DNA of 64,000 nucleotides from Candidatus Anstonellales archaeon (GTDB taxonomy: Archaea > Micrarchaeota > Micrarchaeia > Anstonellales > CG1-02-47-40). The first letter of the stretch is position 1. Every line of letters starts with the position of its first letter. The translations under genes were made by a program, and so were the position numbers. Where the stretch lies: NCBI GenBank assembly GCA_038869735.1, contig JAWCQO010000005.1:14818-78817 (forward strand). The letters run 5' to 3'. This document shows, piece after piece, positions 1 through 64,000 of this stretch. The notes under the pieces were generated by a model, which worked only from the letters and a program-made list of their open reading frames with translations, was not told the DNA's origin and ran no database searches.

Positions 1-45
1 ATTATGTGCATAAAAAATCAACCTTTGCTAAAGAATCTGGAGATT

Positions 46-399
46 TTATAGATTTATTTTTATAAATTCACCCTCCCCTTTTGCAATCTTGTATGCATCA
101 GCTATTATTGCAACAGCGAACCCGACTAATAATAAAAAAACAACAAAAGGAATGCAACATAGAGCCCCAATTCCAAGTAAAGGGGATGCCACACTGACAA
201 GTGAGTAGATAATTGCCCCTATAACTAGAGCGAGTAGATAAATTATGTTTAGGACAATTCCACGTTTTATTCTTCTGATATAAATGTGCCCCAGGGCAGG
301 GAACAAACCAAAAAGAAGAAACCCAACGATGCCAATAAAAAGTGTAACTGTCGGGTCGTGGGGAGTAGCCCCCCTTTCTGTTGTTTTTGTCTTATTCAT
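46..399 (-). CDS. small polytopic membrane protein, TM2-like
   Basis: This is a protein of about 117 aa with three or four hydrophobic segments. Between the first two there is a PALGHIYIRRIKRG motif, which resembles the glycine/tyrosine turn of TM2-type small membrane proteins. A TTG at 420 would add seven residues. I prefer the ATG at 399 because a TATA-like element (423-433, read on the minus strand) lies about 26-30 nt upstream and would give a leaderless mRNA. No enzymatic motif is visible, and the function is unknown. The gene stands alone and reads toward the left edge. Confidence 0.6.
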   Translation of the reverse strand: MNKTKTTERGATPHDPTVTLFIGIVGFLLFGLFPALGHIYIRRIKRGIVLNIIYLLALVIGAIIYSLVSVASPLLGIGALCCIPFVVFLLLVGFAVAIIADAYKIAKGEGEFIKINL

Positions 400-420
400 C
401 TTAGCATCTTTTGATTTCAA

Positions 421-817
421 TAGTTATATAAACGTTTTGGGGACCTTTAAGATAAGTTGTTGAGGTTTTGTGGTTTGTAGCTGGAGCGTTTCCGCAAGCT
501 TAGTCTTTTTTTTGATGAGACTTTGAGTATAAGATAGTGCAAGATAGTGCATGAGTTCTTGAGGAGGAAATGTTCGGATGCGAAGCGGATGTTGCGAGTT
601 GTTGTTTGACTTTAGCTTGGACAGACGTTGGGGGTGTGTTTTGCTCTATGTTTGTTGGGTTGATTTGTTAAGTTATGTTAGATATTTGTCAAGTTCGAAT
701 CGTTTTCGGGAGCAGGCTCTATGATTTTTTTCTAATATGGTTGAATTTTCTAAGGATTAGACCACATAAGCTATTGATAACGCTTCCAGAATCCGAACAT
801 TTAGATGACTGCAATTT
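421..817. other. gene-free spacer
   Basis: No convincing gene was seen in these roughly 400 bases between the small membrane protein and the end of GlyRS. The plus strand is T/G-rich. It holds a 10-bp perfect tandem duplication (531-550) and the promoter of the leftward gene at its left end. An open frame beginning at 675 runs into the antisense of glyS and looks random. Confidence 0.5.
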
Positions 818-2344
818 TTACAGGGTTACTCTTCCTTCTTTTATGTTTCGGATTATGGTGCTGTAGACTTCTCCAACTTTTATGCGCTCCTGCTTACCAT
901 CGTTTCTGTAACGTATAGTCACTGTATCGTCTTTGAGAGTGTCATAATCTATTGTAAGACAATAGGGGATGCCTATCTCATCTGCTCGAGCATATCTACG
1001 TCCTATTGAACCGCTCTCAGTATATATAACGTCCAATCCTTCTGCTCTTAAATTTCCAAGAAGGTCAAGTGCTTTCTCACTAAGGCCGTCTCTCCTCATA
1101 AGCGGATAAACTGCGCATGAGTAAGGAGCAATGACTGGGGGAAAATCAAACCACGCCCAATCTTTTTTGTTTCCTTTTTCTCTGAAGGTGTGTTCGAGTA
1201 TGCACCAGAATAATCTGTCAAGCCCCATTGAAGGTTCAACTACATGTGGGATTATCTTCCGTTCGTTTTCCTTTCCTTCTTTTGCTTCGTTTGGATTGTT
1301 GTGGTTTACATAAACGCGAAGATCAACTCCGCTTTTTGAAGAATGAGACGATAGGTCGAAGTCGGTCCGATAGGCATTGCCAATAGTTTCTATGACTCCA
1401 AAAGAGGTTTCGATTTCCAGATCAAAATTCCCGGCTGAATAATGGGGTGTGTCCTTTTTTCCCATTTTCTTAAAATAAAATTTCTCGTACGGAATGCCAA
1501 GAGATGTATAAAATTGCGTTTGCCTGACCATAAAATATGCCATTATCTCGTTCGGGATTATTCCTTTTCTTACAGCTTCGGCTGCCGACATCTTTTGGAT
1601 TCTGTCGCTTCCGGCAACCATTATTCTTATCTGTTCAGTCTCGACTTGAGAAAATTTCTCTATTGTTGGGCTTCGCGGGTCAAAAAAGTACTCAAGTTCC
1701 ATCTGTGTAAATTCCCTGAGGCGCAAGATACCCTTGCGGGGAGAGATTTCGTTTCTGAAACTTTTTCCTATCTGACCGACACAGATTGGAAGCTTTGTTC
1801 CATGGTTCCTGAAAATTCTTGAGAAGTCCAGGAATATTCCCTGGGCGGTTTCTGGTCTGAAGTATCCTGTATTTCCTTCCACTGGACCTATGTTCGTCTT
1901 GAACATCAAGTTAAACCAACCCTTGCTTTCAAACTCCCCTCCGCAGGCTGGACAGGCGATTCCTTCCTTCTTTAGCAGAGGTAATAGCTCTTCGGGTGAA
2001 TTCCAGCCTGACGCTTCGAGCTTCTTTTGATCGAGGAACTCGTCGGCTTTGAATTCGGATGAACAGGCCTTGCATCTGATTAGAGGATCAACAAAATTCT
2101 TTGCGTGCCCTGAGGCTTCAAGCACAACTGAAGGCAATACTGTAGAAGTTTCTATCTCAAAAAAACCCTCGCTTTTTATGAAAAATTTTCTGAAATAGTC
2201 CTCTATCTTCTTTTTCATCAGGCAACCTACAGGTCCGTAGTCATAAAAACCACTGATTGATCCGTAGATTTCGAATGAGGGAATCAAAAAAGAACGTTGG
2301 AGCGCTATTTCCATTAGCCGTTCATACAATTTCTGGTGCTTCAT
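818..2344 (-). CDS. glyS: glycyl-tRNA synthetase (class II, archaeal/eukaryal alpha2 type)
   Basis: The enzyme charges tRNA-Gly with glycine using ATP in the cytoplasm. The protein is 508 aa. The N-terminal class II core has the family start IPSFEIYGSISGFYDYGP and an insertion with two CxxC pairs (CKAC, CPAC) that probably binds zinc. Motif 2 appears as GKSFRNEISPRKGILRLRE, and the C-terminal anticodon-binding domain covers roughly the last 110 residues. Length and domain order match archaeal GlyRS. The ATG at 2344 lies about 26 nt from a TATA-rich block (2362-2376), which suggests a leaderless transcript. It is divergent from nop5 across 62 bp. Confidence 0.96.
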   Translation of the reverse strand: MKHQKLYERLMEIALQRSFLIPSFEIYGSISGFYDYGPVGCLMKKKIEDYFRKFFIKSEGFFEIETSTVLPSVVLEASGHAKNFVDPLIRCKACSSEFKADEFLDQKKLEASGWNSPEELLPLLKKEGIACPACGGEFESKGWFNLMFKTNIGPVEGNTGYFRPETAQGIFLDFSRIFRNHGTKLPICVGQIGKSFRNEISPRKGILRLREFTQMELEYFFDPRSPTIEKFSQVETEQIRIMVAGSDRIQKMSAAEAVRKGIIPNEIMAYFMVRQTQFYTSLGIPYEKFYFKKMGKKDTPHYSAGNFDLEIETSFGVIETIGNAYRTDFDLSSHSSKSGVDLRVYVNHNNPNEAKEGKENERKIIPHVVEPSMGLDRLFWCILEHTFREKGNKKDWAWFDFPPVIAPYSCAVYPLMRRDGLSEKALDLLGNLRAEGLDVIYTESGSIGRRYARADEIGIPYCLTIDYDTLKDDTVTIRYRNDGKQERIKVGEVYSTIIRNIKEGRVTL

Positions 2345-2406
2345 CGCAAATTATTAATTGTGTATATATTTTATATCTTGCCTTGCATTAACTTATAGGG
2401 CAAATT
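2345..2406. promoter_or_regulatory. divergent promoter region glyS / nop5
   Basis: This 62-bp spacer contains one A/T block (2361-2378) that can be read as a TATA box in both directions. It lies about 26 nt from the glyS ATG on the minus strand and about 33 nt from the nop5 ATG on the plus strand. Neither gene has a clear Shine-Dalgarno sequence, as expected for leaderless archaeal mRNAs. Confidence 0.5.
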
Positions 2407-3198
2407 ATGATTGAAAGAGAGAAATACCTAGAAATGGCACGCATGTCTATGAAGGAGAAGATTTCTTCCCCTGATCTCCTTATTTCCCAAACCGTTGCAA
2501 CTATAAGCGAACTTGACAGATGCATAAATGTTTTGTATGAGAAATTGGCTGAATGGTACGGACTGTATTTTCCAGAGTTAAAGCTGTCAGATATGCGCAC
2601 ATACTGCCAGGTAGTCATTAAGTTTGACAGAAAAAAGCAAAACGTCGCTTCTATTCTATCTGTTGTTGGTGAGAAGAACGCAGAAGTAGTAGTCTCTAAA
2701 GCCAAGACCTCTGCCGGTGCAGATTTCTCTGATGATGATTTGGAAGAAGTGCGCAAGCTTGCAAGGCACGTTCTTGAGCTTTATGAGTTGCGTGATGAGA
2801 TTGAAAAGTATCAGGCTTCTCTTGCAAGGAAATTCTATCCAAACTTATCTTACTTGCTTGAGCCGGCTCTTGCCGCGAAGATGGTATCTCTTGCAGGCTC
2901 ACTTAGGAAGCTTGCTCTTCTTCCTGCAAGTACGATTCAGGTTATGGGTGCAACAAAAGCTTTATTTAAGCATCTAAAAACTGGTTCAAAACCACCAAAG
3001 CACGGGGTCATCTTTCAGCATCCTTCAATATCAGGAGCGCCAAGAAAGCTTCGCGGAAAAATCGCGCGCGCCCTTGCATCAAAGATAGCCATAGCCGCAA
3101 GGGCGGATGCATTCACTGGAGCGCAAATAGGGAAAAAATTAAAGGAGGAGTTTGAAAGGCGAGTTGGTGAGATAAGAGGAGGGAGCAGACGAGAATGA
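2407..3198 (+). CDS. nop5: Nop5/Nop56/58-like C/D box sRNP core protein
   Basis: Nop5 bridges L7Ae and fibrillarin in the complex that guides 2'-O-methylation of rRNA and tRNA. This copy has 263 aa: a coiled-coil region (about 15-145) and the NOP domain with EPALAAKMVSLAGSLRKLA, the GATKALFKHL segment and the conserved PKHGVIFQHP. The N-terminal fibrillarin-binding domain of full-length archaeal Nop5 (about 370-420 aa) appears reduced or missing. No fibrillarin gene is adjacent, although it often is in archaea. The last codons and the TGA stop (3196-3198) lie in the first unit of an 86-bp tandem repeat. Confidence 0.9.
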   Translation: MIEREKYLEMARMSMKEKISSPDLLISQTVATISELDRCINVLYEKLAEWYGLYFPELKLSDMRTYCQVVIKFDRKKQNVASILSVVGEKNAEVVVSKAKTSAGADFSDDDLEEVRKLARHVLELYELRDEIEKYQASLARKFYPNLSYLLEPALAAKMVSLAGSLRKLALLPASTIQVMGATKALFKHLKTGSKPPKHGVIFQHPSISGAPRKLRGKIARALASKIAIAARADAFTGAQIGKKLKEEFERRVGEIRGGSRRE

Positions 3199-3422
3199 AA
3201 TTCCTTGCACTTTCTGATCTTCATGCAAGCGAAGAGGCGCTTGATCGCCTTGGTGAGATAAGAGGAGGGAGCAGACGAGAATGAAATTCCTTGCACTTTC
3301 TGATCTTCATGCAAGCGAAGAGGCGCTTGATCGCCTTGGTGAGATAAGAGGAGGGAGCAGACGAGAATGAAATTCCTTGCACTTTCTGATCTTCATGCAA
3401 GCGAAGAGGCGCTTGATCGCCT
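3166..3422 (+). repeat. 86-bp tandem triplication across the nop5 stop / phosphoesterase start
   Basis: Three head-to-tail copies begin at 3166, 3252 and 3338. The third is identical for 85 bases and then diverges at 3423. Each unit contains the end of nop5 and the first 19 codons of the phosphoesterase, with the two genes overlapping as ATGA. The period is 3n-1, so the ATG frame of each copy closes exactly at the TGA of the next copy. Confidence 0.97.
3195..3370 (+). pseudogene. two duplicated 5' fragments of the phosphoesterase gene (29-codon mini-ORFs)
   Basis: The two upstream copies of the 86-bp unit each carry the phosphoesterase start (MKFLALSDLHASEEALDRL) followed in frame by the duplicated nop5 tail (GEIRGGSRRE) and a TGA. 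The mini-ORFs span 3195-3284 and 3281-3370, each overlapping its neighbour by ATGA. They are broken gene copies, but they could pass ribosomes from nop5 to the intact gene at 3367 by termination-reinitiation. Whether they yield stable peptides is unknown. Confidence 0.75.
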
Positions 3423-4005
3423 CCGCGTAATAATGATGAGAGAAAACGACTATGACTGGATATTCATAGTTGGCGATATTACCACTAATGGCCCTGTTAG
3501 CTACGCCGAAGACCTTCTTGATATACTGCGAGAAAAAGGGCTTTTTGTACATGGAAATATGGATCCGTTTCCTGTTCAAAAGTTGATCGAGCAGAAAGGT
3601 GCATCAGTTCATGGAAAAAAAATAAATATCGGCGAATGGAACGTTGTTGGGTTGGGCGGCTCGAATCCTACTCCCTTTGGGACTCCTTGTGAATATTCTG
3701 AGGAGGCAATAGAAAAGTGTATATCTGATTCTAATATGGATGAATATTCTATATTTCTATCTCATCCGCCTCCATTTGGGCTCTTTGACACTGTTGGTGT
3801 CGGAGTTCATGTGGGAAGCGTATCTGTTCGCAAAGCCATAGAAGACAAGAAGCCTATTCTCTGCATATGTGGGCATATACACGAGCATCAGGGAAAAGTT
3901 CTTCACAAGGAAACGACGGTAGTAAAGCTTGGAAGCGGAGAGAAACTAAATGCGGCTGAGATAACAATCAAAGATGAAATTAAAGTCAGTTTTATAAAGA
4001 TTTAA
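3367..4005 (+). CDS. calcineurin-like metallophosphoesterase
   Basis: This 212-aa protein has the full metal-ligand set of the family: DLH near the N-terminus, GDITTNG, GNMD, SHPPPFG and GHIHEHQG. It should be a two-metal phosphodiesterase or phosphomonoesterase; the substrate cannot be told from sequence. The ATG is the one in the third copy of the 86-bp repeat, since the two upstream copies are cut off by stops. The next gene starts directly after its TAA, so the two are probably cotranscribed with nop5. Confidence 0.9.
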   Translation: MKFLALSDLHASEEALDRLRVIMMRENDYDWIFIVGDITTNGPVSYAEDLLDILREKGLFVHGNMDPFPVQKLIEQKGASVHGKKINIGEWNVVGLGGSNPTPFGTPCEYSEEAIEKCISDSNMDEYSIFLSHPPPFGLFDTVGVGVHVGSVSVRKAIEDKKPILCICGHIHEHQGKVLHKETTVVKLGSGEKLNAAEITIKDEIKVSFIKI

Positions 4006-4413
4006 ATGGGGAGAATACGGATTTTTCGGGTTTTGGATGAAGAAGACTTCTGCGATATCTATCCAGTTGTTAAGGCTATTTTTCCTAGCAGCCAAATACG
4101 GTTTTCAGACAAGGACGTCTATTTCTATGCAAGAGTTAAAAAAGAGGTTGTCGGGTTTTCGCATGTCTTTGATAAGGGCGGTGGCACTTATGTGCTACAG
4201 GGGATAGGGGTTCTTCCAAAATTCCGCAACAGAGGGATAGGAGGCAAGTTGGCAGATAAAGCCATAAAATTTTGTGAACAGAAAGGAGCACTGCGTATAT
4301 TGCTAAGAGTAAGATGCACAAACCCTGCTGTGCTACTCTATTTAAAAAAAGGTTTTTATCTAAAAAAAGAGTCATTCGGTTCATATACGCTTGAAAGACG
4401 AAAACCCTCATAA
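4006..4413 (+). CDS. GNAT-family N-acetyltransferase
   Basis: This 135-aa protein fits a single GNAT domain. Strand beta4 (YVLQGIGVLPKFRNRGIG) includes the acetyl-CoA binding motif RNRGIGGKL, and a C-terminal FYLKKESFGSYTLERR segment matches the last strands of the fold. It may acetylate a protein N-terminus or a small amine; the substrate is not deducible. The ATG abuts the stop of the phosphoesterase, so it is the last gene of the nop5 group. Confidence 0.85.
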   Translation: MGRIRIFRVLDEEDFCDIYPVVKAIFPSSQIRFSDKDVYFYARVKKEVVGFSHVFDKGGGTYVLQGIGVLPKFRNRGIGGKLADKAIKFCEQKGALRILLRVRCTNPAVLLYLKKGFYLKKESFGSYTLERRKPS

Positions 4414-4456
4414 ACCGATGCTTGCGAGGGAATAGTGGATTTAAGAAACTTTGAAA

Positions 4457-4529
4457 GGGGCTGTGTGCTAACTTGGTATGCTTCCAGGTTTGGGACCTGG
4501 CGGTCTGAGTTCAAATCTCAGCAGCCCCA
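4457..4529 (+). tRNA. tRNA-Pro (UGG)
   Basis: Acceptor stem GGGGCTG/CAGCCCC, anticodon stem CCAGG/CCTGG with loop TTTGGGA (anticodon TGG), and T-arm CTGAG-TTCAAAT-CTCAG are all present, with discriminator A4529. No intron is visible. The D-arm pairs less well than usual. CCA is not encoded. Confidence 0.93.
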
Positions 4530-4834
4530 TTCTAAGAACACCCTTTAGAAGTACTCTTTGCTTTCTTTCTTGTGGTATCTAAGACGAGAAAAGTATTTCG
4601 CTTCTTAGTTTGCGCGAATTTTAGCTGTTGTTTTTTCTTTGTGACGGCTTGGCTTTCGAGTATTAATCGAGTTTAGTCTCATTTGCTTTATAATATTGGG
4701 GGTAGTCTTCGTGGCATGTTGGTTTTTTAAGTTATTTAGCTACTTTTTATTTTAGCCGATTTTTATAAACTCTCCTATATTATAAATATAAAATAGTAGC
4801 ACTGTGGATGAGGGATAAATAGAAACTTTGCGAT
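4530..4834. other. spacer with tRNA-Ala promoter candidates
   Basis: About 300 T-rich bases between two tRNA genes, with no gene seen. Two TATA-like boxes (4762-4770 and 4781-4790) lie upstream of tRNA-Ala and are the likely promoter elements. Confidence 0.45.
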
Positions 4835-4976
4835 GGGCTCGTGGCGCAGTGGTAGCGCGCGTGCTTTGCATTTCTGAAAGAGAAATTGATGAGGAACAAA
4901 AAAGCACGAGGCCGTGGGTTCAAAAATGGAAGGGAAAGAGCTTGCTTTCTTCCTTTTGAAATTCCCACCGAGTCCA
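4835..4976 (+). tRNA. tRNA-Ala (UGC) with two introns
   Basis: Acceptor GGGCTCG/CGAGTCC carries the G3:U70 wobble that identifies alanine tRNA. The D-stem is GCGC/GCGC, and the anticodon stem CGTGC/GCACG encloses TTTGCA with anticodon TGC. An intron of about 32 nt (about 4871-4902) follows position 37, the canonical site. A second of about 38 nt (about 4925-4962) interrupts the T-loop after TTCAAA and before the final T, that is between positions 59 and 60. It can fold into a hairpin (GGAAGGGAAAG against CTTTCTTCC). Removing both restores T-arm GTGGG-TTCAAAT-CCCAC and a normal tRNA. Confidence 0.92.
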
Positions 4977-5050
4977 TCTTTAAGCACAACAGCGTGCCCA
5001 TGTTTGCTCCTGCTCTGCCACACAGCTTGATCTTCTTGCGAACTTGCTTT

Positions 5051-5127
5051 TGCATTACAACTTATTAATCAGAGTCGACTTATGGGCTTTCGTCTGCATT
5101 ACAACTTATTAATTAGCATTGACTTAT
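5051..5127. repeat. imperfect 33-bp direct repeat
   Basis: Copies at 5051-5083 and 5095-5127 share TGCATTACAACTTATTAAT and end in GACTTAT, with a few mismatches between. It lies in the spacer between tRNA-Ala and the minus-strand gene at 5210. No known element is recognised. Confidence 0.6.
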
Positions 5128-5209
5128 TAGTTAGTCTTGAAGAACTGGTTTTTAGTTTCTCTCAGTTTCTCGCAAAATAGAAAGGGGGACTGCCTGTTTT
5201 TTATTTTGA

Positions 5210-5863
5210 TTATCTTGAATCTAATTCTTCTTCCATATGGGGTGGCGAGGCAAACTCTACGTGGAGAGGTATTTTTAGTATCTTGGTTGCGATTAGTTTG
5301 AGAACTTCAGCTGCAACTAATGCGTGCTTGTCCGTACTGGAATTTGTTGATATGACTAAATAGCCGTTGCTTTTCTCCGAGTTTAGATATTTGCCAACGG
5401 AGCTATCGTAGAGCACATATTGCAGAACATAGAACTTCTTGTTTGGTTTTGAAGTGTAGGCAGAGCTTCCATAAAATGAGAATGCAGGAGCGCCTGGGAG
5501 ATTTCCTGTTTTTTTCGTGTGGTCTTGGCTTGCTGAGGAAAGGAAATTTTTTAGGTACTCAATCAGCCACAGCCGGTGGGCTTTGTTATTAAATAAAGTG
5601 GTTGAGAGGTCAAAATAGTTATATCTGTGAAGGAGAATTGGTGGGGTTTGGATTGTCTGGCGGACAAAGCCGTTATTTTTAAAGTAAGGGAGTGTGTCCA
5701 ATCTTGTGTAATTTGGACTTCCCCTATTTTTGATATAAGACAGTGTTTCGTTCTCTATGAGACATTTTGAATTCTGTATATACTTCGTCAAAGGCTTTTT
5801 ATGTAACGGTTCCTGCTGGTTTGGAATCTTATCTTGTGTTTTGTTTATATATGCTTTATTCAT
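5210..5863 (-). CDS. hypothetical protein, 217 aa
   Basis: I do not recognise this protein. It has no signal peptide or membrane segment. The first 70 residues are polar and rich in Asn, Lys, Tyr and Gln. A middle part carries GNLPGAPAFSFYGSSAY, and a final part resembles an alpha/beta segment (GYLVISTNSST, then AAEVLKLIATKIL). The ATG at 5863 has a weak GGTGAT ribosome-binding site. It stands alone between tRNA-Ala and the 23S gene, and its unusual composition could reflect recent acquisition. Confidence 0.5.
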   Translation of the reverse strand: MNKAYINKTQDKIPNQQEPLHKKPLTKYIQNSKCLIENETLSYIKNRGSPNYTRLDTLPYFKNNGFVRQTIQTPPILLHRYNYFDLSTTLFNNKAHRLWLIEYLKNFLSSASQDHTKKTGNLPGAPAFSFYGSSAYTSKPNKKFYVLQYVLYDSSVGKYLNSEKSNGYLVISTNSSTDKHALVAAEVLKLIATKILKIPLHVEFASPPHMEEELDSR

Positions 5864-6033
5864 ACTTACATCACCTCTGTTACTTTTGTAGAGTTATAGC
5901 GGGCTCCTCCTTCTATCCTCTTCATCAACCGCGACGAAAGTTAGCTTGAAGGGTCGAATTATAGATAAGAGCGTAAATTTGTCTTGCTCTCTGTGTGCCG
6001 ATTCTCTGAGAATGTGGAAGATTTGGAGGAACA

Positions 6034-6043
6034 TTTATAAATA
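6034..6043 (+). promoter_or_regulatory. TATA box of the 23S rRNA transcription unit
   Basis: TTTATAAATA preceded by a purine-rich GGAGGAACA that could act as the BRE. Transcription would start near 6060, about 215 bases before the mature 23S RNA. Confidence 0.65.
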
Positions 6044-6057
6044 ACTTTGTATTCAAA

Positions 6058-6261
6058 TATGGCTTACCGATTTTCAGGCTGGCACCTGGCCTGAAACATT
6101 AGCATCCCAGACAAGGGATTGCGATGGAATTATTACTTGCCTTAGGGTAAGCAATCGCATTTTTGACGCTAAGGGCGGCGGATGAAGAATGCGAGCGCGT
6201 CGTGCGGTTGCGCGAGCGCTTTATGAGGATGAAGGGAAAACCGTAAGATTCACAAGAGAGT
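6058..6261 (+). ncRNA. structured pre-23S leader
   Basis: The transcript segment between the promoter and the 23S processing stem is strongly self-complementary. TTTCAGGC (6072-6079) pairs with GCCTGAAA (6089-6096). Next comes a GCGAT...ATCGC stem around an inner CTTGCC-TTAG-GGTAAG hairpin, then a GC-rich AGCGC/GCGCT stem. No tRNA or 16S sequence was found in it. It could be only a processing leader or could release a stable small RNA. Confidence 0.45.
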
Positions 6262-6274
6262 ATGGATATGATAT
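6262..6274 (+). other. 5' half of the pre-23S processing stem (3' half at 9174-9186)
   Basis: ATGGATATGATAT at 6262-6274 is the exact reverse complement of 9174-9186, and a further interrupted pairing continues outward. Long stems of this kind enclose archaeal 23S precursors and carry bulge-helix-bulge sites cut by the splicing endonuclease. It marks the ends of the mature RNA to within a few bases. Confidence 0.85.
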
Positions 6275-9172
6275 GCTGCTTTAGGCTTGGCAGGGGATAG
6301 CTTGGCTTGGGCAATATATCCGCCGTGGCAAGCAGCGAAATGCCCGTGGTAGGCGCAGGCTGCCTGTAATCACGGGGTTGCGGATTTACGCGGGGAATTA
6401 AAACATTCTAGTACCCGCAGGAAAAGAAAAAAATTTGATTTGGCTAGTAAGGGCGACTGAACGCCAAACAGGGCGACCCGAATAGTCCGTCGCGAGGCGG
6501 AAAAGATGTGGGACCGCAAAATCTCTCTCTGTGGAGAAGAAACCTCTGGAAAGTGGTGCCATAGAGGGTGAAAGCCCCGTATTCGAACCGGAGAGAGACG
6601 AGGTAAAAAGAGTAGTGTCCATTGGTGATTGGGCACAAATATGGCAGAATCAACTGCCAACCCTAAATATACCCCAAGACCGATAGCGTACAAGTAGCGC
6701 GAGCGAAAGCTGAAAAGGACCCCGGGAGGGGTGTGAAAAGAGCTTGAAACTGTCAAGCCACAGTTTGATGCGGCCAAAAAGCGGTTTATGTCCTTCAAAG
6801 CAACTGCTGGAGACGGCAGAAGCGAGAAGGAAGTAGCATGGTTGCATCGTCCTTCTATAAGCAAGGGCCAGGGAGTTTTCCTCAACGGCGAGGCGAAAGC
6901 CGGAGCGAAAGCGAGTACTAACGTGCGACAAGTCGTTGGGGAAAGACCCGAAGCCGATGTGAGCTATACGTGGGCAGGGCGAAGCCGGCCTGACGGCTGG
7001 TGAAGGCCCGCAACCAGTACTAGTATATTCTGTTTGGGTGACCTGCGTATAGGGGTGATAGTCCAGTCGAACTCGGCAATAGCGGGCTCCTCCTGAAGTA
7101 TATCTCAGTATAGCGGCGCCGGAGCATGTCATACAGGGTAGAGCACTGATTAGGAGGAATGGGCCCGAGAGGGCTCGCCTTCTTGTCAAACTCCGAATCT
7201 GTATGAAGCGTAGATGGTGCTAGTAGGCTTCTCTCGGGTAAGCCGAGAGGACTGTACGGGAACAACCGTTACCGCGGTTAAGGCCCCCAAATCTTGGCTA
7301 AGTGCAACTTAAAAGAGTCTCTGCTCAAAAACAGCTGGGAGGTAGGCTTAGAAGCAGCCATCCTTCAAACAACGCGTAATAGCGGACCAGCCGAGAGCGC
7401 AGATTCTGAAAATGCTCGGGGCTATAAGCCAAGTGCCGATACCGCGGAGTGGCGCATTATGTAGATGCGCGCAATCTGGTAAGGAGGCGAACCGGTTGGG
7501 CAGAAGCGCGGGCGTAAGCTCGCGTGGACCGGCTGGTTATGATAATCCTGGTATTAGTAGCAGCATATCCAGGTGAGAATCCTGGACGCCGGAAGCACGC
7601 GGGTTCCTTGGCGATGCTCGTCAGCCAAGGGTAAGGCGATCCTAAGCGTCGCGCTAATCGCAAAGACGCGAAAGGGAAACCGGTTAAGATTCCGGTTCCA
7701 GACGGATAGGTGCGGTAACGCGAGGGTGTCTTTCTGACGCTTTGGGGTAGGCTCAGTGGAGGAGACTCCATTTAAGCAGGATAGTTCTCTGGAGTCTAGT
7801 TGTTAGGAGAAGGAGAACAAACTGCGAAGGCCACACGGTTGAGCTGACCCCTGGAGCCCGTGAAAAGGAAAGACACAGCGATTCCGTCTGCTCGTACCTA
7901 GAACCAGTACAGGTGGTGCTGGCAGAAAAAGCCAAGGCGTGGCAGGAGAACTCTCGTAAGGGAACTTGGCAAATTAGTGGCGTAACTTCGGGATAAGCCA
8001 TGCCTGCGGTTCTCTAAAAAGGAACTGCAGGTCTCAGTGACAAGGGGAGACCGACTGTTTACCAAAAACACAGGTCATCGCTGAGCCGAAAGGCTGAGTA
8101 CAATGGCCGATGCCTGCTCACTACTGGTACGTCAAACTCCGGTCCAACGGAGCGAAGCGCCAGCAAAGAGCGGGGGTAACTCTGACCCTCTTAAGGTAGC
8201 GTAATACCTCGCCGCTTAATTGGTGGCTTGCATGAAGGGCATAACGAGTCTCCCACTGTCCCTACGAGGGACCTGGTGAACTTACTACTCTGTGAATATG
8301 CAGAGGACTTCCAGGGGGAAACGAAGACCCCGTGGAGCTTTACTATAGCCTGTTGTTGGAATGCGGTGATGGTCGCGGAGCGTAAATGGGAGCCGTTAAG
8401 CCGTACCTTTTGGGGTGCGGATAGGCGCCGTTGTAACACCATTCGGCTGTTATTGCATTTCTTACCGGAAGGGACAGCGACAGGTGGATAGTTTGGCTGG
8501 GGCGGTACATCCTCGATAAGGAAACAAGGATGCCCAATGTTCGGCTTAGGTGCGTCAGAAATGCACCGTTAAGGGACAAGGACAAATGCCGGACTGACTG
8601 TATCCCTAAAAGCATCGGATGCAGAGGCGAAAGCCGGGCCTAACGAACCTTGGTATCCCTTTTGATGAGGGTCCAAGCTGTCAGACAAGCTACCCCGGGG
8701 GTAACAGGCTCGTCGCGGGCGAGAGACGCCTATCTTTAAGTTTTTAAAAAAGAAGGTAGGTGCTCAAATACCCATCGACCCCGCGGTTTGGTACATCGCT
8801 GTCGGCCTAGGTCATCCTGGCGGTGCAGGAGCCGCCAATGGTTGGGTTGTTCATCCATTAAAGACCTACACGAGCTGGGTTCAGAACGTCGCGAGACAGT
8901 TCGGTAGTATCTCCTGGGAGTGCAAATCCGCCTGAGAGGAAGAACCCTTAAGTACGAGAGGAACTTGGGTTCGAAGCCTCTGGTGTACCGGTTGTGAAAA
9001 GCAGATGCCGGGCAGCTACGCTTTATGGGATAAGACCTGAAAGCATCTAAGGTCGAAGCTCATCTCAAAACGAGGCGGTTTGGCGGTCGTAGCAGACGAC
9101 TTTGATAGGAGGGAGGTGTAAGAGCCAAGCGCAAGCGAGGCTTTCAGCCTGCCCCTTACTAAAAGCCAGATG
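6275..9172 (+). rRNA. rrl: 23S ribosomal RNA
   Basis: Recognised by conserved blocks: GGATAGCTTGGCTTGGG near the 5' end, the GGAAAAGAAA segment near 6420, GACCCTCTTAAGGTAGCG near 8182, the GACCCCGTGGAGCTTTACT block near 8326, peptidyl-transferase sequences near 8690-8900, and the sarcin-ricin AGTACGAGAGGAAC near 8952. At about 2.9 kb it is full length with no large intron seen. Ends are placed by the flanking stem and are approximate. No 16S gene precedes it and no 5S or tRNA follows it nearby. Confidence 0.97.
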
Positions 9173-9277
9173 TATATCATATCCATTCCCTCTTCTGGAG
9201 CTTGCGGTTTTCTCAAAATCCTTAAAAACACTTTTTTCTGAAGTTCTGGTGCTTGAATGTGTTTAGACTGGCTCTTT

Positions 9278-9409
9278 CTTGCGCTATCTAACTTCTAATC
9301 TTTGCTTTCTATAGTTGTTGCTGCCTATAGGGTAATAATATTGCCACAATATTGAAAACGAAGGATATAGGCTTCCTTGCGCTATCTGCCTCTAATCTTT
9401 GCTATCTAA
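9278..9409. repeat. imperfect direct repeat flanking a hairpin
   Basis: Copies at 9278-9311 and 9376-9409 share CTTGCGCTATCT and TCTAATCTTTGCT...TCTA with a few changes. They bracket the inverted repeat at 9323-9372, and the right copy just reaches the 3' end of the minus-strand operon. Confidence 0.7.
9323..9372. terminator. inverted repeat between convergent 23S and membrane-protein operon
   Basis: The outer arms GCCTATA/TATAGGC and inner arms AATATTG/CAATATT (3-base loop) form a two-level hairpin in the gap where the 23S unit and the leftward operon converge. A role in terminating or stabilising one or both transcripts is inferred from position only. Confidence 0.4.
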
Positions 9410-12400
9410 GTTTCCTCCTCGCATTTTAGCTGTTGATTTGACACAACGTTTGCAAAGACGCATGACTTGGAGATGTCAAGTCCGGGTTTACATGCTGGAA
9501 CGTCTCTTCCTCTGTTTCCATATATGATTGGGGTTACGTCTCTCCCTGCTACTTCCATTTTTGCATAGGTATGGTATACCTTTTCGTCAGGCTGAATCTG
9601 CCCGTCGAGATTGCTGTCCTCTTCGCTTGCTATGCAACACCTCATGGATGGAGGAAGTGACGCAAGATACTCAATGTACAGGAAGGATTCGTCTTGTTCT
9701 GTTTCTGGGTTGTTATAAGACATATTCTGAATGGAGGGTGGTTCTTTTACCGTGCCGTCAGTATAAGTACACTTAACAAAATCTTGAGATTCGTCCCCAT
9801 CGTAAGACGGATTTGTACAGAGTCTCTCGCTGCATACCTCTCTTCTTGCGCATAGAAGTGGGCATTTATAGCCGTAAGGCCAGTCATCTCCTGCTGGAAT
9901 ATCACACATAGAGCCATCTGCACAAATATTTGAAACGCCGGCTGTCTGCTCTGACTTTGTTCTTCTTTCACATGTGCACTTCTGGCTATCTGCAACCAAT
10001 CTAACATAAGTCGTTTTTGTTGATAAGTCAACGGTGAGCCTTGAGGCGTTTTGAATCACGCAAAATGGCTGCTCCTCTGGAGAGAGAGTCTCATTAAAAC
10101 CATAAGGTTGGAGTTCATTTCTTGGCTCATGGATTCCTATAATTCCACTGGAGGATAAGTTTGACGAGAGTTTTATTAGCTCCTGAATCAGTCGCGCCCT
10201 GTCTATATCTTGCCAGCTGTCACACTGAGGAGCCTCTGTTGCCCTTTCTCCAAAGTATATGAGGGATGGTAAGTTGAAATCCATAAGAAGCTTTCTTGAA
10301 GCGTTTGTCAAGTTTGTTGCCATCAGGAGCGCTTGCTCTTCCGGGGACAGCGCGCAGAACGACGGATTTCCTCCTGAATAATAAGCCATTTCGGGAATAT
10401 AGGGCATTATGATTATCAGGTCAAGCTCTTTTAAAAATTCAGTGTCTATCGTACCTGGCGAGGGCGTGTGCACTACTCTTTTGTAAGTTATCCCGTTAAT
10501 TGTTTGTACGTTTCCGTCTGCCTGCTCATTTAGGAGCAAGGCATAAGAAATTGCATTAACGTCTTGCATTGGAATAGCCTCGCCATCTAAAGTCGGTGAA
10601 ACGCCTCTAAGGGCAGGAATTATGACTGCAGTTAGGGCGTGAGGAAACTTGCGTTTGTAGTATATGACTTTGTTTTTTATGTCTTCTATCTTAGAGGTGT
10701 TTCGCAGAAGGTACTGTTGTCCGTTGTTGTTTAGAATTGTAACCTCTGAGAGGTTAATAGTGTGAAGAGCAAGTATTGTTGTTCCTTGGTCCTTTAGGTA
10801 TTTTGCAAGATTTGCTGGAAGAAATGTGTCGAATTTGTTTTGTGGTGAGAGTCTACAGGAGTAATAGGAGTAACATTCTGAAGGATTGTGTTGCTCGCAC
10901 CACCCGTTTGATGCACAGGCACTACCGGTCCATTCACATGATGGAGAATCTTCGCATCGAAGCATGGTTTTGTCTTCGCAGTCGCCTATACAGGAAAAAG
11001 AAGTTACATTTGCTAAATACGGAAGCGTGTTTGGAACAACAAGAATTGGAAGAGTGGAGGCTTTTTGATATTTTTGTATTTTTACATGGAGGTAGTTTGG
11101 GTCTGGCAAAAACGAGGGACCTTGGGCAGTCATTGTTGGATGGGGTGATTGGTTGGGTTGTTCGTCTTGGACATACACTGTCACACCCTTTGCGTCTGTG
11201 TCGTTGTATGACTTAAAGGGAGAGGGAGGCGCACAGTCATAACAATATCCATTGGAAGCTGTGCATTCCCCATAGCTCTCGCTTTGAGTAAGGCAAACTG
11301 GAGTGTTTTGCTCGGTAGGCGAAATTTGTTGCACTGCACTGGTAGAAAGTGAGCAGGGCTCGCACCCTCCCCAAGAGTAGATGAGAAGTTGGCCTTCGCG
11401 CTCTGGGTCGGAAAGACAGTCTCCAAAAAGGATTTTTCCAGCATCTTGGCCTTCTCCTTGGTGTGGAGTGATAAGCACAAGGGTTTGGGTTCTTGTTGGT
11501 TCCCAGAAAAGTTCATGGGGCCACCAATCTAAACTGCCTCCCTCATGATCAAAGAATTTAAGCTCGAAAATAGTGAATGTGCCGTATCTTATGTGAAAAT
11601 CAGTTCCAAGCCTCATGTTGCAGGCGCTAAGAAGTGGTATTCTTTGTTTTATTTCTTGTTCTGTGTAGTGGGAGTTGTACAGGACAGTATAGGCACGAGA
11701 AGTTTCATTAGAAGTCGTTGTTTTGGACATGTCTATCTCTAGCGGGCCTTCGAGTCTGTTGTTCTCGTACCAGTATCTGCAATTATAATGGTTATCGCCT
11801 ATCTGACCAACTCCTTGTTGATTTTCACCACTGCCTACTGAAATTGAGTGACAGATATACAGCGTATCAGACCACCTATCATTAGGGAATAGAGTTCTTT
11901 CATCTGGAATTGGTGGAATTGCTCTTTCAGGCTGTCCTTCGTATGGGCAGAAGTCTTGATTTCCAAGGCCTTGATAACCTCGGGAGTCTCCGTCTCTAGA
12001 AAATGAATAAGTATTGCCGTCAATTGTAGCAGTACAGCGAAAGGTTTGGGAACTGCCGCTGTTAGAAAAGTTGCCTCCTGTGCAAACATAACATGCTGAA
12101 CCGACCGATGTATCTCGCGGATGAATAGTAGCTCTCATAGGAAGTTTTTCGTTAGCAGAAAGAGCGTTTACCTTGCACTTTGTCTTTCCAAAGCTATCGA
12201 TGTAGCAGCCGCAGTCAACGGGCGTTCCGTCTTTAAGAATGCATTTGTTGGTTGGGAGTATATTCTTGTTGCAGATGCCAGAGTAGCACTCCCCGTTTGA
12301 TTGGCAAAGCGCACTTGCGCCCGGAATTATGTTTAGGATTTTTGAGTTGCGATTATCACACAGTTCTGGCCCTACCTGCTCTTCGTTGTCAAGCCTGTTG

Positions 12401-13701
12401 TTGGAATTTTCATCCAAGTAGCAAACGCAGCCTGGTTCTGGGCAGTAGCCGTTTGCTATTTCAAATTCGTATTGTTCTTTTATTTTGGAGATATAATAAT
12501 CGGTGTCTATTTTTTTTGTAGTCTCTGTTGCGTAAAGCGTGCCATTGGGCCTTGAAATATTTAATTTTTCTTCTGTTGTTACATATTGACTTCTTGCTAA
12601 GAATGGTAGATATACTCTCTCATCAGCCTGTCCTGTTGGGAGAGAGCATGAACGCTGTGGGTAGCAATTATCCATGCACGCTCCTTTGCTTGAGTACTGC
12701 TTTCCTGTGCTGGCACAAGTCCACTTTATTCTCTTTACTATGGATATGTTAAACTCCTTTGTCCAGTGGCACTCGCCGCCGTCGCCGTATTTATAGTCCT
12801 CGCATGGTGTTCCCCTTAGAAGCTCATCTATGTTTGAATAACAGTTTGCTGTTATAAGTACACCCGAAGGAGAATTTACGGGGTGGGCTTCGCCCCATTT
12901 AGTTGTATACCCGATAAGGTAGCCTTTGAGTGGCCCTGATGCAAACTGCCGCTCAACGTAATTTAGATATCTGTCTTTTTGGTATTTGTTATAATCACTA
13001 AAGCCGCAGAAGACATCTGAGATGGGAGTATAAAGGCGCGCCTCTTCGAATGTTGAGAAATTGTTTGCGACTCCAAAGCGGAATGTGTTTATGAACGCTG
13101 TCGGAGACGACTTAAATTCCCTATTTGTCTCTTTGTTGAGTGGCTTGAAAGAACAGAAAGTTCCAAACAGCCCCTCCGGAACATCTGTAAAATCAAAAGA
13201 AGAAGTAGAGAAGGCGGTTGGGTTTAGGTCTTGTGGTTGGGGTAGTGCTCGGTCTCGTGCATTAAGGTAGTCAGACAAACTCATAGATATGCGTGGGTTA
13301 TAGGAGGTCCTGCCGCAAATCATTGCCGCGCAGTCTGGCGCTATACAGGGGTCAGATGGAATTTGGCCGCAAACGGGGATTTTGCTGTCTACACCATTGA
13401 CACAGCCTGGTGGACACCATTGAGGATTTCCATTTGCATCTGCTGGACAGATAGAAGGGTCGCAGTAATATGTGCAGTTTAGCCTTTCATTTTCGGGACC
13501 TAAATCTGATATGCTTGGGCATTCAAGCCTCTGGCTTCCATTGAGGCTTAGAACATCTCTACATTGAAAGCTTGAGGTGTAGTTACCTGAAGCGCAACAA
13601 GAAGTGTATGCGGTTTGAGCAACGCATCCGACAAGAAAAAGGAGAGGGGATATCACTAAAATGAACGAGCCGATTGATGCCGAAACTGAAATCTTTTTCA
13701 T
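9406..13701 (-). CDS. giant cysteine-rich secreted or lipid-anchored surface protein
   Basis: This 1,431-aa protein is the last gene of the seven-gene operon. The N-terminus has a hydrophobic signal ending in LFLVGC, a lipobox-like site that would put the lipid on Cys26. The rest lacks an obvious second membrane helix and is very rich in cysteine pairs and N-glycosylation sequons. A calcium-loop-like DENSNNRLDNEE occurs near residue 425. A cysteine-poorer block (about 960-1240) contains LDLIIIMPYIPEMAYY and SSSGIIGIHEPR, which look like strands of an alpha/beta barrel, possibly a hydrolase-like domain. It starts four bases after the upstream stop. A role as the exposed part of the membrane complex encoded upstream is inference. 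Confidence 0.8.
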   Translation of the reverse strand: MKKISVSASIGSFILVISPLLFLVGCVAQTAYTSCCASGNYTSSFQCRDVLSLNGSQRLECPSISDLGPENERLNCTYYCDPSICPADANGNPQWCPPGCVNGVDSKIPVCGQIPSDPCIAPDCAAMICGRTSYNPRISMSLSDYLNARDRALPQPQDLNPTAFSTSSFDFTDVPEGLFGTFCSFKPLNKETNREFKSSPTAFINTFRFGVANNFSTFEEARLYTPISDVFCGFSDYNKYQKDRYLNYVERQFASGPLKGYLIGYTTKWGEAHPVNSPSGVLITANCYSNIDELLRGTPCEDYKYGDGGECHWTKEFNISIVKRIKWTCASTGKQYSSKGACMDNCYPQRSCSLPTGQADERVYLPFLARSQYVTTEEKLNISRPNGTLYATETTKKIDTDYYISKIKEQYEFEIANGYCPEPGCVCYLDENSNNRLDNEEQVGPELCDNRNSKILNIIPGASALCQSNGECYSGICNKNILPTNKCILKDGTPVDCGCYIDSFGKTKCKVNALSANEKLPMRATIHPRDTSVGSACYVCTGGNFSNSGSSQTFRCTATIDGNTYSFSRDGDSRGYQGLGNQDFCPYEGQPERAIPPIPDERTLFPNDRWSDTLYICHSISVGSGENQQGVGQIGDNHYNCRYWYENNRLEGPLEIDMSKTTTSNETSRAYTVLYNSHYTEQEIKQRIPLLSACNMRLGTDFHIRYGTFTIFELKFFDHEGGSLDWWPHELFWEPTRTQTLVLITPHQGEGQDAGKILFGDCLSDPEREGQLLIYSWGGCEPCSLSTSAVQQISPTEQNTPVCLTQSESYGECTASNGYCYDCAPPSPFKSYNDTDAKGVTVYVQDEQPNQSPHPTMTAQGPSFLPDPNYLHVKIQKYQKASTLPILVVPNTLPYLANVTSFSCIGDCEDKTMLRCEDSPSCEWTGSACASNGWCEQHNPSECYSYYSCRLSPQNKFDTFLPANLAKYLKDQGTTILALHTINLSEVTILNNNGQQYLLRNTSKIEDIKNKVIYYKRKFPHALTAVIIPALRGVSPTLDGEAIPMQDVNAISYALLLNEQADGNVQTINGITYKRVVHTPSPGTIDTEFLKELDLIIIMPYIPEMAYYSGGNPSFCALSPEEQALLMATNLTNASRKLLMDFNLPSLIYFGERATEAPQCDSWQDIDRARLIQELIKLSSNLSSSGIIGIHEPRNELQPYGFNETLSPEEQPFCVIQNASRLTVDLSTKTTYVRLVADSQKCTCERRTKSEQTAGVSNICADGSMCDIPAGDDWPYGYKCPLLCARREVCSERLCTNPSYDGDESQDFVKCTYTDGTVKEPPSIQNMSYNNPETEQDESFLYIEYLASLPPSMRCCIASEEDSNLDGQIQPDEKVYHTYAKMEVAGRDVTPIIYGNRGRDVPACKPGLDISKSCVFANVVSNQQLKCEEET

Positions 13702-13705
13702 GTAC

Positions 13706-14746
13706 TCATATCACCTTTGATATAGCTGAAGTAAGTTCTCCTAATTCCCCTCCAAGGAGTGGTGTTATTATGCGCACAAAAATAAGAGTTAGAGCAAAAG
13801 CAATAAATGGATAGTACATTATACCGATGGTAAGGGTTGCAAGCTCTGATGAGAAGAGTTCAAATGTACTTCTGCTTATGTCAACGTTCTGGGTTATTGT
13901 TGAAAGTGTAACTGATGCGCCAGAAAAACCGGCATAGCATGCATTGAACACCTCTGTTTTTGGAGTGACGTCTATATCGCCGGATCCGTGAGCATATGCT
14001 GGATCCATAACGACATAGAATGCAGGGAGTATAAAATAAAAGCCCATCGCAACGGCTATAAGAAGGCCTCCGGCCCCTCTTGTAAATTGAAATATTCGAA
14101 GGAGGATGCCAAGAGGAAGAAAAACTGACAGCATATTCTTCTCTATATAATCGAGGAAGATGTATTGCGCGTGTAGATGGATAAGGAGTGGAGTTATTTT
14201 TGAGCCAAGAAGATGGGCGCGCTCAACATCTCCACGCAAGAACCAGTCACCGCAGTAAACCTGAATGCCTACAAAGCTCAAACAAAATGCAGCTTGCTTT
14301 TCGGTTTCTTTGTTTTGTTCAAAAATTCTCTGATACATTTTGTCAAGAAAGTTTATTTTTTCCTGTATTCTGCACTTTGCAAAGGATATTGGGTTTCCGA
14401 TTATAAGTCCGTTTTGGTCGATTGAAAATGTTATCGGCTGTCCTCCACACTCTATTGCGGTATCTTGGCCTATTATTATTGCAATGGTGATAAATGCGGC
14501 TAGGTTGACAAGATTTATAAGCATGACTATGAGGATTGATGATGCAGATGCCTGAAGCATCTCTGAAATGGCCCAGCGCTTTATATTTTCAAGAGATAAT
14601 GACCTTCCAATGACGTATACTATTGTAAAGAAGAAAATGCATAGTGCTACTGCTGAAAGCGCAACGGCATTCCACCCAAGGCCTTCCCAGACGGAGATGA
14701 GGCCTGTGGTTGAGCCATAAGATTGGAGGATGTATGCGGGCTCCAT
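13706..14746 (-). CDS. VirB6/CedA-like polytopic membrane protein (paralogue 6)
   Basis: This is the smallest ectodomain version of the operon's repeated core: 346 aa with about six membrane segments and no large cysteine-rich domain. It shows three shared landmarks. These are a helix after TM1 with IKRWAISEMLQ, the motif LPLGILLRIFQFTRGAGG leading into a long hydrophobic helix ending in LPAFYV, and a C-terminal helix ending LLGGELGELTSAI. The loop between TM2 and TM3 has a few cysteines (AIECGG, FAKCRI, VYCGDW). Its ATG directly follows the stop of the upstream gene. Similarity to VirB6/TrbL or CedA is inferred from topology and context. Confidence 0.75.
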   Translation of the reverse strand: MEPAYILQSYGSTTGLISVWEGLGWNAVALSAVALCIFFFTIVYVIGRSLSLENIKRWAISEMLQASASSILIVMLINLVNLAAFITIAIIIGQDTAIECGGQPITFSIDQNGLIIGNPISFAKCRIQEKINFLDKMYQRIFEQNKETEKQAAFCLSFVGIQVYCGDWFLRGDVERAHLLGSKITPLLIHLHAQYIFLDYIEKNMLSVFLPLGILLRIFQFTRGAGGLLIAVAMGFYFILPAFYVVMDPAYAHGSGDIDVTPKTEVFNACYAGFSGASVTLSTITQNVDISRSTFELFSSELATLTIGIMYYPFIAFALTLIFVRIITPLLGGELGELTSAISKVI

Positions 14747-15757
14747 TCATATCAACCTCGATAATCTTCCTGCATCAACCTCTTGTCCTAACAATCCTGA
14801 AACCTGCGATATAGCCGCAACAACAACAATAAGATTGATGGAAGTTATAAAGACTGAACCAAAGAATATTAGAGTTGCATTTTTTATAAGGAAGATAACG
14901 TCTGTACCTTCTTGGATTGTAGAGGAGTAAATCGCTGGAAAGAAAAGGCCCTCCAACATCAAGAGGAACGGAAAGAAGATGTAAAGCGCGACTCCAAGGC
15001 CTATCAGGGAACCTCCAAACATGCGCATAAATGGTATGCTGCGAAGTATGATACCCCAAACAAGGCAGAAGATGAGAAAGGAGTTAGTATAATCGGTGCC
15101 TACAAGAAGAATGTTATAGACGCCTATCTGCGCAAGGATGGTAGCAAGGGATATTAGAGACGAGTTCATAAACAAAGTGAGAACTGCGTTGTGTGCCTGC
15201 ACTCCGGATTCTGGATTTAAAGAAACTCCAGAACCCCCAAGGATGCAGAGGGTTTTGCAGTTCCATAGTGTGAGAGTCAATTTCCTTTCATTTAGGCCTA
15301 TAATTTCGCGTAGATTATAAAACGTAGAATAGGAGATTGTTTGCATATAGACTAAAAACTTTTTTGCTGCAGTGTAGACGTTGTCTGACTCCTGAAAATC
15401 TACATTGGCTTGAGATTCAATAGGTATCTGCGGAAGGTTGGTGAGCGTTACTGCGCTTCCTACCTCAATAGAGCAGAAGAGCGTCAAAATTTGGAGTATT
15501 AGTGCAATTATAATGGCAGTGCTGATAAGTTGCATAACTTCATCTTTTGACCAGGCCACTAGCCGAGGATAGCTGAGAAACTCTCCAGCAGCATATGTTA
15601 TTGCTATCAGTCCTGCAAGTGCCGCAAATCCCGCGGTTGCGTAAGAGATTGCAGGCGAAAATAGATTTTGTGGCTGCTCACATATCGCTTGTTGGGAAAA
15701 TGCAAACCCTCCGAGGGCAAGAACAAAAAATAATAGTGTGTTGTTTGTTCTTATCAT
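14747..15757 (-). CDS. VirB6/CedA-like polytopic membrane protein (paralogue 5)
   Basis: The protein has 336 aa with a signal peptide (FFVLALGGFAFSQQ), then TM segments with the shared core: LVAWSKDEVMQLISTA after TM1, VWGIILRSIPFMRMFGG before the long middle helix ending FFPFLLML, and the C-terminal LLGQEVDAGRLSRLI. The start is the ATG at 15757, which overlaps the upstream TGA as ATGA; a longer frame to 15817 would lie inside the upstream gene. It has few cysteines and no large ectodomain. Topology predicts an integral subunit of a membrane channel or pore. Confidence 0.75.
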   Translation of the reverse strand: MIRTNNTLLFFVLALGGFAFSQQAICEQPQNLFSPAISYATAGFAALAGLIAITYAAGEFLSYPRLVAWSKDEVMQLISTAIIIALILQILTLFCSIEVGSAVTLTNLPQIPIESQANVDFQESDNVYTAAKKFLVYMQTISYSTFYNLREIIGLNERKLTLTLWNCKTLCILGGSGVSLNPESGVQAHNAVLTLFMNSSLISLATILAQIGVYNILLVGTDYTNSFLIFCLVWGIILRSIPFMRMFGGSLIGLGVALYIFFPFLLMLEGLFFPAIYSSTIQEGTDVIFLIKNATLIFFGSVFITSINLIVVVAAISQVSGLLGQEVDAGRLSRLI

Positions 15758-17034
15758 TGCGACAACCTCACAAGGGTCGATATGTCTATTTGAGAGCCAA
15801 ACATTGCTGCAAGCCACTGGATAAACAGAAGCGTTATTGTTAGGTTCAGCGCAGTCGCAAATATGGAGCGCAGATATACTTGAAAGATGAGTGGTTCAAA
15901 GTTGTAAATGCTTTTGTTATCGCCTATTTCTGTTTGGCCGATTAATGGTTCGATGAATTTTTCGCGTGTGCTTGCGTAGGAAAAATCAAATGGGTCGCAT
16001 GTTTGAGTGCGAATCGTATTTGCAAGATTAGAATTTTGGTTGCTTCTGTAAGCTTGCAAGTACTCATTAGAGTCTAAAATTTCTCCAAAAAGAATTTTTT
16101 CTGAAAAAAGGAAAGTAAGCGGCAGGACAAGGTATAGCCCAGCTGCAAATGCTATTAACGTTCCACCTACTTTTCGCGTGAAGTTGAAAGTGCGAAGGAA
16201 GATTCCTATAGGAAGCAGGATAGAGAAAGCATAATTCTTTGCAAAGCTCATGATAAGGAAAATTGCCTGAAAATCTGTAACAGCAAGAGACAATGATGTT
16301 GTCGCATGGGTGATGGAAGGGCGCATTGCATTTATGGCGGAACATGTGATTATTGAATACCCAACACCTAATATTGAGCAATAGCCGGATTTTGAGCCTT
16401 CTTGTCCCGATTTCTTTGAAATTTCAAGATAGTTTGAGAGTAGGTCTTCGTAATTGCTCTTTACATCTTCAAGGGTTGCAAACGCGTAGTCATAAAATGT
16501 CCCCTCTACTTCTGCCCCACCAGCTAAAGACTTAAATGCTGGGAGGAGAGAGGCGTCTAGATAATAAGCCATGCTAGTAAGAGAAGCTAGAATCAGTGCT
16601 GTAAAGATAAGTTGGGTCAGCTCATCTTTAGTATAGGTTTTTAGTTCAGTTATATTGAAGACGGAGCTACCCATATAAAGTAGCGATATTAATGAAGCGG
16701 AGATAAGAAAAGCTATGAGTACTAGAGGAAGCCATTGTGACTGGCAACGGCAGTTAGAGCATGAGGCAGTTAAAGGACATCCGCCTCTTAGTTCTACTGC
16801 AGAAACTTCGCACTCCTCGCCTTGGTCAAGAACTCCGTTTCCACAGATTGGAAGCTGAACGTTGACGTTTTCTGCAATACATTCGCCGTTTTGGCAGATA
16901 TAACCTTCTTGACATGGAGGGGAGCAGAGTGCAGCGTTTCCTCCTTCTCCAGCGGAGAAAAGAACAGCTGAGGCTAGGATAATGAAAAAGAGCTCAAGTA
17001 TCAACGCCTTTTGTTGCTTCATTTTGCTCCACAT
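15754..17034 (-). CDS. VirB6/CedA-like membrane protein with one cysteine-rich repeat (paralogue 4)
   Basis: The protein is about 426 aa. A signal peptide (about 8-30) is followed by a short cysteine-rich ectodomain with a CGNGVLDQGEECE repeat. The membrane core then has ELKTYTKDELTQLIFTA, LPIGIFLRTFNFTRKVGG and the C-terminal MFGSQIDISTLVRLSQ. The ATG at 17034 overlaps the upstream TGA; another ATG at 17019 is possible. The repeat resembles the Myxococcus-type disulphide repeat found in surface proteins of many microbes. Confidence 0.78.
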   Translation of the reverse strand: MWSKMKQQKALILELFFIILASAVLFSAGEGGNAALCSPPCQEGYICQNGECIAENVNVQLPICGNGVLDQGEECEVSAVELRGGCPLTASCSNCRCQSQWLPLVLIAFLISASLISLLYMGSSVFNITELKTYTKDELTQLIFTALILASLTSMAYYLDASLLPAFKSLAGGAEVEGTFYDYAFATLEDVKSNYEDLLSNYLEISKKSGQEGSKSGYCSILGVGYSIITCSAINAMRPSITHATTSLSLAVTDFQAIFLIMSFAKNYAFSILLPIGIFLRTFNFTRKVGGTLIAFAAGLYLVLPLTFLFSEKILFGEILDSNEYLQAYRSNQNSNLANTIRTQTCDPFDFSYASTREKFIEPLIGQTEIGDNKSIYNFEPLIFQVYLRSIFATALNLTITLLFIQWLAAMFGSQIDISTLVRLSQ

Positions 17035-19334
17035 CACAAAAATCTTGATATTCCCGGAAGTTCTATATCTCCTCCGAATGTTTGGGAAAAAACTCTAATG
17101 AATGCTATCAAGACAACTATATTAAAGAGTGGAAGAACGTAAGCAGGAATTGCAAGCACACCTACATTTTTTGTGTCACTCATGGTTGTTTTTGCTCCTG
17201 TCTGGCTGGATATAAAGCCTGCAGGGGTAAAATCGCGTGAAGCGGCGGTTGGGAGATTGCAAACTTCTGCACAATTTGTCCGTATTGGGGGTATTGTGGT
17301 GCAGTCATCATCACATTTGAGGCACGAAGTGCAAAGTGATGGCGGTGAGTCTGTTGTGAAATTGCTTTTGCATTCCTTGTTGCAATATGGTTCAAGGCAA
17401 CTTGCGGGACAGTTTATGTCTCCAGCGTCTGCAACTCTGCACCTTTTTGGGCATGCAGAACATGTTCCGTCGGGTTGTGGTTGTATTGAGCCGTAGTTTT
17501 GACGAGTTGGAAAGTTTGCACAGTTTTGAGAGGGAGAGGGGATCTGAATTCCACAATAAGCTCGACAGGCAACACAGGAAGGGTTGGTCCTACAATGTAA
17601 TTGGAAGTAGTTGTCAGCGTCCTCATTGTCTTGGATGTTGGCGATGCGGCATTCGCGCTGGCAGCTTCCGCAAAGGGTAAGGCAGTCAAGTAGTTTTGGG
17701 TCTGGAATCCCTATCCTGCAGTTTGGTTCGTTTTCGCTTCTTCCCATTGGGCAATGTTCTTCTGTACATTCCTCGCATGCTTTCCAGACAGATTCTCCGT
17801 TTTCCTGCACTGGAAAGTCTGATGGCTTTGGAATTCTCCAATAGCCATCGACGGGGTCGTTTGGGTCATCATCTGACTTATCATCCGGATAAAGTGGATT
17901 GAAGTAATAAACACGACAAAAGTCTGGGCATAGTGTGCACTTGCCTTGGCATTCTGGCGACATATAACTGACTGAATTTATTATTGCACATCCAGATATA
18001 TAGCAGCCATCTTGAGAATCTTCTATTCTATTTGCTCTGGAGCAAGTATTTTCACCAAATAACTGTTTGATTTCCTCCGGGGGGTCGGGTTTTTCGTCAT
18101 CAGAAAAACATGTTGTCCTCTCGCGATAAGGGACATATGCTTGGTTGTCTGAATTCAGCTTACTTTTTCCTCCAACCTTACACTCGTCCGGGCAAGTGGA
18201 GCAAACGGCCCGTACATCAACGTCCTTAACTATTTGACCTGCGTGTTCAGAGTCTTCTGCTATGAGATCTGATTTGGTGCAAGAAGGATTTTGGATAGGA
18301 TAGGGAATTTCTCTACATATGGAGGGACATGAGAGGATTACGGTTTGGCCAGTTATAGTCTCACCTTCTTGATTTACAACCATTTGATTTGTCAGTTGTC
18401 TCTTGCAACTTCCAAGCTCTTCGCAAGTGTTTATTTTCGGTGGGTTGAAAGTGCATTCTCCAGGACAATAATCTGGAGGTGGGGAGACCATCTGGTCTCC
18501 AAACACTGCAACTTTTAGAGTAAACCAAGAAAAGACGTAGAGCATTGGCCAGACTAAAAGCAGGGATATTCCGATTGCAAGTAAAAGCCCTCCTAATCTG
18601 CGCGAAAAGAAAAATGTGCGGAGGATAACTCCATAAAAAATGAGCACAGATGAAAGAGATGCTGACTGCGGGTTATTTGTTGAAGCCAGATTGGATAGAA
18701 AGCTTTTTTGGGTGGCAAGCGAAGAGTATATCCCTGAGAGAACATCGAAGTTGTATGAATATCTTTCTGTGTACATGGAATAGCCGGCATTTTTTCCTGA
18801 ATAATAAGCGGCCCAGAGTGTGTAGTACGTGTTGGTAGACACTCCTTCTCGCTCAGAGGATTTTTTTGCATTTTCAAACGCATCTATGAGATTTGATTTT
18901 AGCGTTGAGTTTGTAATTGAAAGAAGCGAATCTAAGTAGCACAAACCAAGCGAGATTACATACGGCTGATTCTGGATGGGTTGGCAGGCAAATTGGCCTG
19001 CTGTTATTGATAGTAGAAACGAAGAAAGGAACGAGAAAATAGCGATAAGAGAGATTATTATCAGAGCTGAAGCAAAGACTTGTGAGAGTTCTGTATTTGC
19101 CCAGACTTTTATTTCTGGGATGTTTAGCCCTATCCCAACAATATATGCAATAGAAACGATGGATAAGGAGATGGCCAGCGCGATTATTGATGCCGATTGC
19201 CAATTTCCATTTCCAAGAAATTGATTATATGTAAGATCTATGGGGGATAGCTGTAGGAGTGGCTGTGGGTACGAGAAAGTAGAGAATAGCAAAAGAACGA
19301 GGAGGATCTGCGTCTTTTTTAATTTTGTATTCAT
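17034..19334 (-). CDS. VirB6/CedA-like membrane protein with a large internal cysteine-rich domain (paralogue 3)
   Basis: The protein has 766 aa. The shared core begins at the N-terminus (IKVWANTELSQVFASALI; then VILRTFFFSRRLGGLLLAIG). Instead of a short loop before the last helix it carries about 430 residues packed with CxxC-type pairs (about 285-715), for example CSTCPDECK, CTLCPDFC and CGSCQREC, which look like repeated modules with many disulphides or metal sites. It ends with the C-terminal TM and TFGGDIELPGISRFL. The ectodomain thus sits at a different point in the fold than in the paralogues. Its start follows the upstream stop directly. Confidence 0.78.
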   Translation of the reverse strand: MNTKLKKTQILLVLLLFSTFSYPQPLLQLSPIDLTYNQFLGNGNWQSASIIALAISLSIVSIAYIVGIGLNIPEIKVWANTELSQVFASALIIISLIAIFSFLSSFLLSITAGQFACQPIQNQPYVISLGLCYLDSLLSITNSTLKSNLIDAFENAKKSSEREGVSTNTYYTLWAAYYSGKNAGYSMYTERYSYNFDVLSGIYSSLATQKSFLSNLASTNNPQSASLSSVLIFYGVILRTFFFSRRLGGLLLAIGISLLLVWPMLYVFSWFTLKVAVFGDQMVSPPPDYCPGECTFNPPKINTCEELGSCKRQLTNQMVVNQEGETITGQTVILSCPSICREIPYPIQNPSCTKSDLIAEDSEHAGQIVKDVDVRAVCSTCPDECKVGGKSKLNSDNQAYVPYRERTTCFSDDEKPDPPEEIKQLFGENTCSRANRIEDSQDGCYISGCAIINSVSYMSPECQGKCTLCPDFCRVYYFNPLYPDDKSDDDPNDPVDGYWRIPKPSDFPVQENGESVWKACEECTEEHCPMGRSENEPNCRIGIPDPKLLDCLTLCGSCQRECRIANIQDNEDADNYFQLHCRTNPSCVACRAYCGIQIPSPSQNCANFPTRQNYGSIQPQPDGTCSACPKRCRVADAGDINCPASCLEPYCNKECKSNFTTDSPPSLCTSCLKCDDDCTTIPPIRTNCAEVCNLPTAASRDFTPAGFISSQTGAKTTMSDTKNVGVLAIPAYVLPLFNIVVLIAFIRVFSQTFGGDIELPGISRFL

Positions 19335-21839
19335 TTACATCCCTATTTCAGAAACCTTACGGATTGCGGATGCAAACCCATGCACTGAGGTTATTATTAT
19401 AATTATCGCGAGATTCGGAAGAAAAACGGCTTGTGGGAGAAGCAAGGCGAGCGTTTTAAAGGAAACGTGTGGGTCTGCAGCAATATAAAATGAATCAAGA
19501 ACTTGGCTTGTTAGAGGATATGTGTTTGCGAAGAGGGTATAGATTGCTGGAAATATTAAGTAAAGTGAAAAGCAGAGTGCCATAAGATAGTTTCCTGCGG
19601 TCCTGGTTGGTGGAAGGACTCTTAGAAAAATTGCAAAGGATAGGAAGAGTACTATTATTGGTTGGTTTTCTTGAGGGGTGGAAATGAAAAGAAGCCTAAA
19701 TAGTTCTAACTGGAGTTTTATGCTGACTATCATTGGTATGAGCAGGTCTATCATCACTTCCTGGGATTGTGAATACGCTCTCCTGATTGCGTCTTTTGAT
19801 TCTCCTTTGCCACCTTTAAATGGAATGCCAACAAAGAGATAGTTTGTTGCTTTGAGTTGATTAGTAAGACTACCTTCAGTTAGACGTTGAACTTCTGCCG
19901 TTCCGATTCTTTGAAGAGAGTCAAGGTATTTTGTTGAGTAAACGTACATCGTTGTACCTTCCGGGACATTTAAAAATGAGCCTATGACGGCGTTTGAGTT
20001 TTCAAGAAAGTTTGTTGCTAGAATCAAAACGGCAAAAATAGCTGACCAACCAAGATGCACTGCTTCGTCTCTTAGCAATATGTCAAGATGTACATTGCCT
20101 CCGAAATATTTTGAGTACATAAATGCAAGGGCTATGAGCAGGACGATTAAAAAAAATGCAGAGTGCACCAGTGCAGCGATGTTGCCTGAGCTAGGGCAGT
20201 CCTGTTGACAATAGACAGGTTCTGCTCCTTCACATCTGCCGTTTCCACATTCAAATGATGTTTGGATGCACCTGCAAGAATAGGGGTCGCAACTAAACTT
20301 TTCACTACAGTTGTTTTCTATTCCAGGATCGCACTCTTCGCCTTGGTCAAGAACTCCGTTTCCACAAAGCATTTGAGGAGGCTGTTTAGTTATTAAAACC
20401 TCCTTGCTTTCTTGCGCTGAGATTATGCTATCTGAATAGATAATCGACGCTTTAAACACCAGTGTTTTTCCTTCTGAGCAGGACTCATAGAGTGGGCATA
20501 CTATTGACCTTGTTAGTTGTTGGTCTGCCTGTACTTGTGTAGAGCCACTTAACAGCACTTCGGATGAAGATTCTGAACGGATTACCCACTCCCACTCAAG
20601 ACTTTGGGGGCTAACACCTTCTGGAGACGGAATGGTGATCCGTAATGATGGTGATTGTGACTCTGTGGCGGGGTTTGGCGTAATGTCAGAAAGAATTGGA
20701 GGGGGATGTTCTGGCACTAATTCATCTATAGTAGCTTCGTCAAATGTTTCATTGGAGGTGTAGCGTTCTCCTTGGCCATAAGAAAGAGTTGCATAAAACC
20801 TAAGAGTTGAACGATCAGGGCAACCGTTATCCAGATTGAAGCAGTAGTAGGTTTGATATGAGTAATTTGTTGTTCCTCTTCTGTAGGCCTGTGTTCCTTG
20901 ATGAATGGTTACACTCATTCCGTCCGGTTGCGTTAATTCGAAGCGCCAGTTTATAGTGTTGGGCTCAATGATGTTTTCAGGTATTGTGACGATTCCGTTA
21001 AAAACGTCTCGGGGATTCGCACGTTTTGGTTTAATTGAAACTGATGGTGGGAGGATAGGTTCATAGTATGCATCGTCAGATTGAGAGTAATCAGTGCAAG
21101 CATAAACAGAGCATGCCCTTACACGAACATGAACGTTTCTTGGTGATGAGGCTGAGCACCCTGGATAGTCTGAGCATCTAAAAGACATTGCTGATTGGCC
21201 CTCCATCCATGGAGTTTCAAAGTCTGGTCCGTCTCCAAGATAGGCAACCCACTTAAATTGATAGATAAAGTTACTTGCGTCTCCCTGTCCGGCAGTGACA
21301 AGTTGACATGAGGAGCGGCCGGATATTTGGTTGCAATAATTTCTATTTGCGACAGTGGCTGAATCTATTCCTGAAGTGTATCCTCTGCATCGAATGTTCC
21401 ACGGAGGTCCACTTTCGCCTTCAAGCCCTTCATCTGGGACACAAGAGTTTGAGTTTACATCCCAGTGACAACCGGCGGGTTGCTCTTGAAGAAAATAAGG
21501 AGCGTTATAATCGCTATATTGGGCACTCAAAGAATTACAATTATTTTGGTTTAGGATACTGCATCTTGCTTGTGAATTTTGAGCTCCCTGAGCAAGCTGG
21601 CATAATCTGCTGGCAAAATAACTCCCTGCTCGGCAGCCTCCGCTCCAGTCATTGCTTATGCTAACTGTTGTTGAATACGAAGGAATTGAAATTAGTGTGA
21701 GCTCTGGTTTTTCTGGAATGCCGGACACAACATTACCGCCTGCACCCTCGTCATCATCACCGATTATGCAATTTTGTGACATAAGAAATTGAGCAGCAAA
21801 TACTAGAAAGAGCAGGATGAAACTATAGGGGCTTTTCAT
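19335..21839 (-). CDS. VirB6/CedA-like membrane protein with beta-sandwich and cysteine-rich ectodomain (paralogue 2)
   Basis: The protein has 834 aa. A signal peptide precedes about 520 extracellular residues. The first 280 are cysteine-containing and of unknown fold. Two similar segments follow (about 290-380 and 385-490) that look like Ig/Fn3-type beta domains, each opening with PP...SxxPxxA. Next comes a CGNGVLDQGEECD repeat and CGNGRCEGAEPVYC. The membrane core (about 545 onward) keeps FAIFLRVLPPTRTAGNYLMA and a helix ending IFPAIYTLF. The end (FASAIRKVSEIGM) departs from the paralogues. It starts at the base after the upstream stop. Confidence 0.77.
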   Translation of the reverse strand: MKSPYSFILLFLVFAAQFLMSQNCIIGDDDEGAGGNVVSGIPEKPELTLISIPSYSTTVSISNDWSGGCRAGSYFASRLCQLAQGAQNSQARCSILNQNNCNSLSAQYSDYNAPYFLQEQPAGCHWDVNSNSCVPDEGLEGESGPPWNIRCRGYTSGIDSATVANRNYCNQISGRSSCQLVTAGQGDASNFIYQFKWVAYLGDGPDFETPWMEGQSAMSFRCSDYPGCSASSPRNVHVRVRACSVYACTDYSQSDDAYYEPILPPSVSIKPKRANPRDVFNGIVTIPENIIEPNTINWRFELTQPDGMSVTIHQGTQAYRRGTTNYSYQTYYCFNLDNGCPDRSTLRFYATLSYGQGERYTSNETFDEATIDELVPEHPPPILSDITPNPATESQSPSLRITIPSPEGVSPQSLEWEWVIRSESSSEVLLSGSTQVQADQQLTRSIVCPLYESCSEGKTLVFKASIIYSDSIISAQESKEVLITKQPPQMLCGNGVLDQGEECDPGIENNCSEKFSCDPYSCRCIQTSFECGNGRCEGAEPVYCQQDCPSSGNIAALVHSAFFLIVLLIALAFMYSKYFGGNVHLDILLRDEAVHLGWSAIFAVLILATNFLENSNAVIGSFLNVPEGTTMYVYSTKYLDSLQRIGTAEVQRLTEGSLTNQLKATNYLFVGIPFKGGKGESKDAIRRAYSQSQEVMIDLLIPMIVSIKLQLELFRLLFISTPQENQPIIVLFLSFAIFLRVLPPTRTAGNYLMALCFSLYLIFPAIYTLFANTYPLTSQVLDSFYIAADPHVSFKTLALLLPQAVFLPNLAIIIIITSVHGFASAIRKVSEIGM

Positions 21840-23876
21840 TTATATCAACCTATAAAGACCAATTATTCTGGTATCGCCTCCAAGAACTTCTGATGTGCCT
21901 TTGGTCATTACGACCGTTATAAAAACTGTTAAGAGGATGGATATTAGCGCATTTGTGTAAAAGCCAGATATTAGATGTAGAACTGATTCAAGAGGGGAGT
22001 AATAGTCTGAAATGAGCTCTGATTGAGATATTGCTGCATAGTTATAGAGTGCTGGCCCAAATGGAAGCGGGAATCCCTGCACAATTGCAAGGTAAGTTAG
22101 CTTTACTATGTTCGCACATGAAAAGAAGCCGCCTGCAGTGGCAGGATTTGACAGAAGAATACTACATATGAGCCACTCATAGAAGTCTTCTCCGGGTAAA
22201 ACGAACAGCGCAAATGTAGATGAACACACTAAACTTTGTGCTGGTGGACTACCGGGATCAAAATCAGTTGCATTTTTTATTGAGTTTAGGTCTAAGTTTG
22301 TTTGTGTATAGGCCCATGAGGCAAAAACGATACTGGCAGGAAACCAAAGATATGCTCCAATACACACAGCAATAAGGGTAGTACCTACCCTTCTTGTTAA
22401 TGGAAATGTTCTTAGGGCAAACGCAGCTGGTAGAAGAAGTGTTGGGATTGTTGATGAGAAAAAGTAAAGAAGCATTTTTTGTATTGAAAAGGCATATATT
22501 ATTTTTGATAAATTATCCAAAGCTTGGAGGATGCTTGAGGTTAGGATAGATAGTCCAGCTGATGGAGAACGGGATATAAATTTATTTGAGTAAAACGGAA
22601 TAAGTGGAGTGCTTAATGAATAAGAAAAACTTGAAATCTTTGAAATGTAAAAGTTTACTTCAGCCAGATAGTTTATTGAATTTCTCGAATTCTGGATAAA
22701 GTAATCAATGTGAGAAATCGCAGCTGAAGTCATATCTGGAGAACCCGTAATCGCACTTGCAAATGTCTCTATTCCAGCTATAGCAATAATGGTGGCAATT
22801 ATTAATGCTGCACTTGCAAAAACCTCTCTAAATTCTGATTTTGACCAAACGTGGAGTTGGATTGAGTTGGTAAATTCTGCAAGCATATAGGCAATGGCTG
22901 AAATTACGACGGCTGCAAAAAGACCTATTAGGATTATTGGTGAAATAGCGATTTGGACTGCATTGCCAAATAGGCGCGGGGCTGAAACGCACTGGCAACT
23001 TTCACAAATAAAGGCGTCTGCACATTGGTTGGTGTATTCACACTGTTCGTTTTCTTCGTCAATTATTCCGTTTCCACAATAAGGTGGGTTTGCTCTAGCC
23101 ACTTCATTTACTGACACACAAGAACAGGAGAAGCATCTCTGACCGACTTGGCAGTCTGCATCTGAATCGCACTCTTCGCCTTGGTCAAGAACTCCGTTTC
23201 CACAGCTGGATGTGAAAGTATAGGGATTGAAATCTCTAATTGATTCACATGTGCAATTTTGAGAGCATGTGTAGCCTGGAGCACAATTGTTTGTGTTTAT
23301 GTCGCATTCCTCTCCAGCATCTAAAAATCCATCACCGCACTGTGGTCCAAAAGCTATCTGTTCGGCTGTTGGGCTGCATTGGTTATTTAGGCAGGAATAT
23401 CCTGCTTTACAATCAGCATTTGTTAGGCATGATGTTTTGCATGTGCAAGATTGCGAGCAGACGTATGCGCCACAGTTGAGGTTTTGTTCTTTGTCGCATT
23501 CCTCTCCAGCATCTAAAAATCCATCACCGCATACTGGAAGGGAAGATACGCACTGGCAACTTAGAGGATCGCAGAGTTGTCCGCTTTTGCAGATTATTTT
23601 AGAATCAGCCGGGTCACACTGTTCCCGTCCCGTAATTTTTCCGTCGCCGCATACTGAGTTATCCTGTACGCACTGGCATCCGGGGTTACAGTAAAAGCCG
23701 AATGGGCAATCGCTGTGAATTTCGCATTGCTCTTGTGGTTGCTCGACTATTCCGTTTCCGCATATGTGAGCAGGGGGGCTACTTTGAGCAAAGAAAACTC
23801 CGCTTGAAAGGAGAAGAGTGAAAAATAGTATGGCGAATATGGAGCGCTTGTCAAAAATCACAAAGCCAAGCATCAT
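21840..23876 (-). CDS. VirB6/CedA-like membrane protein with six Myxococcus-type cysteine repeats (paralogue 1)
   Basis: This is the first gene of the seven-gene operon, about 678 aa. After a signal peptide there are six repeats of the pattern CG(N/D)G...(E/Q)CE/D in residues about 38-300: CGNGIVEQPQEQCE, CGDGKITGREQCD, CGDGFLDAGEECD twice, CGNGVLDQGEECD and CGNGIIDEENEQCE. The membrane core then has LHVWSKSEFREVFASAALI, PAAFALRTFPLTRRVGT and the C-terminal VLGGDTRIIGLYRLI. The ATG at 23876 (or 23873) lies about 25 nt from the palindromic TATA at 23894-23903, giving a leaderless operon mRNA. Confidence 0.8.
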   Translation of the reverse strand: MMLGFVIFDKRSIFAILFFTLLLSSGVFFAQSSPPAHICGNGIVEQPQEQCEIHSDCPFGFYCNPGCQCVQDNSVCGDGKITGREQCDPADSKIICKSGQLCDPLSCQCVSSLPVCGDGFLDAGEECDKEQNLNCGAYVCSQSCTCKTSCLTNADCKAGYSCLNNQCSPTAEQIAFGPQCGDGFLDAGEECDINTNNCAPGYTCSQNCTCESIRDFNPYTFTSSCGNGVLDQGEECDSDADCQVGQRCFSCSCVSVNEVARANPPYCGNGIIDEENEQCEYTNQCADAFICESCQCVSAPRLFGNAVQIAISPIILIGLFAAVVISAIAYMLAEFTNSIQLHVWSKSEFREVFASAALIIATIIAIAGIETFASAITGSPDMTSAAISHIDYFIQNSRNSINYLAEVNFYISKISSFSYSLSTPLIPFYSNKFISRSPSAGLSILTSSILQALDNLSKIIYAFSIQKMLLYFFSSTIPTLLLPAAFALRTFPLTRRVGTTLIAVCIGAYLWFPASIVFASWAYTQTNLDLNSIKNATDFDPGSPPAQSLVCSSTFALFVLPGEDFYEWLICSILLSNPATAGGFFSCANIVKLTYLAIVQGFPLPFGPALYNYAAISQSELISDYYSPLESVLHLISGFYTNALISILLTVFITVVMTKGTSEVLGGDTRIIGLYRLI

Positions 23877-23893
23877 AAACACTAGACATAATT

Positions 23894-23903
23894 AATTTAA
23901 ATT
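23894..23903. promoter_or_regulatory. palindromic TATA shared by the membrane operon and dus
   Basis: AATTTAAATT is a perfect palindrome lying about 25 nt from the operon ATG on one side and about 30 nt from the dus ATG at 23928 on the other. No other TATA-like element is seen in the gap, so one box may serve both directions. Confidence 0.5.
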
Positions 23904-23927
23904 GATTTCTAAGTGAGAAATTTTCTG

Positions 23928-24893
23928 ATGCGGATTGGAGATATTCTAATTGATGGATGGCTCGTTCTTGCCCCTATGGCTGGAAAAACAGATATTGCGT
24001 TTAGGCATCTGTGCAAAGAATTAGGGGCTTCATTGGTATTTTGTGAATTTGCAAGTGCCGAGGGCATATTGAGAAATGAGGAATACGCTCTTCGAGTGAT
24101 GAGAACTGAAGAATCAGAGCGTCCGGTCGGAGTGCAAATATTTGGGGAAGGTGCTAAAAGGATGGGAGAGGCTTGTAGAAAAATAAATGAGCTGAAAGAG
24201 CACGGGAGAATCTGCCCTGACATTCTTGACATAAATTTTGGATGTCCTGGAAAAAATGTTATGAGGTGTGGTGCTGGAGCTGCCCTTCTTAAAAATAAAG
24301 AAGAGATTAAGAGAATACTTAACGCATGTATTGAAAATTCAAAAATACCAATCAGTGCAAAAATTAGAATAGACGGAGGGGTAGAAAGAACTATTGAAAT
24401 TGCAAAGGAAATTGAGGATTGTGGTGCTTTTGCTCTGACCGTTCATGCAAGGACTATCGCTGGTGGAAAGAAAAGAAATTCGGTGCAGTGGGAGGTTATA
24501 AAAAGGGTGAAGGAGAGCGTGAATATTCAAGTTATAGGTAATGGGGGAGTCATTAGCTGGAAAGATGCAATTCGTATGCGCAACTTGACTGGATGCGATG
24601 CTGTAATGGTTGCGCGGGGTGCGTTGTATGATCCATTTATATTTCTGAAAGCTTCATCCGTCAAAATAACGAGCAAAGAAATTGAGAATCCTGAAAGGGT
24701 AAAGTATGAGAGGATGAGCGCTTTGAAAAGATATGTTGAACTTTCACAAAAGTTTGGGATTTTGAACCTGCAAAGTGTCAGGTCGCATGCACTAGATTTT
24801 TGCTTTGGGCTTGAGAGAGCTAGAGAAATGCGTGAGAAGATATCAAAGGCAGGCGATATAGATGATATTGTCAGGGTTTTTGGGGAAATTTAA
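23928..24893 (+). CDS. dus: tRNA-dihydrouridine synthase
   Basis: This flavoenzyme reduces uridines in tRNA to dihydrouridine. The protein is about 321 aa: a TIM barrel with the family start LVLAPMAGKTDIAFR, the catalytic-loop motif DINFGCPGKNVMRCGAGAAL, KIRIDGG, TVHARTIAGG, GNGGV and DAVMVARGAL (FMN phosphate binding), then a C-terminal helical RNA-binding part. A GTG at 23913 would add five residues. I take the ATG at 23928, which is leaderless from the palindromic TATA. It is divergent from the membrane operon. Confidence 0.92.
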   Translation: MRIGDILIDGWLVLAPMAGKTDIAFRHLCKELGASLVFCEFASAEGILRNEEYALRVMRTEESERPVGVQIFGEGAKRMGEACRKINELKEHGRICPDILDINFGCPGKNVMRCGAGAALLKNKEEIKRILNACIENSKIPISAKIRIDGGVERTIEIAKEIEDCGAFALTVHARTIAGGKKRNSVQWEVIKRVKESVNIQVIGNGGVISWKDAIRMRNLTGCDAVMVARGALYDPFIFLKASSVKITSKEIENPERVKYERMSALKRYVELSQKFGILNLQSVRSHALDFCFGLERAREMREKISKAGDIDDIVRVFGEI

Positions 24894-24908
24894 GTTATTG
24901 CTTTTTGA

Positions 24909-25490
24909 TTATTTTGAAGGTGGCTTTGAGGCATAGTTTTTTAATACTCTGGTAAGGTGTAACAATGTTTTTCTTACGTCATTTTCGGACTGACAGCCAG
25001 TGCAGATTATCTTGCCGTTTTTAAAAAGAAGGAGAGAGGATTTTGGATTTTTGAATTTTAGGATTGCGCCTGGGAATTGCTCGGGTTCGTATTCTACGTC
25101 CTCTACTTCCGCAGCTATTGAATAAAGGTCAAGGTAAACGCCAAGTGATGCTGAAGCAACGATATTTTCTATCTTGAATTTTGGTTTTGCGTGTGTTTGT
25201 GGAGTTGTTTTTGCGTATGGTTTTAAAAGGTTCATTGTTCTGTTGACTGTTGTTTGGACTTGGGATTCTGACTGACAGCCCGTGCAGATTATCTTGCCGT
25301 TTTTAAAAAGAAGGAGAGAGGATTTTGGTTCTTTTAGCTTCAGGATTGCGCCTGGGAATTGCTCGGGTTCGTATTCTACTCCAGGTATTTTAAATGCTAT
25401 AGAATAGAGGTCAAGCTCTATGTTGAGGTTTGCGCTTGCGACAATGTTTTCTATCTTGAATTTTGGTTTTGGTATTCTTATTCCACTCAT
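24909..25490 (-). CDS. tbp: TATA-box binding protein (TBP)
   Basis: This general transcription factor bends TATA DNA and recruits TFB. It has 193 aa in two direct repeats, each opening KPKFKIENIVASA and containing EYEPEQFPGAILK and LLLFKNGKIICTGCQSE. The two halves are almost identical over this part, far beyond usual TBP symmetry, and the underlying DNA is about 93% identical over 107 bp (24991-25097 against 25273-25379). The gene is convergent with dus and divergent from L21e; a TATA-like CTATTTAAAAATG block lies about 35-45 nt upstream of the start. Confidence 0.96.
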   Translation of the reverse strand: MSGIRIPKPKFKIENIVASANLNIELDLYSIAFKIPGVEYEPEQFPGAILKLKEPKSSLLLFKNGKIICTGCQSESQVQTTVNRTMNLLKPYAKTTPQTHAKPKFKIENIVASASLGVYLDLYSIAAEVEDVEYEPEQFPGAILKFKNPKSSLLLFKNGKIICTGCQSENDVRKTLLHLTRVLKNYASKPPSK

Positions 25491-25556
25491 CTCAACACAA
25501 CACCTGCTACTTTGAAAACATTTTTAAATAGGTATATTTTGGATGACGGCTTTAAA

Positions 25557-25575
25557 AAGGTATATATATCAATTT
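25557..25575 (+). promoter_or_regulatory. TATA region of the L21e-rpoF operon
   Basis: A TATATATC/TTTATAATG-type block lies upstream of the rpl21e start. The leader would be about 40-60 nt and carry the weak GGGTGAT ribosome-binding site before ATG 25643. Confidence 0.4.
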
Positions 25576-25642
25576 ATAATGGAGCTATCAATAGCATGAC
25601 GCCTTTGAGCTATAGGTAGTGTTGAGTTTAGTGGGTGATTTG

Positions 25643-25921
25643 ATGGCAAAGATGTCAAAAGGGTTGCTTAGAAGGAAAACGCGTGCCCTTGGAAGGTCAT
25701 CAAAAAGACTCAGCATAAACCGTGTTGTCAAGACATATGGGATTGGAGACCGGGTAGTTATAAAAATAAATGCGCGATATGGCGGCGCCCCTAACCCGCG
25801 GTTTAATGGTAAGGCAGGAATGATTGTAGGGAAAAGGGGTAAAGGATGTGTTGTTAGAATAAAGGATATAGAAAAAGAAAAAGAATTAGTCGTCTTACCT
25901 ATGCATCTTCAGGCTCGGTAA
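25643..25921 (+). CDS. rpl21e: large-subunit ribosomal protein eL21
   Basis: The protein is 92 aa, with the basic N-terminus (MAKMSKGLLRRKTRALGR), then IGDRVVIKINARYGGAPNPR and FNGKAGMIVGKRGKG, typical of eL21 and including the conserved NPRFxGxxG turn. ATG 25643 gives the expected length; an upstream in-frame codon at 25619 would add eight non-conserved residues. It heads the archaeal order L21e-rpoF-DUF655-ksgA. Confidence 0.95.
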   Translation: MAKMSKGLLRRKTRALGRSSKRLSINRVVKTYGIGDRVVIKINARYGGAPNPRFNGKAGMIVGKRGKGCVVRIKDIEKEKELVVLPMHLQAR

Positions 25922-25957
25922 GTTAGTTTAGTTAAACTTTGTGTTGGGGGTATTTCT

Positions 25958-26401
25958 GTGATAGGAAAAAACATAAAGTCAAAAACACCACTATGCCTTG
26001 CAGAAGTAAAGGAAATTTTGGATAGTAGAAAGAAAGATGGAGAGTTCGGATTTGAGCAAAAGGCGTCTTATGATTATTGCGAGAAGTTTTGTCACCTTAG
26101 TCTAGAGGACGCAAAAGGTCTTTTGGAAGAACTAGGGAAAGTTGAGAAGCTAAACGAAGAAGCAAGGATAAAGATAGTGGATATATTGCCAGAATATGCG
26201 TCTCAAATTCGGCTCATTTGTCAGAAGGCAAAGGTAGAGTTAAGCGAAAATGAAGTTGAGAAAATATTAAACATTGTAAAAAAGTATTTGGAAGTTGCAG
26301 ATAAAAGTAGAAAAGTAGAAAAAGATGAGCAAAAGATTTCTGAATCTGAAAAGGGAGAAGATGAAAAAAAGAAAAAGAGTCAAAAGAAGAAAGGGAAGTG
26401 A
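25958..26401 (+). CDS. rpoF: RNA polymerase subunit F (Rpb4 homologue)
   Basis: RpoF forms the polymerase stalk with RpoE. The protein is 147 aa with a GTG start. The first 110 residues fit the RpoF/Rpb4 fold (TPLCLAEVKEILDSRKKDGE; LPEYASQIRLICQKAKVELSE segment, quoted in part), with HRDC-like helices near the end. The last 35 residues are a Lys/Glu-rich tail (EDEKKKKSQKKKGK) longer than is usual. It sits 36 bases downstream of L21e and its stop precedes the DUF655 gene. Confidence 0.9.
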   Translation: MIGKNIKSKTPLCLAEVKEILDSRKKDGEFGFEQKASYDYCEKFCHLSLEDAKGLLEELGKVEKLNEEARIKIVDILPEYASQIRLICQKAKVELSENEVEKILNIVKKYLEVADKSRKVEKDEQKISESEKGEDEKKKKSQKKKGK

Positions 26402-26428
26402 GTGTTATATTGGTTGTGGTTGTTGCTT

Positions 26429-26998
26429 ATGGGAGAAATGGAGGAATGGGCTTACGTTCTTGATTTTATGCCGCAGGGGATGGCTGCTTCTCGAGAAGCC
26501 GAACCGTTGGCACAGGTTATTGGAACAAAGTTTTTCACCTTACTTGAAGTTATTCTGAAGCCGGGAGTTGCGGTTTCTATTGAATCAAAGGTTTATGTGG
26601 GGCGAGACAAACGCGTAGAGGTTGATAGGATAAAAAGAAGAATTGGTGTCCGAGAACTAACAAATACTGCAAAGACAGAGCTGCATCCGGTTTTGAAAAA
26701 AATTGTGCAGGAAAGAGAAAAGGATTTTGTACAGTTCTTTAACAAGTGCGGTCCTATATCAATAAGACTGCACCAACTTGAGCTTCTTCCGGGGGTTGGA
26801 AAAAAGCATATGGAGCAGATATTGGAGGAGAGGGAGTTGAGGGGATTTGAGACCTTTGCTGATATAAGAAACAGAGTGACCTTGCTTAGTGACCCATTAA
26901 ATATAATTGTTACAAGGATCGCGCGGGAGTTAGAGGGCGTTGAAAAATACTATCTTTTTGTAAAGCCTCCTCTATCGTCAAAGAAAGGATTATATTAA
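26429..26998 (+). CDS. DUF655 family RNA-binding protein
   Basis: The protein is 189 aa. An N-terminal OB-like barrel (about 1-70, with EWAYVLDFMPQG) is followed by a helix-hairpin-helix region (LHQLELLPGVGKKHMEQIL) and a short C-terminal part. This is the conserved archaeal family always found near rpoF; it is thought to bind nucleic acid, but its exact role is not established. The frame is open from 26402, but the ATG at 26429 matches the family start (MGEMEEWAYVLDF). Confidence 0.88.
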   Translation: MGEMEEWAYVLDFMPQGMAASREAEPLAQVIGTKFFTLLEVILKPGVAVSIESKVYVGRDKRVEVDRIKRRIGVRELTNTAKTELHPVLKKIVQEREKDFVQFFNKCGPISIRLHQLELLPGVGKKHMEQILEERELRGFETFADIRNRVTLLSDPLNIIVTRIARELEGVEKYYLFVKPPLSSKKGLY

Positions 26999-27028
26999 AA
27001 AGAAAAGGGGATATTTTTTAGTGTTGGT

Positions 27029-27175
27029 GGGCCCGTAGCGCAACGGATAGCGCGCTTGGCTTCGGTCACAATTGAGCCTGAAAGTGGAAGAAACCAAGAG
27101 GTTGCGGGTTCGAATCAGCTGATGTTAGGACTTTGACATTGCCTAAGCATAACTGTGACAATCCCGTCGGGCCCG
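27029..27175 (+). tRNA. tRNA-Arg (UCG) with two introns
   Basis: Acceptor GGGCCCG/CGGGCCC, D-stem GCGC/GCGC, and anticodon stem CTTGG/CCAAG with loop start CTTCGG (anticodon TCG). A first intron of about 27 nt (about 27066-27092) is at the canonical 37/38 site. A second of about 47 nt (about 27115-27161) splits the T-loop after TTCGAA, between positions 59 and 60; it contains TTAGG...CCTAA able to form a hairpin. Removing both gives T-arm GCGGG-TTCGAAT-CCCGT with one G-U pair. Confidence 0.92.
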
Positions 27176-27218
27176 TTATTTGGCTTAGGCATCATTTGGT
27201 TTAGAAGGTGGGGGGAGG

Positions 27219-27722
27219 ATGTCGGCAGGCAGAAGGAGGATTAAATCGGTTTGCGCTTTTATCTTTTTCTTTGTTTTGGTTGGGTTATTTTATGGTCTTG
27301 AGCTTTTGGTTTCCAATGCCACTGTTGGAAAGGACATTTATGTTTTAGTTTATGAGGAAAGAGGCGAGTTGTTTGATGGGGTGGGGAAGGCTCAAACTCC
27401 AACGGGCGCTGAAATTTTTTTTGAATTATATCATGGGCAGGGGAGAATAAATGCTAGTGAGGTTGGTAGGTGGGAGATCTGGGTTGGGGAAGAAAAAAGA
27501 GATGTGTTTGTCTTTGACGAGAAGCCGCGAACGAGGGTGTTTGAGGGGCAAGCCGATTTTTTTCTTCTTTTTTCTTTTTTGCTTGCACTTGTAGTTGTAT
27601 TTGGGTTTTTAGGTGTCGTTTTTATTTGTAGAAAGCTTGTTTTGGAAGAAGAGAGAGTGGATTTGATTAGGGAAACGCGAAAGCGAACACTTGGTAGGGA
27701 GGAAGCAGGACGTGGCAGATAA
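27219..27722 (+). CDS. two-pass membrane protein with small extracytoplasmic domain
   Basis: The protein is 167 aa. A first TM (about 11-31) is followed by about 75 residues outside, predicted as mostly beta (YVLVYEERGELFDG, GRWEIWVGEEKRDVFVF), then a second TM (about 112-137) and a basic cytoplasmic tail. The outer part resembles a short Ig/CARDB-like sandwich, but I cannot assign a family. It overlaps the start of ksgA by about 10 bases and lies 43 bases after tRNA-Arg, so it belongs to the rpoF-ksgA group. Confidence 0.65.
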   Translation: MSAGRRRIKSVCAFIFFFVLVGLFYGLELLVSNATVGKDIYVLVYEERGELFDGVGKAQTPTGAEIFFELYHGQGRINASEVGRWEIWVGEEKRDVFVFDEKPRTRVFEGQADFFLLFSFLLALVVVFGFLGVVFICRKLVLEEERVDLIRETRKRTLGREEAGRGR

Positions 27723-28464
27723 GCGGCTTGGACAGAATTTTCTTTGCAATGAGGATATACTTGAATTTGAAGCTAGTCTTGTTGAGATAAGTGGAAAGAG
27801 AGTCATTGAAATTGGCGCAGGCGATGGAAGACTTTCAAAGAAACTTGTTTTGAAAAACCCAAGCAGGCTTGTACTAATTGAAAAAGATAGGAATCTTGCG
27901 CGAGTACTTGAAAGTGAGTTTAAAAATATGAGTAATGTTTCAATCTTAAACTGTGATGCGCTTGAGGTTGATTTCTCTCGATTTGATGTTGTGTTTGGGA
28001 ATATACCGTATAGTATAAGCTCTCCGCTTCTGTTTTTGCTTGCAAGGCAACAAATTAATAGAGCGGTATTATGCTTGCAAAAGGAATTTGCTCTCAGACT
28101 TGTGGCAAAGCCAGGAACAAAGGAATATGGAAGACTGTCGGTAACTGCAGGGCACTGTTTTAACAGCAGAATAATGCGCATTGTTCCTGCCGAAGCGTTT
28201 AGACCAAAGCCAAAGGTAGATTCAGCAATAGTTATGCTGGAGCGACGAGGAGAGGCGCTTGGAGATGAAGAGTCTGATTTCATCAGGAAGATATTTTCTT
28301 ATAAAAAACAAAAGGTGAAGAATGCAATTAAGCATGCATTTCAAACTCTTGGCTCATCGGTTCTTGAGATGCTGCCCCACAAAGACAGAAAGGTTTATAC
28401 ACTCAATATAGAAGAAATAAGAGATGTGTTCTGGAGCTTGAAAGCTTATGGGAAAACGGATTAA
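27712..28464 (+). CDS. ksgA: rRNA adenine dimethyltransferase KsgA/Dim1
   Basis: This enzyme dimethylates two adjacent adenosines in the terminal helix of 16S rRNA. The protein is about 250 aa: LGQNFL at the N-terminus, SAM motif I EIGAGDGRLS, NCDAL, the catalytic NIPYSISSPLLF, then FRPKPKVDSAIV and a helical C-terminal domain. A GTG at 27712 has GGGAGG eight bases upstream and starts just before RLGQNF as in relatives; a TTG at 27691 is less likely. It overlaps both neighbours. Confidence 0.94.
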   Translation: MADKRLGQNFLCNEDILEFEASLVEISGKRVIEIGAGDGRLSKKLVLKNPSRLVLIEKDRNLARVLESEFKNMSNVSILNCDALEVDFSRFDVVFGNIPYSISSPLLFLLARQQINRAVLCLQKEFALRLVAKPGTKEYGRLSVTAGHCFNSRIMRIVPAEAFRPKPKVDSAIVMLERRGEALGDEESDFIRKIFSYKKQKVKNAIKHAFQTLGSSVLEMLPHKDRKVYTLNIEEIRDVFWSLKAYGKTD

Positions 28465-28783
28465 GCTGGTGGATATGCACAAGAGGCACAAAAAAAAATT
28501 TAGAGGGAGGCTCTCTTCTTACGTACTTGTTGTTTTGGGGTCGTTGAGTTTTTTTCTTTGGGCTTATGGGAAAATAGATGTTATAATTCTCTCGGCCGTG
28601 TCAGTTGTTTTAATTTTTTTGGGCTTTATTGTATGCGCCTATATGCATTTCTGGTCAAGGGTTGCTGGGGTTTTGGGGGTTTTGCTGGCGCTTGTTCCTG
28701 TAGTGATTGAGAAAATGCCTTATTGGGAATATGTAGTACTTTTAGGAACTGCTATTGGATGGTGGGTTTGGAAGCACGATTAG
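28448..28783 (+). CDS. small polytopic membrane protein
   Basis: The protein is 111 aa with a basic N-terminus (MGKRIKLVDMHKRHKKKF) and four closely packed hydrophobic segments. No family motif was recognised. It overlaps the end of ksgA by 17 bases, so it is translated from the same message. Confidence 0.6.
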   Translation: MGKRIKLVDMHKRHKKKFRGRLSSYVLVVLGSLSFFLWAYGKIDVIILSAVSVVLIFLGFIVCAYMHFWSRVAGVLGVLLALVPVVIEKMPYWEYVVLLGTAIGWWVWKHD

Positions 28784-28786
28784 ATG

Positions 28787-29866
28787 TTACTTTTTCTTGT
28801 TACTTTTTTCCTCTTTTGGAGTTAGGAGAGACATTATTTCTCTTGATTTTTTCTCAAAATCCTCTCGCAGTTTATCTATTTCGTCTAGTTGTTTTGAGGG
28901 GGAGCTGGTAACTTTGGGGTATGTAGAAGGTTCTTTTTGTTTGGATACTTTTAGACCCGCAGTGTATCTAGAGGGAATCCCTTTTTCTATTTTGGGTTTG
29001 GAAATGCTCGAGCTTTTTTTAGCAAGTAGGTCTTTTAAAAGGGAAATGCTTTCAAACAGGCTTTTCTTAGATGAACCGAATCTACGAGCATAATTCTCTA
29101 TTTTTGAAAGTGTGCGCGAGCTAGATAAATAAGTTGCTGAAATATCGCTATCGGTTTTGGCCGCTTTTACCTTCGCTATTTCTTTTGCAAGCTTTCGTTC
29201 ATATTCGTCTTCTAGCGATTTTGCAATTGTAGAGAGCTTTCTTTGCGCCTCTTCCATTTCTTTTTTTCTTGCTTCTTCTGCCTCCTCCTTTAGGCGTTTT
29301 ATTTCCTCGCTTAGCTTTGCTTCTTGTTCCGCTTTCAGTTTGTTTATTTCTCTTTTTAATCGTTCTATCTCCTTTTGGGCTTCTGAAAGATGAATTTCTT
29401 TTCTTGCAAGCTCTATATCACCTAGGAGATCTTCTGGAGTGAGAGGCATGTCGTCGCGTTGTTTTTGGTATTTTTGTTGAGGTTGGAAGGTATCCGTTTC
29501 ATTAGTCAATTCGATTTGTTCGGTTTGGTTTGCTTGCATGCTTGGCGTTGGTTTTTCCATTGGTTTTGGCGGAACAGTCAAGTATATCTCGTCAAGTATT
29601 ATTTTCTTTGGTGAAGGTTCTTTGATTGGCTTGGTGGAGGTTATTCTTTGACTTACTTCTTGCGTTTTTGGTGCTTTTCCAAGGAGTGATTCAAGAGCAT
29701 TGACACGTATTAGCAGATTCTGATAGATAATTGGCTCGGGCTGAAAAAAAGCAAGGGGAACTATCGGCTCGTAGCTTGTCGTTTTCTTTGGCGTTGTTGC
29801 TTTCTTCTCCATTTGTGCTACCGCTTTGGAGAGTGATGCAAAATCTGTCTGGAATTGTTCTCCCAT
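28787..29866 (-). CDS. coiled-coil protein, 359 aa
   Basis: It is a soluble protein with a Pro/Thr-rich, probably disordered N-terminal half and a long coiled coil (about 155-240; ERLKREINKLKAEQ, EEIKRLKEEAEEARKKEMEE in part), followed by a Ser/Lys-rich region and a second short coil near the C-terminus. There is no signal peptide. It is convergent with the ksgA group and could be a scaffold or chromosome/cytoskeleton-related protein; the function is unknown. Confidence 0.7.
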   Translation of the reverse strand: MGEQFQTDFASLSKAVAQMEKKATTPKKTTSYEPIVPLAFFQPEPIIYQNLLIRVNALESLLGKAPKTQEVSQRITSTKPIKEPSPKKIILDEIYLTVPPKPMEKPTPSMQANQTEQIELTNETDTFQPQQKYQKQRDDMPLTPEDLLGDIELARKEIHLSEAQKEIERLKREINKLKAEQEAKLSEEIKRLKEEAEEARKKEMEEAQRKLSTIAKSLEDEYERKLAKEIAKVKAAKTDSDISATYLSSSRTLSKIENYARRFGSSKKSLFESISLLKDLLAKKSSSISKPKIEKGIPSRYTAGLKVSKQKEPSTYPKVTSSPSKQLDEIDKLREDFEKKSREIMSLLTPKEEKSNKKK

Positions 29867-29928
29867 ATAATTGAAGATGTGTAAGAAGAATTAATAAAGA
29901 TTGAGTGTGATGAGTCAGAGGTAATAGT

Positions 29929-30414
29929 ATGGGCGAAGGATTATTCTATCCGCGTCAGGTTGTTCTTTTGACGTCCTCCTATCGCGGAAGAAGCAATCTC
30001 TCGTGTCTAGATGCAATCCTTCCAGTTGGCGACGGACCGGATTTTGTGGTTTTTACTCTTACAAAAAACTCATTTACGCTTGAACTTATCGAGAGATCAA
30101 AGGAATTTGTAATTGCAATTGTTGACGCAAGGTTTAAAGATGCAGTACGCCTTGCAGGAAGCGTTTCTGGAAATGTGGTGGATAAAGTCTTAGAGGCAGG
30201 GATTGTTACGGAAAGGGGAGCATATGTAAGTGCTCCCTACATTGTAGGTGCACTTGCAAATATAGAGTGCCGCGCTGTTGGAAGCTTTGAATGTGGAGAG
30301 CGCGCCATAATTGTTGGGGAGGTTCTAAAGATTAACAAGGAGGCGTCTGAGGGGAGGGAAAATTCAAAAAGTCTTTTTATAGATGTGGATGGAAGTTTAT
30401 TTGAAGTTGGGTGA
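29929..30414 (+). CDS. flavin reductase-like (FMN-binding split barrel) protein
   Basis: The protein is 161 aa. The opening YPRQVVLLTSSYRGRSN, FTLTKNSFTLELIERSKEF and AYIVGALANIECRAVGS-type segments fit the flavin reductase/flavoredoxin split barrel, where Thr/Ser and Asn residues hold FMN. Partner and substrate are unknown. It overlaps the next gene's start by up to 32 bases. Confidence 0.8.
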   Translation: MGEGLFYPRQVVLLTSSYRGRSNLSCLDAILPVGDGPDFVVFTLTKNSFTLELIERSKEFVIAIVDARFKDAVRLAGSVSGNVVDKVLEAGIVTERGAYVSAPYIVGALANIECRAVGSFECGERAIIVGEVLKINKEASEGRENSKSLFIDVDGSLFEVG

Positions 30415-31456
30415 AACAAGAGTGGTACAGGATCTGCAAGAGATAAGTGTGATAAAGCCAAACAAAACTGCCAAAGAAAGGCAGAGAGATGAGGAATGGG
30501 TAAGACAACAGATTGGTGAGGTTGGGATTGATATTTATAAACGAATTGAAGGGAAGCGTAAGTTTGTTGACATCGAACGCGAAGTTTTGCTGACTCAAAA
30601 TGAGCTTGGCTCAATTCTAGCAAGCATGCAGGTTGGAGGAGTAATAAGAGCGCTCGATGATATGGGAAAACCTATTGAGCTTAACCGGATTTTTTTAGAG
30701 TATCGGCGTGATAGAGAAGTAGATGCAGGCGAAAAAGAGGAAATTAGAGAAACAAAAAAACGCATTAAAAGCATTTGGGGAGAAAAAGGCATCAGAATTT
30801 ACGATAGCGTAGAAGGTGATTCTGCATTTGAGGATATAGTAAGAAAAAGCGGTATCCCAGCAGATGAAACTAAAAAGATTATTTTTGAGATGGAACGTGA
30901 GGGGATAATAAGACTTGAACGTAACAGAGAAACCGACACATCTGCAGTTTCTGTGAAGTACATAAGAAATCTTGGTCGAAATGCAATTGCCTATGCTAAA
31001 TTTTTGTGGAACCCACTATATTTTTTAGTAGTTTTTAATGCCATAATGCGGTTTGGGCTTGCGGCGCTGATAGTGTTTAAAATGATAAAAAAAGAGGCAA
31101 CTGTTCCGGAGATAGCGGCAGAGGCTGGTATTAGTATAAAGCATGCGTTAAACATCATTGAATTTTTTGAAAAGAAGAAGATTGTGGCCATCCTGAGATT
31201 TGGGCGAGAAAAAATAAAAGAGAAGTATGGAGCAATTGGTGCGGAAATTTTGAAGTGTTTTGGTTCTGATGGAATGTTGATCTATGAGTTGTACAAAAGA
31301 GGAAAGACGCCATCTGAAATAATAAAGCAGTCCGGGGTTTCTCCAAGCTGCGTTATTGAAATTATTGCATTTATAAATAAGTTATGTAGGATTCCCATTG
31401 ATGCAGAAAAACTCTTGCGTTACGAACGATATAGAATTGAAATGGAAAGATCATGA
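30383..31456 (+). CDS. protein of tandem winged-helix-like domains
   Basis: The protein is 357 aa (ATG 30383; 30389 possible). It has no membrane helix of normal length. Four similar helical modules can be seen: about 30-85 (IGEVGIDIYKRIEGKRKF), 115-170 (WGEKGIRIYDSVEGDSAF), 205-265 (FGLAALIVFKMIKKEATVPE) and 275-345 (FGSDGMLIYELYKRGKTPSE). Each has the form helix, short gap, then a putative recognition helix. It may be a DNA-binding regulator or a scaffold. The spacing of the modules suggests duplication. Confidence 0.6.
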   Translation: MWMEVYLKLGETRVVQDLQEISVIKPNKTAKERQRDEEWVRQQIGEVGIDIYKRIEGKRKFVDIEREVLLTQNELGSILASMQVGGVIRALDDMGKPIELNRIFLEYRRDREVDAGEKEEIRETKKRIKSIWGEKGIRIYDSVEGDSAFEDIVRKSGIPADETKKIIFEMEREGIIRLERNRETDTSAVSVKYIRNLGRNAIAYAKFLWNPLYFLVVFNAIMRFGLAALIVFKMIKKEATVPEIAAEAGISIKHALNIIEFFEKKKIVAILRFGREKIKEKYGAIGAEILKCFGSDGMLIYELYKRGKTPSEIIKQSGVSPSCVIEIIAFINKLCRIPIDAEKLLRYERYRIEMERS

Positions 31457-31487
31457 TGTGTTTGTTGGATTTGAGTTTGTTGGTTGC

Positions 31488-32585
31488 TCATTGGCTGGTT
31501 TGAGGTTTTTTGAAGTAGAGAGTTAAGATGTCTCCATCTTGCAGTGTGTGTGAGGGCCCAACCATTTGACCTTCAAAGCGAGCGGATGGGCCCCAAATTC
31601 TTGCAAACTGGAGGTCTTCTAACCGACTTTCCTGTATCCTTTTACATACATCCGCTACTGTTGAACCTGACGGTAGCATGAGGGGATATTGGATGTCTGC
31701 CTTGCTGCCTCTTGGCCTGGTATATACTCGGATTAGATTGAGTTTTTTGTATATCTCACGCTTTAAGAGGTCTATGTTGATGTTCTTTTCAACTGATATT
31801 GGGATAAAGTCAAATTGGAGGCTTGAGAGATAGTCTGGCGGCGCCAGATCAACTTTATTTATTGCTATTAAGCTTGGGATGTAGCACCTATTTCCTACGC
31901 AGATGTCGATAAGAGAATCTTCGTCTGCGTCTTCCCTAAACGTTATATGGGCGTTATGTATTTTGTATTCGTTTAGGATTCCTATTATTGTCTTTGGAGA
32001 GAGCTTTGTAAGCCTAAGCGTTGAGCTTATTTCTAAGCCTCCAGATGTTCTTTTTATTATTGATATCTTAGGTGGTGACTTGTCAAGTCGAATGCCCATT
32101 GCTTCAAGCTCATTTTTGATTGGCTCGGGGTTCGGTTTAAATATATCAAGAAGGATGAGGATCAGGTCGGCACTCCTTGCCACTCCAATAACCTCTCTGC
32201 CTCTGCCTCGTCCTTCATGAGCACCCTCTAAGATGCCTGGAAGGTCCAGTAACTGTATTTTAGAACCCGCATATTCCATCGTTCCTGGGATGCAGGAGGT
32301 TGTAGTAAAGTAATGTGGCGCCGTCTTACTTGATGCGTTAGTAAGAGCATTTAGAAGGCTTGATTTTCCTACTGATGGCAAGCCTATTATCGCCACCGTT
32401 GCGTCGCCGGATTTTCTTACAGCAAACCCTGTATCGCTTTTAGCAGATTTTTTTGGCGATGCAAGTTGTCGTTTGATATTCGCAATTTTAGCTTTCAATA
32501 TACCGATGTGATATTCTGTTGCTTTGTTTTTCTGAGTGCGTCTGAGTTCTTCTTCAAGTTCCCTCAATTTGTCTGTAAGTCCCAT
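31488..32585 (-). CDS. drg: DRG/Rbg-type translation GTPase
   Basis: This GTPase of the OBG-HflX class associates with translating ribosomes in eukaryotes. The protein is about 365 aa: an N-terminal coil (LTDKLRELEEELRRTQKNK), G1 GLPSVGKSSLL, G2 around TTTSCIPGT, G3 DLPGILEGAHEGRGRG, G4 NKVD, and a C-terminal TGS domain (about 285-360). Start ATG 32585 is about 26 nt from a TATA (TCTATAAAATC, near 32610-32620), so it is leaderless; a TTG at 32606 is less likely. Confidence 0.93.
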   Translation of the reverse strand: MGLTDKLRELEEELRRTQKNKATEYHIGILKAKIANIKRQLASPKKSAKSDTGFAVRKSGDATVAIIGLPSVGKSSLLNALTNASSKTAPHYFTTTSCIPGTMEYAGSKIQLLDLPGILEGAHEGRGRGREVIGVARSADLILILLDIFKPNPEPIKNELEAMGIRLDKSPPKISIIKRTSGGLEISSTLRLTKLSPKTIIGILNEYKIHNAHITFREDADEDSLIDICVGNRCYIPSLIAINKVDLAPPDYLSSLQFDFIPISVEKNINIDLLKREIYKKLNLIRVYTRPRGSKADIQYPLMLPSGSTVADVCKRIQESRLEDLQFARIWGPSARFEGQMVGPSHTLQDGDILTLYFKKPQTSQ

Positions 32586-32629
32586 ACAGATATTAATATG
32601 GTTCAATGAAGATTTTATAGATTGGGATT

Positions 32630-33025
32630 ATGGAAGTCGAAAAGGCTCTTGACGTACAGCAGAGAATCGAAAAAATTATTGATGCACTACGGCCAAAGGG
32701 GATAAACCAGTTTAGGATAATCTGTATGCGGAGCCGGGGTTCAAGTTCAAGAGCCTATGCAAGAATATGGAGCATGCCCAAGATTTGGCAGAAAGCGCTT
32801 GACATAGGCACATTTTATGTTATTGAGGTCTTGAGTGAGAGGTTTGATGGACTGAGTGATGAGGATAAGACAAAGGTATTGATACATGAGCTTATGCACA
32901 TACCGCAAACGTTTTCAGGTGCACTCCTTTCTCATGGGCATCGAGGTGGGAGGGGTGATTGGGAACGAGAAGTCGAGATGCTTTATAGGGAATACAGCTC
33001 ACGCGTAAGATATATGAACAAATAA
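32630..33025 (+). CDS. small HExxH metallopeptidase-like protein
   Basis: The protein is 131 aa with LIHELMHIPQTFSG (zinc site HExxH, about residue 87) followed by SHGHRGGRGDWEREVE, which may supply the third ligand. It matches the putative phage-type metallopeptidase family also seen in archaeal chromosomes. No signal peptide, so it should act in the cytoplasm. It starts about 45 bases from the divergent DRG gene. Target unknown. Confidence 0.75.
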   Translation: MEVEKALDVQQRIEKIIDALRPKGINQFRIICMRSRGSSSRAYARIWSMPKIWQKALDIGTFYVIEVLSERFDGLSDEDKTKVLIHELMHIPQTFSGALLSHGHRGGRGDWEREVEMLYREYSSRVRYMNK

Positions 33026-33138
33026 GAGCTTGCTTTGATGGTGGGGCAAATTGTTAAGAATTGTTAAGAATTGTTTGGAATGTTGTTTGGGCTTCCGATG
33101 TTTGTTTAACGTTGTTTGTCTAAGTCACGATTGAAAAC

Positions 33139-34713
33139 TCAAAAGTCAGCATCAATCTCAAAGAGGGCTACTGGGTGTTCAATTGAAAGATTTTCCAAGA
33201 CCTGTGGATGAATCTCGCCAATCCTGCCGACAGATTTTCCTAATAAATTAATTGTGGCACAGCGGCCCTCAATAAATGTTGTGCCGGCAACTCCTTCTTC
33301 TTTCTTTAGGGTGTAGGTTTTGTTGCTCTCGCGCATCAGTAGCTCAAGCACAGACTTTATCTTTGAGAACGATGCGTTGTGAGACAAAATTGCAACGCAT
33401 AGTTTCTCTTTTTCTTCTGGAACTGATACGGTACCAATCTCGTATATTTTTTGAGGCAATCGCTCGTTTTTGCTCTCTGAGAAGACGCGGAGTAATCCTG
33501 GGATTAGTGATGGGCGAAAAGTCGTGAAATCTTCTGTTAGAGGATTCTTTATTTTTACGCCTCTAGCATCTATTCCACAAAGTGACAACTCGTGGGGAGA
33601 GGTTAAGAGCCAGCTTTTTATTTCAAGAAAACCTGCTCCCACGAGAATAGCGTTTGCTGGATGCTCATCTTTTGAGCTTCCGGTTGTCGATAGCTGGGGA
33701 AGTGTTGGAGTGAAGTTGTCGTATCCGTGAGCTATTGCTATATCTTCGTATATGTCCACTTCGTGCATTATGTCTGCGCGATAAGGTGGGACAAGAACCG
33801 CTGAAGGGCCGGCCAGAGAATAGCCCATTTTGAGTAGATAGTCTTTAATTTGCGACTCTGTAAACTTTATTCCTAAAAGGCGCTCGCATCTTTTTATTGA
33901 AAATTTCTTTATGTGTGGGGTTAAGTTAGGAGTTAGTTCTTTTCCACATTTTATTTTTTTAATCTTGCCGCCACGGTCAGCTAACATGCAGACCAATATG
34001 TTGAGGGTTGCATGCACTGCATCTTTTGAGGTGCCTGTTACGTCTATCAGTAAATTTTTTGTGTTTTCACTAACACGCGTAAGCTCTCCGTTTATTATTG
34101 GTGGAAAGGATAGGACGTTTTCGTCTGCGTCAGTAATTAGAGGACATTTTCTTCCTACAAGATGGCGGTATTCGATTCCTTTTGGATGTTCATGAAGAAT
34201 TTGTTTTGGAGTCATTGGGGAGTGCATGTCAAGTGGCACAAATGAAACGGCTTCTGGGCTGCATGCAAAATACTTATAGGGTGGTTTGACGGCGTCTGCA
34301 TTGTGTATTCCAATTGCAACTTTTTTTCTTTTTCGTCCAAGTGTCTCGTGGAGCTTCTCCTGTATTTGGATTATTGATTTTATTGAATAGTCGTCAAGAC
34401 TAACGCCATCCACTCTGGCCATTGCAATAAATGGACGCACCCGCCGCACAGAAGTGTCTATTATGAGCTCGCCGGCAAGCCCTTCTTCTGCAACATATGT
34501 GTTTGGTGGTTTTCCAAAGTATAGATTTAACGCCCGTGATATTCCTTCTGAAGAAAGCATATCTGGTCTGTTTGGAGTTATTTCAAGATGAAGCTCGTCC
34601 TTGTCTGCTCTGTTTGTTGGTACTCCTAGAAGCGGAAGAGTTTGTAGTATATCTTCTTCGGAAAGTCCTGTCTGGTTTTGGATATCTCTAAGTGAGGTAG
34701 TTATCTGCGCCAT
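33139..34713 (-). CDS. pheT: phenylalanyl-tRNA synthetase beta subunit
   Basis: This is the non-catalytic partner of PheS in tRNA-Phe charging and editing. The protein is 524 aa: an N-terminal B1-like region (LEITPNRPDMLSSEGISRAL), the B3/4 editing domain (FIAMARVDGVSL, PLITDADENVLSFPPIINGE in part), B5 with the HEVDIYEDIAIAHGYDNF segment, and a C-terminal class II-like core. The length fits archaeal PheT. pheS is not in the window. It lies downstream of the VirB4 group but has a 148-bp gap and probably its own promoter. Confidence 0.95.
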   Translation of the reverse strand: MAQITTSLRDIQNQTGLSEEDILQTLPLLGVPTNRADKDELHLEITPNRPDMLSSEGISRALNLYFGKPPNTYVAEEGLAGELIIDTSVRRVRPFIAMARVDGVSLDDYSIKSIIQIQEKLHETLGRKRKKVAIGIHNADAVKPPYKYFACSPEAVSFVPLDMHSPMTPKQILHEHPKGIEYRHLVGRKCPLITDADENVLSFPPIINGELTRVSENTKNLLIDVTGTSKDAVHATLNILVCMLADRGGKIKKIKCGKELTPNLTPHIKKFSIKRCERLLGIKFTESQIKDYLLKMGYSLAGPSAVLVPPYRADIMHEVDIYEDIAIAHGYDNFTPTLPQLSTTGSSKDEHPANAILVGAGFLEIKSWLLTSPHELSLCGIDARGVKIKNPLTEDFTTFRPSLIPGLLRVFSESKNERLPQKIYEIGTVSVPEEKEKLCVAILSHNASFSKIKSVLELLMRESNKTYTLKKEEGVAGTTFIEGRCATINLLGKSVGRIGEIHPQVLENLSIEHPVALFEIDADF

Positions 34714-34861
34714 CGTATCATATTCTATTTTAAGAGAAGAATTTTAAATGTGGAGTAAATCAAGTAATACTTTTTTTATTTTGGATAGAAGGTTGAGGCG
34801 CTCCTTTATAACAATAAAAGAAAGGTCCTTCTGCTTTGATTTTAAGGTTCTGAAATAGAGT

Positions 34862-35578
34862 TCAGGGATTTTCTGCTTTTGCAATATAACCGCCTTTTAG
34901 GAGCCTATCAAGTGCTTGTTCAACGCGGACTTCGGAGACGCCGTGTGCCTTCGAAAAGGAACTTATACGTATTCTACCACCATGTATCTTTATCCAATCA
35001 AAAACCATACATTCAAGCTCAGTGTCGGATATTCCATCAATTGAATCAAGACGTTTTTTTAGTATTGAATTTGTTTTTTCAAGTTCCATTCTGATTGAGC
35101 TTTCCTTTTCCAATAATTGCGACATTGTCTTGTACTCTTTAGATAGGCGTCTGCATTCTGCTGTCAATTTTTCACATTGGTTGGAGAGGATTTCCTGCTG
35201 GGTGTTTGTAAGCTTAAGAAGATGGTCTATTGGACCTCTGAGGATGGAATGGGCTTGTGAAAGAGGTATATTATAGCAGTTGCAGATGGCGAGTATGTCA
35301 AATAAATTAAGTAGCATTGAGAGGCGACGCGTGAGGTGTCTCTCTGATTCAGTTGTAAATTCAAGTTCAAATCCAGTGGGCATTAAAGAAAGAGTCCAAA
35401 AAGCGCGTGGATTGCCAATGAAGTCTTGTGATTCTACATGGGTTATACTAATAGTATCTGAACTCTTTAATGGGCGAAAGCCGATGGAGGAGAGGTTCTT
35501 AATTAGTTCGTCTGCGTTTTTTGTGCGCTTGCATTTGAGGCTAATTTTTTCTGTTTGTAATTTCAATCTAATCACCAT
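34862..35578 (-). CDS. coiled-coil plus winged-helix protein of the VirB4 group
   Basis: The protein is 238 aa. The N-terminal 105 residues form an unassigned alpha/beta domain, followed by a coiled coil (about 125-180) and a C-terminal winged helix (about 185-235; GGRIRISSFSKAHGVSEVRV, then DRLLKGGYI). Its start overlaps the end of the VirB4-like ATPase by 11 bases, so the two are translationally coupled and probably work together. A regulator or adaptor for the machine is inference. I know no named family. Confidence 0.65.
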   Translation of the reverse strand: MVIRLKLQTEKISLKCKRTKNADELIKNLSSIGFRPLKSSDTISITHVESQDFIGNPRAFWTLSLMPTGFELEFTTESERHLTRRLSMLLNLFDILAICNCYNIPLSQAHSILRGPIDHLLKLTNTQQEILSNQCEKLTAECRRLSKEYKTMSQLLEKESSIRMELEKTNSILKKRLDSIDGISDTELECMVFDWIKIHGGRIRISSFSKAHGVSEVRVEQALDRLLKGGYIAKAENP

Positions 35579-37058
35579 CCAAAGTTAGTGTTGCGAGTTT
35601 ATCAGCATCGGCTCCGAGACGAGAACGCTGAAGGGTAGAAAAGAGGCTTAAAAGTGATGCCTCTGGCGCTCCGAGTTCTCTGAAGAGTGATAGAATCCGT
35701 GTTCTTGCAAAACCATATTTTTCGAGTAAGGAGACGAGTTCCTGTGCAGGAATAGTGTTGCCAGACAGTGAAAACCTTAAAAGGATCTCTGAAACCTGTT
35801 CGTCTTGAAGGCCGAATAAGTGTAGCTTTCGCCTCAGCTCTTCTTTTTCAAATTCGAATTTCATTCCATCACCCCGCAGAGATAGGAGCACGAAAGGCTC
35901 TTCACCATCAATTTTTTTTATTATAAACGTTGTCGAGCTCGTTGTTTTTTCTTTCCGTATTAGATGAACTGCGGCTGACCCAACGTTGAAGGTTGATATC
36001 TGTTTGGCTATTTCATCAGAATAAGCTAAGGAGGAGCGGACGTAGTCTTTGTATTCATGAAGAAGAAGACGAAAGATGAAAATTGTTCCTGCATTTGAGA
36101 GGATTGTTTTGCTTATATCGGTTGGATTTTGCGATGCCACTATGAGAGAGAAGCCGTACTTTCTTCCTTCTCTTATCAGAGAAACGGCATCGCTCTTTTC
36201 ATCTTGAGCTATTTTCCATGCTTCGTCAAGCACAACAAACAGCCTTATTTTATCTTCTTGAGTTGGTTGGCTGCGCATTAATTCAATTATGAATTGGAGG
36301 ATAGTGAGGCCGGCTAGGCTTCTTGATTGCTCTGAGGGTAAGCTATGGAGGTCTACGCATACTAAGCCTGAAGAAGCAAGCTGTAAAATGCTAGTTGTAG
36401 ATTTTCCAAAAAAGAAGTTCTGGTTTGGGGAACATAGTTTCTCAAGTCGGTATATGCATTCTTCAATATCGTCCTTTTTCTGTTCACTTTTTGCTTTCTT
36501 CAAAAAAAAGTGAAGATGGTCAAAAACATCTGCAATTGTAGGGACTCTGTTTTTTGAACATTTATATGCCTGGCGAAAAGCTTTCTCAGTTATTCTTTTT
36601 TGTGATGGATAGTTGGAAATGTCTGTGAGTATTTCAAGCGCATCTATTATCTGGGTTATTCGTTCCTCCTTTTCTCCTATGCAGTCAAGAAGGTTGAGGC
36701 TATGCCCTTCCTTAAAGCTTATTATTTTTCCACCAACTTCCCGTACCCATGGCACATATTCTCCTGACCAATCAAGAATTAGTGCGTTTGCGCCCCAAAC
36801 GAGACTTGCCCTTACCAGGAATGTCTTTATAAGGTAGCTCTTCCCGCTTCCGGATATACCTAAGATTACTATGTGTGGATTTGCAAGGAGTGCCGGATTC
36901 CAGAAAAATGGGGTTGAAAAAATAGAGGTTCTGCCAACGTAAATTGAATTTGAAGGGTTGTTTGAAAGGAAGGTAATGGGAGGTTCCTCTTCTGAAAAAA
37001 AGATCTGTCTACTATCAAAATCAGAGGTAAAAAACCTCTCTAAATTGATATTACCCAT
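35568..37058 (-). CDS. virB4: VirB4/CedB-like ATPase (HerA-FtsK superfamily)
   Basis: This is the motor domain of type IV secretion and archaeal DNA-import systems. The protein is about 496 aa with Walker A GISGSGKS (about 67-74), the following LILDWSGEYVPWVREVGG typical of VirB4/HerA, an inserted helical region (about 140-230), Walker B LFVVLDEAWKIA with the VirB4-type DEAW box, and ASQNPTD. The last 90 residues are helical. The N-terminal VirB4 domain is absent here and seems encoded by the preceding gene. Start ATG 37058; a TTG at 37067 abuts the upstream stop. Confidence 0.88.
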   Translation of the reverse strand: MGNINLERFFTSDFDSRQIFFSEEEPPITFLSNNPSNSIYVGRTSIFSTPFFWNPALLANPHIVILGISGSGKSYLIKTFLVRASLVWGANALILDWSGEYVPWVREVGGKIISFKEGHSLNLLDCIGEKEERITQIIDALEILTDISNYPSQKRITEKAFRQAYKCSKNRVPTIADVFDHLHFFLKKAKSEQKKDDIEECIYRLEKLCSPNQNFFFGKSTTSILQLASSGLVCVDLHSLPSEQSRSLAGLTILQFIIELMRSQPTQEDKIRLFVVLDEAWKIAQDEKSDAVSLIREGRKYGFSLIVASQNPTDISKTILSNAGTIFIFRLLLHEYKDYVRSSLAYSDEIAKQISTFNVGSAAVHLIRKEKTTSSTTFIIKKIDGEEPFVLLSLRGDGMKFEFEKEELRRKLHLFGLQDEQVSEILLRFSLSGNTIPAQELVSLLEKYGFARTRILSLFRELGAPEASLLSLFSTLQRSRLGADADKLATLTLDGD

Positions 37059-37068
37059 ATTAAGCAAC

Positions 37069-37845
37069 TCAGGATGTTTCCTCTTTTATTTCGGTAGCTG
37101 TTTCTGGGATTGCGTACTCCCATTCAAAGCACTTTTTCATTTCTTCTCCGCGTAAAATTGAAACCCGCGCAGAGAGCGCGTTTGCGAATATTGCTTTTAT
37201 TTCGTTTGCTTGTGAACGTGATTTGGTTTGAGCTTCTTCGAAGCTATCACCATATGCTGTTGTTGAGACAAACGCTAACGATTGGATTGGCTTCTCTCCA
37301 TTTGCAAGTTTGTTTATTTGTGAGGTCCACATCGAAATCTCGCGCTCGAGAACCGCTATTTGGGCGGCATTTTTGTGTTGATCAAGAAGCAGTTGTGACT
37401 TCTTATTCTCAGCCAGACTTCTCCGTGCCTTTAGCTCATCTAAAACTGATGAGAGGTCTGGATTATAGAGAAGTACGGAAAGTTTGCAGGGTGAACGTAT
37501 TGAAGATATTGCTTTTGCAAAGCTTGAGCTGTTGGGTTGGGCTGTTGGTTGTACTGGCTCAAGATTAATTGAAAGAAATGTTGTTGCAAGATAGCCGTTT
37601 TGTGTTTTCTTGACAAGAACGTCTTGACTCGGCGGTATCTGAAATTCGCCTATTCTCTCCTTTAGCCCTAATCCAAGGAATATGGACGGCATTATTGCAT
37701 AGCCATACTTCCAAAGAAAAAAGGAAATTGACAATAAGAAGGCGCAGAGAAACGCAAAGAAAGCTGAGCCGACAGAGATAGATAGAAGGAGGGAAATTGC
37801 CGAACCAGCGATACAGATTAGTGCTATGGACCGTGTGCCTATCAA
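37069..37845 (-). CDS. membrane protein resembling VirB3/PrgI fused to the N-terminal domain of VirB4
   Basis: The protein is 258 aa. Two TM helices (about 6-50) resemble the short VirB3/PrgI module. A soluble part (about 55-250) has the layout of the VirB4 N-terminal domain: GYLATTFLSINLEP, KLSVLLYNPDL, a helical region, then LAFVSTTAYGDSFEEAQTKS and NALSARVSILRGEEMKKCF. The start appears to be TTG 37845. It ends just before the ATPase gene, so together they rebuild a VirB3-VirB4 protein in two pieces. Assignment rests on gene order and pattern and is moderately sure. Confidence 0.6.
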   Translation of the reverse strand: MIGTRSIALICIAGSAISLLLSISVGSAFFAFLCAFLLSISFFLWKYGYAIMPSIFLGLGLKERIGEFQIPPSQDVLVKKTQNGYLATTFLSINLEPVQPTAQPNSSSFAKAISSIRSPCKLSVLLYNPDLSSVLDELKARRSLAENKKSQLLLDQHKNAAQIAVLEREISMWTSQINKLANGEKPIQSLAFVSTTAYGDSFEEAQTKSRSQANEIKAIFANALSARVSILRGEEMKKCFEWEYAIPETATEIKEETS

Positions 37846-37869
37846 AAAAAGCCCCGGACAGTTTAATGT

Positions 37870-38490
37870 ATGGATATATTTTTATGGATATTGTGGGTAA
37901 GCCTTATTATGTTTCTGTCGGAAATTGCGGATGTAGCTATAATATTTTTCATTATTATGGATCCCTTTTCATCTGTTCTCCCATTCTTAGCTGTTACTAA
38001 GAATGCGGGTGTGAAAGAGAGAGTGCGTCTTGCGGGTGTTGCAACCATTACTGCAGGCATAGTTCTAGTAACGTTTACACTTATTGGGCCTGAGATGCTT
38101 CGGATTTTGGCTGTGAGGGTTGAGAGTTTTCAAATAGCTGGAGGGCTCTTGCTTTTGTTGATTGGGATTGTGTTCGTCTTTGGCCTCCATTTTGAGGATA
38201 ATTCAAGAAGAAAGAAGGAGATTACGAGTGAGGTATTGCTTATAGGCGTCCCTCTTATATGTGGTCCTGGAACTATGACAACTGCACTTTTATTTTCAGC
38301 AAGTCATGGTGTTTTAGTAACGCTTATGGGGGGGATTGCTGCATGCATTGTCGTTTATGTCGTCTTAATGGCGGCTAACCCGATAGCGCAGTTAGTAGGC
38401 GTGAGGGGATTAGAGATATCTTCCAGGCTTATAGGGATAATAGTCTCAGCTGTTGGAGTTGAGTACATCCGCCTTGGATTTGGATTTTGA
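37870..38490 (+). CDS. marC: MarC-family integral membrane protein
   Basis: The protein is 206 aa with six hydrophobic segments. Family signatures include FFIIMDPFSSVLPFL, AGGLLLLLIGIVFV and GVPLICGPGTMTT, with GLEISSRLIGIIVSAVGVEY near the C-terminus. MarC (UPF0056) proteins are of uncertain transport function. It is divergent from the VirB4 group with a 24-bp gap, so the promoters overlap. Confidence 0.9.
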   Translation: MDIFLWILWVSLIMFLSEIADVAIIFFIIMDPFSSVLPFLAVTKNAGVKERVRLAGVATITAGIVLVTFTLIGPEMLRILAVRVESFQIAGGLLLLLIGIVFVFGLHFEDNSRRKKEITSEVLLIGVPLICGPGTMTTALLFSASHGVLVTLMGGIAACIVVYVVLMAANPIAQLVGVRGLEISSRLIGIIVSAVGVEYIRLGFGF

Positions 38491-38667
38491 TAGCATTGGT
38501 TATTAGTGAGTTTAAACGTTGATTGTTAGAATTTGAGTGGTTGTTGTTTTGATTGGCGGCGTATTGGTGAATGAAGCTTCTGCAGAAGAATTATAAGTGC
38601 TGATGTATGTATCTAAATGGATAAATGGCCGGAAACAAGAGATTAAGTATTAGTAGGAGTAGTAGAT

Positions 38668-39852
38668 GTGGGTATATCTAGTATGCTTGTTGGTGTTGTT
38701 GGAGCTCCAAATAAAGGAAAAACCACTTTTTTCTCAGCAGCTACTCTTGTTGATGCAAAAATTGCAGATTACCCATTCACTACCATTGAGCCAAATCGAG
38801 GGGTTGCGTATGTGGGTGTTAGATGTGCCTGTGTAGGTTTGGGAGTAACCTGCAACGCAAGAAACAGTGTTTGCAGAGGTGGTACCCGGCTTGTGCCTAT
38901 TAGTATGGTTGACGTTGCTGGGCTCGTGCCTGGTGCACATTCCGGGCGCGGGATGGGGAATAAATTTTTAGACGATTTGAGGCAGGCTGACGCTCTGATT
39001 CAAGTTGTTGATGCAACTGGAAAGACAGATTTAGAAGGAAAACCTGTTGAATGGTCAAACCCCGCAGAAGAAGTCTTGTTCCTCTTAAGGGAAATTGATG
39101 CTTGGGTTGCTGGCATAATAAAAAGAAACTGGGACAAAATAAAGGGAAGAGACATAAAATTTGTTTGCTCTGCACTAAGTGGATTTGGGGTCGGCGAAAG
39201 AGAGATTAAGGGAATCGTTGAGCGGTTAGGTTTAGATGCTGAAAGAATTGCGTGGGGCGATGAGGAGATATTAAAGTTTGCACAAGAAGTCAGGGTAGAG
39301 AGTAAGCCTATTGTGGTGGCTGCCAATAAATGTGATATTCCAGAGGCACGTGAAAACGCCAAAAAGTTGGCTTCGGAACTTAACGGTCTGCGTGGAGTTA
39401 GGGGAGTATTCCCTTGTTCTTCGGCTGTTGAGCTTGCACTAAGAAAAGGAGAAAGGGCAGGGGTGGTAAGCTATGTGCCTGGAATGTTGGGGTTCGAAAT
39501 ACTAAAGGGGGCAACTGGGAAGCAGAGGGAGACTCTTGAAAAAATTGAAGCTATGGTTAGAGAGAACGGCACAGGTGTACAAAATATTATAGATTATGTT
39601 GCAAGACAGGTACTAAGATTATTGGTTGTTTATCCTGTTGAGGATGAAAACAGATTTTCGGATTCTGCTGGAAGTGTGCTTCCTGACGCATATCTTGTAA
39701 AAGACGGCACAACCGCGCTTGAGTTTGCTGGAAAGATACATACTGAATTACAGAGCGGATTTCTTGGTGCAATTGATGCAAGGACAAAAAAGAAGGTCGG
39801 GAAGGAGTACATCTTAAAGGATGGCGACATCATAAAGATAATTGCAAGATAG
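38668..39852 (+). CDS. ychF: YchF/OBG-type GTPase with TGS domain
   Basis: This is a ribosome-associated P-loop NTPase of the OBG family (archaeal YchF-like group). The protein is 394 aa: GAPNKGKTTFFSAAT (G1), TTIEPNRGVAYVGV, VDVAGLVPGAHSGRGMGN (G3), NKCD (G4), a helical insert, and a C-terminal TGS domain ending KEYILKDGDIIKIIAR. A four-cysteine loop (CACVGLGVTCNARNSVC) is present. GTG 38668 has AGGAG eight bases upstream; ATG 38683 is the alternative. Confidence 0.93.
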   Translation: MGISSMLVGVVGAPNKGKTTFFSAATLVDAKIADYPFTTIEPNRGVAYVGVRCACVGLGVTCNARNSVCRGGTRLVPISMVDVAGLVPGAHSGRGMGNKFLDDLRQADALIQVVDATGKTDLEGKPVEWSNPAEEVLFLLREIDAWVAGIIKRNWDKIKGRDIKFVCSALSGFGVGEREIKGIVERLGLDAERIAWGDEEILKFAQEVRVESKPIVVAANKCDIPEARENAKKLASELNGLRGVRGVFPCSSAVELALRKGERAGVVSYVPGMLGFEILKGATGKQRETLEKIEAMVRENGTGVQNIIDYVARQVLRLLVVYPVEDENRFSDSAGSVLPDAYLVKDGTTALEFAGKIHTELQSGFLGAIDARTKKKVGKEYILKDGDIIKIIAR

Positions 39853-39882
39853 GACATGAGGGTTTTAGAATTCTGCTTTTGG

Positions 39883-39920
39883 TTTGGTTGATTGTTTGTT
39901 GTTTGGTTGATTGTTTGTTG
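39883..39920. repeat. 19-bp perfect tandem duplication
   Basis: The unit TTTGGTTGATTGTTTGTTG occurs twice head to tail in the G/T-rich spacer between the two convergent genes. It resembles other TTG-rich spacers here and probably reflects slippage. Confidence 0.85.
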
Positions 39921-39934
39921 ATAGATTGGATTTT

Positions 39935-41110
39935 TTAGGCGTACTTTTCTATAAACTGTCCAATTTTGGATACTGCTTCTTCTATTATATCGGGAGGAGG
40001 GAGAAAGGTTATTCTGAAGTAGAGACCGTTCAAAATTGGGGAGAAACCGCTACCTGGGATAGCTACAACTCCTGTTTCTTCTAGAAGCGAATACACAAAC
40101 TTTTTGTCGTTTTTGAATTTTTTTGTTTTTACTTTGATGAATGCATAAAACGCTGCGTTTGGAGTAGGACACTGAAGGGCTGGTATTTTTGATATTGAGC
40201 GGATGAGTGCGTCTCTTCTTAAAAGAAGTTGTTTTTTGACATCTGCAAGATGGGTTGGAGGTAGGGTAAAGGCAGCTAATGCCCCACGCTGCATCTCCCA
40301 ATTGACAGATAAACGCTGGTTGCATAGCTTCATTATTGCAGTCTGGAGGTCTTCTGTACCTTCACCATGAAATGCAAGATATCCAACTCGTGCACCGGGA
40401 TAGATAAAGTTCTTTGATAGACCGTTTCCAGAAATCAGAGGAACGTCATGTGAAATGGAGCGTAGATTAATCATGGGTTGCTCGTTGAGTATTAGCTGGT
40501 CGTATATTTCATCTGCAATGATTGGGAGTGAGTTTTCACCTGCGATGTTAACTATTTCTTTTAGTAGTGAATGAGGGTAGACTGTGCCTGTAGGGTTGTT
40601 GGGATTTATGACTACAATTGCACGGGTTCTCTTATTTACTCTTTTTCTGATCTCATCTGGAATTGGAAGATAGTTTTCATCGCATGGATAGAAGTTGTCG
40701 GTTCCTCCCAAAACCCGTGATTTTGTATTATACAGCGGATAGCCTGGAGATGGAAGTAGTATATTGTCTCCTGGGTTTAAGAGTGACTGGAAAAGGAAGT
40801 CTATTCCTTCGGAGAGTCCGTTTGTTATAAAAACTGCTTGTGGGTTCACACCTTCCCTTTTAGCTATTGTTTGGCGAAGTTCAGGATCTCCTTCCGAAGG
40901 GCAATAACCAGAGTATTTTGGTTGGTGTAACGCTTCGATGACTGCGTCGGTTATGTGCTGAGAGGGGCAAAAACCAAACAGATTCGGGTCGCCTATATTG
41001 AGCCAAATCATTTTCTTTCCTTTTTTTTCAACTTCCTTTGCTTTTTGGACGATATCCCGAATTTCATAAGTGATATGTGCTACTCGCGATGCAACTCTGA
41101 TTTTTTGCAT
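39935..41110 (-). CDS. PLP-dependent aminotransferase (class I/II, alanine/aspartate type)
   Basis: The protein is 391 aa with the fold type I signatures: IGDPNLFGFCPS near the N-terminus, YCPSEGDPELRQTIAKREG, NPNNPTG, DEIYDQLI, and the PLP-lysine region SGNGLSKNFIYPGARVG. It resembles archaeal AlaT/AspC-like enzymes that move amino groups between glutamate and alanine or aspartate. Substrate is not fixed by sequence. It starts 32 bases from the divergent GT-C-like gene. Confidence 0.92.
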   Translation of the reverse strand: MQKIRVASRVAHITYEIRDIVQKAKEVEKKGKKMIWLNIGDPNLFGFCPSQHITDAVIEALHQPKYSGYCPSEGDPELRQTIAKREGVNPQAVFITNGLSEGIDFLFQSLLNPGDNILLPSPGYPLYNTKSRVLGGTDNFYPCDENYLPIPDEIRKRVNKRTRAIVVINPNNPTGTVYPHSLLKEIVNIAGENSLPIIADEIYDQLILNEQPMINLRSISHDVPLISGNGLSKNFIYPGARVGYLAFHGEGTEDLQTAIMKLCNQRLSVNWEMQRGALAAFTLPPTHLADVKKQLLLRRDALIRSISKIPALQCPTPNAAFYAFIKVKTKKFKNDKKFVYSLLEETGVVAIPGSGFSPILNGLYFRITFLPPPDIIEEAVSKIGQFIEKYA

Positions 41111-41141
41111 AAGCGAAGGTAATACGACTATAAGTTATAAA

Positions 41142-43397
41142 ATGTTTCTTTTATTGAATCTGGAAAGGATTAAAAGATTAAATTGTTTTGATGCATGTGT
41201 GGAGAGAAAAATTTTGTTTTGGTTGATGTTGCTGCTTTTTCTTTCTTCGCTGCTTGTTGTTTGGGCCAATATCCAGCATCTTGACTTGAATTTTTTTCAG
41301 ATCAAACAGCCTCAAGAGATATTTGTAAGCTGGCGGGGTGGGGACTCGTTTAATCTTTCAGCAAATTTTGATGGGGAATGTAGCATATGTGGTATAAGGC
41401 GTGAGATTCAGAGTGGAGATAACCGGTTGAGTTATGGAGGTTGTGAAAGCCGCATTATAGTTGAATGCGCTGATGAGCAAGGGAGGAATAGTTCTCTGGC
41501 TTTTTTGCGTCCTAAAATAGCTGAGGTTATTAACCTAAATACATGGAGTAAAAGGGAAGATGACGGGGGAGCGGGAGTTATCTTTGTTAGTGGGGCAACA
41601 AAAAACAGAGGTGACTTGCAAGTTAGCTACTTTATTGATGGAATACTAAAAAGAAGATTTTTTGAAAAAAACGTCTCTGGGGAGTTTGTTTTTGGTGAAA
41701 AATTTAGATTTGATAGGGGGGAGCACACCTATCAGATTGACGTCAATGGAGTCGTGGTTGAAGGTGTATTTGATTATGAAGGATTAACGGTTCCTGTGTC
41801 TCAAGTAATCATTGTTACCTGCTCTGTGATTTTGGCTCTTGCAGTTGGGAGAGGGCATCTTGAACGAATTTTTAGTATGTTCTGCTTTCTTGCTATTTTT
41901 TTTGCTTTTCATTATGAGGTAGTGTCGCTTTTTAAAGCCGAATTTTTTGTTCCTGCAATAGCTGATTTTCTTGCTATTTTGTTTGTTAGTAGGAAGTTAA
42001 GGTGGAGATTTTGGCTACCGAAGATTGACGAGAAGGAAGTGCTATGGTTTGTATTAGTTGGTTTGGGGCTTGTTGTCCTATCAAACATTTTTATAGGTTC
42101 TTTGGATTTGTGGGGGCCTTATTATTATAGGCATGTGCAGGCCGTCATGGATAAAGGGGGGGTGTTTTACTCTGATCTCCTGAGTTATTTGGGAAGACCG
42201 TTTACATATCCGCCTGCGTATTTTCAGTTTGCGGCTGGTCTTACAAGCGCATTTTTTATATCTGATTTTGAAACTGTGAGACTGTTTGAGCATTTACTTA
42301 TCGCTTCACTCTATTTTGCTAGCTTATATATGCTTTTTTTTAAGTATTTAAAGAGGGCTAGAGTACTAGGGGCACTTATTACAATCTCTGAAGTATTTGT
42401 GTTAGTTACAGCATCAAATGTAACGCTACATATTTTTGCATATACACTAATGCATATTGCTGCAATCCTTTCTACCGGACGAGGAAGAATTTTTTTATTT
42501 ATTCTATTAGGAATATCCGTTGCGGCCCATCCATCATCAATCGTACTTTTTCCATTTTATGCGCTTGTTGCAAACCAATTTGAATTGAAAAAAAGGTTCG
42601 TCCTGAAGCTCATAGCGTGCATTTTTGGTGGGTTGTTGGTTTGCTTGCCGTTCTACTCTATAATTTTTTACAAATATGGGTTGCCTTATGAAATCGCTCC
42701 TTATGAGTGGGGGTATCTTCTGACTTGGGGATTTGGAGGTATGGTAAATGATTTTGGGCCTCTCCTCTTCCTTGGATTATCTGGTGCTTTTTTGGTATTG
42801 CTTGCGCGGCTTGGCTTCATTGAAAGGAGGTTTGATGGTGTGGGATTGCCGAAGCTAATTGTTCCAGCAATTCTTATTTTTGTATTTTTTATATTAGGTA
42901 TTTTTGTCAGCTTTAGAGCGAATATGTTGTTTGGTGTGATGTCAGCAGCGTTAGTTTCTTCTATCTTTGAAAGAAGTTTATCGGATAAAAAATTATTTTA
43001 CCTGTTGTGCCTGTTTTGTGTTTTTAACTTCATTTTGTTTTTTCTTGTTCAGTCAGGACCGCATGCATGGTGCTATTGGGGTGTTGCAAACGACAACTGC
43101 TTATTGCCTATGAAATATTTAGAAAAGTACACTAAAGGAGAAAGCTCTGTTGTAGCAAATCCTCGATTTGGTCACTTGGAGACATATATAGGCAAAAGAA
43201 AGATCCTATCTGATTTATATGTGGAATATGCAGATAATGAGAAATATTTGGCTGCAGTTGAAGCTTACAAAACAGGGGTTTTGCCAGAAGAATTTGAGGT
43301 TGATTACCTCGTTTTGGATGTTGTTGAAGGAGCAGAACAGGGAGTAAGTTTAGACAAGATATATGACAATGGATTTGCGAGCATTTGGGAAAAGTAG
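41142..43397 (+). CDS. GT-C-like polytopic membrane glycosyltransferase (putative)
   Basis: The protein is about 750 aa. TM1 (about 27-45) is followed by an extracytoplasmic beta-rich domain (about 50-230), about ten further TM helices (235-620), and a soluble C-terminal domain. The loop after an early helix has GPYYYRHVQAVMDKG and FTYPPAYFQF, which fit acceptor or lipid-sugar sites of GT-C proteins such as mannosyl- or oligosaccharyltransferases. A link to surface glycosylation is inferred. ATG 41142 sits on the TATA box itself, so a GTG at 41199 may be the true start. Confidence 0.65.
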   Translation: MFLLLNLERIKRLNCFDACVERKILFWLMLLLFLSSLLVVWANIQHLDLNFFQIKQPQEIFVSWRGGDSFNLSANFDGECSICGIRREIQSGDNRLSYGGCESRIIVECADEQGRNSSLAFLRPKIAEVINLNTWSKREDDGGAGVIFVSGATKNRGDLQVSYFIDGILKRRFFEKNVSGEFVFGEKFRFDRGEHTYQIDVNGVVVEGVFDYEGLTVPVSQVIIVTCSVILALAVGRGHLERIFSMFCFLAIFFAFHYEVVSLFKAEFFVPAIADFLAILFVSRKLRWRFWLPKIDEKEVLWFVLVGLGLVVLSNIFIGSLDLWGPYYYRHVQAVMDKGGVFYSDLLSYLGRPFTYPPAYFQFAAGLTSAFFISDFETVRLFEHLLIASLYFASLYMLFFKYLKRARVLGALITISEVFVLVTASNVTLHIFAYTLMHIAAILSTGRGRIFLFILLGISVAAHPSSIVLFPFYALVANQFELKKRFVLKLIACIFGGLLVCLPFYSIIFYKYGLPYEIAPYEWGYLLTWGFGGMVNDFGPLLFLGLSGAFLVLLARLGFIERRFDGVGLPKLIVPAILIFVFFILGIFVSFRANMLFGVMSAALVSSIFERSLSDKKLFYLLCLFCVFNFILFFLVQSGPHAWCYWGVANDNCLLPMKYLEKYTKGESSVVANPRFGHLETYIGKRKILSDLYVEYADNEKYLAAVEAYKTGVLPEEFEVDYLVLDVVEGAEQGVSLDKIYDNGFASIWEK

Positions 43398-43465
43398 TGG
43401 TAGGATTACTTGATTAGTCTTAGTTGTTGATTGATTTTTTGATCATACATATTGCGGGGGGTGAG

Positions 43466-44422
43466 TTAAGCTTTTGTAAGAACGCGAGCTCCATCTTTTT
43501 CAATCACTATAGTGACTTCGGATTGCGAGACGTAAGAGCCCTTTTCGTCTGATAGGATTGGGAATGGCTGAATTGCACTGTTATTCATAAGATCACGGAG
43601 TGATGCGTGGAGGATTAGGTGCGATTGGAATTTACCTGAAATCCAGCGCTGAGCAAATGGAAGAGTAAGATAGTTTTCAATCAAATAAGATAGAAGTTGT
43701 TTTGATGTTCGAAGGCGAGTATTTGTTAGCTTCATAACTTGGAATATCTCTATTTGGTCCGTATCATGCACTCTTCCGCTTCCTGTAGAAGCAAAAGGTT
43801 CTATGGCAAAGAAATCTCCTTCTTTAAACTCGTAGCCTCCACTGACTGCTATGTTTGGAATTTCTGGTCCTGCGTGGAGGGTGTACGGCTGCAGCATGTG
43901 CCCCGTCAAGTTCTCTATAGGCTTAAATCCAAATGAAGTTATTGTTTTTTGTATTATTTGCCCTATTTCGCCAGTTTTTTTTCCTGGCCTAATAGACGCG
44001 ATTGCTTCATCGAGCGCTTTTTCTGAAGCCTCGACGAGTTTGCCGTGTTCTTCTGATAAGTCAACGGTAAATGCGGTATCAGCAATGCAGCCGTTTATAT
44101 GCACGCCAAGATCTATTTTTACTAAGTCCTTCTCCCCGATTAGCAACGTTGAGGACGCTTCGGGTGTCGCATGAGCGGCAATTTCGTTTATGGATATATT
44201 AACAGGAAAAGCTGGTTTTGCTTGAGCATCAAATATCATTTTCTCTAAGCTCTCTGCAATATCAATTGTTGAGGCTCCTGGCATTATTAGTTTTTTTGCA
44301 TCTTGGCGGATAGAATACGCTATTTTGTTTGCTTTCTCATAGTGTTTTAGTAGGTCTTCTTCATTTGTCATATCATCTTTATTTGTATTCTTATCTGATT
44401 CGTTTGTCTGTGTTTTCGACAT
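43466..44422 (-). CDS. map: methionine aminopeptidase type II
   Basis: It removes N-terminal methionine from new proteins. The protein is about 318 aa with EIAAHATPEAS (catalytic His), KIDLGVHINGCIADTAFTVD (two metal Asp), GHMLQPYTLHAGPEIPN, FFAIEPFAS (Glu) and SEVTIVIEKDG (final Glu), and the type II helical insert before the end. About 25 extra residues at the N-terminus are polar and probably disordered. ATG 44422 or GTG 44431. Follows the HAD gene by a few bases. Confidence 0.95.
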   Translation of the reverse strand: MSKTQTNESDKNTNKDDMTNEEDLLKHYEKANKIAYSIRQDAKKLIMPGASTIDIAESLEKMIFDAQAKPAFPVNISINEIAAHATPEASSTLLIGEKDLVKIDLGVHINGCIADTAFTVDLSEEHGKLVEASEKALDEAIASIRPGKKTGEIGQIIQKTITSFGFKPIENLTGHMLQPYTLHAGPEIPNIAVSGGYEFKEGDFFAIEPFASTGSGRVHDTDQIEIFQVMKLTNTRLRTSKQLLSYLIENYLTLPFAQRWISGKFQSHLILHASLRDLMNNSAIQPFPILSDEKGSYVSQSEVTIVIEKDGARVLTKA

Positions 44423-44438
44423 AAGGCTCACGTATAGT

Positions 44439-45110
44439 TCAAAGCAGCTTTAAAAGGTCCGTTATTTCCTTTATCTCGAAGTCGGACTTACAGTGCTTAT
44501 TTTTGTTTTTGCCTTTTAAAATCCTCACTGAAATCAGGCCAGCCATGTTGGAGTATAGAATATCTGCTACTGGTGAGTCACCAACCATCAGGCAATTTTC
44601 TGGGCGGAACCCCAATATTTTACAAATTCGTTTATAAAAAAGTGGGGATTTGTTTATGCCTAGTTCTTGTGATATAAAAACGTGGTCAAATGAATCTTGT
44701 AAAGACAGACGAATTAATTTGTCCCATTGTTTTTTTGGTATTCCTTCTGTTGCAATACAGAGGATATAGCCGGCTTTTCTAAGTTGTGAGAGAAGTTGTT
44801 TTACTCCTCGATATGGCTTTAAGTTCCTTTTTGAGTCGTGATACGCTCTGATTCCTGAGGCAACTATTTTTGATTTGTCTTTGGCATTCAATTTTTTACA
44901 CAACAAGTCAAAGTGATTTTGAGAATTTGAGCCAACCTTAGATATTATTTGATTGAGGAGTTCTTGCGCCTTTTTTTCTGTCGTCGGCAATCCTGCACGG
45001 ACCATGGCTCTTATTGCAGCACGCCGCGCTTTTTTTGAAAAATCGGTTGAGGCAAATAGGGTGTCGTCTATGTCAAATAAGATGGCTCTTACTCTTTTTA
45101 TGTCAGGCAT
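44439..45110 (-). CDS. HAD-superfamily phosphatase
   Basis: The protein is 223 aa. Motif I LFDIDDTLF (nucleophile Asp and acid Asp), a helical cap (about 20-95), motif II LCIATEG, motif III at K154 (GINKSPLFYK) and motif IV MVGDSPVADI are all present, so it should be an active phosphatase; substrate unknown. It is followed by map on the same strand and preceded by the tmk-tRNA-Glu unit. Confidence 0.9.
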   Translation of the reverse strand: MPDIKRVRAILFDIDDTLFASTDFSKKARRAAIRAMVRAGLPTTEKKAQELLNQIISKVGSNSQNHFDLLCKKLNAKDKSKIVASGIRAYHDSKRNLKPYRGVKQLLSQLRKAGYILCIATEGIPKKQWDKLIRLSLQDSFDHVFISQELGINKSPLFYKRICKILGFRPENCLMVGDSPVADILYSNMAGLISVRILKGKNKNKHCKSDFEIKEITDLLKLL

Positions 45111-45144
45111 GATTTGAGATAGGTTGTTTTAGTATAAAAAGAAG

Positions 45145-45234
45145 CGCTCCGACCGGGATTTGAACCCGGGTTACCGGCTTTCTTCACGAAAATTTGAAAG
45201 GCCGGCGTCCTTGACCGGGCTAGACTATCGGAGC
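45145..45234 (-). tRNA. tRNA-Glu (UUC) with one intron
   Basis: On the minus strand: acceptor GCTCCGA/TCGGAGC, anticodon stem GCCGG/CCGGT with loop start CTTTCA (anticodon TTC), and T-arm CCGGG-TTCAAAT-CCCGG. An intron of about 16 nt follows position 37. The T-loop is uninterrupted. Its 5' end lies three bases after the tmk stop codon, so it is probably cut from the tmk transcript. Confidence 0.92.
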
Positions 45235-45236
45235 TC

Positions 45237-45839
45237 TCAGACTGGGATTACGCTTAAGGATCTAAGAAGCCTTATTATTTGTGAATGTATTTCTTGTTTG
45301 TCTTTTGCTCCATCTATCTTTATCCATTTTTTGGTTAGGAATTTTGAAGTATAAAGTTTTTTGTAGTTTTTTCTTGTCTGTGTGAGGAGATTGAAGTTTG
45401 ATTCGTGAGTATCGAGGTGAAGTTTCTGTTTCTTTTTGCGAGATTGGGAGGTGGCGACGTCGACATCAAGGAGGATTATTACATCTGGTGTACAGAAGGG
45501 AAAGGACGAGATGATGTTTATTGCTTCTTTAAAAGATATTGAGCGTGAGTAGGCTATTGTTGAAGTTATGTATCTGTCTAAAATCACTATGCGGTCTTCT
45601 TCTAGTTCTCTATTTATTTTTTGTTGGTTGAGTAGGATATCCAGCAAGTAAAGAAAGAATACAGTCCTGAGTGGCAACTTTGACTTTCCAGATAGATATG
45701 TGTGTATTTTTGAGGCTTTTTTTGTAGGGTATTTGTGGATTGAAAATTTTATTTTTCTTGATTTTAGAAATGAAGATAGTAATTGGATTTGTGTGGCTTT
45801 CCCGCTTCCATCTATACCTTCAAATATGATGAGGGGCAT
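45237..45839 (-). CDS. tmk: thymidylate kinase
   Basis: It phosphorylates dTMP to dTDP. The protein is 200 aa with P-loop FEGIDGSGKATQIQLL, the DRYITSTIAYSRS motif and LDVDVATSQSRKKKQK (lid). Lys replaces the usual Ser/Thr after GSGK, as in many archaeal TMPKs that read GSGKATQ. It starts 48 bases from divergent pyrB and ends at tRNA-Glu. Confidence 0.93.
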   Translation of the reverse strand: MPLIIFEGIDGSGKATQIQLLSSFLKSRKIKFSIHKYPTKKASKIHTYLSGKSKLPLRTVFFLYLLDILLNQQKINRELEEDRIVILDRYITSTIAYSRSISFKEAINIISSFPFCTPDVIILLDVDVATSQSRKKKQKLHLDTHESNFNLLTQTRKNYKKLYTSKFLTKKWIKIDGAKDKQEIHSQIIRLLRSLSVIPV

Positions 45840-45886
45840 AGAAATGTTTTTAATTTTGGAAATTTTAAAAGAGGTGGGGTTTAGAA

Positions 45887-46795
45887 GTGAGGCACCTAAT
45901 TTCTATTCGTGACCTGTCGCGGAAGCAGGTTGAGAAGTATTTTAGAGAAACGGAGAAAATGGAGCGCGCTCTTGAGAAGGGAAGAGTGAATGTTTTGAGT
46001 GGCAAAATTATAGCTACTTTATTTTTTGAACCATCGACAAGAACTAAAATTTCGTTTCAGGCTGCAGCAAAACGTCTTGGTGCAGATGTTGTAGATTTTA
46101 ATCAGGAAACTTCATCACTTAAAAAAGGAGAGAGTTTTTTAGACACAATACGAATGGTTGATGGATATGTTGATGGGATGATTATTAGACATGAAAGTGA
46201 TGGTTCGGCAAGGCTTGCATCTGAAGTTGCTACCCATCCTGTGATAAATGGGGGGGATGGGGCTAACCAGCACCCGACCCAGACGCTTATTGACCTCTAT
46301 GCAATAAAGAAGTTTAGTGGTAGGGTGACCAACCTACATGTAACTCTCTTTGGTGACCTAAAACATGCAAGAGCTATGCGCTCATTTTTATATGGTGTGT
46401 CTATGTTTGGGAATGAGGTTGATCTTTGCTCGCCACCAGGTTTGGGAATGGATGAAAACGTGATATCTGAGATAAAAGAAAGATTTGGAGTCGCGATAAG
46501 AGAGGTTAGCCGCCCACAACTTTCAAATTGTGATGTCCTCTATGTTTGTAGAATACAGAAAGAGAGATTTTCCGATCCTTATGAGGCGGTTCGGGTTCAA
46601 CAAGAATTTTCGATTAATAGACAGATTTTAAGAGATGCTAAAAAAGACATGGTTATTTTACATCCCCTCCCAAGAATTGAGGAGATATCCAGAGATATTG
46701 ACTCTGATAAAAGAGCGAGATATTTTGAGCAAGCAAAGCTTGGAGTTCCTGTTAGAATGGCTATTTTGGTGGATGTGGTGGGTAGGGGGTATTGA
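45887..46795 (+). CDS. pyrB: aspartate carbamoyltransferase catalytic subunit
   Basis: It joins carbamoyl phosphate and aspartate in pyrimidine synthesis. The protein is 302 aa with the GTG start MRHLISIRDLSRKQVEKYF, carbamoyl-phosphate loop EPSTRTKISFQAA, HPTQTLIDLYAI and LHPLPRIEEIS. Full length. It is followed by pyrI as in most archaea, and tmk is divergent from it, grouping pyrimidine nucleotide genes. Confidence 0.97.
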   Translation: MRHLISIRDLSRKQVEKYFRETEKMERALEKGRVNVLSGKIIATLFFEPSTRTKISFQAAAKRLGADVVDFNQETSSLKKGESFLDTIRMVDGYVDGMIIRHESDGSARLASEVATHPVINGGDGANQHPTQTLIDLYAIKKFSGRVTNLHVTLFGDLKHARAMRSFLYGVSMFGNEVDLCSPPGLGMDENVISEIKERFGVAIREVSRPQLSNCDVLYVCRIQKERFSDPYEAVRVQQEFSINRQILRDAKKDMVILHPLPRIEEISRDIDSDKRARYFEQAKLGVPVRMAILVDVVGRGY

Positions 46796-46851
46796 AGGGG
46801 GGGTATTTTATTTGTGTAATTGATGTTGATGTTTGGTGGTAAGGTGTGGCG

Positions 46852-47286
46852 ATGTTTGTTGAAAAGATAAAGAATGGGACAGTTATAGACCACGTGCCGG
46901 TTGGTTTGGGGCTGCAGATAATGAAGATTTTAGGGGTTGACAAGAACTATCCTGCGCGTGTTGCTCTTATTATGAATGTTGCTAGTAAGAAGATGGGTAG
47001 AAAAGATGTTTTGAAAGTTGAGGACAAGTATTTGGATAGATTGAGTTTGGATAGGATCTCGCTTGTTGCTCCTGGAGCCACAATAAATTTAATAAAGGAC
47101 GGAGATGTTGTTGAAAAGAGAGCTTGCCGGATGCCAAAGATTGTTGGGGGGATAATGGGGTGCCCAAATCCTAAGTGCATAACAAATTTAGAGAGGGTTA
47201 TAAATACCTTTTTTGTTGATGGTAGCGATGGGAGAGTTAGATGTAAGTATTGTGAACGAGTATTTCTCCCAGATGAATTAATATAA
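46852..47286 (+). CDS. pyrI: aspartate carbamoyltransferase regulatory subunit
   Basis: It binds nucleotide effectors and holds the catalytic trimers through a zinc site. The protein is about 144 aa: allosteric domain with VEKIKNGTVIDHVPVGLG, and a zinc domain with CPNPKCITN and CKYCERVF providing four cysteines. ATG 46852 has GGTAAGG seven bases upstream; the GTG at 46846 is too close to it. Confidence 0.96.
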   Translation: MFVEKIKNGTVIDHVPVGLGLQIMKILGVDKNYPARVALIMNVASKKMGRKDVLKVEDKYLDRLSLDRISLVAPGATINLIKDGDVVEKRACRMPKIVGGIMGCPNPKCITNLERVINTFFVDGSDGRVRCKYCERVFLPDELI

Positions 47287-47327
47287 GGTAGGGTGGCGAG
47301 TTTTTTTAAACTTGAAGGAGTAGTTGT

Positions 47328-47753
47328 GTGGTGTTGGATATGGGGATACTTGACATCTTTAAAGGTTTGAGAGGTAAAAAGAGTGACGGTTTGCGGGTTC
47401 CATATAAAATAGAGACTCGGTTTAATCCGCTCCGGCTTTCAGCAAGGAGGGCGTCTTCGGTGGATTTGATTTTGGACATTACTAATATATCTGGCGAAGA
47501 CGCACTCTGTTCTGTTATCGTGGCGGTTCCAAAGGGACTTGGAACTGATCCTACTGGACTTCAAAGAAAGAAGGAAGTTAATGTGGGTAAGATAGGAGTA
47601 AATGAGAAGAAGACGGTTACTGTTACGATTTACGGGACGCCAATGACGGCGGCACAGGAATATATGGTTGGAATTTTGGCGTATGTTCATTTTAGAGATT
47701 ATAGACATGTTTTGAATTCAATGAAAAGGACGATAACTTTGAGGGCAGTATAG
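47328..47753 (+). CDS. conserved archaeal protein, beta-sandwich-like
   Basis: The protein is 141 aa (GTG 47328 with AAGGAG seven bases upstream; ATG 47340 possible). After a short amphipathic start (MGILDIFKGLRGKKS), most of it (about 20-140) is beta-rich with VDLILDITNISGEDALCSVI and KKTVTVTIYGTPM, which looks like an NEW-like or Ig sandwich of the kind used as an adaptor or surface domain. No signal peptide. Downstream of pyrI by 41 bases. Function unknown. Confidence 0.65.
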   Translation: MVLDMGILDIFKGLRGKKSDGLRVPYKIETRFNPLRLSARRASSVDLILDITNISGEDALCSVIVAVPKGLGTDPTGLQRKKEVNVGKIGVNEKKTVTVTIYGTPMTAAQEYMVGILAYVHFRDYRHVLNSMKRTITLRAV

Positions 47754-47788
47754 AATATTGGTAGTGGGTATAGGCGAGATATAGAAGG

Positions 47789-48115
47789 TTACGCGCTTTT
47801 TGCTTCTGTGGGTTCTTTTTGTTGTTGGATTGGTTGTGTCGGGGGTGGTGTTAGCTTTTCAAACAACGTTTCAAGTGTGTTTGCGATTGCCATGCCCTTA
47901 CTTGTAAGTAAAACCACTCTTCGCCTTCCTTCCTTAGTAGTCTCTACCAACCCATCTTTTTGAAATTCAGTTATCAGTGACGAAACATAAACAAAAGTTG
48001 TGTTTGTTTGTCTTGCTATTTTTGATAAATGCCATTTTTGTGTAGTATTTTTTAGGAGTAATAGTATTGAAGAGGGTTTTTTGCGTATTAGTTTTTCAGC
48101 GTCCGTTTTAGACAC
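47789..48115 (-). CDS. winged-helix transcriptional regulator
   Basis: The protein is 108 aa with a GTG start. It forms a MarR/ArsR-like wHTH: KWHLSKIARQTNTTFVYVSS (helices 2-3) and LVETTKEGRRRVVLLTSKG (wing). The last 20 residues are Pro/Gln-rich. It may act on neighbours; the target is unknown. tRNA-Lys lies just upstream on the same strand. Confidence 0.78.
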   Translation of the reverse strand: MSKTDAEKLIRKKPSSILLLLKNTTQKWHLSKIARQTNTTFVYVSSLITEFQKDGLVETTKEGRRRVVLLTSKGMAIANTLETLFEKLTPPPTQPIQQQKEPTEAKSA

Positions 48116-48145
48116 CTATACTGAAGGATTTAAGTTTCTTGAAGG

Positions 48146-48219
48146 CGGGCCCGATGGGATTTGAACCCATGACACGCGGGTTAAGAGCCCGCTGCTCTGC
48201 CAACCTGAGCTACAGGCCC
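48146..48219 (-). tRNA. tRNA-Lys (CUU)
   Basis: On the minus strand: acceptor GGGCCTG/CGGGCCC with one wobble pair, D-arm GCTC...GAGC, anticodon stem GCGGG/CCCGC with loop CTCTTAA (anticodon CTT), T-arm ATGGG-TTCAAAT-CCCAT. No intron. Discriminator G. Confidence 0.94.
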
Positions 48220-48260
48220 GCTTCTCTTCTTTTTGTTCTTTTTATTTTAGAGAGACAGGA

Positions 48261-48268
48261 TTTATAAA
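48261..48268 (+). promoter_or_regulatory. TATA box of trm56
   Basis: TTTATAAA lies about 38 nt before ATG 48303, so transcription would begin near 48288-48292 and exclude the upstream TTG at 48279 from the message. This supports the ATG start. Confidence 0.6.
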
Positions 48269-48302
48269 ATTTTGATGTTTGAGTTTTGAGGTTGGAAGAG
48301 CT

Positions 48303-48857
48303 ATGGTAGGTGAAGTCAACAAGGAAGGGATCTTTGTTTTTAGGGTTGGGCATCGTGTTGGTAGGGACGAGCGCGCCAGCACCCACCTTTTTTTAGCTGC
48401 TCGAGCGCTTGGTGCCACGGGAGCGTATTATTCTGGCCAAAGGGATTGTGAGTTGGAGAGTAGATTGAAGAGGGTTGTGGGGAGTTGGGGTGGGCATTTC
48501 TTTTTAGAATATGTTGGGGAAGGTTGGAAAATGTTTTTGGATAGGTGGAAGAAAATAGGGGGGACAATCGTTCACTTAACTATGTATGGTGAACGGGTGG
48601 GTGATGTTTTAGGAAGTATTGGTGACCGGCGTCCGTTGTTAATTGTTGTCGGCGGTGCGAAGGTGTCTTATGAGGTTTATGGCAAAGCTGACTTTAATGT
48701 TGCCATAGGAAATCAGCCTCATTCTGAAATTGCCGCGGTAGCTATATTTTTAGACAGGTATTTAAAGGGTGAGTGGGAGGCGTTTGGTTTTGAGAAGGCA
48801 AGGATTAAGATCGTGCCATCAAAAATGGGAAAAAAGGTAATAGAATGTAAAAAATAG
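48303..48857 (+). CDS. trm56: tRNA (cytidine-56 2'-O)-methyltransferase aTrm56
   Basis: It methylates ribose of C56 in the T-loop of archaeal tRNAs. The protein is 184 aa with the SPOUT-fold signatures of aTrm56: FRVGHRVGRDERASTHL, YYSGQRDCELE, WKKIGGTIVHLTMYGE, LIVVGGAKVSYEVY and NVAIGNQPHSEIAAVAIF. It is of note that three tRNAs in this window have introns in the very loop this enzyme modifies. Confidence 0.94.
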   Translation: MVGEVNKEGIFVFRVGHRVGRDERASTHLFLAARALGATGAYYSGQRDCELESRLKRVVGSWGGHFFLEYVGEGWKMFLDRWKKIGGTIVHLTMYGERVGDVLGSIGDRRPLLIVVGGAKVSYEVYGKADFNVAIGNQPHSEIAAVAIFLDRYLKGEWEAFGFEKARIKIVPSKMGKKVIECKK

Positions 48858-48918
48858 ACATAGATATTTATAATAGTTATTTATAAAGCTTTTTGCTTGT
48901 TTAGAAATGGGTGTTTAA

Positions 48919-49578
48919 ATGAAGAATATTAAAAGGGATAAGCGCCGACGGACCGCTAAGATAAGGGGCAGGGTTCGTGCGGTGAGTAAAAAATTCAAAA
49001 GTAATGGTAGGGGAGTGAGTGTTAAGAGAGTTGGTGGTTTGAAGGTAGTAAGAAATAAAACTAAAAAAGGTTTGAAGAAGGCAAGTACAAAAAAATTGCA
49101 AAAAAGTTTGGTTTATAGAAAAAGAATGGAGCTTCTATCAACCGCTCTTAGTAGGCAAAAAATGATTGAATTGGGTGGTGAGGAGGCAATTAAAGTTATA
49201 AGTGCATTTTCGAAAGATATGTCCGACGAAGAGCTTGCAAAGAGAGCTGAGGTAAGGATTTGTGATGTTAGAACGGTTTTGAATCGTTTGCATGCTGTTG
49301 GTTTAGTTAGTTATGTTAGGAACCGAGATCAGTCAAGTGGGTGGTATACGTATATATGGAGAATTAATGACGATCTTTTTGAAAGGTTTTCAAATTATAT
49401 GAATATTGGTGGTGGAGAGGGGGGAGAACAGACGCAGAATTTTGAAGGAGAATACTACTGCTGCAGGCGTTGTGGTACAGGAAGTTTAATTAATTTTGAC
49501 GACGCTTTTTCAAAAAAATTTATCTGTAGTTGTGGTGCTCCGCTTGAGTATTTTAAGCGTGATAGAGATAACTTATAA
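48919..49578 (+). CDS. tfe: transcription initiation factor TFE alpha
   Basis: TFE helps open promoters and binds the RpoE/F stalk. The protein is 219 aa. An N-terminal winged helix (about 72-150; VISAFSKDMSDEELAKRAEV, then VRTVLNRLHAVGLVSYVR) is followed by a zinc ribbon with CRRCG and CSCG (about 177-208). The first 70 residues are a long, strongly basic extension not usual in TFE (KRDKRRRTAKIRGRVR). The tRNA-iMet gene starts five bases after the stop. Confidence 0.92.
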   Translation: MKNIKRDKRRRTAKIRGRVRAVSKKFKSNGRGVSVKRVGGLKVVRNKTKKGLKKASTKKLQKSLVYRKRMELLSTALSRQKMIELGGEEAIKVISAFSKDMSDEELAKRAEVRICDVRTVLNRLHAVGLVSYVRNRDQSSGWYTYIWRINDDLFERFSNYMNIGGGEGGEQTQNFEGEYYCCRRCGTGSLINFDDAFSKKFICSCGAPLEYFKRDRDNL

Positions 49579-49582
49579 GTAA

Positions 49583-49689
49583 AGCGGGATGGGGTAGTTT
49601 GGAGTGCCCGCTGGGCTCATAACCCAGAGATCGGTGGTTCAAAGTTCTGGTTTTTATGGAAACCAGAAATGAAAGTCCACCTCCCGCTA
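49583..49689 (+). tRNA. initiator tRNA-Met (CAU) with a T-loop intron
   Basis: Acceptor AGCGGGA/TCCCGCT with the A1:U72 pair of archaeal initiators, anticodon stem CTGGG/CCCAG with three G-C pairs next to loop CTCATAA (anticodon CAT). An intron of 32 nt (49644-49675) splits the T-loop after TTCAAA and before the final T; it contains a perfect 9-bp hairpin TTCTGGTTT/AAACCAGAA. Splicing gives T-arm GGTGG-TTCAAAT-CCACC. There is no intron at 37/38. Confidence 0.93.
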
Positions 49690-49859
49690 CTTCCACTAAT
49701 CAAATATACGTGGTTGGTTTTCTGTTCTCTATTTTAGTCAAATATTATTGATTGGTTCTTAATCAGATATGGTTGGTTCTCTAATTGTTTGGTTTGGTTG
49801 TTGTTTGTTAGTCTAGAAATTCTGGGTTCTTTTTCTATTTTGTTTTTTGGTTGTAGTCT

Positions 49860-49867
49860 ATTTATAA
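49860..49867 (+). promoter_or_regulatory. TATA box upstream of the 78-aa gene
   Basis: TATTTATAAAG spans this site in an otherwise TTG-rich spacer (49690-49860) with no gene. Transcription would start around 49887-49892, at the left edge of the 18-bp palindrome. Confidence 0.6.
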
Positions 49868-49895
49868 AGTAAACCTAAACTATTATTAATATTTT

Positions 49896-49913
49896 ATGTA
49901 ACTATAGTTACAT
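49896..49913. promoter_or_regulatory. 18-bp perfect palindrome at the start of a leaderless gene
   Basis: ATGTAACTATAGTTACAT reads the same on both strands and ends one base before the ATG at 49915. It covers the predicted transcription start region, a good place for a dimeric repressor to bind. Confidence 0.75.
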
Positions 49914-49914
49914 T

Positions 49915-50151
49915 ATGTTATTATATTTCTACGATTTGAAAGCAAAAGATTTAAGACTATATAATAACATAAAACGCCGATTTTATTACGAACTATCAAC
50001 ATCAAAACTCACACAAGCCTTTTTTAGAACAAAATCCGTCTTAGTAGTTCCAGATGAATTAGAAACGTATGCAGATAATTTTTTTAAAAAATATTCAGAA
50101 TATCTAGAAGTTTACAAAGCTCGAACACGCCTCATCCTTCAAATAAACTAA
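49915..50151 (+). CDS. 78-aa protein, possible ferredoxin-like (Cas2/VapD-like) fold
   Basis: The pattern is strand (MLLYFYDL), helix (LRLYNNIKRRFYYELSTSK), strand (KSVLVVPDE), helix (LETYADNFFKKYSEYLE), strand (YKARTRLILQIN). This beta-alpha-beta-beta-alpha-beta-like order fits a small ferredoxin-like domain such as Cas2 or VapD, though no catalytic residue is certain. No CRISPR array or cas gene is near. It lies exactly where strand composition switches and has a palindrome at its start, which suggests autoregulation. Confidence 0.6.
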   Translation: MLLYFYDLKAKDLRLYNNIKRRFYYELSTSKLTQAFFRTKSVLVVPDELETYADNFFKKYSEYLEVYKARTRLILQIN

Positions 50152-50532
50152 CTCCGTATTCTCAACTACACATAACATATAAACAACAACATATAAACAA
50201 CAAGCGCAGTTTCTAATAGAATAAACAAAAACAGAAATCACAACCAAACCCAACCAAACACTCAACAAATATCCCAACTCGCCCATCTATTAAAGCTAAC
50301 AAAAACTATACTCCTTCTTTAATTATTCCTTCTTTAATTATATTACCTTCTTAAATAAACAAAAAATTAATTATATTACCTTCTTAAATAAACAAAAAAA
50401 GCAAAACAATAAATTATAGTTCAAAGTACTTAGTTAAGTATTCGGCGAGACACTACTAGACACTAATTAATTGGTAGGTGTTAAACAACTAAGTAGGGTT
50501 AAAACAATTAGTGGAAGCGTCCCCCCACACTA
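50152..50532. other. A/C-rich gene-free spacer at the skew switch
   Basis: About 380 bases with no gene. It holds two short tandem repeats (a 15-bp unit CCTTCTTTAATTATT twice near 50312-50341 and the 33-bp duplication at 50334-50399), an inverted repeat TACTTAGTTAAGTA (50427-50440), and direct GACACTA copies near 50458. The bias here is C and A, opposite to the spacer left of 49.9 kb. Confidence 0.6.
50334..50399. repeat. 33-bp perfect tandem duplication
   Basis: Two identical 33-bp units (50334-50366 and 50367-50399), each containing TATTACCTTCTTAAATAAAC, lie in the spacer next to the PRC-barrel gene's 3' end. Confidence 0.9.
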
Positions 50533-50793
50533 TTATAAACTAGCACTCCCCCCAGCAGCACTTTTTGATACAACAACCACATCTTCAATAGACCGAACAC
50601 TTTTAAACAAAACACTTCGATCTCTAAGTATTTTTTTTGCTTCTTCTTTTGATACGACATTTAATGGTTCCATAGTAAGACGGACAACTTCTCCTGCCTC
50701 TAAATCAATAATAATATCCTGTACCTTACCAAGAAATCTTCCTCCATCAGTGTAGATATCCATTCCGTATATTGATGAAAGCGCCATGCTCAT
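50533..50793 (-). CDS. PRC-barrel domain protein
   Basis: The protein is 86 aa, a single PRC barrel (about 5-80): MALSSIYGMDIYTDGGRFLG, VQDIIIDLEAGEVVRLTMEP and RSIEDVVVVS. Archaeal PRC-barrel proteins include CdpB-type cell-division adaptors; this one could be such an adaptor but could also serve elsewhere. Start ATG 50793 or 50787. Confidence 0.85.
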   Translation of the reverse strand: MSMALSSIYGMDIYTDGGRFLGKVQDIIIDLEAGEVVRLTMEPLNVVSKEEAKKILRDRSVLFKSVRSIEDVVVVSKSAAGGSASL

Positions 50794-50912
50794 GTTAAAC
50801 CACCCTAATCTCTCTACTCAACACCTATTTAAAAACTTATTCCTAAAAATTTTCATCCCATTTGTAGATTCAAAATACAGACTTCAGTTATTGAAGCCAA
50901 AGGAGAATAAAA

Positions 50913-51524
50913 ATGAAAGGGTTTTTTACATTCTTCTTAATCTTTGTTTTTACTTTCTTACTCCTACTTATTTCCACATCACGACCAACCTATCAAACAA
51001 ACCCATACTTAAAAATAAACACTTTGGCAACAGAGAAAATAGCATTTACCTCTTCCAATATACGTCAAGCATTTGTTAAATACCTTTCAAAAAATATGCT
51101 CCCAATCTTACTGGGGAGAGTATCTCCAGATCCAGAAACGCGCGCAATTTCAGAAGCAAGGCTTCTAACACTTCTCTCCACATTTGAACTTATCGCCGAG
51201 AATAATGATCTTCTTAATATAGATTTATGGTGTGGAACAACTCCTCATACTGAGCTTAACCAAATAGCCCTAGAATCAACAAAACAACGAAAACCAATTA
51301 AATGCCAAAACTGCTACGACCTATCCGCACCAATCTGCACTAATTATATCAAAACCGACCTATCATCGAAAACAGCGCAACTTTCCAATTTTCAACAAAA
51401 TCCACTTATTTTTGGTGGTTTTGGTTTAACAATCTGTTCTAAAAAAGGAGAAATCTGTAACGTATCTAAAATTCCCCAAGAGCTGGTGATACATCTTGAA
51501 AGCGCAGATCTCGATGGAGGTTGA
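50913..51524 (+). CDS. N-terminally anchored secreted protein of the pilin-like cluster
   Basis: The protein is 203 aa. The ATG has AAAGGAG upstream. One N-terminal TM (about 3-24; FFTFFLIFVFTFLLLLIS) leads to about 175 extracellular residues with CQNCYDLSAPIC and two more cysteine pairs. It lacks an archaeal prepilin motif but overlaps the next gene, which has one. Probably a minor component or assembly factor for a pilus-like structure. Confidence 0.65.
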   Translation: MKGFFTFFLIFVFTFLLLLISTSRPTYQTNPYLKINTLATEKIAFTSSNIRQAFVKYLSKNMLPILLGRVSPDPETRAISEARLLTLLSTFELIAENNDLLNIDLWCGTTPHTELNQIALESTKQRKPIKCQNCYDLSAPICTNYIKTDLSSKTAQLSNFQQNPLIFGGFGLTICSKKGEICNVSKIPQELVIHLESADLDGG

Positions 51525-51813
51525 GCTCTCTCTTCTCATACTCACAATACTCATACTTTTCTTTATCAACACAGCTACCATTCACATATCCTCCATAATC
51601 TTAGCTCAACGGCAGCTCACCACTGATTTCATGGTTGAAGACGCAGCAGAATATGTTGGCGCCTTTGCTCTGCTACCAGGAATATCCTATACACGAATCT
51701 TACCTCCAATAAAGACAAACATTACTGATATCTGGTTAAACAATTCTAGAACAAAGAGCATAACACCTATATTTAATGGGCGGGTGTTATCTGATGAAAA
51801 AGAGCGCGTATAA
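51496..51813 (+). CDS. class III signal peptide pilin-like protein
   Basis: The protein is 105 aa starting at TTG 51496 inside the end of the previous gene. The N-terminus KAQISMEVELSLLILTILIL is the archaeal class III signal (Q-x-S-x-E followed by a hydrophobic helix), cleaved by an EppA/PibD-type peptidase. The rest (about 35-105) is a small globular head. The conserved signal supports the unusual start. The next gene starts before this one ends. Confidence 0.72.
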   Translation: MKAQISMEVELSLLILTILILFFINTATIHISSIILAQRQLTTDFMVEDAAEYVGAFALLPGISYTRILPPIKTNITDIWLNNSRTKSITPIFNGRVLSDEKERV

Positions 51814-52219
51814 CCATAATTACCTAGGCTTCATGACGCTAGAGCTATCCATCTCCTTTCTACTTGTGCTGCTGAATTTTATGGCATTCGTTCAATATTG
51901 TGATAAAATATTAGCTGTAGATAAAGATATTTTGGACGAATACACCAAACTTCGTAAGATCTCTGATCTATCAACATTCTTAGTAAAGAAGGGGCTTGTT
52001 GAAGAGCATCCCACCTATTACAATACACACATCCTCTCCCCAACAAAACTATCCATAATCGAGCAACTCCAGGAAGATGCGCTAAGCCAACTTAACCTCA
52101 ACTCAGTAAAAATCTATATCTCAACAACTCCCCCACCAGAAAACCAACATCGCATCTGCGTAACTCGCATCGTCCTTCTATCAAACAAACCATCAACCCT
52201 CATTGTGTGTGGTAATTAG
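51794..52219 (+). CDS. type IV pilin-like protein
   Basis: The protein is 141 aa (ATG 51794; 51776 also in frame). YLGFMTLELSISFLLVLLNF fits a type IV prepilin site: Gly, then a Phe-Met-Thr-x-Glu-like start of the alpha-1 helix with Glu at position 5. A head domain of about 105 residues follows, with a cysteine pair near its end (RICVTR, LIVCGN). It overlaps both neighbours in a tightly packed group. Confidence 0.68.
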   Translation: MKKSAYNHNYLGFMTLELSISFLLVLLNFMAFVQYCDKILAVDKDILDEYTKLRKISDLSTFLVKKGLVEEHPTYYNTHILSPTKLSIIEQLQEDALSQLNLNSVKIYISTTPPPENQHRICVTRIVLLSNKPSTLIVCGN

Positions 52220-52220
52220 T

Positions 52221-52592
52221 ATGCTTTCATTCGAAGCCTTATTCTCATACATGACACTCACCTCTATCATCCTCCTATTACTTCTTACTCCCACCCCCCA
52301 ACCAGACTACTCCCTTCAATCATACAATCTACTTTTAGACATAATCACTATACTTGAAAAATCTTCAGCTATTGAAGAAATCATAACGAACGCACCGAAT
52401 CCCAACGTAAAAAACAAGCTTGATGAGGTTACTCAACTCAGTGGATTTTGCTTGACAATCGAATCATCATATATTAATGTATCTGGATGCCACAACCCAA
52501 GCCCGGAAATCTACTCTGAAAGCGCCATAATCATAACAAAAGAACAAACACCACTCACAATTCGTTTCTCACTACAAAAAGAAAAATTTTAA
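52221..52592 (+). CDS. minor pilin-like protein
   Basis: The protein is 123 aa. It starts with a short leader and a hydrophobic helix (MLSFEALFSYMTLTSIILLL) resembling the pilin N-terminus with Ser-Phe-Glu, then a head with a cysteine pair (GFCLTIE, VSGCHN). It begins right after the stop of the previous gene. Assigned mainly by context. Confidence 0.6.
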   Translation: MLSFEALFSYMTLTSIILLLLLTPTPQPDYSLQSYNLLLDIITILEKSSAIEEIITNAPNPNVKNKLDEVTQLSGFCLTIESSYINVSGCHNPSPEIYSESAIIITKEQTPLTIRFSLQKEKF

Positions 52593-52615
52593 ACAAACAA
52601 ACCAAAACTTACAAC

Positions 52616-52903
52616 ATGCACATCTCAAAAAGATCTCTTATAACCTACTTCTCAAAACTGGGCATAACCATAATTAAAGACCCCAAAAACCCCTCCATCT
52701 TTCTTGTTTACCCACCAGGAAAGCCTCATGAGGAAGAGACAGCCAAATATCTACTCCTAATCCCTGATAAGGCGTACATTCAATTTACAAAACTCAACTA
52801 TTTTATAAATATAGCAGGACGCCTTCGCAAGGGCCTCCTCATCCCAACTTCTCAAAAACCACCATTCAATTTTGTGTTTGTGCAAAGAATAACCAAGTGG
52901 TAA
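52616..52903 (+). CDS. hypothetical protein, 95 aa
   Basis: A small soluble protein with an alpha/beta pattern (LGITIIKDPKNPSIFLVYPP, then AYIQFTKLNYFINIAG). No family recognised. It is packed between the pilin-like genes and the zinc-module protein, so it may belong to the same operon. Confidence 0.5.
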   Translation: MHISKRSLITYFSKLGITIIKDPKNPSIFLVYPPGKPHEEETAKYLLLIPDKAYIQFTKLNYFINIAGRLRKGLLIPTSQKPPFNFVFVQRITKW

Positions 52904-52909
52904 TGAAAG

Positions 52910-53434
52910 ATGACCTATTGTATCAAATGTGGAAGGCTAACTGAGCCTTGGGATTTCGCATACTACGCCCGCGACTTAATGTGTATCCCCTGCTATAAAC
53001 AATACATCGACTCAGTAAGAAAGATGCGTTGTGCACTATGTGCCATTCAGATTTTACCCGAAGATGTGGTTTATCTCAAAAAAAGGCCACTATGCAGGCA
53101 GTGTTATAGTGAAGAAATTGAACGCATCACCACAACATCATGTAGGGGGTGTAAACGAATAGTCAAAAAATACGAACCCAGTCACAAACTTCCTCAAGGC
53201 GGCATCCTTTGCGACGATTGTTTCAGGAAAAACGCCATTAAACTTAGAGCAAGAGAATGCTATCGCTGTTTTGCACCTCTTGGGCCAAACAAAAAGATTT
53301 TAGGAGACGAAGTTCTTTGCGGCGCATGCTATCTAGAAAAAGTAGAGTTCAATTCACTTAAAAACAAATTTCTCTCAACAATCCGTGCAATATTATCAAC
53401 ACAAACCCTTCCAGCAGACGCCGGAACCGATTAA
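52910..53434 (+). CDS. protein of four tandem treble-clef/LIM-like zinc modules
   Basis: The protein is 174 aa with eight CxxC pairs in four modules: CIKC/CIPC, CALC/CRQC, CRGC/CDDC and CYRC/CGAC, each with pairs about 20-25 residues apart as in LIM-like or treble-clef zinc sites. A hydrophilic tail follows. No enzymatic motif; probably a protein-protein or nucleic-acid adaptor. Only six bases separate it from the previous gene. Confidence 0.7.
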   Translation: MTYCIKCGRLTEPWDFAYYARDLMCIPCYKQYIDSVRKMRCALCAIQILPEDVVYLKKRPLCRQCYSEEIERITTTSCRGCKRIVKKYEPSHKLPQGGILCDDCFRKNAIKLRARECYRCFAPLGPNKKILGDEVLCGACYLEKVEFNSLKNKFLSTIRAILSTQTLPADAGTD

Positions 53435-53539
53435 AAACAAAGAACTCTTCAACATCAATTAAGGCAAACCTAACCACTCTAATATTCACAAAAACATCAA
53501 AGAGTATTCAAAAAATCAAAGCCATAAGAGAAATCAAAC

Positions 53540-54520
53540 TCATTGGCGCTTAAACATCTTTATAACATAATCCAGAACATCAGAGTTTGCGTACCTTTTA
53601 CAGACAAAAACTCGTTCTTTCCCTCTTCTATGGTCTCTCCAAATACAAAATTCAAGAAGAAATTTTTTCAAACTATTCTTATGCTTTTTTTTGAGCTTCT
53701 CGTAAGCTTTATTAGCTATTATCTCCACCCCCACCCTACACCGTTCCTCATCATAAAGCTCTGGTCGCATCTCATTAGCCAACCACAATGCTTCCTCAGG
53801 ATGGCTTTCCAGATACCTAAACAACATCTCCCTAACAGAAGCTTTAACCACCTTACCTCTACCAACACCAACGGCAACTGCCCATTTTTTATCAACTGCA
53901 GGATCAACATCAGAACTGTCAATAGCCCCCACAACTGCCTCCTCTTTCTTTAAAAGAAGAAGCGTTACAAACAACTCACTATCAACATGCCCAGTACAAA
54001 ATTTACGAAGAGTGTTAATAATCTCAAAACATTTATCTTTCTCACCAACCATAATTAGAGGGCTAATTTCACCCATAATAACCCCCGCGATTTTCTCAAC
54101 AACCACTCTTTCATTATCCATATTACTTACTTTCTCTGTAGACCCGACTCCCTTCTCAAAAAAATCTTTCCAAAGTCCCAATTGCCCAACTTCTACTACC
54201 GGTCCGTAATCCCTCCATCCGGACCGCTCCAGTACCTTCCCTTCTCCTTTTTTTGATACGTTGAGCTCTCCTACTTTCTTAGATACAAGAGATAATGCAG
54301 AAAGAAGTCGCTCCCTGCTAAACTCAGACAAAAATCCTCTCAAAAAGACATCCCCAAGCCTTCCAAGAGCAATCCATTCTAAAAAATTGAACGATTCATC
54401 AGCCAAACCAGTTAAACTCGCCCCACCCCCTTTCTCCAAGTTTGATTTACTAACAACACTTAAAAAATCCACAAATGTCCCACCTATTGTCTTTTTGCAT
54501 TCTTCATATCTTGGATACAA
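53540..54520 (-). CDS. hypothetical helical protein, 326 aa
   Basis: A soluble, mostly helical protein of unknown family. The segment YLESHPEEALWLANEMRPELY (quoted as pattern: helix with EEALWLANEMRPEL) and the basic C-terminus (about 255-326) stand out. It overlaps the start of the upstream eight-cysteine protein gene by 37 bases, so the two are coupled. Despite the C-rich plus strand, the coding strand is G-rich as in nearby minus-strand genes. Confidence 0.55.
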   Translation of the reverse strand: MYPRYEECKKTIGGTFVDFLSVVSKSNLEKGGGASLTGLADESFNFLEWIALGRLGDVFLRGFLSEFSRERLLSALSLVSKKVGELNVSKKGEGKVLERSGWRDYGPVVEVGQLGLWKDFFEKGVGSTEKVSNMDNERVVVEKIAGVIMGEISPLIMVGEKDKCFEIINTLRKFCTGHVDSELFVTLLLLKKEEAVVGAIDSSDVDPAVDKKWAVAVGVGRGKVVKASVREMLFRYLESHPEEALWLANEMRPELYDEERCRVGVEIIANKAYEKLKKKHKNSLKKFLLEFCIWRDHRRGKERVFVCKRYANSDVLDYVIKMFKRQ

Positions 54521-55872
54521 CTCTCAAGCTCAACTCCTCCCTTCCACATACACCTCCCTTCAACACACCCACATCCACCAAATTTTGAATAGCAAGCATA
54601 CTCTGGTCGCATCTCACAAGTTGTTATTGTATCGTTTTTCCCTACCCTTACACACAACTGTCCGGAGCAACCAGCAACAACACAATCCATGTCAACAACA
54701 CATTCAGGTTTAAAATAATCGCGACATTCTTGTGCAAGCTTGCTGTCAACAATTCTATCACAATAATCAACCTTCCCGCTTCCAATCGCAACTTGCCCCC
54801 AACAATCGTCCTTCATCTCAGATACAAAATCACATAGCTCGGCTCTTCCACCAGAACTACCAGCCAACGCCACATAACACTTATCTTTTCTATCTTTACT
54901 CCTAATCCGCTCACAATACTTTTCATCATTATTCACTATGCCCCTATCATAGTAGCAGCGGTCTTTTTCCTCATGCCCAACAAATTTTTCACACCCAATA
55001 TAATTGTCTAATCGCTTGAGTACGGCTAAAAACATCTCCTCAACTTCTAATTCATCTACTAAAGTTTCGGGAGCTGCAACTTCAATAACTCCCTTAGTAA
55101 AGTTCTTTACAACTGATATTGATGAGCGCTGCTGGCCACCCACTGGCAAATATCTCATCTCATAATAAATCGGAATTCCGTCCCCTCCAAGACACATCAC
55201 CCAACTAAAATTAGAGAAGTGGGTAAGCGCAGGACTCGTAGCAGACATACCCAAAATAGCCAAATCCTCAACAGACAGCTTTCTATAATCTATTGCATAC
55301 TCCAACTTCTTACAGCTACGCCCTTCATATTCCCTCTCCTCAATTTCATTAGTAAAGTTTAACACTCCCTTCTTTATAAGAAATCCGAGTTTGTCTCTCT
55401 CCTTAGCCGCAACTAAATCAAAAAACTGATTCCTCTGGTTTGAAAGAAAATCAAGTAAAAGATTGCTTGAGTTCGGGCGCGCACATTTCCTTATCTCAGA
55501 ATAATTTATACATACATATTCATTCCACCCATCAAAATACACGCTTCTCTTAGATACAGCATCCTCTATCAAAACAAATCTAAGACTTCCATTGCGCATA
55601 ATTATTTTTTTTTGAGGAAGTCCAATAGATTGCTCTTCATATTCTATTGTATACTCATCCATCTTTCCTAGTTTATCATACGCATCCAACAACAAGCGAG
55701 CCTGAGCAGACATTGCGGTGCTCCCGCTATCCCCACCCAACCCATCACGCCAACCAAAATATATTGTGAGGAGTACGCCAATCAATACAGCTAACACAAG
55801 TAAAAGAATGAGAAAACTAAACTTCGGAGTTCCCGTTGTGCCAGATTCCTTCACCACAAAAATCCCCAGCAA
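54484..55872 (-). CDS. membrane-anchored protein with C-terminal eight-cysteine-cluster domain
   Basis: The protein is 462 aa. One TM (about 18-40) is followed by an extracellular part. Residues about 50-280 resemble a lipoprotein-like beta fold (DEYTIEYEEQS..., KKLEYAIDYR). Residues about 290-380 contain repeated short cysteine segments (GCEKFVGHEEKDRCYY, YCERIRSKDRKDKCY). The end (about 395-450) has CVVAGCSGQLC, TTCEMRPEYACY and GCGCVEGRCMW, the eight-cysteine-cluster pattern of bacterial and archaeal surface proteins. Function unknown. Confidence 0.72.
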   Translation of the reverse strand: MLGIFVVKESGTTGTPKFSFLILLLVLAVLIGVLLTIYFGWRDGLGGDSGSTAMSAQARLLLDAYDKLGKMDEYTIEYEEQSIGLPQKKIIMRNGSLRFVLIEDAVSKRSVYFDGWNEYVCINYSEIRKCARPNSSNLLLDFLSNQRNQFFDLVAAKERDKLGFLIKKGVLNFTNEIEEREYEGRSCKKLEYAIDYRKLSVEDLAILGMSATSPALTHFSNFSWVMCLGGDGIPIYYEMRYLPVGGQQRSSISVVKNFTKGVIEVAAPETLVDELEVEEMFLAVLKRLDNYIGCEKFVGHEEKDRCYYDRGIVNNDEKYCERIRSKDRKDKCYVALAGSSGGRAELCDFVSEMKDDCWGQVAIGSGKVDYCDRIVDSKLAQECRDYFKPECVVDMDCVVAGCSGQLCVRVGKNDTITTCEMRPEYACYSKFGGCGCVEGRCMWKGGVELESCIQDMKNAKRQ

Positions 55873-55903
55873 AAGTTCCTACTCTATTTTATAACGCCTA
55901 CAC

Positions 55904-56899
55904 TTAAATCTTTCTCTTCACCAGATACTCCGCAAGCCGGATCAGCTTCCTCTTAGCAGGACAATCTCTAATCAAACTAAGTTTTTTATATGCGTCTTCA
56001 ATCATTCTCGTCTCAACACGCTTGGCATATTCTATGCTCCTGTATTTTTTCATTATCTTAACAACCCAAGATACGCTTTCTTTGTCCCCCTTACAGGAGT
56101 CAAGAATTTCAATCATTTTTCTTCTTTCTCCAGGGCTCGCCTTATTCAGGGCGTGCAATACCATAAGTGTTCGCTTACCCTCCCTAATGTCACCTCCAAT
56201 TTCCTTTCCATAAATTTTCTCAGAACCTGTAATGTTGAGAATATCGTCCTGTATTTGAAATGCCATCCCAATTTTCATCCCAAACTCATAAAGCCCCTCA
56301 GTCTGTCCTCCACTCCCACCACCAATAATCGATCCAACCTCACAAGAACCAGCTATAAGCGCCCCGGTCTTACCTTTCACCATTTCAAGATAATCATCCT
56401 CACCAATATCCCAAATCTTGTCCCGATGCCACCTAAGCTCTACGGCCTGGCCCTCTAAAACCATAGTAAATGCATGATGAAGCCTTCTTTGCACTTCTAA
56501 CTGAACCTTCGGCACAACATCGAGTTCCAAAACAGCTTTCCACGCCATCATAAAAAGCCCATCACCTGCATTTATGGCTATTGGCAATCCGTGGCTTATG
56601 TGAAGACAAGGCTCCCCTCTCCTCATCTTGGAGTTGTCCTCTATATCATCATGTATGAGTGTGAAGTTATGGAACAATTCAATACAGACTGCTGCAGGGA
56701 GAGCATCCTCTCTCTTCCCACCAACAGCTTCTGTACAAAGCAAACAAAAAACAGGGCGTATTCTCTTTCCTCCACGAGATAAAAATTCCCAAACCAACCC
56801 ATAAACTTCAAATGGATCTTTGTTTCTGTCTATTAACTTCTGCATATATTTCTCAACCATTGACTTCTCCTTTCCAATCAATCTATCAATCTCTTTCAT
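55904..56899 (-). CDS. idsA: polyprenyl diphosphate synthase (GGPP/FPP type)
   Basis: It condenses isoprenyl diphosphates to make the precursor of archaeal ether lipids. The protein is 331 aa with GGKRIRPVFCLL, first Asp-rich motif LIHDDIEDNSKMRRG (DDxxD), KGKTGALIAGSCEVG, second motif FQIQDDILNITG and the following KEIGGDIREGKRTL. All catalytic residues are present. Product length cannot be fixed, though the residues before the first Asp motif (FHNFTLIHDD) suggest a medium chain. Confidence 0.94.
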   Translation of the reverse strand: MKEIDRLIGKEKSMVEKYMQKLIDRNKDPFEVYGLVWEFLSRGGKRIRPVFCLLCTEAVGGKREDALPAAVCIELFHNFTLIHDDIEDNSKMRRGEPCLHISHGLPIAINAGDGLFMMAWKAVLELDVVPKVQLEVQRRLHHAFTMVLEGQAVELRWHRDKIWDIGEDDYLEMVKGKTGALIAGSCEVGSIIGGGSGGQTEGLYEFGMKIGMAFQIQDDILNITGSEKIYGKEIGGDIREGKRTLMVLHALNKASPGERRKMIEILDSCKGDKESVSWVVKIMKKYRSIEYAKRVETRMIEDAYKKLSLIRDCPAKRKLIRLAEYLVKRKI

Positions 56900-57050
56900 A
56901 CTCCAAACCCCTCAAAACTCTCAATTAAATGTTTTAATATATATCAATCACAACTCCATCAATCAAACTCCAACAACTAAAAATAAACTAAGACCGGCTT
57001 CGATCCATTTAACATAAACACACCAAATCACATGTACTCGTAATCATAAA

Positions 57051-58583
57051 TCACCTGTATCTATAAAGATAGTATATTGCACCAGAAAAAATGACGCTAT
57101 ACCAGAAGAGCCAAAAAGCACCAATAAAGTCAGCCTTTAAGACAGACAGTACCCCCGCAACAAAAAAAATCATTGAAAAAATTGCTTCAAGGATTGTTGT
57201 CTGGAGCACGCCAATAATATCTTTTCCACCACTCGTGCCCTCCCGAGCAACCTTAAATGGCGCATACTTACTTTTAAGGGCCTGGAGAGTGGCCTTTATT
57301 CGTACGAAGCTCAATGAAAAGTTTAGAAAATACGCTCTAACTCCATACGCAAGATCTCCAATATATGCTTTTGCTGACAGCAAGATTAACCCAATGGTTG
57401 AGAGAATTGACACAACTGCTGGCCACTCAAGATAAATATCAAAAAAAGTCCACTCAGACAAAAACATCCTAGCAACCACATCCAAGACACTCCGAAGGTC
57501 CCCAAATATTATCGCAAGCGTCATTAACGCAAGACCTACAAAAATAAACGACATATACTGCAATCCAAAAACAAGCGCAAAATAATGTATCTTATTTCTC
57601 CATCCCCTAACCTTCCCCCAATTCTCAAAATATTTCTTTACCAATAAAGCATTCCCAAAAGTATAACGCCACTGCTGTCTGCTAACACCAGTAAACGTGT
57701 TTATCGGCTTTCCGAGAGCATAAGTCTTAAGAACATACACCCCCCTATAGCCCCGTGCCTCAACTTCAAGACTATAGGCTGTATCCTCGGTTACTGACTT
57801 AGGAAACCCACCAAGCTTTCTTAGTATTTCAACTGACAAGACTCCACAAGAACCAGAAAAAAGAGCACTTCCGTCCTTTGCCTTTACCGGCATGACGCCG
57901 GTGAAATAAAATCTGTAAAGCGCATCAACCGTATTCCCAAATATACTGCCTGGCGCAAATTTCTTTTCAGTTTGAACAAACGCAACTCTACTATCCTCCT
58001 CCATAAATCCAAGAGTTTCTTTTAGAAAACTTCTATCAACAAGTCGTTCGTCTGCATCAAATATTGCTAGATATTTTGCATCACATTGCCACAGAAAATT
58101 ATTTAGAGCCCCACCTTTATACCACTCCCTATTTTCTCTGTGGATATAATCTATATCATTTTTTTTGCAAAACTCTCTCATCTCATTTACTATCTTTTCG
58201 TCAGTCGAGTCATCAAGCAAGTGTATACTCATCTTTTCTTTTGGATAATCGATAGTCTTAAGTAGCGTAAGCGTCTCTTTAACCATCTCAGGGTCTTCAT
58301 TATACATCGGCACAGCTATTGCAACAGGCGGAAAATTCCTTAATCTCGGTGCAACTGCCTTATACCCATACGACTCAAGATAGTAATATCCTGCAATTAT
58401 GTTGAAAACCGTAACAACAACCACGAGAAGAAACATAACTACTGCAAGAGAAGCCACCTCAAATGCACCATCATAAACAGTTTTTGCTACCGCAAAGCCA
58501 GCCACAAGAAGAGAAACTACCGTACACGTAGAAATAATTGAAAATGCCGCAATCCTAAACTCTCTACTTTCGGTAAAATCCAA
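57051..58583 (-). CDS. processive GT2 membrane glycosyltransferase (cellulose/hyaluronan synthase-like)
   Basis: The protein is 510 aa. Two N-terminal TM helices (about 10-75) are followed by the GT-A domain (about 85-320) with DDSTDEKIVNE, the DxD FDADERL, SVTEDTAYSLEVEARGY and the acceptor motif SRQQWRYTFGNA (QxxRW-like), then four to five TM helices. It should build or transfer a surface polysaccharide from a nucleotide sugar. It begins one base after the partner GT2 gene ends. Confidence 0.9.
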   Translation of the reverse strand: MDFTESREFRIAAFSIISTCTVVSLLVAGFAVAKTVYDGAFEVASLAVVMFLLVVVVTVFNIIAGYYYLESYGYKAVAPRLRNFPPVAIAVPMYNEDPEMVKETLTLLKTIDYPKEKMSIHLLDDSTDEKIVNEMREFCKKNDIDYIHRENREWYKGGALNNFLWQCDAKYLAIFDADERLVDRSFLKETLGFMEEDSRVAFVQTEKKFAPGSIFGNTVDALYRFYFTGVMPVKAKDGSALFSGSCGVLSVEILRKLGGFPKSVTEDTAYSLEVEARGYRGVYVLKTYALGKPINTFTGVSRQQWRYTFGNALLVKKYFENWGKVRGWRNKIHYFALVFGLQYMSFIFVGLALMTLAIIFGDLRSVLDVVARMFLSEWTFFDIYLEWPAVVSILSTIGLILLSAKAYIGDLAYGVRAYFLNFSLSFVRIKATLQALKSKYAPFKVAREGTSGGKDIIGVLQTTILEAIFSMIFFVAGVLSVLKADFIGAFWLFWYSVIFSGAIYYLYRYR

Positions 58584-59288
58584 CTATCTCACCATCCTAT
58601 TCAGACAATACCATACCATCCTCATATACTCCCAAGCAGCGTACTTCAAATCTCCAAACTTAGACCCACTCTTACAAACATAACGTGTTTTTATAGGAAC
58701 TTCACATATCGTGTCGTTATCAACCATCTTTGCTCTACTCTCCCCAACTATCTCCAGCGCATTAAAGGCAATCTCCAAATCAACCAAAAAACCATCCTCC
58801 GTTACTCTAATTTTATCCTTCCTAAATGCCCTCATACCTGAGAGGGGGTCAGTTACTCTCCCCCTTGCATAAAAGTTGAAAATTATGCGGATAAAAAGGT
58901 TTGCAACGAATCTTATCAGTGGCATACGCCAAATAACTCCGCCTTCCAAAAAGCGGCTTCCATTAATAAAAACAAAGCGACCTTCCTTTATTTTTTCTAA
59001 AAACTTTGATAATTCCCTAGGCGAATGTTGTCCATCACCATCAGCAAGAACGATCCACCTACTTTCTGACAGAAACAACCCACTTTTTATTGCACTGCCT
59101 TTACCTTGGTTTCTCCTGTGCCTGATCACAACATGAGCACCGCCCCTAGCGGCCATTTCCATAGTCTTATCAAGGCTACCGTCATCTACAACAATAATTC
59201 TCCTTGCCCCTATCCTCCTAAATCCAGCAACCACGCGCCTTATCTCGCTTTCTTCATTATAGGCAGGGATAATTAAGGTATACTCCAT
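58584..59288 (-). CDS. GT2 dolichyl-phosphate sugar synthase-like glycosyltransferase
   Basis: The protein is 234 aa. The GT-A fold is clear: LIIPAYNEESEIRRVVAGF, VVDDGSLDKTMEMA, NQGKGSAIKSGL, LADGDGQHSP (DxD) and DPLSGMRAFRKD. It resembles dolichol-phosphate mannose or glucose synthases that charge lipid carriers. Coupled to the processive GT2 downstream, the pair may supply and polymerise sugars for the cell surface; a GT-C-like acceptor enzyme is at 41 kb. Confidence 0.9.
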   Translation of the reverse strand: MEYTLIIPAYNEESEIRRVVAGFRRIGARRIIVVDDGSLDKTMEMAARGGAHVVIRHRRNQGKGSAIKSGLFLSESRWIVLADGDGQHSPRELSKFLEKIKEGRFVFINGSRFLEGGVIWRMPLIRFVANLFIRIIFNFYARGRVTDPLSGMRAFRKDKIRVTEDGFLVDLEIAFNALEIVGESRAKMVDNDTICEVPIKTRYVCKSGSKFGDLKYAAWEYMRMVWYCLNRMVR

Positions 59289-59349
59289 TTACAACCTCTC
59301 TAAACTTTATCAGAAAGGTTATTAAAACATCTAAAGCAAATAAGCACAA

Positions 59350-62300
59350 ATGCGCTTAGCCCATTTTTTCATCTGTTTGCTACTTATCTTCCATCTCTCA
59401 TCTACACAAGAAATTAAAAAAGACTATCCTTTTCAAGACTACAAATTTACGGAAAGCTACAATCTATATTGGGAAAGTCCAACATTCGACTTGCTTCATC
59501 CAAATATCACACGACTGCCGTTTAACATCAATATATGGAGCCATTCCTTCTTTTATCATCTTATAGACCTTATAGACATAACCACCACAGAGCTCTATGA
59601 CGCGGGCCACTATGCGCCTCTTCTAGCTGATGAGGTAAACTCAAAGGAGTCAAAAGACCTGCTTTTACACATACGCAAAACCAACGAACATTTTGAACTT
59701 GCAAAGAGAAATTATACTCACGCACAGGCGTTGTGGAACAATACCATGCGCACAATACTTAACAACCCAAACAACAAGGAAGTCAAACTATTTTCAAATA
59801 TATTTTTCTCCTTCTCAGTACTTGCCTTTCCAATACCCTCTTTCGTTGTTTTTAAATTATACCCTCTCGTAGATTACGCTCTTAATTTTGGAAATGCATA
59901 TAAAAACACACTCACCAATTACATACTTGCGCACCAACATGCCAATGCAGCAGTAAATATAGCATTCTCGCAACTCAAACGCACACTAGACAAACTCGAA
60001 TACGCTGGGGTTGGAAGTAGCGAATATCTCGGAAGCCCAAAAGAAAAATATCTATCTCTACTAAACGAATTTGTATCATCAAACAGCATGTACCTCAACT
60101 TACAAGAAGAGTCTGTAAATTTAGAACGTACGCTGAATCTCAACTCACCACCCTCTAAGGAGTCTCTAGGCTTGCTCTTAAGTATTGCTGGCGCGTATGG
60201 AGGGCGTTACCTTACTTTCGAGGCCGTAGGCAATGAAACTCCCTACGTTGAGAAGAGCCGCAGCCCTCCACAATCGAACCTTATAGAAGACCTCCTACTC
60301 AAAAATAAGATGGCGAGGACAATACTAACAGAGGCAGAGAACGAAATAGGCTACCAATACGAGCTATGCTTAAAAAATATCGTAGAACTCGAATCCGCAA
60401 TCAGAATAACTGACACGCACCGGCTTTCGGAATTTGACACAAGGGCACTAGCTCTCAGGCAATTTCTTACGCAATCAGAAGAGGAATCTGAAAACTGGCT
60501 TTCAACTTCATCCTTTGTTGGAACTCTAAGCGATAGGGAAAGCCAGGTAAAACGCCTGCTCTCCCTGGCAAAAGATGATCTTCAAAACTCTCGTCTCTCA
60601 CTTTCTGAAAAAAGAAAAAACTACATCTCTTCTTCTGCCGAATACTCTTCATCTTGCATTAAAAGAGCAACCGCAGCAAAAAAGGAATTAGCATTGATTA
60701 CAGATGAAGCCGTAAACCACGTTGCTGCCGCTCGCAGAATGGCAGAAGCCAAGATAACTTCAGCAGAAGACGCAATAAACTCCTACTCCCTAATAGATGA
60801 AGGAGACGCAATAAAAAAATCAATAGCCTCTACTCTTCTTGCCCAAGCAAAATCAAAATTTTCAGAAGCACTTGCTGAAACTTCATTTGGACTAAAATTT
60901 GGCCTCTTTTACAATGCCACTATCCTTGCCCAAACAGCAACAAAAGAACTCCTCCCAACCAAAAACTATTCAGACTATCTGGCAGTTTCACAAGCAAGAT
61001 TATTGCTTGAACAATACGGACGCCTTATAAATGGAGCAAAAAAAGACGGCTTTTTAGATACTAAAAGTTACGAGCAAATTTATTCCGACTTTCAAGCAAT
61101 ACTCAATTCAGATAATAGTCTCGACCTTAAACTCCTTCTTGTTTTGAATAATGCAATAAAACTGCGAATCGATGAGTTAAGCGATACAGTCCTTTCATAT
61201 TTCAGCCCCGTCACCAACAAATATAACCAAATAAAAGAACTCATACCAAACTTCAAACACCTACTCCCCCAAGAAGCCTCACTCTTCGATTCACTCACCT
61301 CCAAATATTTTAAGAACGACTTGCCACACATCTTATCTTCAACTGGCCACTATTCTGAAATAGATTCAGAGTATTCAAAAATTCTCTCAAAATTACTGGA
61401 AAAAACACCCGATGCTTTGCAGTCAACACTGCTAAGAAATTACGACCTGCTCGTATACCCGCTAGATCAACCATGTTTGGGGGAAATAAACACAGAGTCA
61501 ATAACTATCTCTCTCCGCAACCCAACTTCACTATCAACCACCCAAACAACAACAATTACACTACCACTACAAACTCCATTAAATATGAAAGACGCCACAT
61601 CTCTTCCAAAAGAAATAATAGACATTGCCTACTCTCCAACAAAAAAATCTCTCGCACTAACCTTCTCTCAACTCTCTCCTAATTCTGCGTATACCCTCAC
61701 GTTTCAAAGAGCCGAAGTCGCCGGCCAAATTTTGAAGGAAACCAAGCAAGTCGACTCAACAGATAAGCAGGCAAGAGTAGCAAAGGAAATAACCTTTGAG
61801 GTGGAGCGTCCTTTCACTTCACTATGCGCAAAGATCCCCCTCCCGGCAGATGCATCAACAATTCAGTCAAGCTTTAATCTCCGCAGTCCACAAATAACCC
61901 TGTACTCTGACTACACAAAGATAACTCTTCAAGACGTACCAGAAGGAAAAAACACTCTCCGCATATCCTACACTCTTACAAATCCCTACACCATAAAAAA
62001 AGAAAATATCCAAGTTAAAGAAGAAAGAGGAGTTTCAAGTATCTCTTATAATCTAGTCATTTCAGACATCAAAGATACATTTGAAAACGTACGTATTATA
62101 CAAACAGAATTCCTAAACCAGAGCGTTTTGAGCTTTTCAGTATCCCCGCTATCCGCTCACGACGTCTCGGAAATAGACTTCAAACAAGCCCCTTATGTAT
62201 TTGACTATTCATTCAAGATAAAAAGTCTTTTACCCACGCAACAGGCAACCTTTAAAGTATCCTATAGTGTAGATAATTCTTCCGCATATGCCGAATATCT

Positions 62301-63681
62301 CTTATCACTCCTTGAGCCGTCTACCTTTCCAAACAACCCCGAATTCCTCTCACTTTACTCAGAAGCAAGGTCGTATGTGCTCTCTGGTGACTATCAAAAT
62401 GCAATAAAGAAACTTCTTGCACTTTATCTTCGTATACAGAAATCAAAATACGAAAACGAAGCACTCAATGAGCAGTATCTTCTAGAGAAAAATAAGACCG
62501 AAGAGAACCTCCTTTCTATTTCCGCCCTTTTAAACAAACTCTCGCTTATGTCGTCTCTTGCTGAAAAAGTAGGCTCATTAGAAACGTTCCAATCAAGGTT
62601 AGTCATCGCCAAAACTCTTCTCCAAGAGGCAGATAAGGAATACTCCCTCGGAAATATCCAACAGGCAACCCTCCTCCTCAAATACGCAAACCAGAATCTC
62701 TCTGTCATAGAACCCCACGCGCTTCTCATAAACGCACATAAAAATCTGTCCTTGGCCCTTATATCTCTAAAAGAGCGCGCCTTCTTACTCTCATTAAACC
62801 AATCTCAAAGACTTTATCTTGACTCAATACTTCAAAATACGTCCTCTTTACTACAGGCATCCAACTCAGCCATACTTGCAAAAGACATTTCACTTGCAAT
62901 TAATAACCTAAAAGAAGCAGAAGATGTACTTTCGCTTATAGCCCAGTTTATCACTGAGTCAAAGAATAAGAATACTGAGTCTATCCGCCTCCTCCTTCTT
63001 AACTACTCGTCTGAGCGGGCAGCCTTTTCTTCTACGCTCCAACTTTACCTCTCCTCCTACTCAAAGTCAAAAGAGCTTAAACCTCCCTTTACTTTCCCCA
63101 AAACCCCAACTCAACTACAGGAAGACCTAGATTCAATAGACAAAACCATTGCAAAGATTTCTGCAAAGCTAGAGACTCAAAATATAGACCTCCAACCATC
63201 AGAAATATCCTCCCTTCACTCGGCAATAGCGCAATTCTTCTTCTTAAAAAATTCAACTACAAAAACACTTCTGCTTCTCCAAGACCTCGCTCTCTCTTCT
63301 CACTCTCTGGCCGAATCATCACTTGAAAAATTAGGCCAGCAAAACGCTTCTAATTTCGAATTAGAAAAAAAATTGAGCGAACTGAAAAACAAAGTTACTC
63401 AAAGCTCAGAGGCACTCAAAAATTCTGATTGGGTCTCCTCTCTTTCTCTCACCTCAGGAATTCCCAAAGATACAAGCCTTATCCTAGCTACACTTTCTCC
63501 ATCCCAAGAAACATATGATCCAAAACTTGTTATTCTAGCCATTGCAACTCTCGGTGTTCTAGTCTCCCTTCTTTTTTTCATACTCTCCAAAAAGAAGAAG
63601 CCTCAAAATAAACAATCAAAAAAACTTGAAAGAAAAAAATACGAATTCGAAGACTTTTTTGCCGAAAAAGAAAAAAAGTAA
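59350..63681 (+). CDS. giant membrane-anchored coiled-coil surface protein
   Basis: The protein is 1,443 aa. A signal peptide (about 1-20) is followed by a large extracellular part: helical and coiled-coil stretches (about 100-700), a beta-rich middle (about 710-970; for example LQDVPEGKNTLRISYTL), more helical repeats (about 985-1360), then one C-terminal TM (about 1390-1412; LAIATLGVLVSLLFFIL) and a Lys-rich tail (SKKKKPQNKQSKKLERKKYE). It is rich in Ser and sequons. The design, rod-like with one anchor, suggests an adhesin or a periplasm-like spacer. The pilin gene follows 105 bases downstream on the same strand. Confidence 0.82.
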   Translation: MRLAHFFICLLLIFHLSSTQEIKKDYPFQDYKFTESYNLYWESPTFDLLHPNITRLPFNINIWSHSFFYHLIDLIDITTTELYDAGHYAPLLADEVNSKESKDLLLHIRKTNEHFELAKRNYTHAQALWNNTMRTILNNPNNKEVKLFSNIFFSFSVLAFPIPSFVVFKLYPLVDYALNFGNAYKNTLTNYILAHQHANAAVNIAFSQLKRTLDKLEYAGVGSSEYLGSPKEKYLSLLNEFVSSNSMYLNLQEESVNLERTLNLNSPPSKESLGLLLSIAGAYGGRYLTFEAVGNETPYVEKSRSPPQSNLIEDLLLKNKMARTILTEAENEIGYQYELCLKNIVELESAIRITDTHRLSEFDTRALALRQFLTQSEEESENWLSTSSFVGTLSDRESQVKRLLSLAKDDLQNSRLSLSEKRKNYISSSAEYSSSCIKRATAAKKELALITDEAVNHVAAARRMAEAKITSAEDAINSYSLIDEGDAIKKSIASTLLAQAKSKFSEALAETSFGLKFGLFYNATILAQTATKELLPTKNYSDYLAVSQARLLLEQYGRLINGAKKDGFLDTKSYEQIYSDFQAILNSDNSLDLKLLLVLNNAIKLRIDELSDTVLSYFSPVTNKYNQIKELIPNFKHLLPQEASLFDSLTSKYFKNDLPHILSSTGHYSEIDSEYSKILSKLLEKTPDALQSTLLRNYDLLVYPLDQPCLGEINTESITISLRNPTSLSTTQTTTITLPLQTPLNMKDATSLPKEIIDIAYSPTKKSLALTFSQLSPNSAYTLTFQRAEVAGQILKETKQVDSTDKQARVAKEITFEVERPFTSLCAKIPLPADASTIQSSFNLRSPQITLYSDYTKITLQDVPEGKNTLRISYTLTNPYTIKKENIQVKEERGVSSISYNLVISDIKDTFENVRIIQTEFLNQSVLSFSVSPLSAHDVSEIDFKQAPYVFDYSFKIKSLLPTQQATFKVSYSVDNSSAYAEYLLSLLEPSTFPNNPEFLSLYSEARSYVLSGDYQNAIKKLLALYLRIQKSKYENEALNEQYLLEKNKTEENLLSISALLNKLSLMSSLAEKVGSLETFQSRLVIAKTLLQEADKEYSLGNIQQATLLLKYANQNLSVIEPHALLINAHKNLSLALISLKERAFLLSLNQSQRLYLDSILQNTSSLLQASNSAILAKDISLAINNLKEAEDVLSLIAQFITESKNKNTESIRLLLLNYSSERAAFSSTLQLYLSSYSKSKELKPPFTFPKTPTQLQEDLDSIDKTIAKISAKLETQNIDLQPSEISSLHSAIAQFFFLKNSTTKTLLLLQDLALSSHSLAESSLEKLGQQNASNFELEKKLSELKNKVTQSSEALKNSDWVSSLSLTSGIPKDTSLILATLSPSQETYDPKLVILAIATLGVLVSLLFFILSKKKKPQNKQSKKLERKKYEFEDFFAEKEKK

Positions 63682-63786
63682 CTCCCCTATAGATAAGTTT
63701 TTAAACCTCACTTTATTTAACCTACTCAGCCAGGCCATTAAAATAAGCAATAAAGGCAAAATAAGAGGAAGGAGGAGTGGATAAGT

Positions 63787-64000
63787 ATGAAAAATCTTTC
63801 TAAAAAGTTCCAAATACTCGCCTTTGCGCTTCTGCTTCTTGTTGGAGTGCTATACTCCCAAGCAGCGACAACAGCAATAAGCGTAGGAATCACAAGTCTT
63901 TGTTCCTTTATAAAAAATCTCATCCCAGTAATCTCAATGCTCATGCTTGTCGGTGCAGGAGCAGTCTACGCAGGCGGTCAGCTTATGGGAGCAGAAACAA
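63787..64000 (+). CDS. VirB2/TrbC-like pilin (partial, cut by window end)
   Basis: The first 71 residues are visible: basic start MKNLSKKF, a long signal helix ending near SQAA, then SLCSFIKNLIPVISMLMLVG (in part) and GAGAVYAGGQLMGAE, the two-helix layout with a glycine/alanine-rich turn typical of VirB2/TrbC pilins and of CedA1-like pilins. A strong GGAGGAG precedes ATG 63787. The gene continues beyond 64000, so the second helix is incomplete here. Confidence 0.72.
   Translation, partial: MKNLSKKFQILAFALLLLVGVLYSQAATTAISVGITSLCSFIKNLIPVISMLMLVGAGAVYAGGQLMGAET

Follow-up and report, generated by a model that had tools for sequence, protein, structure and literature searches.

For transfer machines of the type IV secretion superfamily, the prevailing picture is a ring of identical VirB6 subunits. 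An earlier note on the DNA analyzed here, a 64,000-nucleotide stretch that we call the window, had stated that known Ced, Ted and type IV secretion systems (T4SSs) use a single VirB6. Multi-copy cases contradict this statement: Rickettsia has five tandem VirB6 copies, rvhB6a-e (PMC2653234), Anaplasma has four, virB6-1 to -4 (PMC7648143), and Saccharolobus has a CedA paralogue, CedE (PMC11868833). Systems with multiple VirB6 proteins have precedents, and what differs in the locus described below is a fixed hexad of six types.

Two DNA-import systems, Ced of Sulfolobales and Ted of Thermoproteales (PMC9905601, PMC11868833), resemble this locus in being archaeal and chromosomal, with no relaxase found, and in combining CedA/VirB6-like membrane proteins, CedB/CedD/VirB4-like ATPases (as judged by best HMM matches) and a VirB2-like pilin. 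However, they have one or two CedA-type proteins, whereas the Micrarchaeota hexad has six of fixed type and order. The Micrarchaeota proteins also score far under the Ced equivalog cut-offs, their VirB4 ATPase and its N-terminal part are separate genes, and giant Cys-rich ectodomains and a 1431-aa protein are new in Micrarchaeota. The Rickettsiales rvh and Anaplasma systems share with the hexads tandem VirB6 paralogues in one operon (there beside VirB3/VirB4), large extensions around the core, some of them surface exposed, and a host-dependent organism. In contrast, they belong to diderm bacteria with VirB7-11/VirD4, have five or four copies and show no duplicated whole set. The rvhB6 arrangement of four to five tandem VirB6 genes with VirB3/VirB4 differs from what we found, namely six genes that in the window’s order are unlinked from VirB4; the Rickettsiales expansion was probably independent of that in Micrarchaeota. 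The T4SS of Patescibacteria (PMC12102498) is likewise a reduced VirB2/4/6 set in ultra-small, host-dependent prokaryotes, but its VirB4 is of the bacterial FATA type, and the portion of that article used here reports no hexads.

Six adjacent genes and a seventh

The earlier note had described six neighboring minus-strand genes with a common membrane core. Coordinates, pairwise searches and a core alignment all agreed with this description, and the six adjacent ORFs (13706–23882, minus strand) were all present where the note had placed them. All six products are VirB6/CedA-like, and we named them alpha-p1 to alpha-p6. Alpha-p1 (21840–23882, 680 aa) has N-terminal Cys-rich DUF4215/myxo-type repeats (TIGR02232) followed by the membrane core; alpha-p2 (19335–21839, 834 aa) has a long extracytoplasmic N-terminal part and a C-terminal core; and alpha-p3 (17034–19334, 766 aa) contains 46 Cys and a large Cys-rich insert ahead of its last TM helix. 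Alpha-p4 (15754–17037, 427 aa) matches the NCBIfam CedA model NF041796. Alpha-p5 (14747–15757) was assigned by paralogy and trees; it has 336 aa when read from the ATG at 15757, which is a likelier start than the GTG at 15817. Alpha-p6 (13706–14746, 346 aa) yielded a predicted structure with a pLDDT of 69.5.

Gaps within the six are 0, 0, −4, −4 and 0 bp, and +4 bp separate the last gene from that of the downstream protein, alpha-7 (9406–13701, minus strand). Alpha-7 is a secreted, Cys-rich protein of 1431 aa with 73 Cys and one N-terminal TM/signal segment. The seven genes form one translationally coupled operon. In relatives, alpha hexads are followed by genes for 1000–1670 aa in the same position as alpha-7. 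Pfam assigned no family to this large Cys-rich protein, either in the window or in six relatives, and on the six window genes it recognized the Cys-rich repeats and no other family.

Paralogy was evident from phmmer, which linked each of the six to all the others in one search direction or both, most pairs with E-values of 1e-5 to 1e-19. The core alignment of the six showed a single Glu behind TM1 and the pattern L-R-x5-R-x2-G to be invariant; the corresponding E46, R182, R188 and G191 hardly vary among 33 diverse relatives. The motif previously given as LR-x4-(T/S)R-x2-G holds in this broader form, but its Thr/Ser position fails in alpha-p5 (PFMRMFGG), where a Met precedes the second Arg.

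Relationship to VirB6 and CedA

Alpha-p4 matched the CedA model with an E-value of 4.6e-4 (5.0e-5 in a search of its own genome), scoring 19.8 bits against an equivalog cut-off of 330. This HMM matched one of 33 hexad-family members, and the CedE HMM gave a match at 0.0052. The Pfam TrbL/VirB6 family PF04610 had no match in the genome, a profile search against PDB sequences returned nothing up to E 10, and NCBIfam returned nothing at E 0.1 for 14 singleton VirB6-like proteins from relatives. Using hhalign, the singleton profile aligned to all 12 hexad profiles with probabilities of 99.4–99.9.

A model of a relative’s beta-p2 protein (319 aa, pLDDT 85.8) had VirB6 of plasmid R388 (TrwI; PDB 7o3v, 8rt9, 8rtd; PMC9259494) at ranks 1–3 of its VIA list, with Z scores of 8.7, 8.4 and 8.3 over 228 residues, nearly the whole chain; the next row had a Z of 6.5 over 106 residues. 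Z scores of 8–9 are modest for helical proteins, and the query was itself a predicted model. The list for the alpha-p6 model also held full-length R388 VirB6 matches. Foldseek with both models gave no match at E < 0.001 (E about 0.4), and sequence similarity between TrwI and the hexads is undetectable. R388 VirB6 assembles as a homopentamer from the product of a single gene, not as a hexamer, which counts against a mixed ring. Together with the CedA match, the structural matches of both models bear out the VirB6/CedA-like nature proposed earlier: the hexad proteins have a VirB6-like fold in prediction, the fold expected of the VirB6 part of a minimal VirB2-VirB4-VirB6 machine. Judged by sequence scores, they and their ATPases are related to the CedA, CedB and CedD equivalogs of NCBIfam and are not members of them.

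Partner genes and the hexads of relatives

A VirB4-like ATPase (35568–37067, minus strand) and a VirB2/TrbC-like pilin (63754–63999, plus strand, incomplete at the contig end; E = 3.7e-13) are both present in the window, as had been noted. The pilin has a GAGAVYAGGQLMGAET core like that of hexad-type pilins. The ATPase (CedB HMM, 8.8e-25) was formerly counted as part of the hexad system. We rejected this assignment: in a tree from which row Hlink_G123 was disregarded as a wrong, antisense ORF, it grouped with ATPases beside the single VirB6-like gene of relatives (S type). The hexad-type ATPase of the same genome lies on another contig (G000:C1:130860-132410). Next to the window’s ATPase are a 2-TM protein (37069–37845, minus strand), whose homologues come before the VirB4-like ATPase in almost every locus read and which is possibly a detached VirB3/VirB4 N-terminal part, and a winged-helix/coiled-coil-like protein, AX (34862–35578, minus strand), with homologues downstream of the ATPase in both systems.

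The ATPases match PF12846 above its cut-off and the TraC/VirB4/CedB HMMs at E-values of 1e-14 to 1e-25. Their nearest HMMs are CedB and CedD, at 87.4 of 700 and 72.8 of 600 bits of the equivalog scores. An orthologue of the hexad-type ATPase comes directly after single hexads; in most loci read in such genomes, the order is hexad, VirB4-N-like genes, ATPase and AX, and in most the pilins lie close by upstream. Pilin homologues occur near hexads, at the end of the window and in its own genome. Singleton VirB6-like genes sit between a Pfam-recognized VirB2 pilin (TrbC/VirB2 PF04956, E = 2.8e-6, exactly at the gathering score) and a VirB4 ATPase. Hexads in the window’s order show no linkage to the ATPase. 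The earlier proposal had been made to depend on VirB4-like and VirB2-like partners in relatives, and these do accompany the hexads there.

Among 53 complete multi-gene clusters, 51 had exactly six genes and two had seven ORF pieces; the same census contained 14 singletons and no cluster sizes between one and six. Position HMMs built on 16 clusters read held-out alpha and beta clusters as p1–p6 in order. In trees of 97 and 240 sequences each position formed a clade in which the alpha protein joined its beta counterpart. Clades spanning all 38 clusters had support of 96 for p2 and 98 for p6, and the p1 clade was weak (25) in the larger tree; p3 and p4 of f20/f21 lay outside the groups of the other p3 and p4 proteins. 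These phylogenies indicate that the six subunit types had separated before the families split, and that alpha and beta hexads arose by duplication of all six genes as a unit. Such invariant number and order, together with the block duplication, support the suggestion that the six paralogues act together.

Ca. Anstonellales, the window’s order, has both hexads (beta at G000:C4), and other Micrarchaeota have one, including the cultivated Ca. Mancarchaeum and Ca. Micrarchaeum harzensis. Matches were found in 263 of 301 Micrarchaeota genomes, about 230 of which have six or more. A lineage-specific or mobile gene duplication was rejected, as the hexads are class-wide and their trees vertical-looking, and so was an assembly artefact, given dozens of independent assemblies that include single-contig genomes.

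A candidate mixed channel

Our literature search found no paper on this hexad system, in keeping with its earlier designation as undescribed. We favor, with reasonable though far from full confidence, a Ced/T4SS-like machine with six different VirB6-type subunits in one hetero-oligomeric channel, which is probably hetero-hexameric. The alpha hexad in the window would belong to a transfer machine that Micrarchaeota encode in their chromosomes, and the six diverged proteins from the coupled operon would build one inner channel, in the simplest arrangement a pseudo-sixfold ring with each subunit present once. A VirB2-like pilin would be assembled on top, and the split, hexad-type VirB4-like ATPase would drive the machine. 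In alpha machines, the Cys-rich domains of the seventh protein and of some subunits would face the exterior, where they probably serve to touch a partner cell; beta hexads lack such domains, and a third, simpler system of one VirB6-like protein, pilin and VirB4 coexists. The fuller picture, to which we give slightly less than an even chance, is that each position of a hetero-hexameric inner-membrane ring has had a dedicated paralogue since early in the class, and that two machines of this kind, one of them carrying Cys-rich domains for contact, operate next to a classical single-VirB6 system in a genome of less than a megabase.

By analogy with its homologues, the default cargo would be DNA. 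Injection of protein effectors into an archaeal host, as by Rickettsiales rvh, is unlikely but deserves serious weight, and it is compatible with a mixed channel. In architecture, the nearest precedent comes from the intracellular Rickettsiales, whose multi-VirB6 system has VirB6-3/-4 exposed at the surface (PMC7648143), and cultured Micrarchaeota need a host (PMC5498576, PMC8975820). The earlier note had seen neither a relaxase nor a coupling protein. The genome indeed lacks a match to PF03432, the relaxase family searched, and this also agrees with protein transport; as to coupling, one giant surface protein does end in a HerA/VirD4-like domain. However, no effector or canonical-type VirD4 was identified, and CedB and CedD, to which the ATPases are nearest, belong to DNA import, which in the Ced system is UV-induced.

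It is improbable that the paralogues form six (and twelve) independent channels, each a homopentamer with its own partner or cargo, sharing one ATPase and pilus in alternation. R388 VirB6 is such a homopentamer (PMC9259494), and the paralogues differ strongly in their extracellular parts. Independent channels should come and go singly, yet loss of a single member was seen in none of the 53 complete clusters, drawn from many families, and the genes are coupled, fixed in order and were duplicated en bloc.

We think it quite improbable that the hexads, though derived from VirB6, now form a surface or scaffold complex for adhesion, cell-cell bridging or envelope anchoring, with no translocation and with the Cys-rich ectodomains doing the work. 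The very large Cys-rich extracytoplasmic regions of alpha subunits and alpha-7 would suit this role, as would the missing ATPase linkage in Anstonellales, but beta and single hexads mostly lack large ectodomains, single hexads mostly share an operon with the VirB4-like ATPase near pilins, and the core motif (Glu, LR..R..G) has been retained. Finally, ordinary expansion of an unrelated polytopic family with a generic helical bundle, which the weak HMM and Foldseek scores might suggest, is very improbable given that full-length VirB6 heads the VIA list with a clear gap below it, that CedA and CedE HMMs match, and that homologous singletons lie between recognized pilin and ATPase genes.

A class that keeps six different VirB6 proteins, never a smaller set and in just two of 53 clusters an additional ORF piece, offers a natural test of how such channels are constructed and of whether their asymmetry matters, for example in nucleating a one-start pilus. 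Known archaeal mating pili have one-start symmetry (PMC9905601), and an asymmetric hetero-hexameric base, if real, would suit them. The hexad machine is also a concrete candidate apparatus for exchange between Micrarchaeota and their hosts, whose contact they need in culture. Published co-cultures exist for Ca. Mancarchaeum acidiphilum Mia14 (952,257 bp; PMC5498576) and Ca. Micrarchaeum harzensis (989,838 bp; PMC8975820), and because both species have the hexad (genomes G257 and G262), the channel question is testable now.

The alpha and beta hexads

The six tandem genes described in the earlier note were present as stated, all on the minus strand: g6 (21840–23882), g5 (19335–21839), g4 (17034–19334), g3 (15754–17037), g2 (14747–15757) and g1 (13706–14746), which occupy positions p1 to p6, respectively, of the alpha hexad. 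A gene encoding 1431 aa (9406–13701, minus strand) starts 4 bp past g1. Gaps within the block were 0 to −4 bp; thus, the seven genes look like a single translationally coupled operon. Direct sequence search showed all six proteins to be mutually paralogous, and the Glu after TM1 and an L-R-x5-R-x2-G motif were invariant among them and nearly invariant in distant relatives. The protein following the hexad is very large, Cys-rich and has one TM helix; alpha hexads of relatives are followed by similar proteins of 1000–1670 aa (e.g., L038, L042, L045, L047, L048, L051), for which no Pfam family was matched.

The genome that contains the window (884 kb, 15 contigs, 97% complete) was searched with a profile of the six cores. 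This revealed six further tandem genes, the beta hexad (G000:C4:28172–34708), whose proteins are 319–421 aa long without Cys-rich inserts, and one lone VirB6-like gene, the singleton (G000:C2:102408). In several genomes a gene for a one-TM protein of 225–257 aa comes after the beta hexad (L032 5431–6126, L036 5096–5773, L211 4194–4967; all minus strand). The protein is reminiscent of VirB8 in size and topology; a Pfam search gave no match.

Matches to the hexad proteins were found in 58 of 59 relatives within the order and in 263 of 301 genomes across the phylum, where 232 of the 263 had at least six (counted from the table) in a scan that scored no more than about seven candidates in each genome. 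All 61 named loci in the alpha-p6 alignment search came from Micrarchaeota or otherwise labelled archaeal MAGs. Relatives include Ca. Micrarchaeota archaeon CG1_02_47_40 of the same family (G001, locus L092) and LFW-35, Ca. Anstonella stagnisolia, Ca. Anstonellales, of the same order (G030, locus L093; PMC8561730). We read 67 complete clusters, fetched by coordinate: 51 had exactly six genes, 14 were singletons, and two had seven ORF pieces (an additional partial piece in L043, a split p3 in L062). No cluster had between two and five genes, or more than seven. Position-specific HMMs trained on 16 clusters labeled held-out alpha and beta clusters p1–p6, in order.

Elsewhere in the window, a complete 23S rRNA gene (6266–9182, plus strand) has no 16S gene accompanying it anywhere in this stretch, so the rRNA operon is apparently split. 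A tRNA (45144–45234, minus strand) has an odd anticodon loop, ‘tcaa’ according to ARAGORN. Four small secreted or one-TM proteins in a row (50913–52592, plus strand) have pseudopilin-like N-termini and by eye resemble type IV pilus-like minor pilins; Pfam gave no match.

Probable VirB6-like identity and partner genes

Protein g3 matched CedA (E 4.6e-4) and another family member matched CedE (E 0.0052); TrbL had no match in the window's own genome. Against the alpha-p6 model (pLDDT 69.5), R388 VirB6 matched at full length (Z 6.9–7.3, 219–221 residues) amid many hairpin matches. The beta-p2 model (43 sequences; pLDDT 85.8, pTM 0.78) placed R388 VirB6 at ranks 1–3 (Z 8.3–8.7, 228 of 261–272 residues, rmsd 6.2), and the next row had Z 6.5 over 106 residues. 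All 12 hexad profiles aligned to the singleton profile (probability 99.4–99.9), and the singleton holds the VirB6 place, with pilin on one side and VirB4 on the other. Sequence, predicted structure and gene context taken together make the VirB6-like nature claimed for the six proteins well supported, though not proven.

Single-hexad genomes (G089, G124, G245, G253, Ca. Mancarchaeum acidiphilum Mia14 and Ca. Micrarchaeum harzensis; G087 is similar) share one gene order: the six VirB6-like genes come first, then a pair of VirB4-N-like 2-TM genes, VirB4-like ATPase, small 2-TM protein, winged-helix/coiled-coil-like AX and a ~800-aa 2-TM protein. The VirB4-N-like gene is duplicated in such genomes. 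In G190 the ATPase lies away from the hexad; in G123 the ORF called at its place is antisense, but protein search nonetheless puts the ATPase there. VirB2-like pilins occur close to hexads or upstream of them in L183 (two copies), L184, L186, L188, L193, L195, L197 and L199, and a hexad-type pilin in the window (63754–63999) is cut by the contig end.

The singleton operon runs pilin, VirB6-like, VirB4-N-like, ATPase, and one pilin from such an operon attains the Pfam TrbC/VirB2 gathering score. In both systems the VirB4-like ATPase domain and N-terminal 2-TM part are separate genes (window 34862–37845; L202 5595–9240). In the ATPase tree, the window's ATPase clustered with singleton-adjacent orthologues (G022, G057), whereas G000:C1:130860–132410 clustered with hexad-linked ATPases, so the earlier pairing of the window's ATPase with the hexad is probably wrong in detail. 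In the window's genome the singleton and its pilin (L033 5382–6640, minus strand; pilin at 6386–6640, directly before the singleton) make up the core of a second system, with one VirB6, and the ATPase operon of this system is that at window 34862–37845.

Origin of the six types

In a 97-sequence tree every position formed one clade within alpha (support 89–99) and one within beta (86–99), with alpha and beta sisters at p1, p2, p3, p5 and p6. A larger tree (240 sequences from 38 clusters, with the single-hexad families f13 and f20/f21 represented) united all 38 clusters at p2 (support 96), p6 (98) and, weakly, p1; p5 united 36 (85), p3 31 (97) and p4 28 (92), the last with alpha and beta together. 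Singletons formed a group apart (98). Thus, the six types came first, derived from something resembling the singleton, and duplication of the entire block followed; the deepest joins are uncertain owing to long branches. Members of family f24 have one match or none, the singleton adjoining a VirB4-like ATPase and pilin (e.g., L201 in G277), possibly a pre-hexad state.

A putative mixed channel and its possible cargo

The analysis shows that the genes are invariant in number, fixed in order and coupled, and that the block was duplicated. Their six products most likely assemble into one mixed membrane channel with one copy of each, for which we infer a ring; a hetero-hexameric channel is plausible. 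It would sit below a VirB2-like pilus and above a VirB4-type ATPase built from separate N-terminal and ATPase proteins. Sixfold pseudo-symmetry would fit the VirB4 hexamer of dimers; R388 VirB6 has fivefold symmetry (PMC9259494). In the archaeal mating pili that are known, symmetry is one-start, not C5 (PMC9905601). An asymmetric base would fit such pili, although this is speculation.

Homology points to DNA as cargo, that is, DNA exchange. Effector transfer into a host is a serious rival. A search of the window's genome with PF03432 found no relaxase. At a contig start, L034 (1–9816, plus strand; G000:C6:1–9816) holds a frame that is open at its 5' end and encodes 3271 aa or more. Its product has a right-handed beta-helix and extracellular NEW3/Ig-like repeats, a single TM helix around residue 2880 and, after it, a cytoplasmic HerA/VirD4-like ATPase domain with GASGSGKT. 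This fusion of a giant surface protein with a translocase-type ATPase could be a receptor-coupled coupling protein.

The nearest known machines are Ced/Ted. Multiple VirB6 per system are already known, since the tandem VirB6 of Rickettsiales number five or four and carry large extensions (PMC2653234, PMC7648143). We found no description of a T4SS in Micrarchaeota in the open-access papers searched; VirB, secretion and conjugation are absent from the main text of a 2025 study covering 163 Micrarchaeota genomes, and the Mia14 paper mentions probable conjugative elements as well as numerous membrane proteins in islands (PMC5498576). What is new here is six fixed VirB6 types, in two sets per genome, in archaea, a pattern that is real, class-wide and underexplored.
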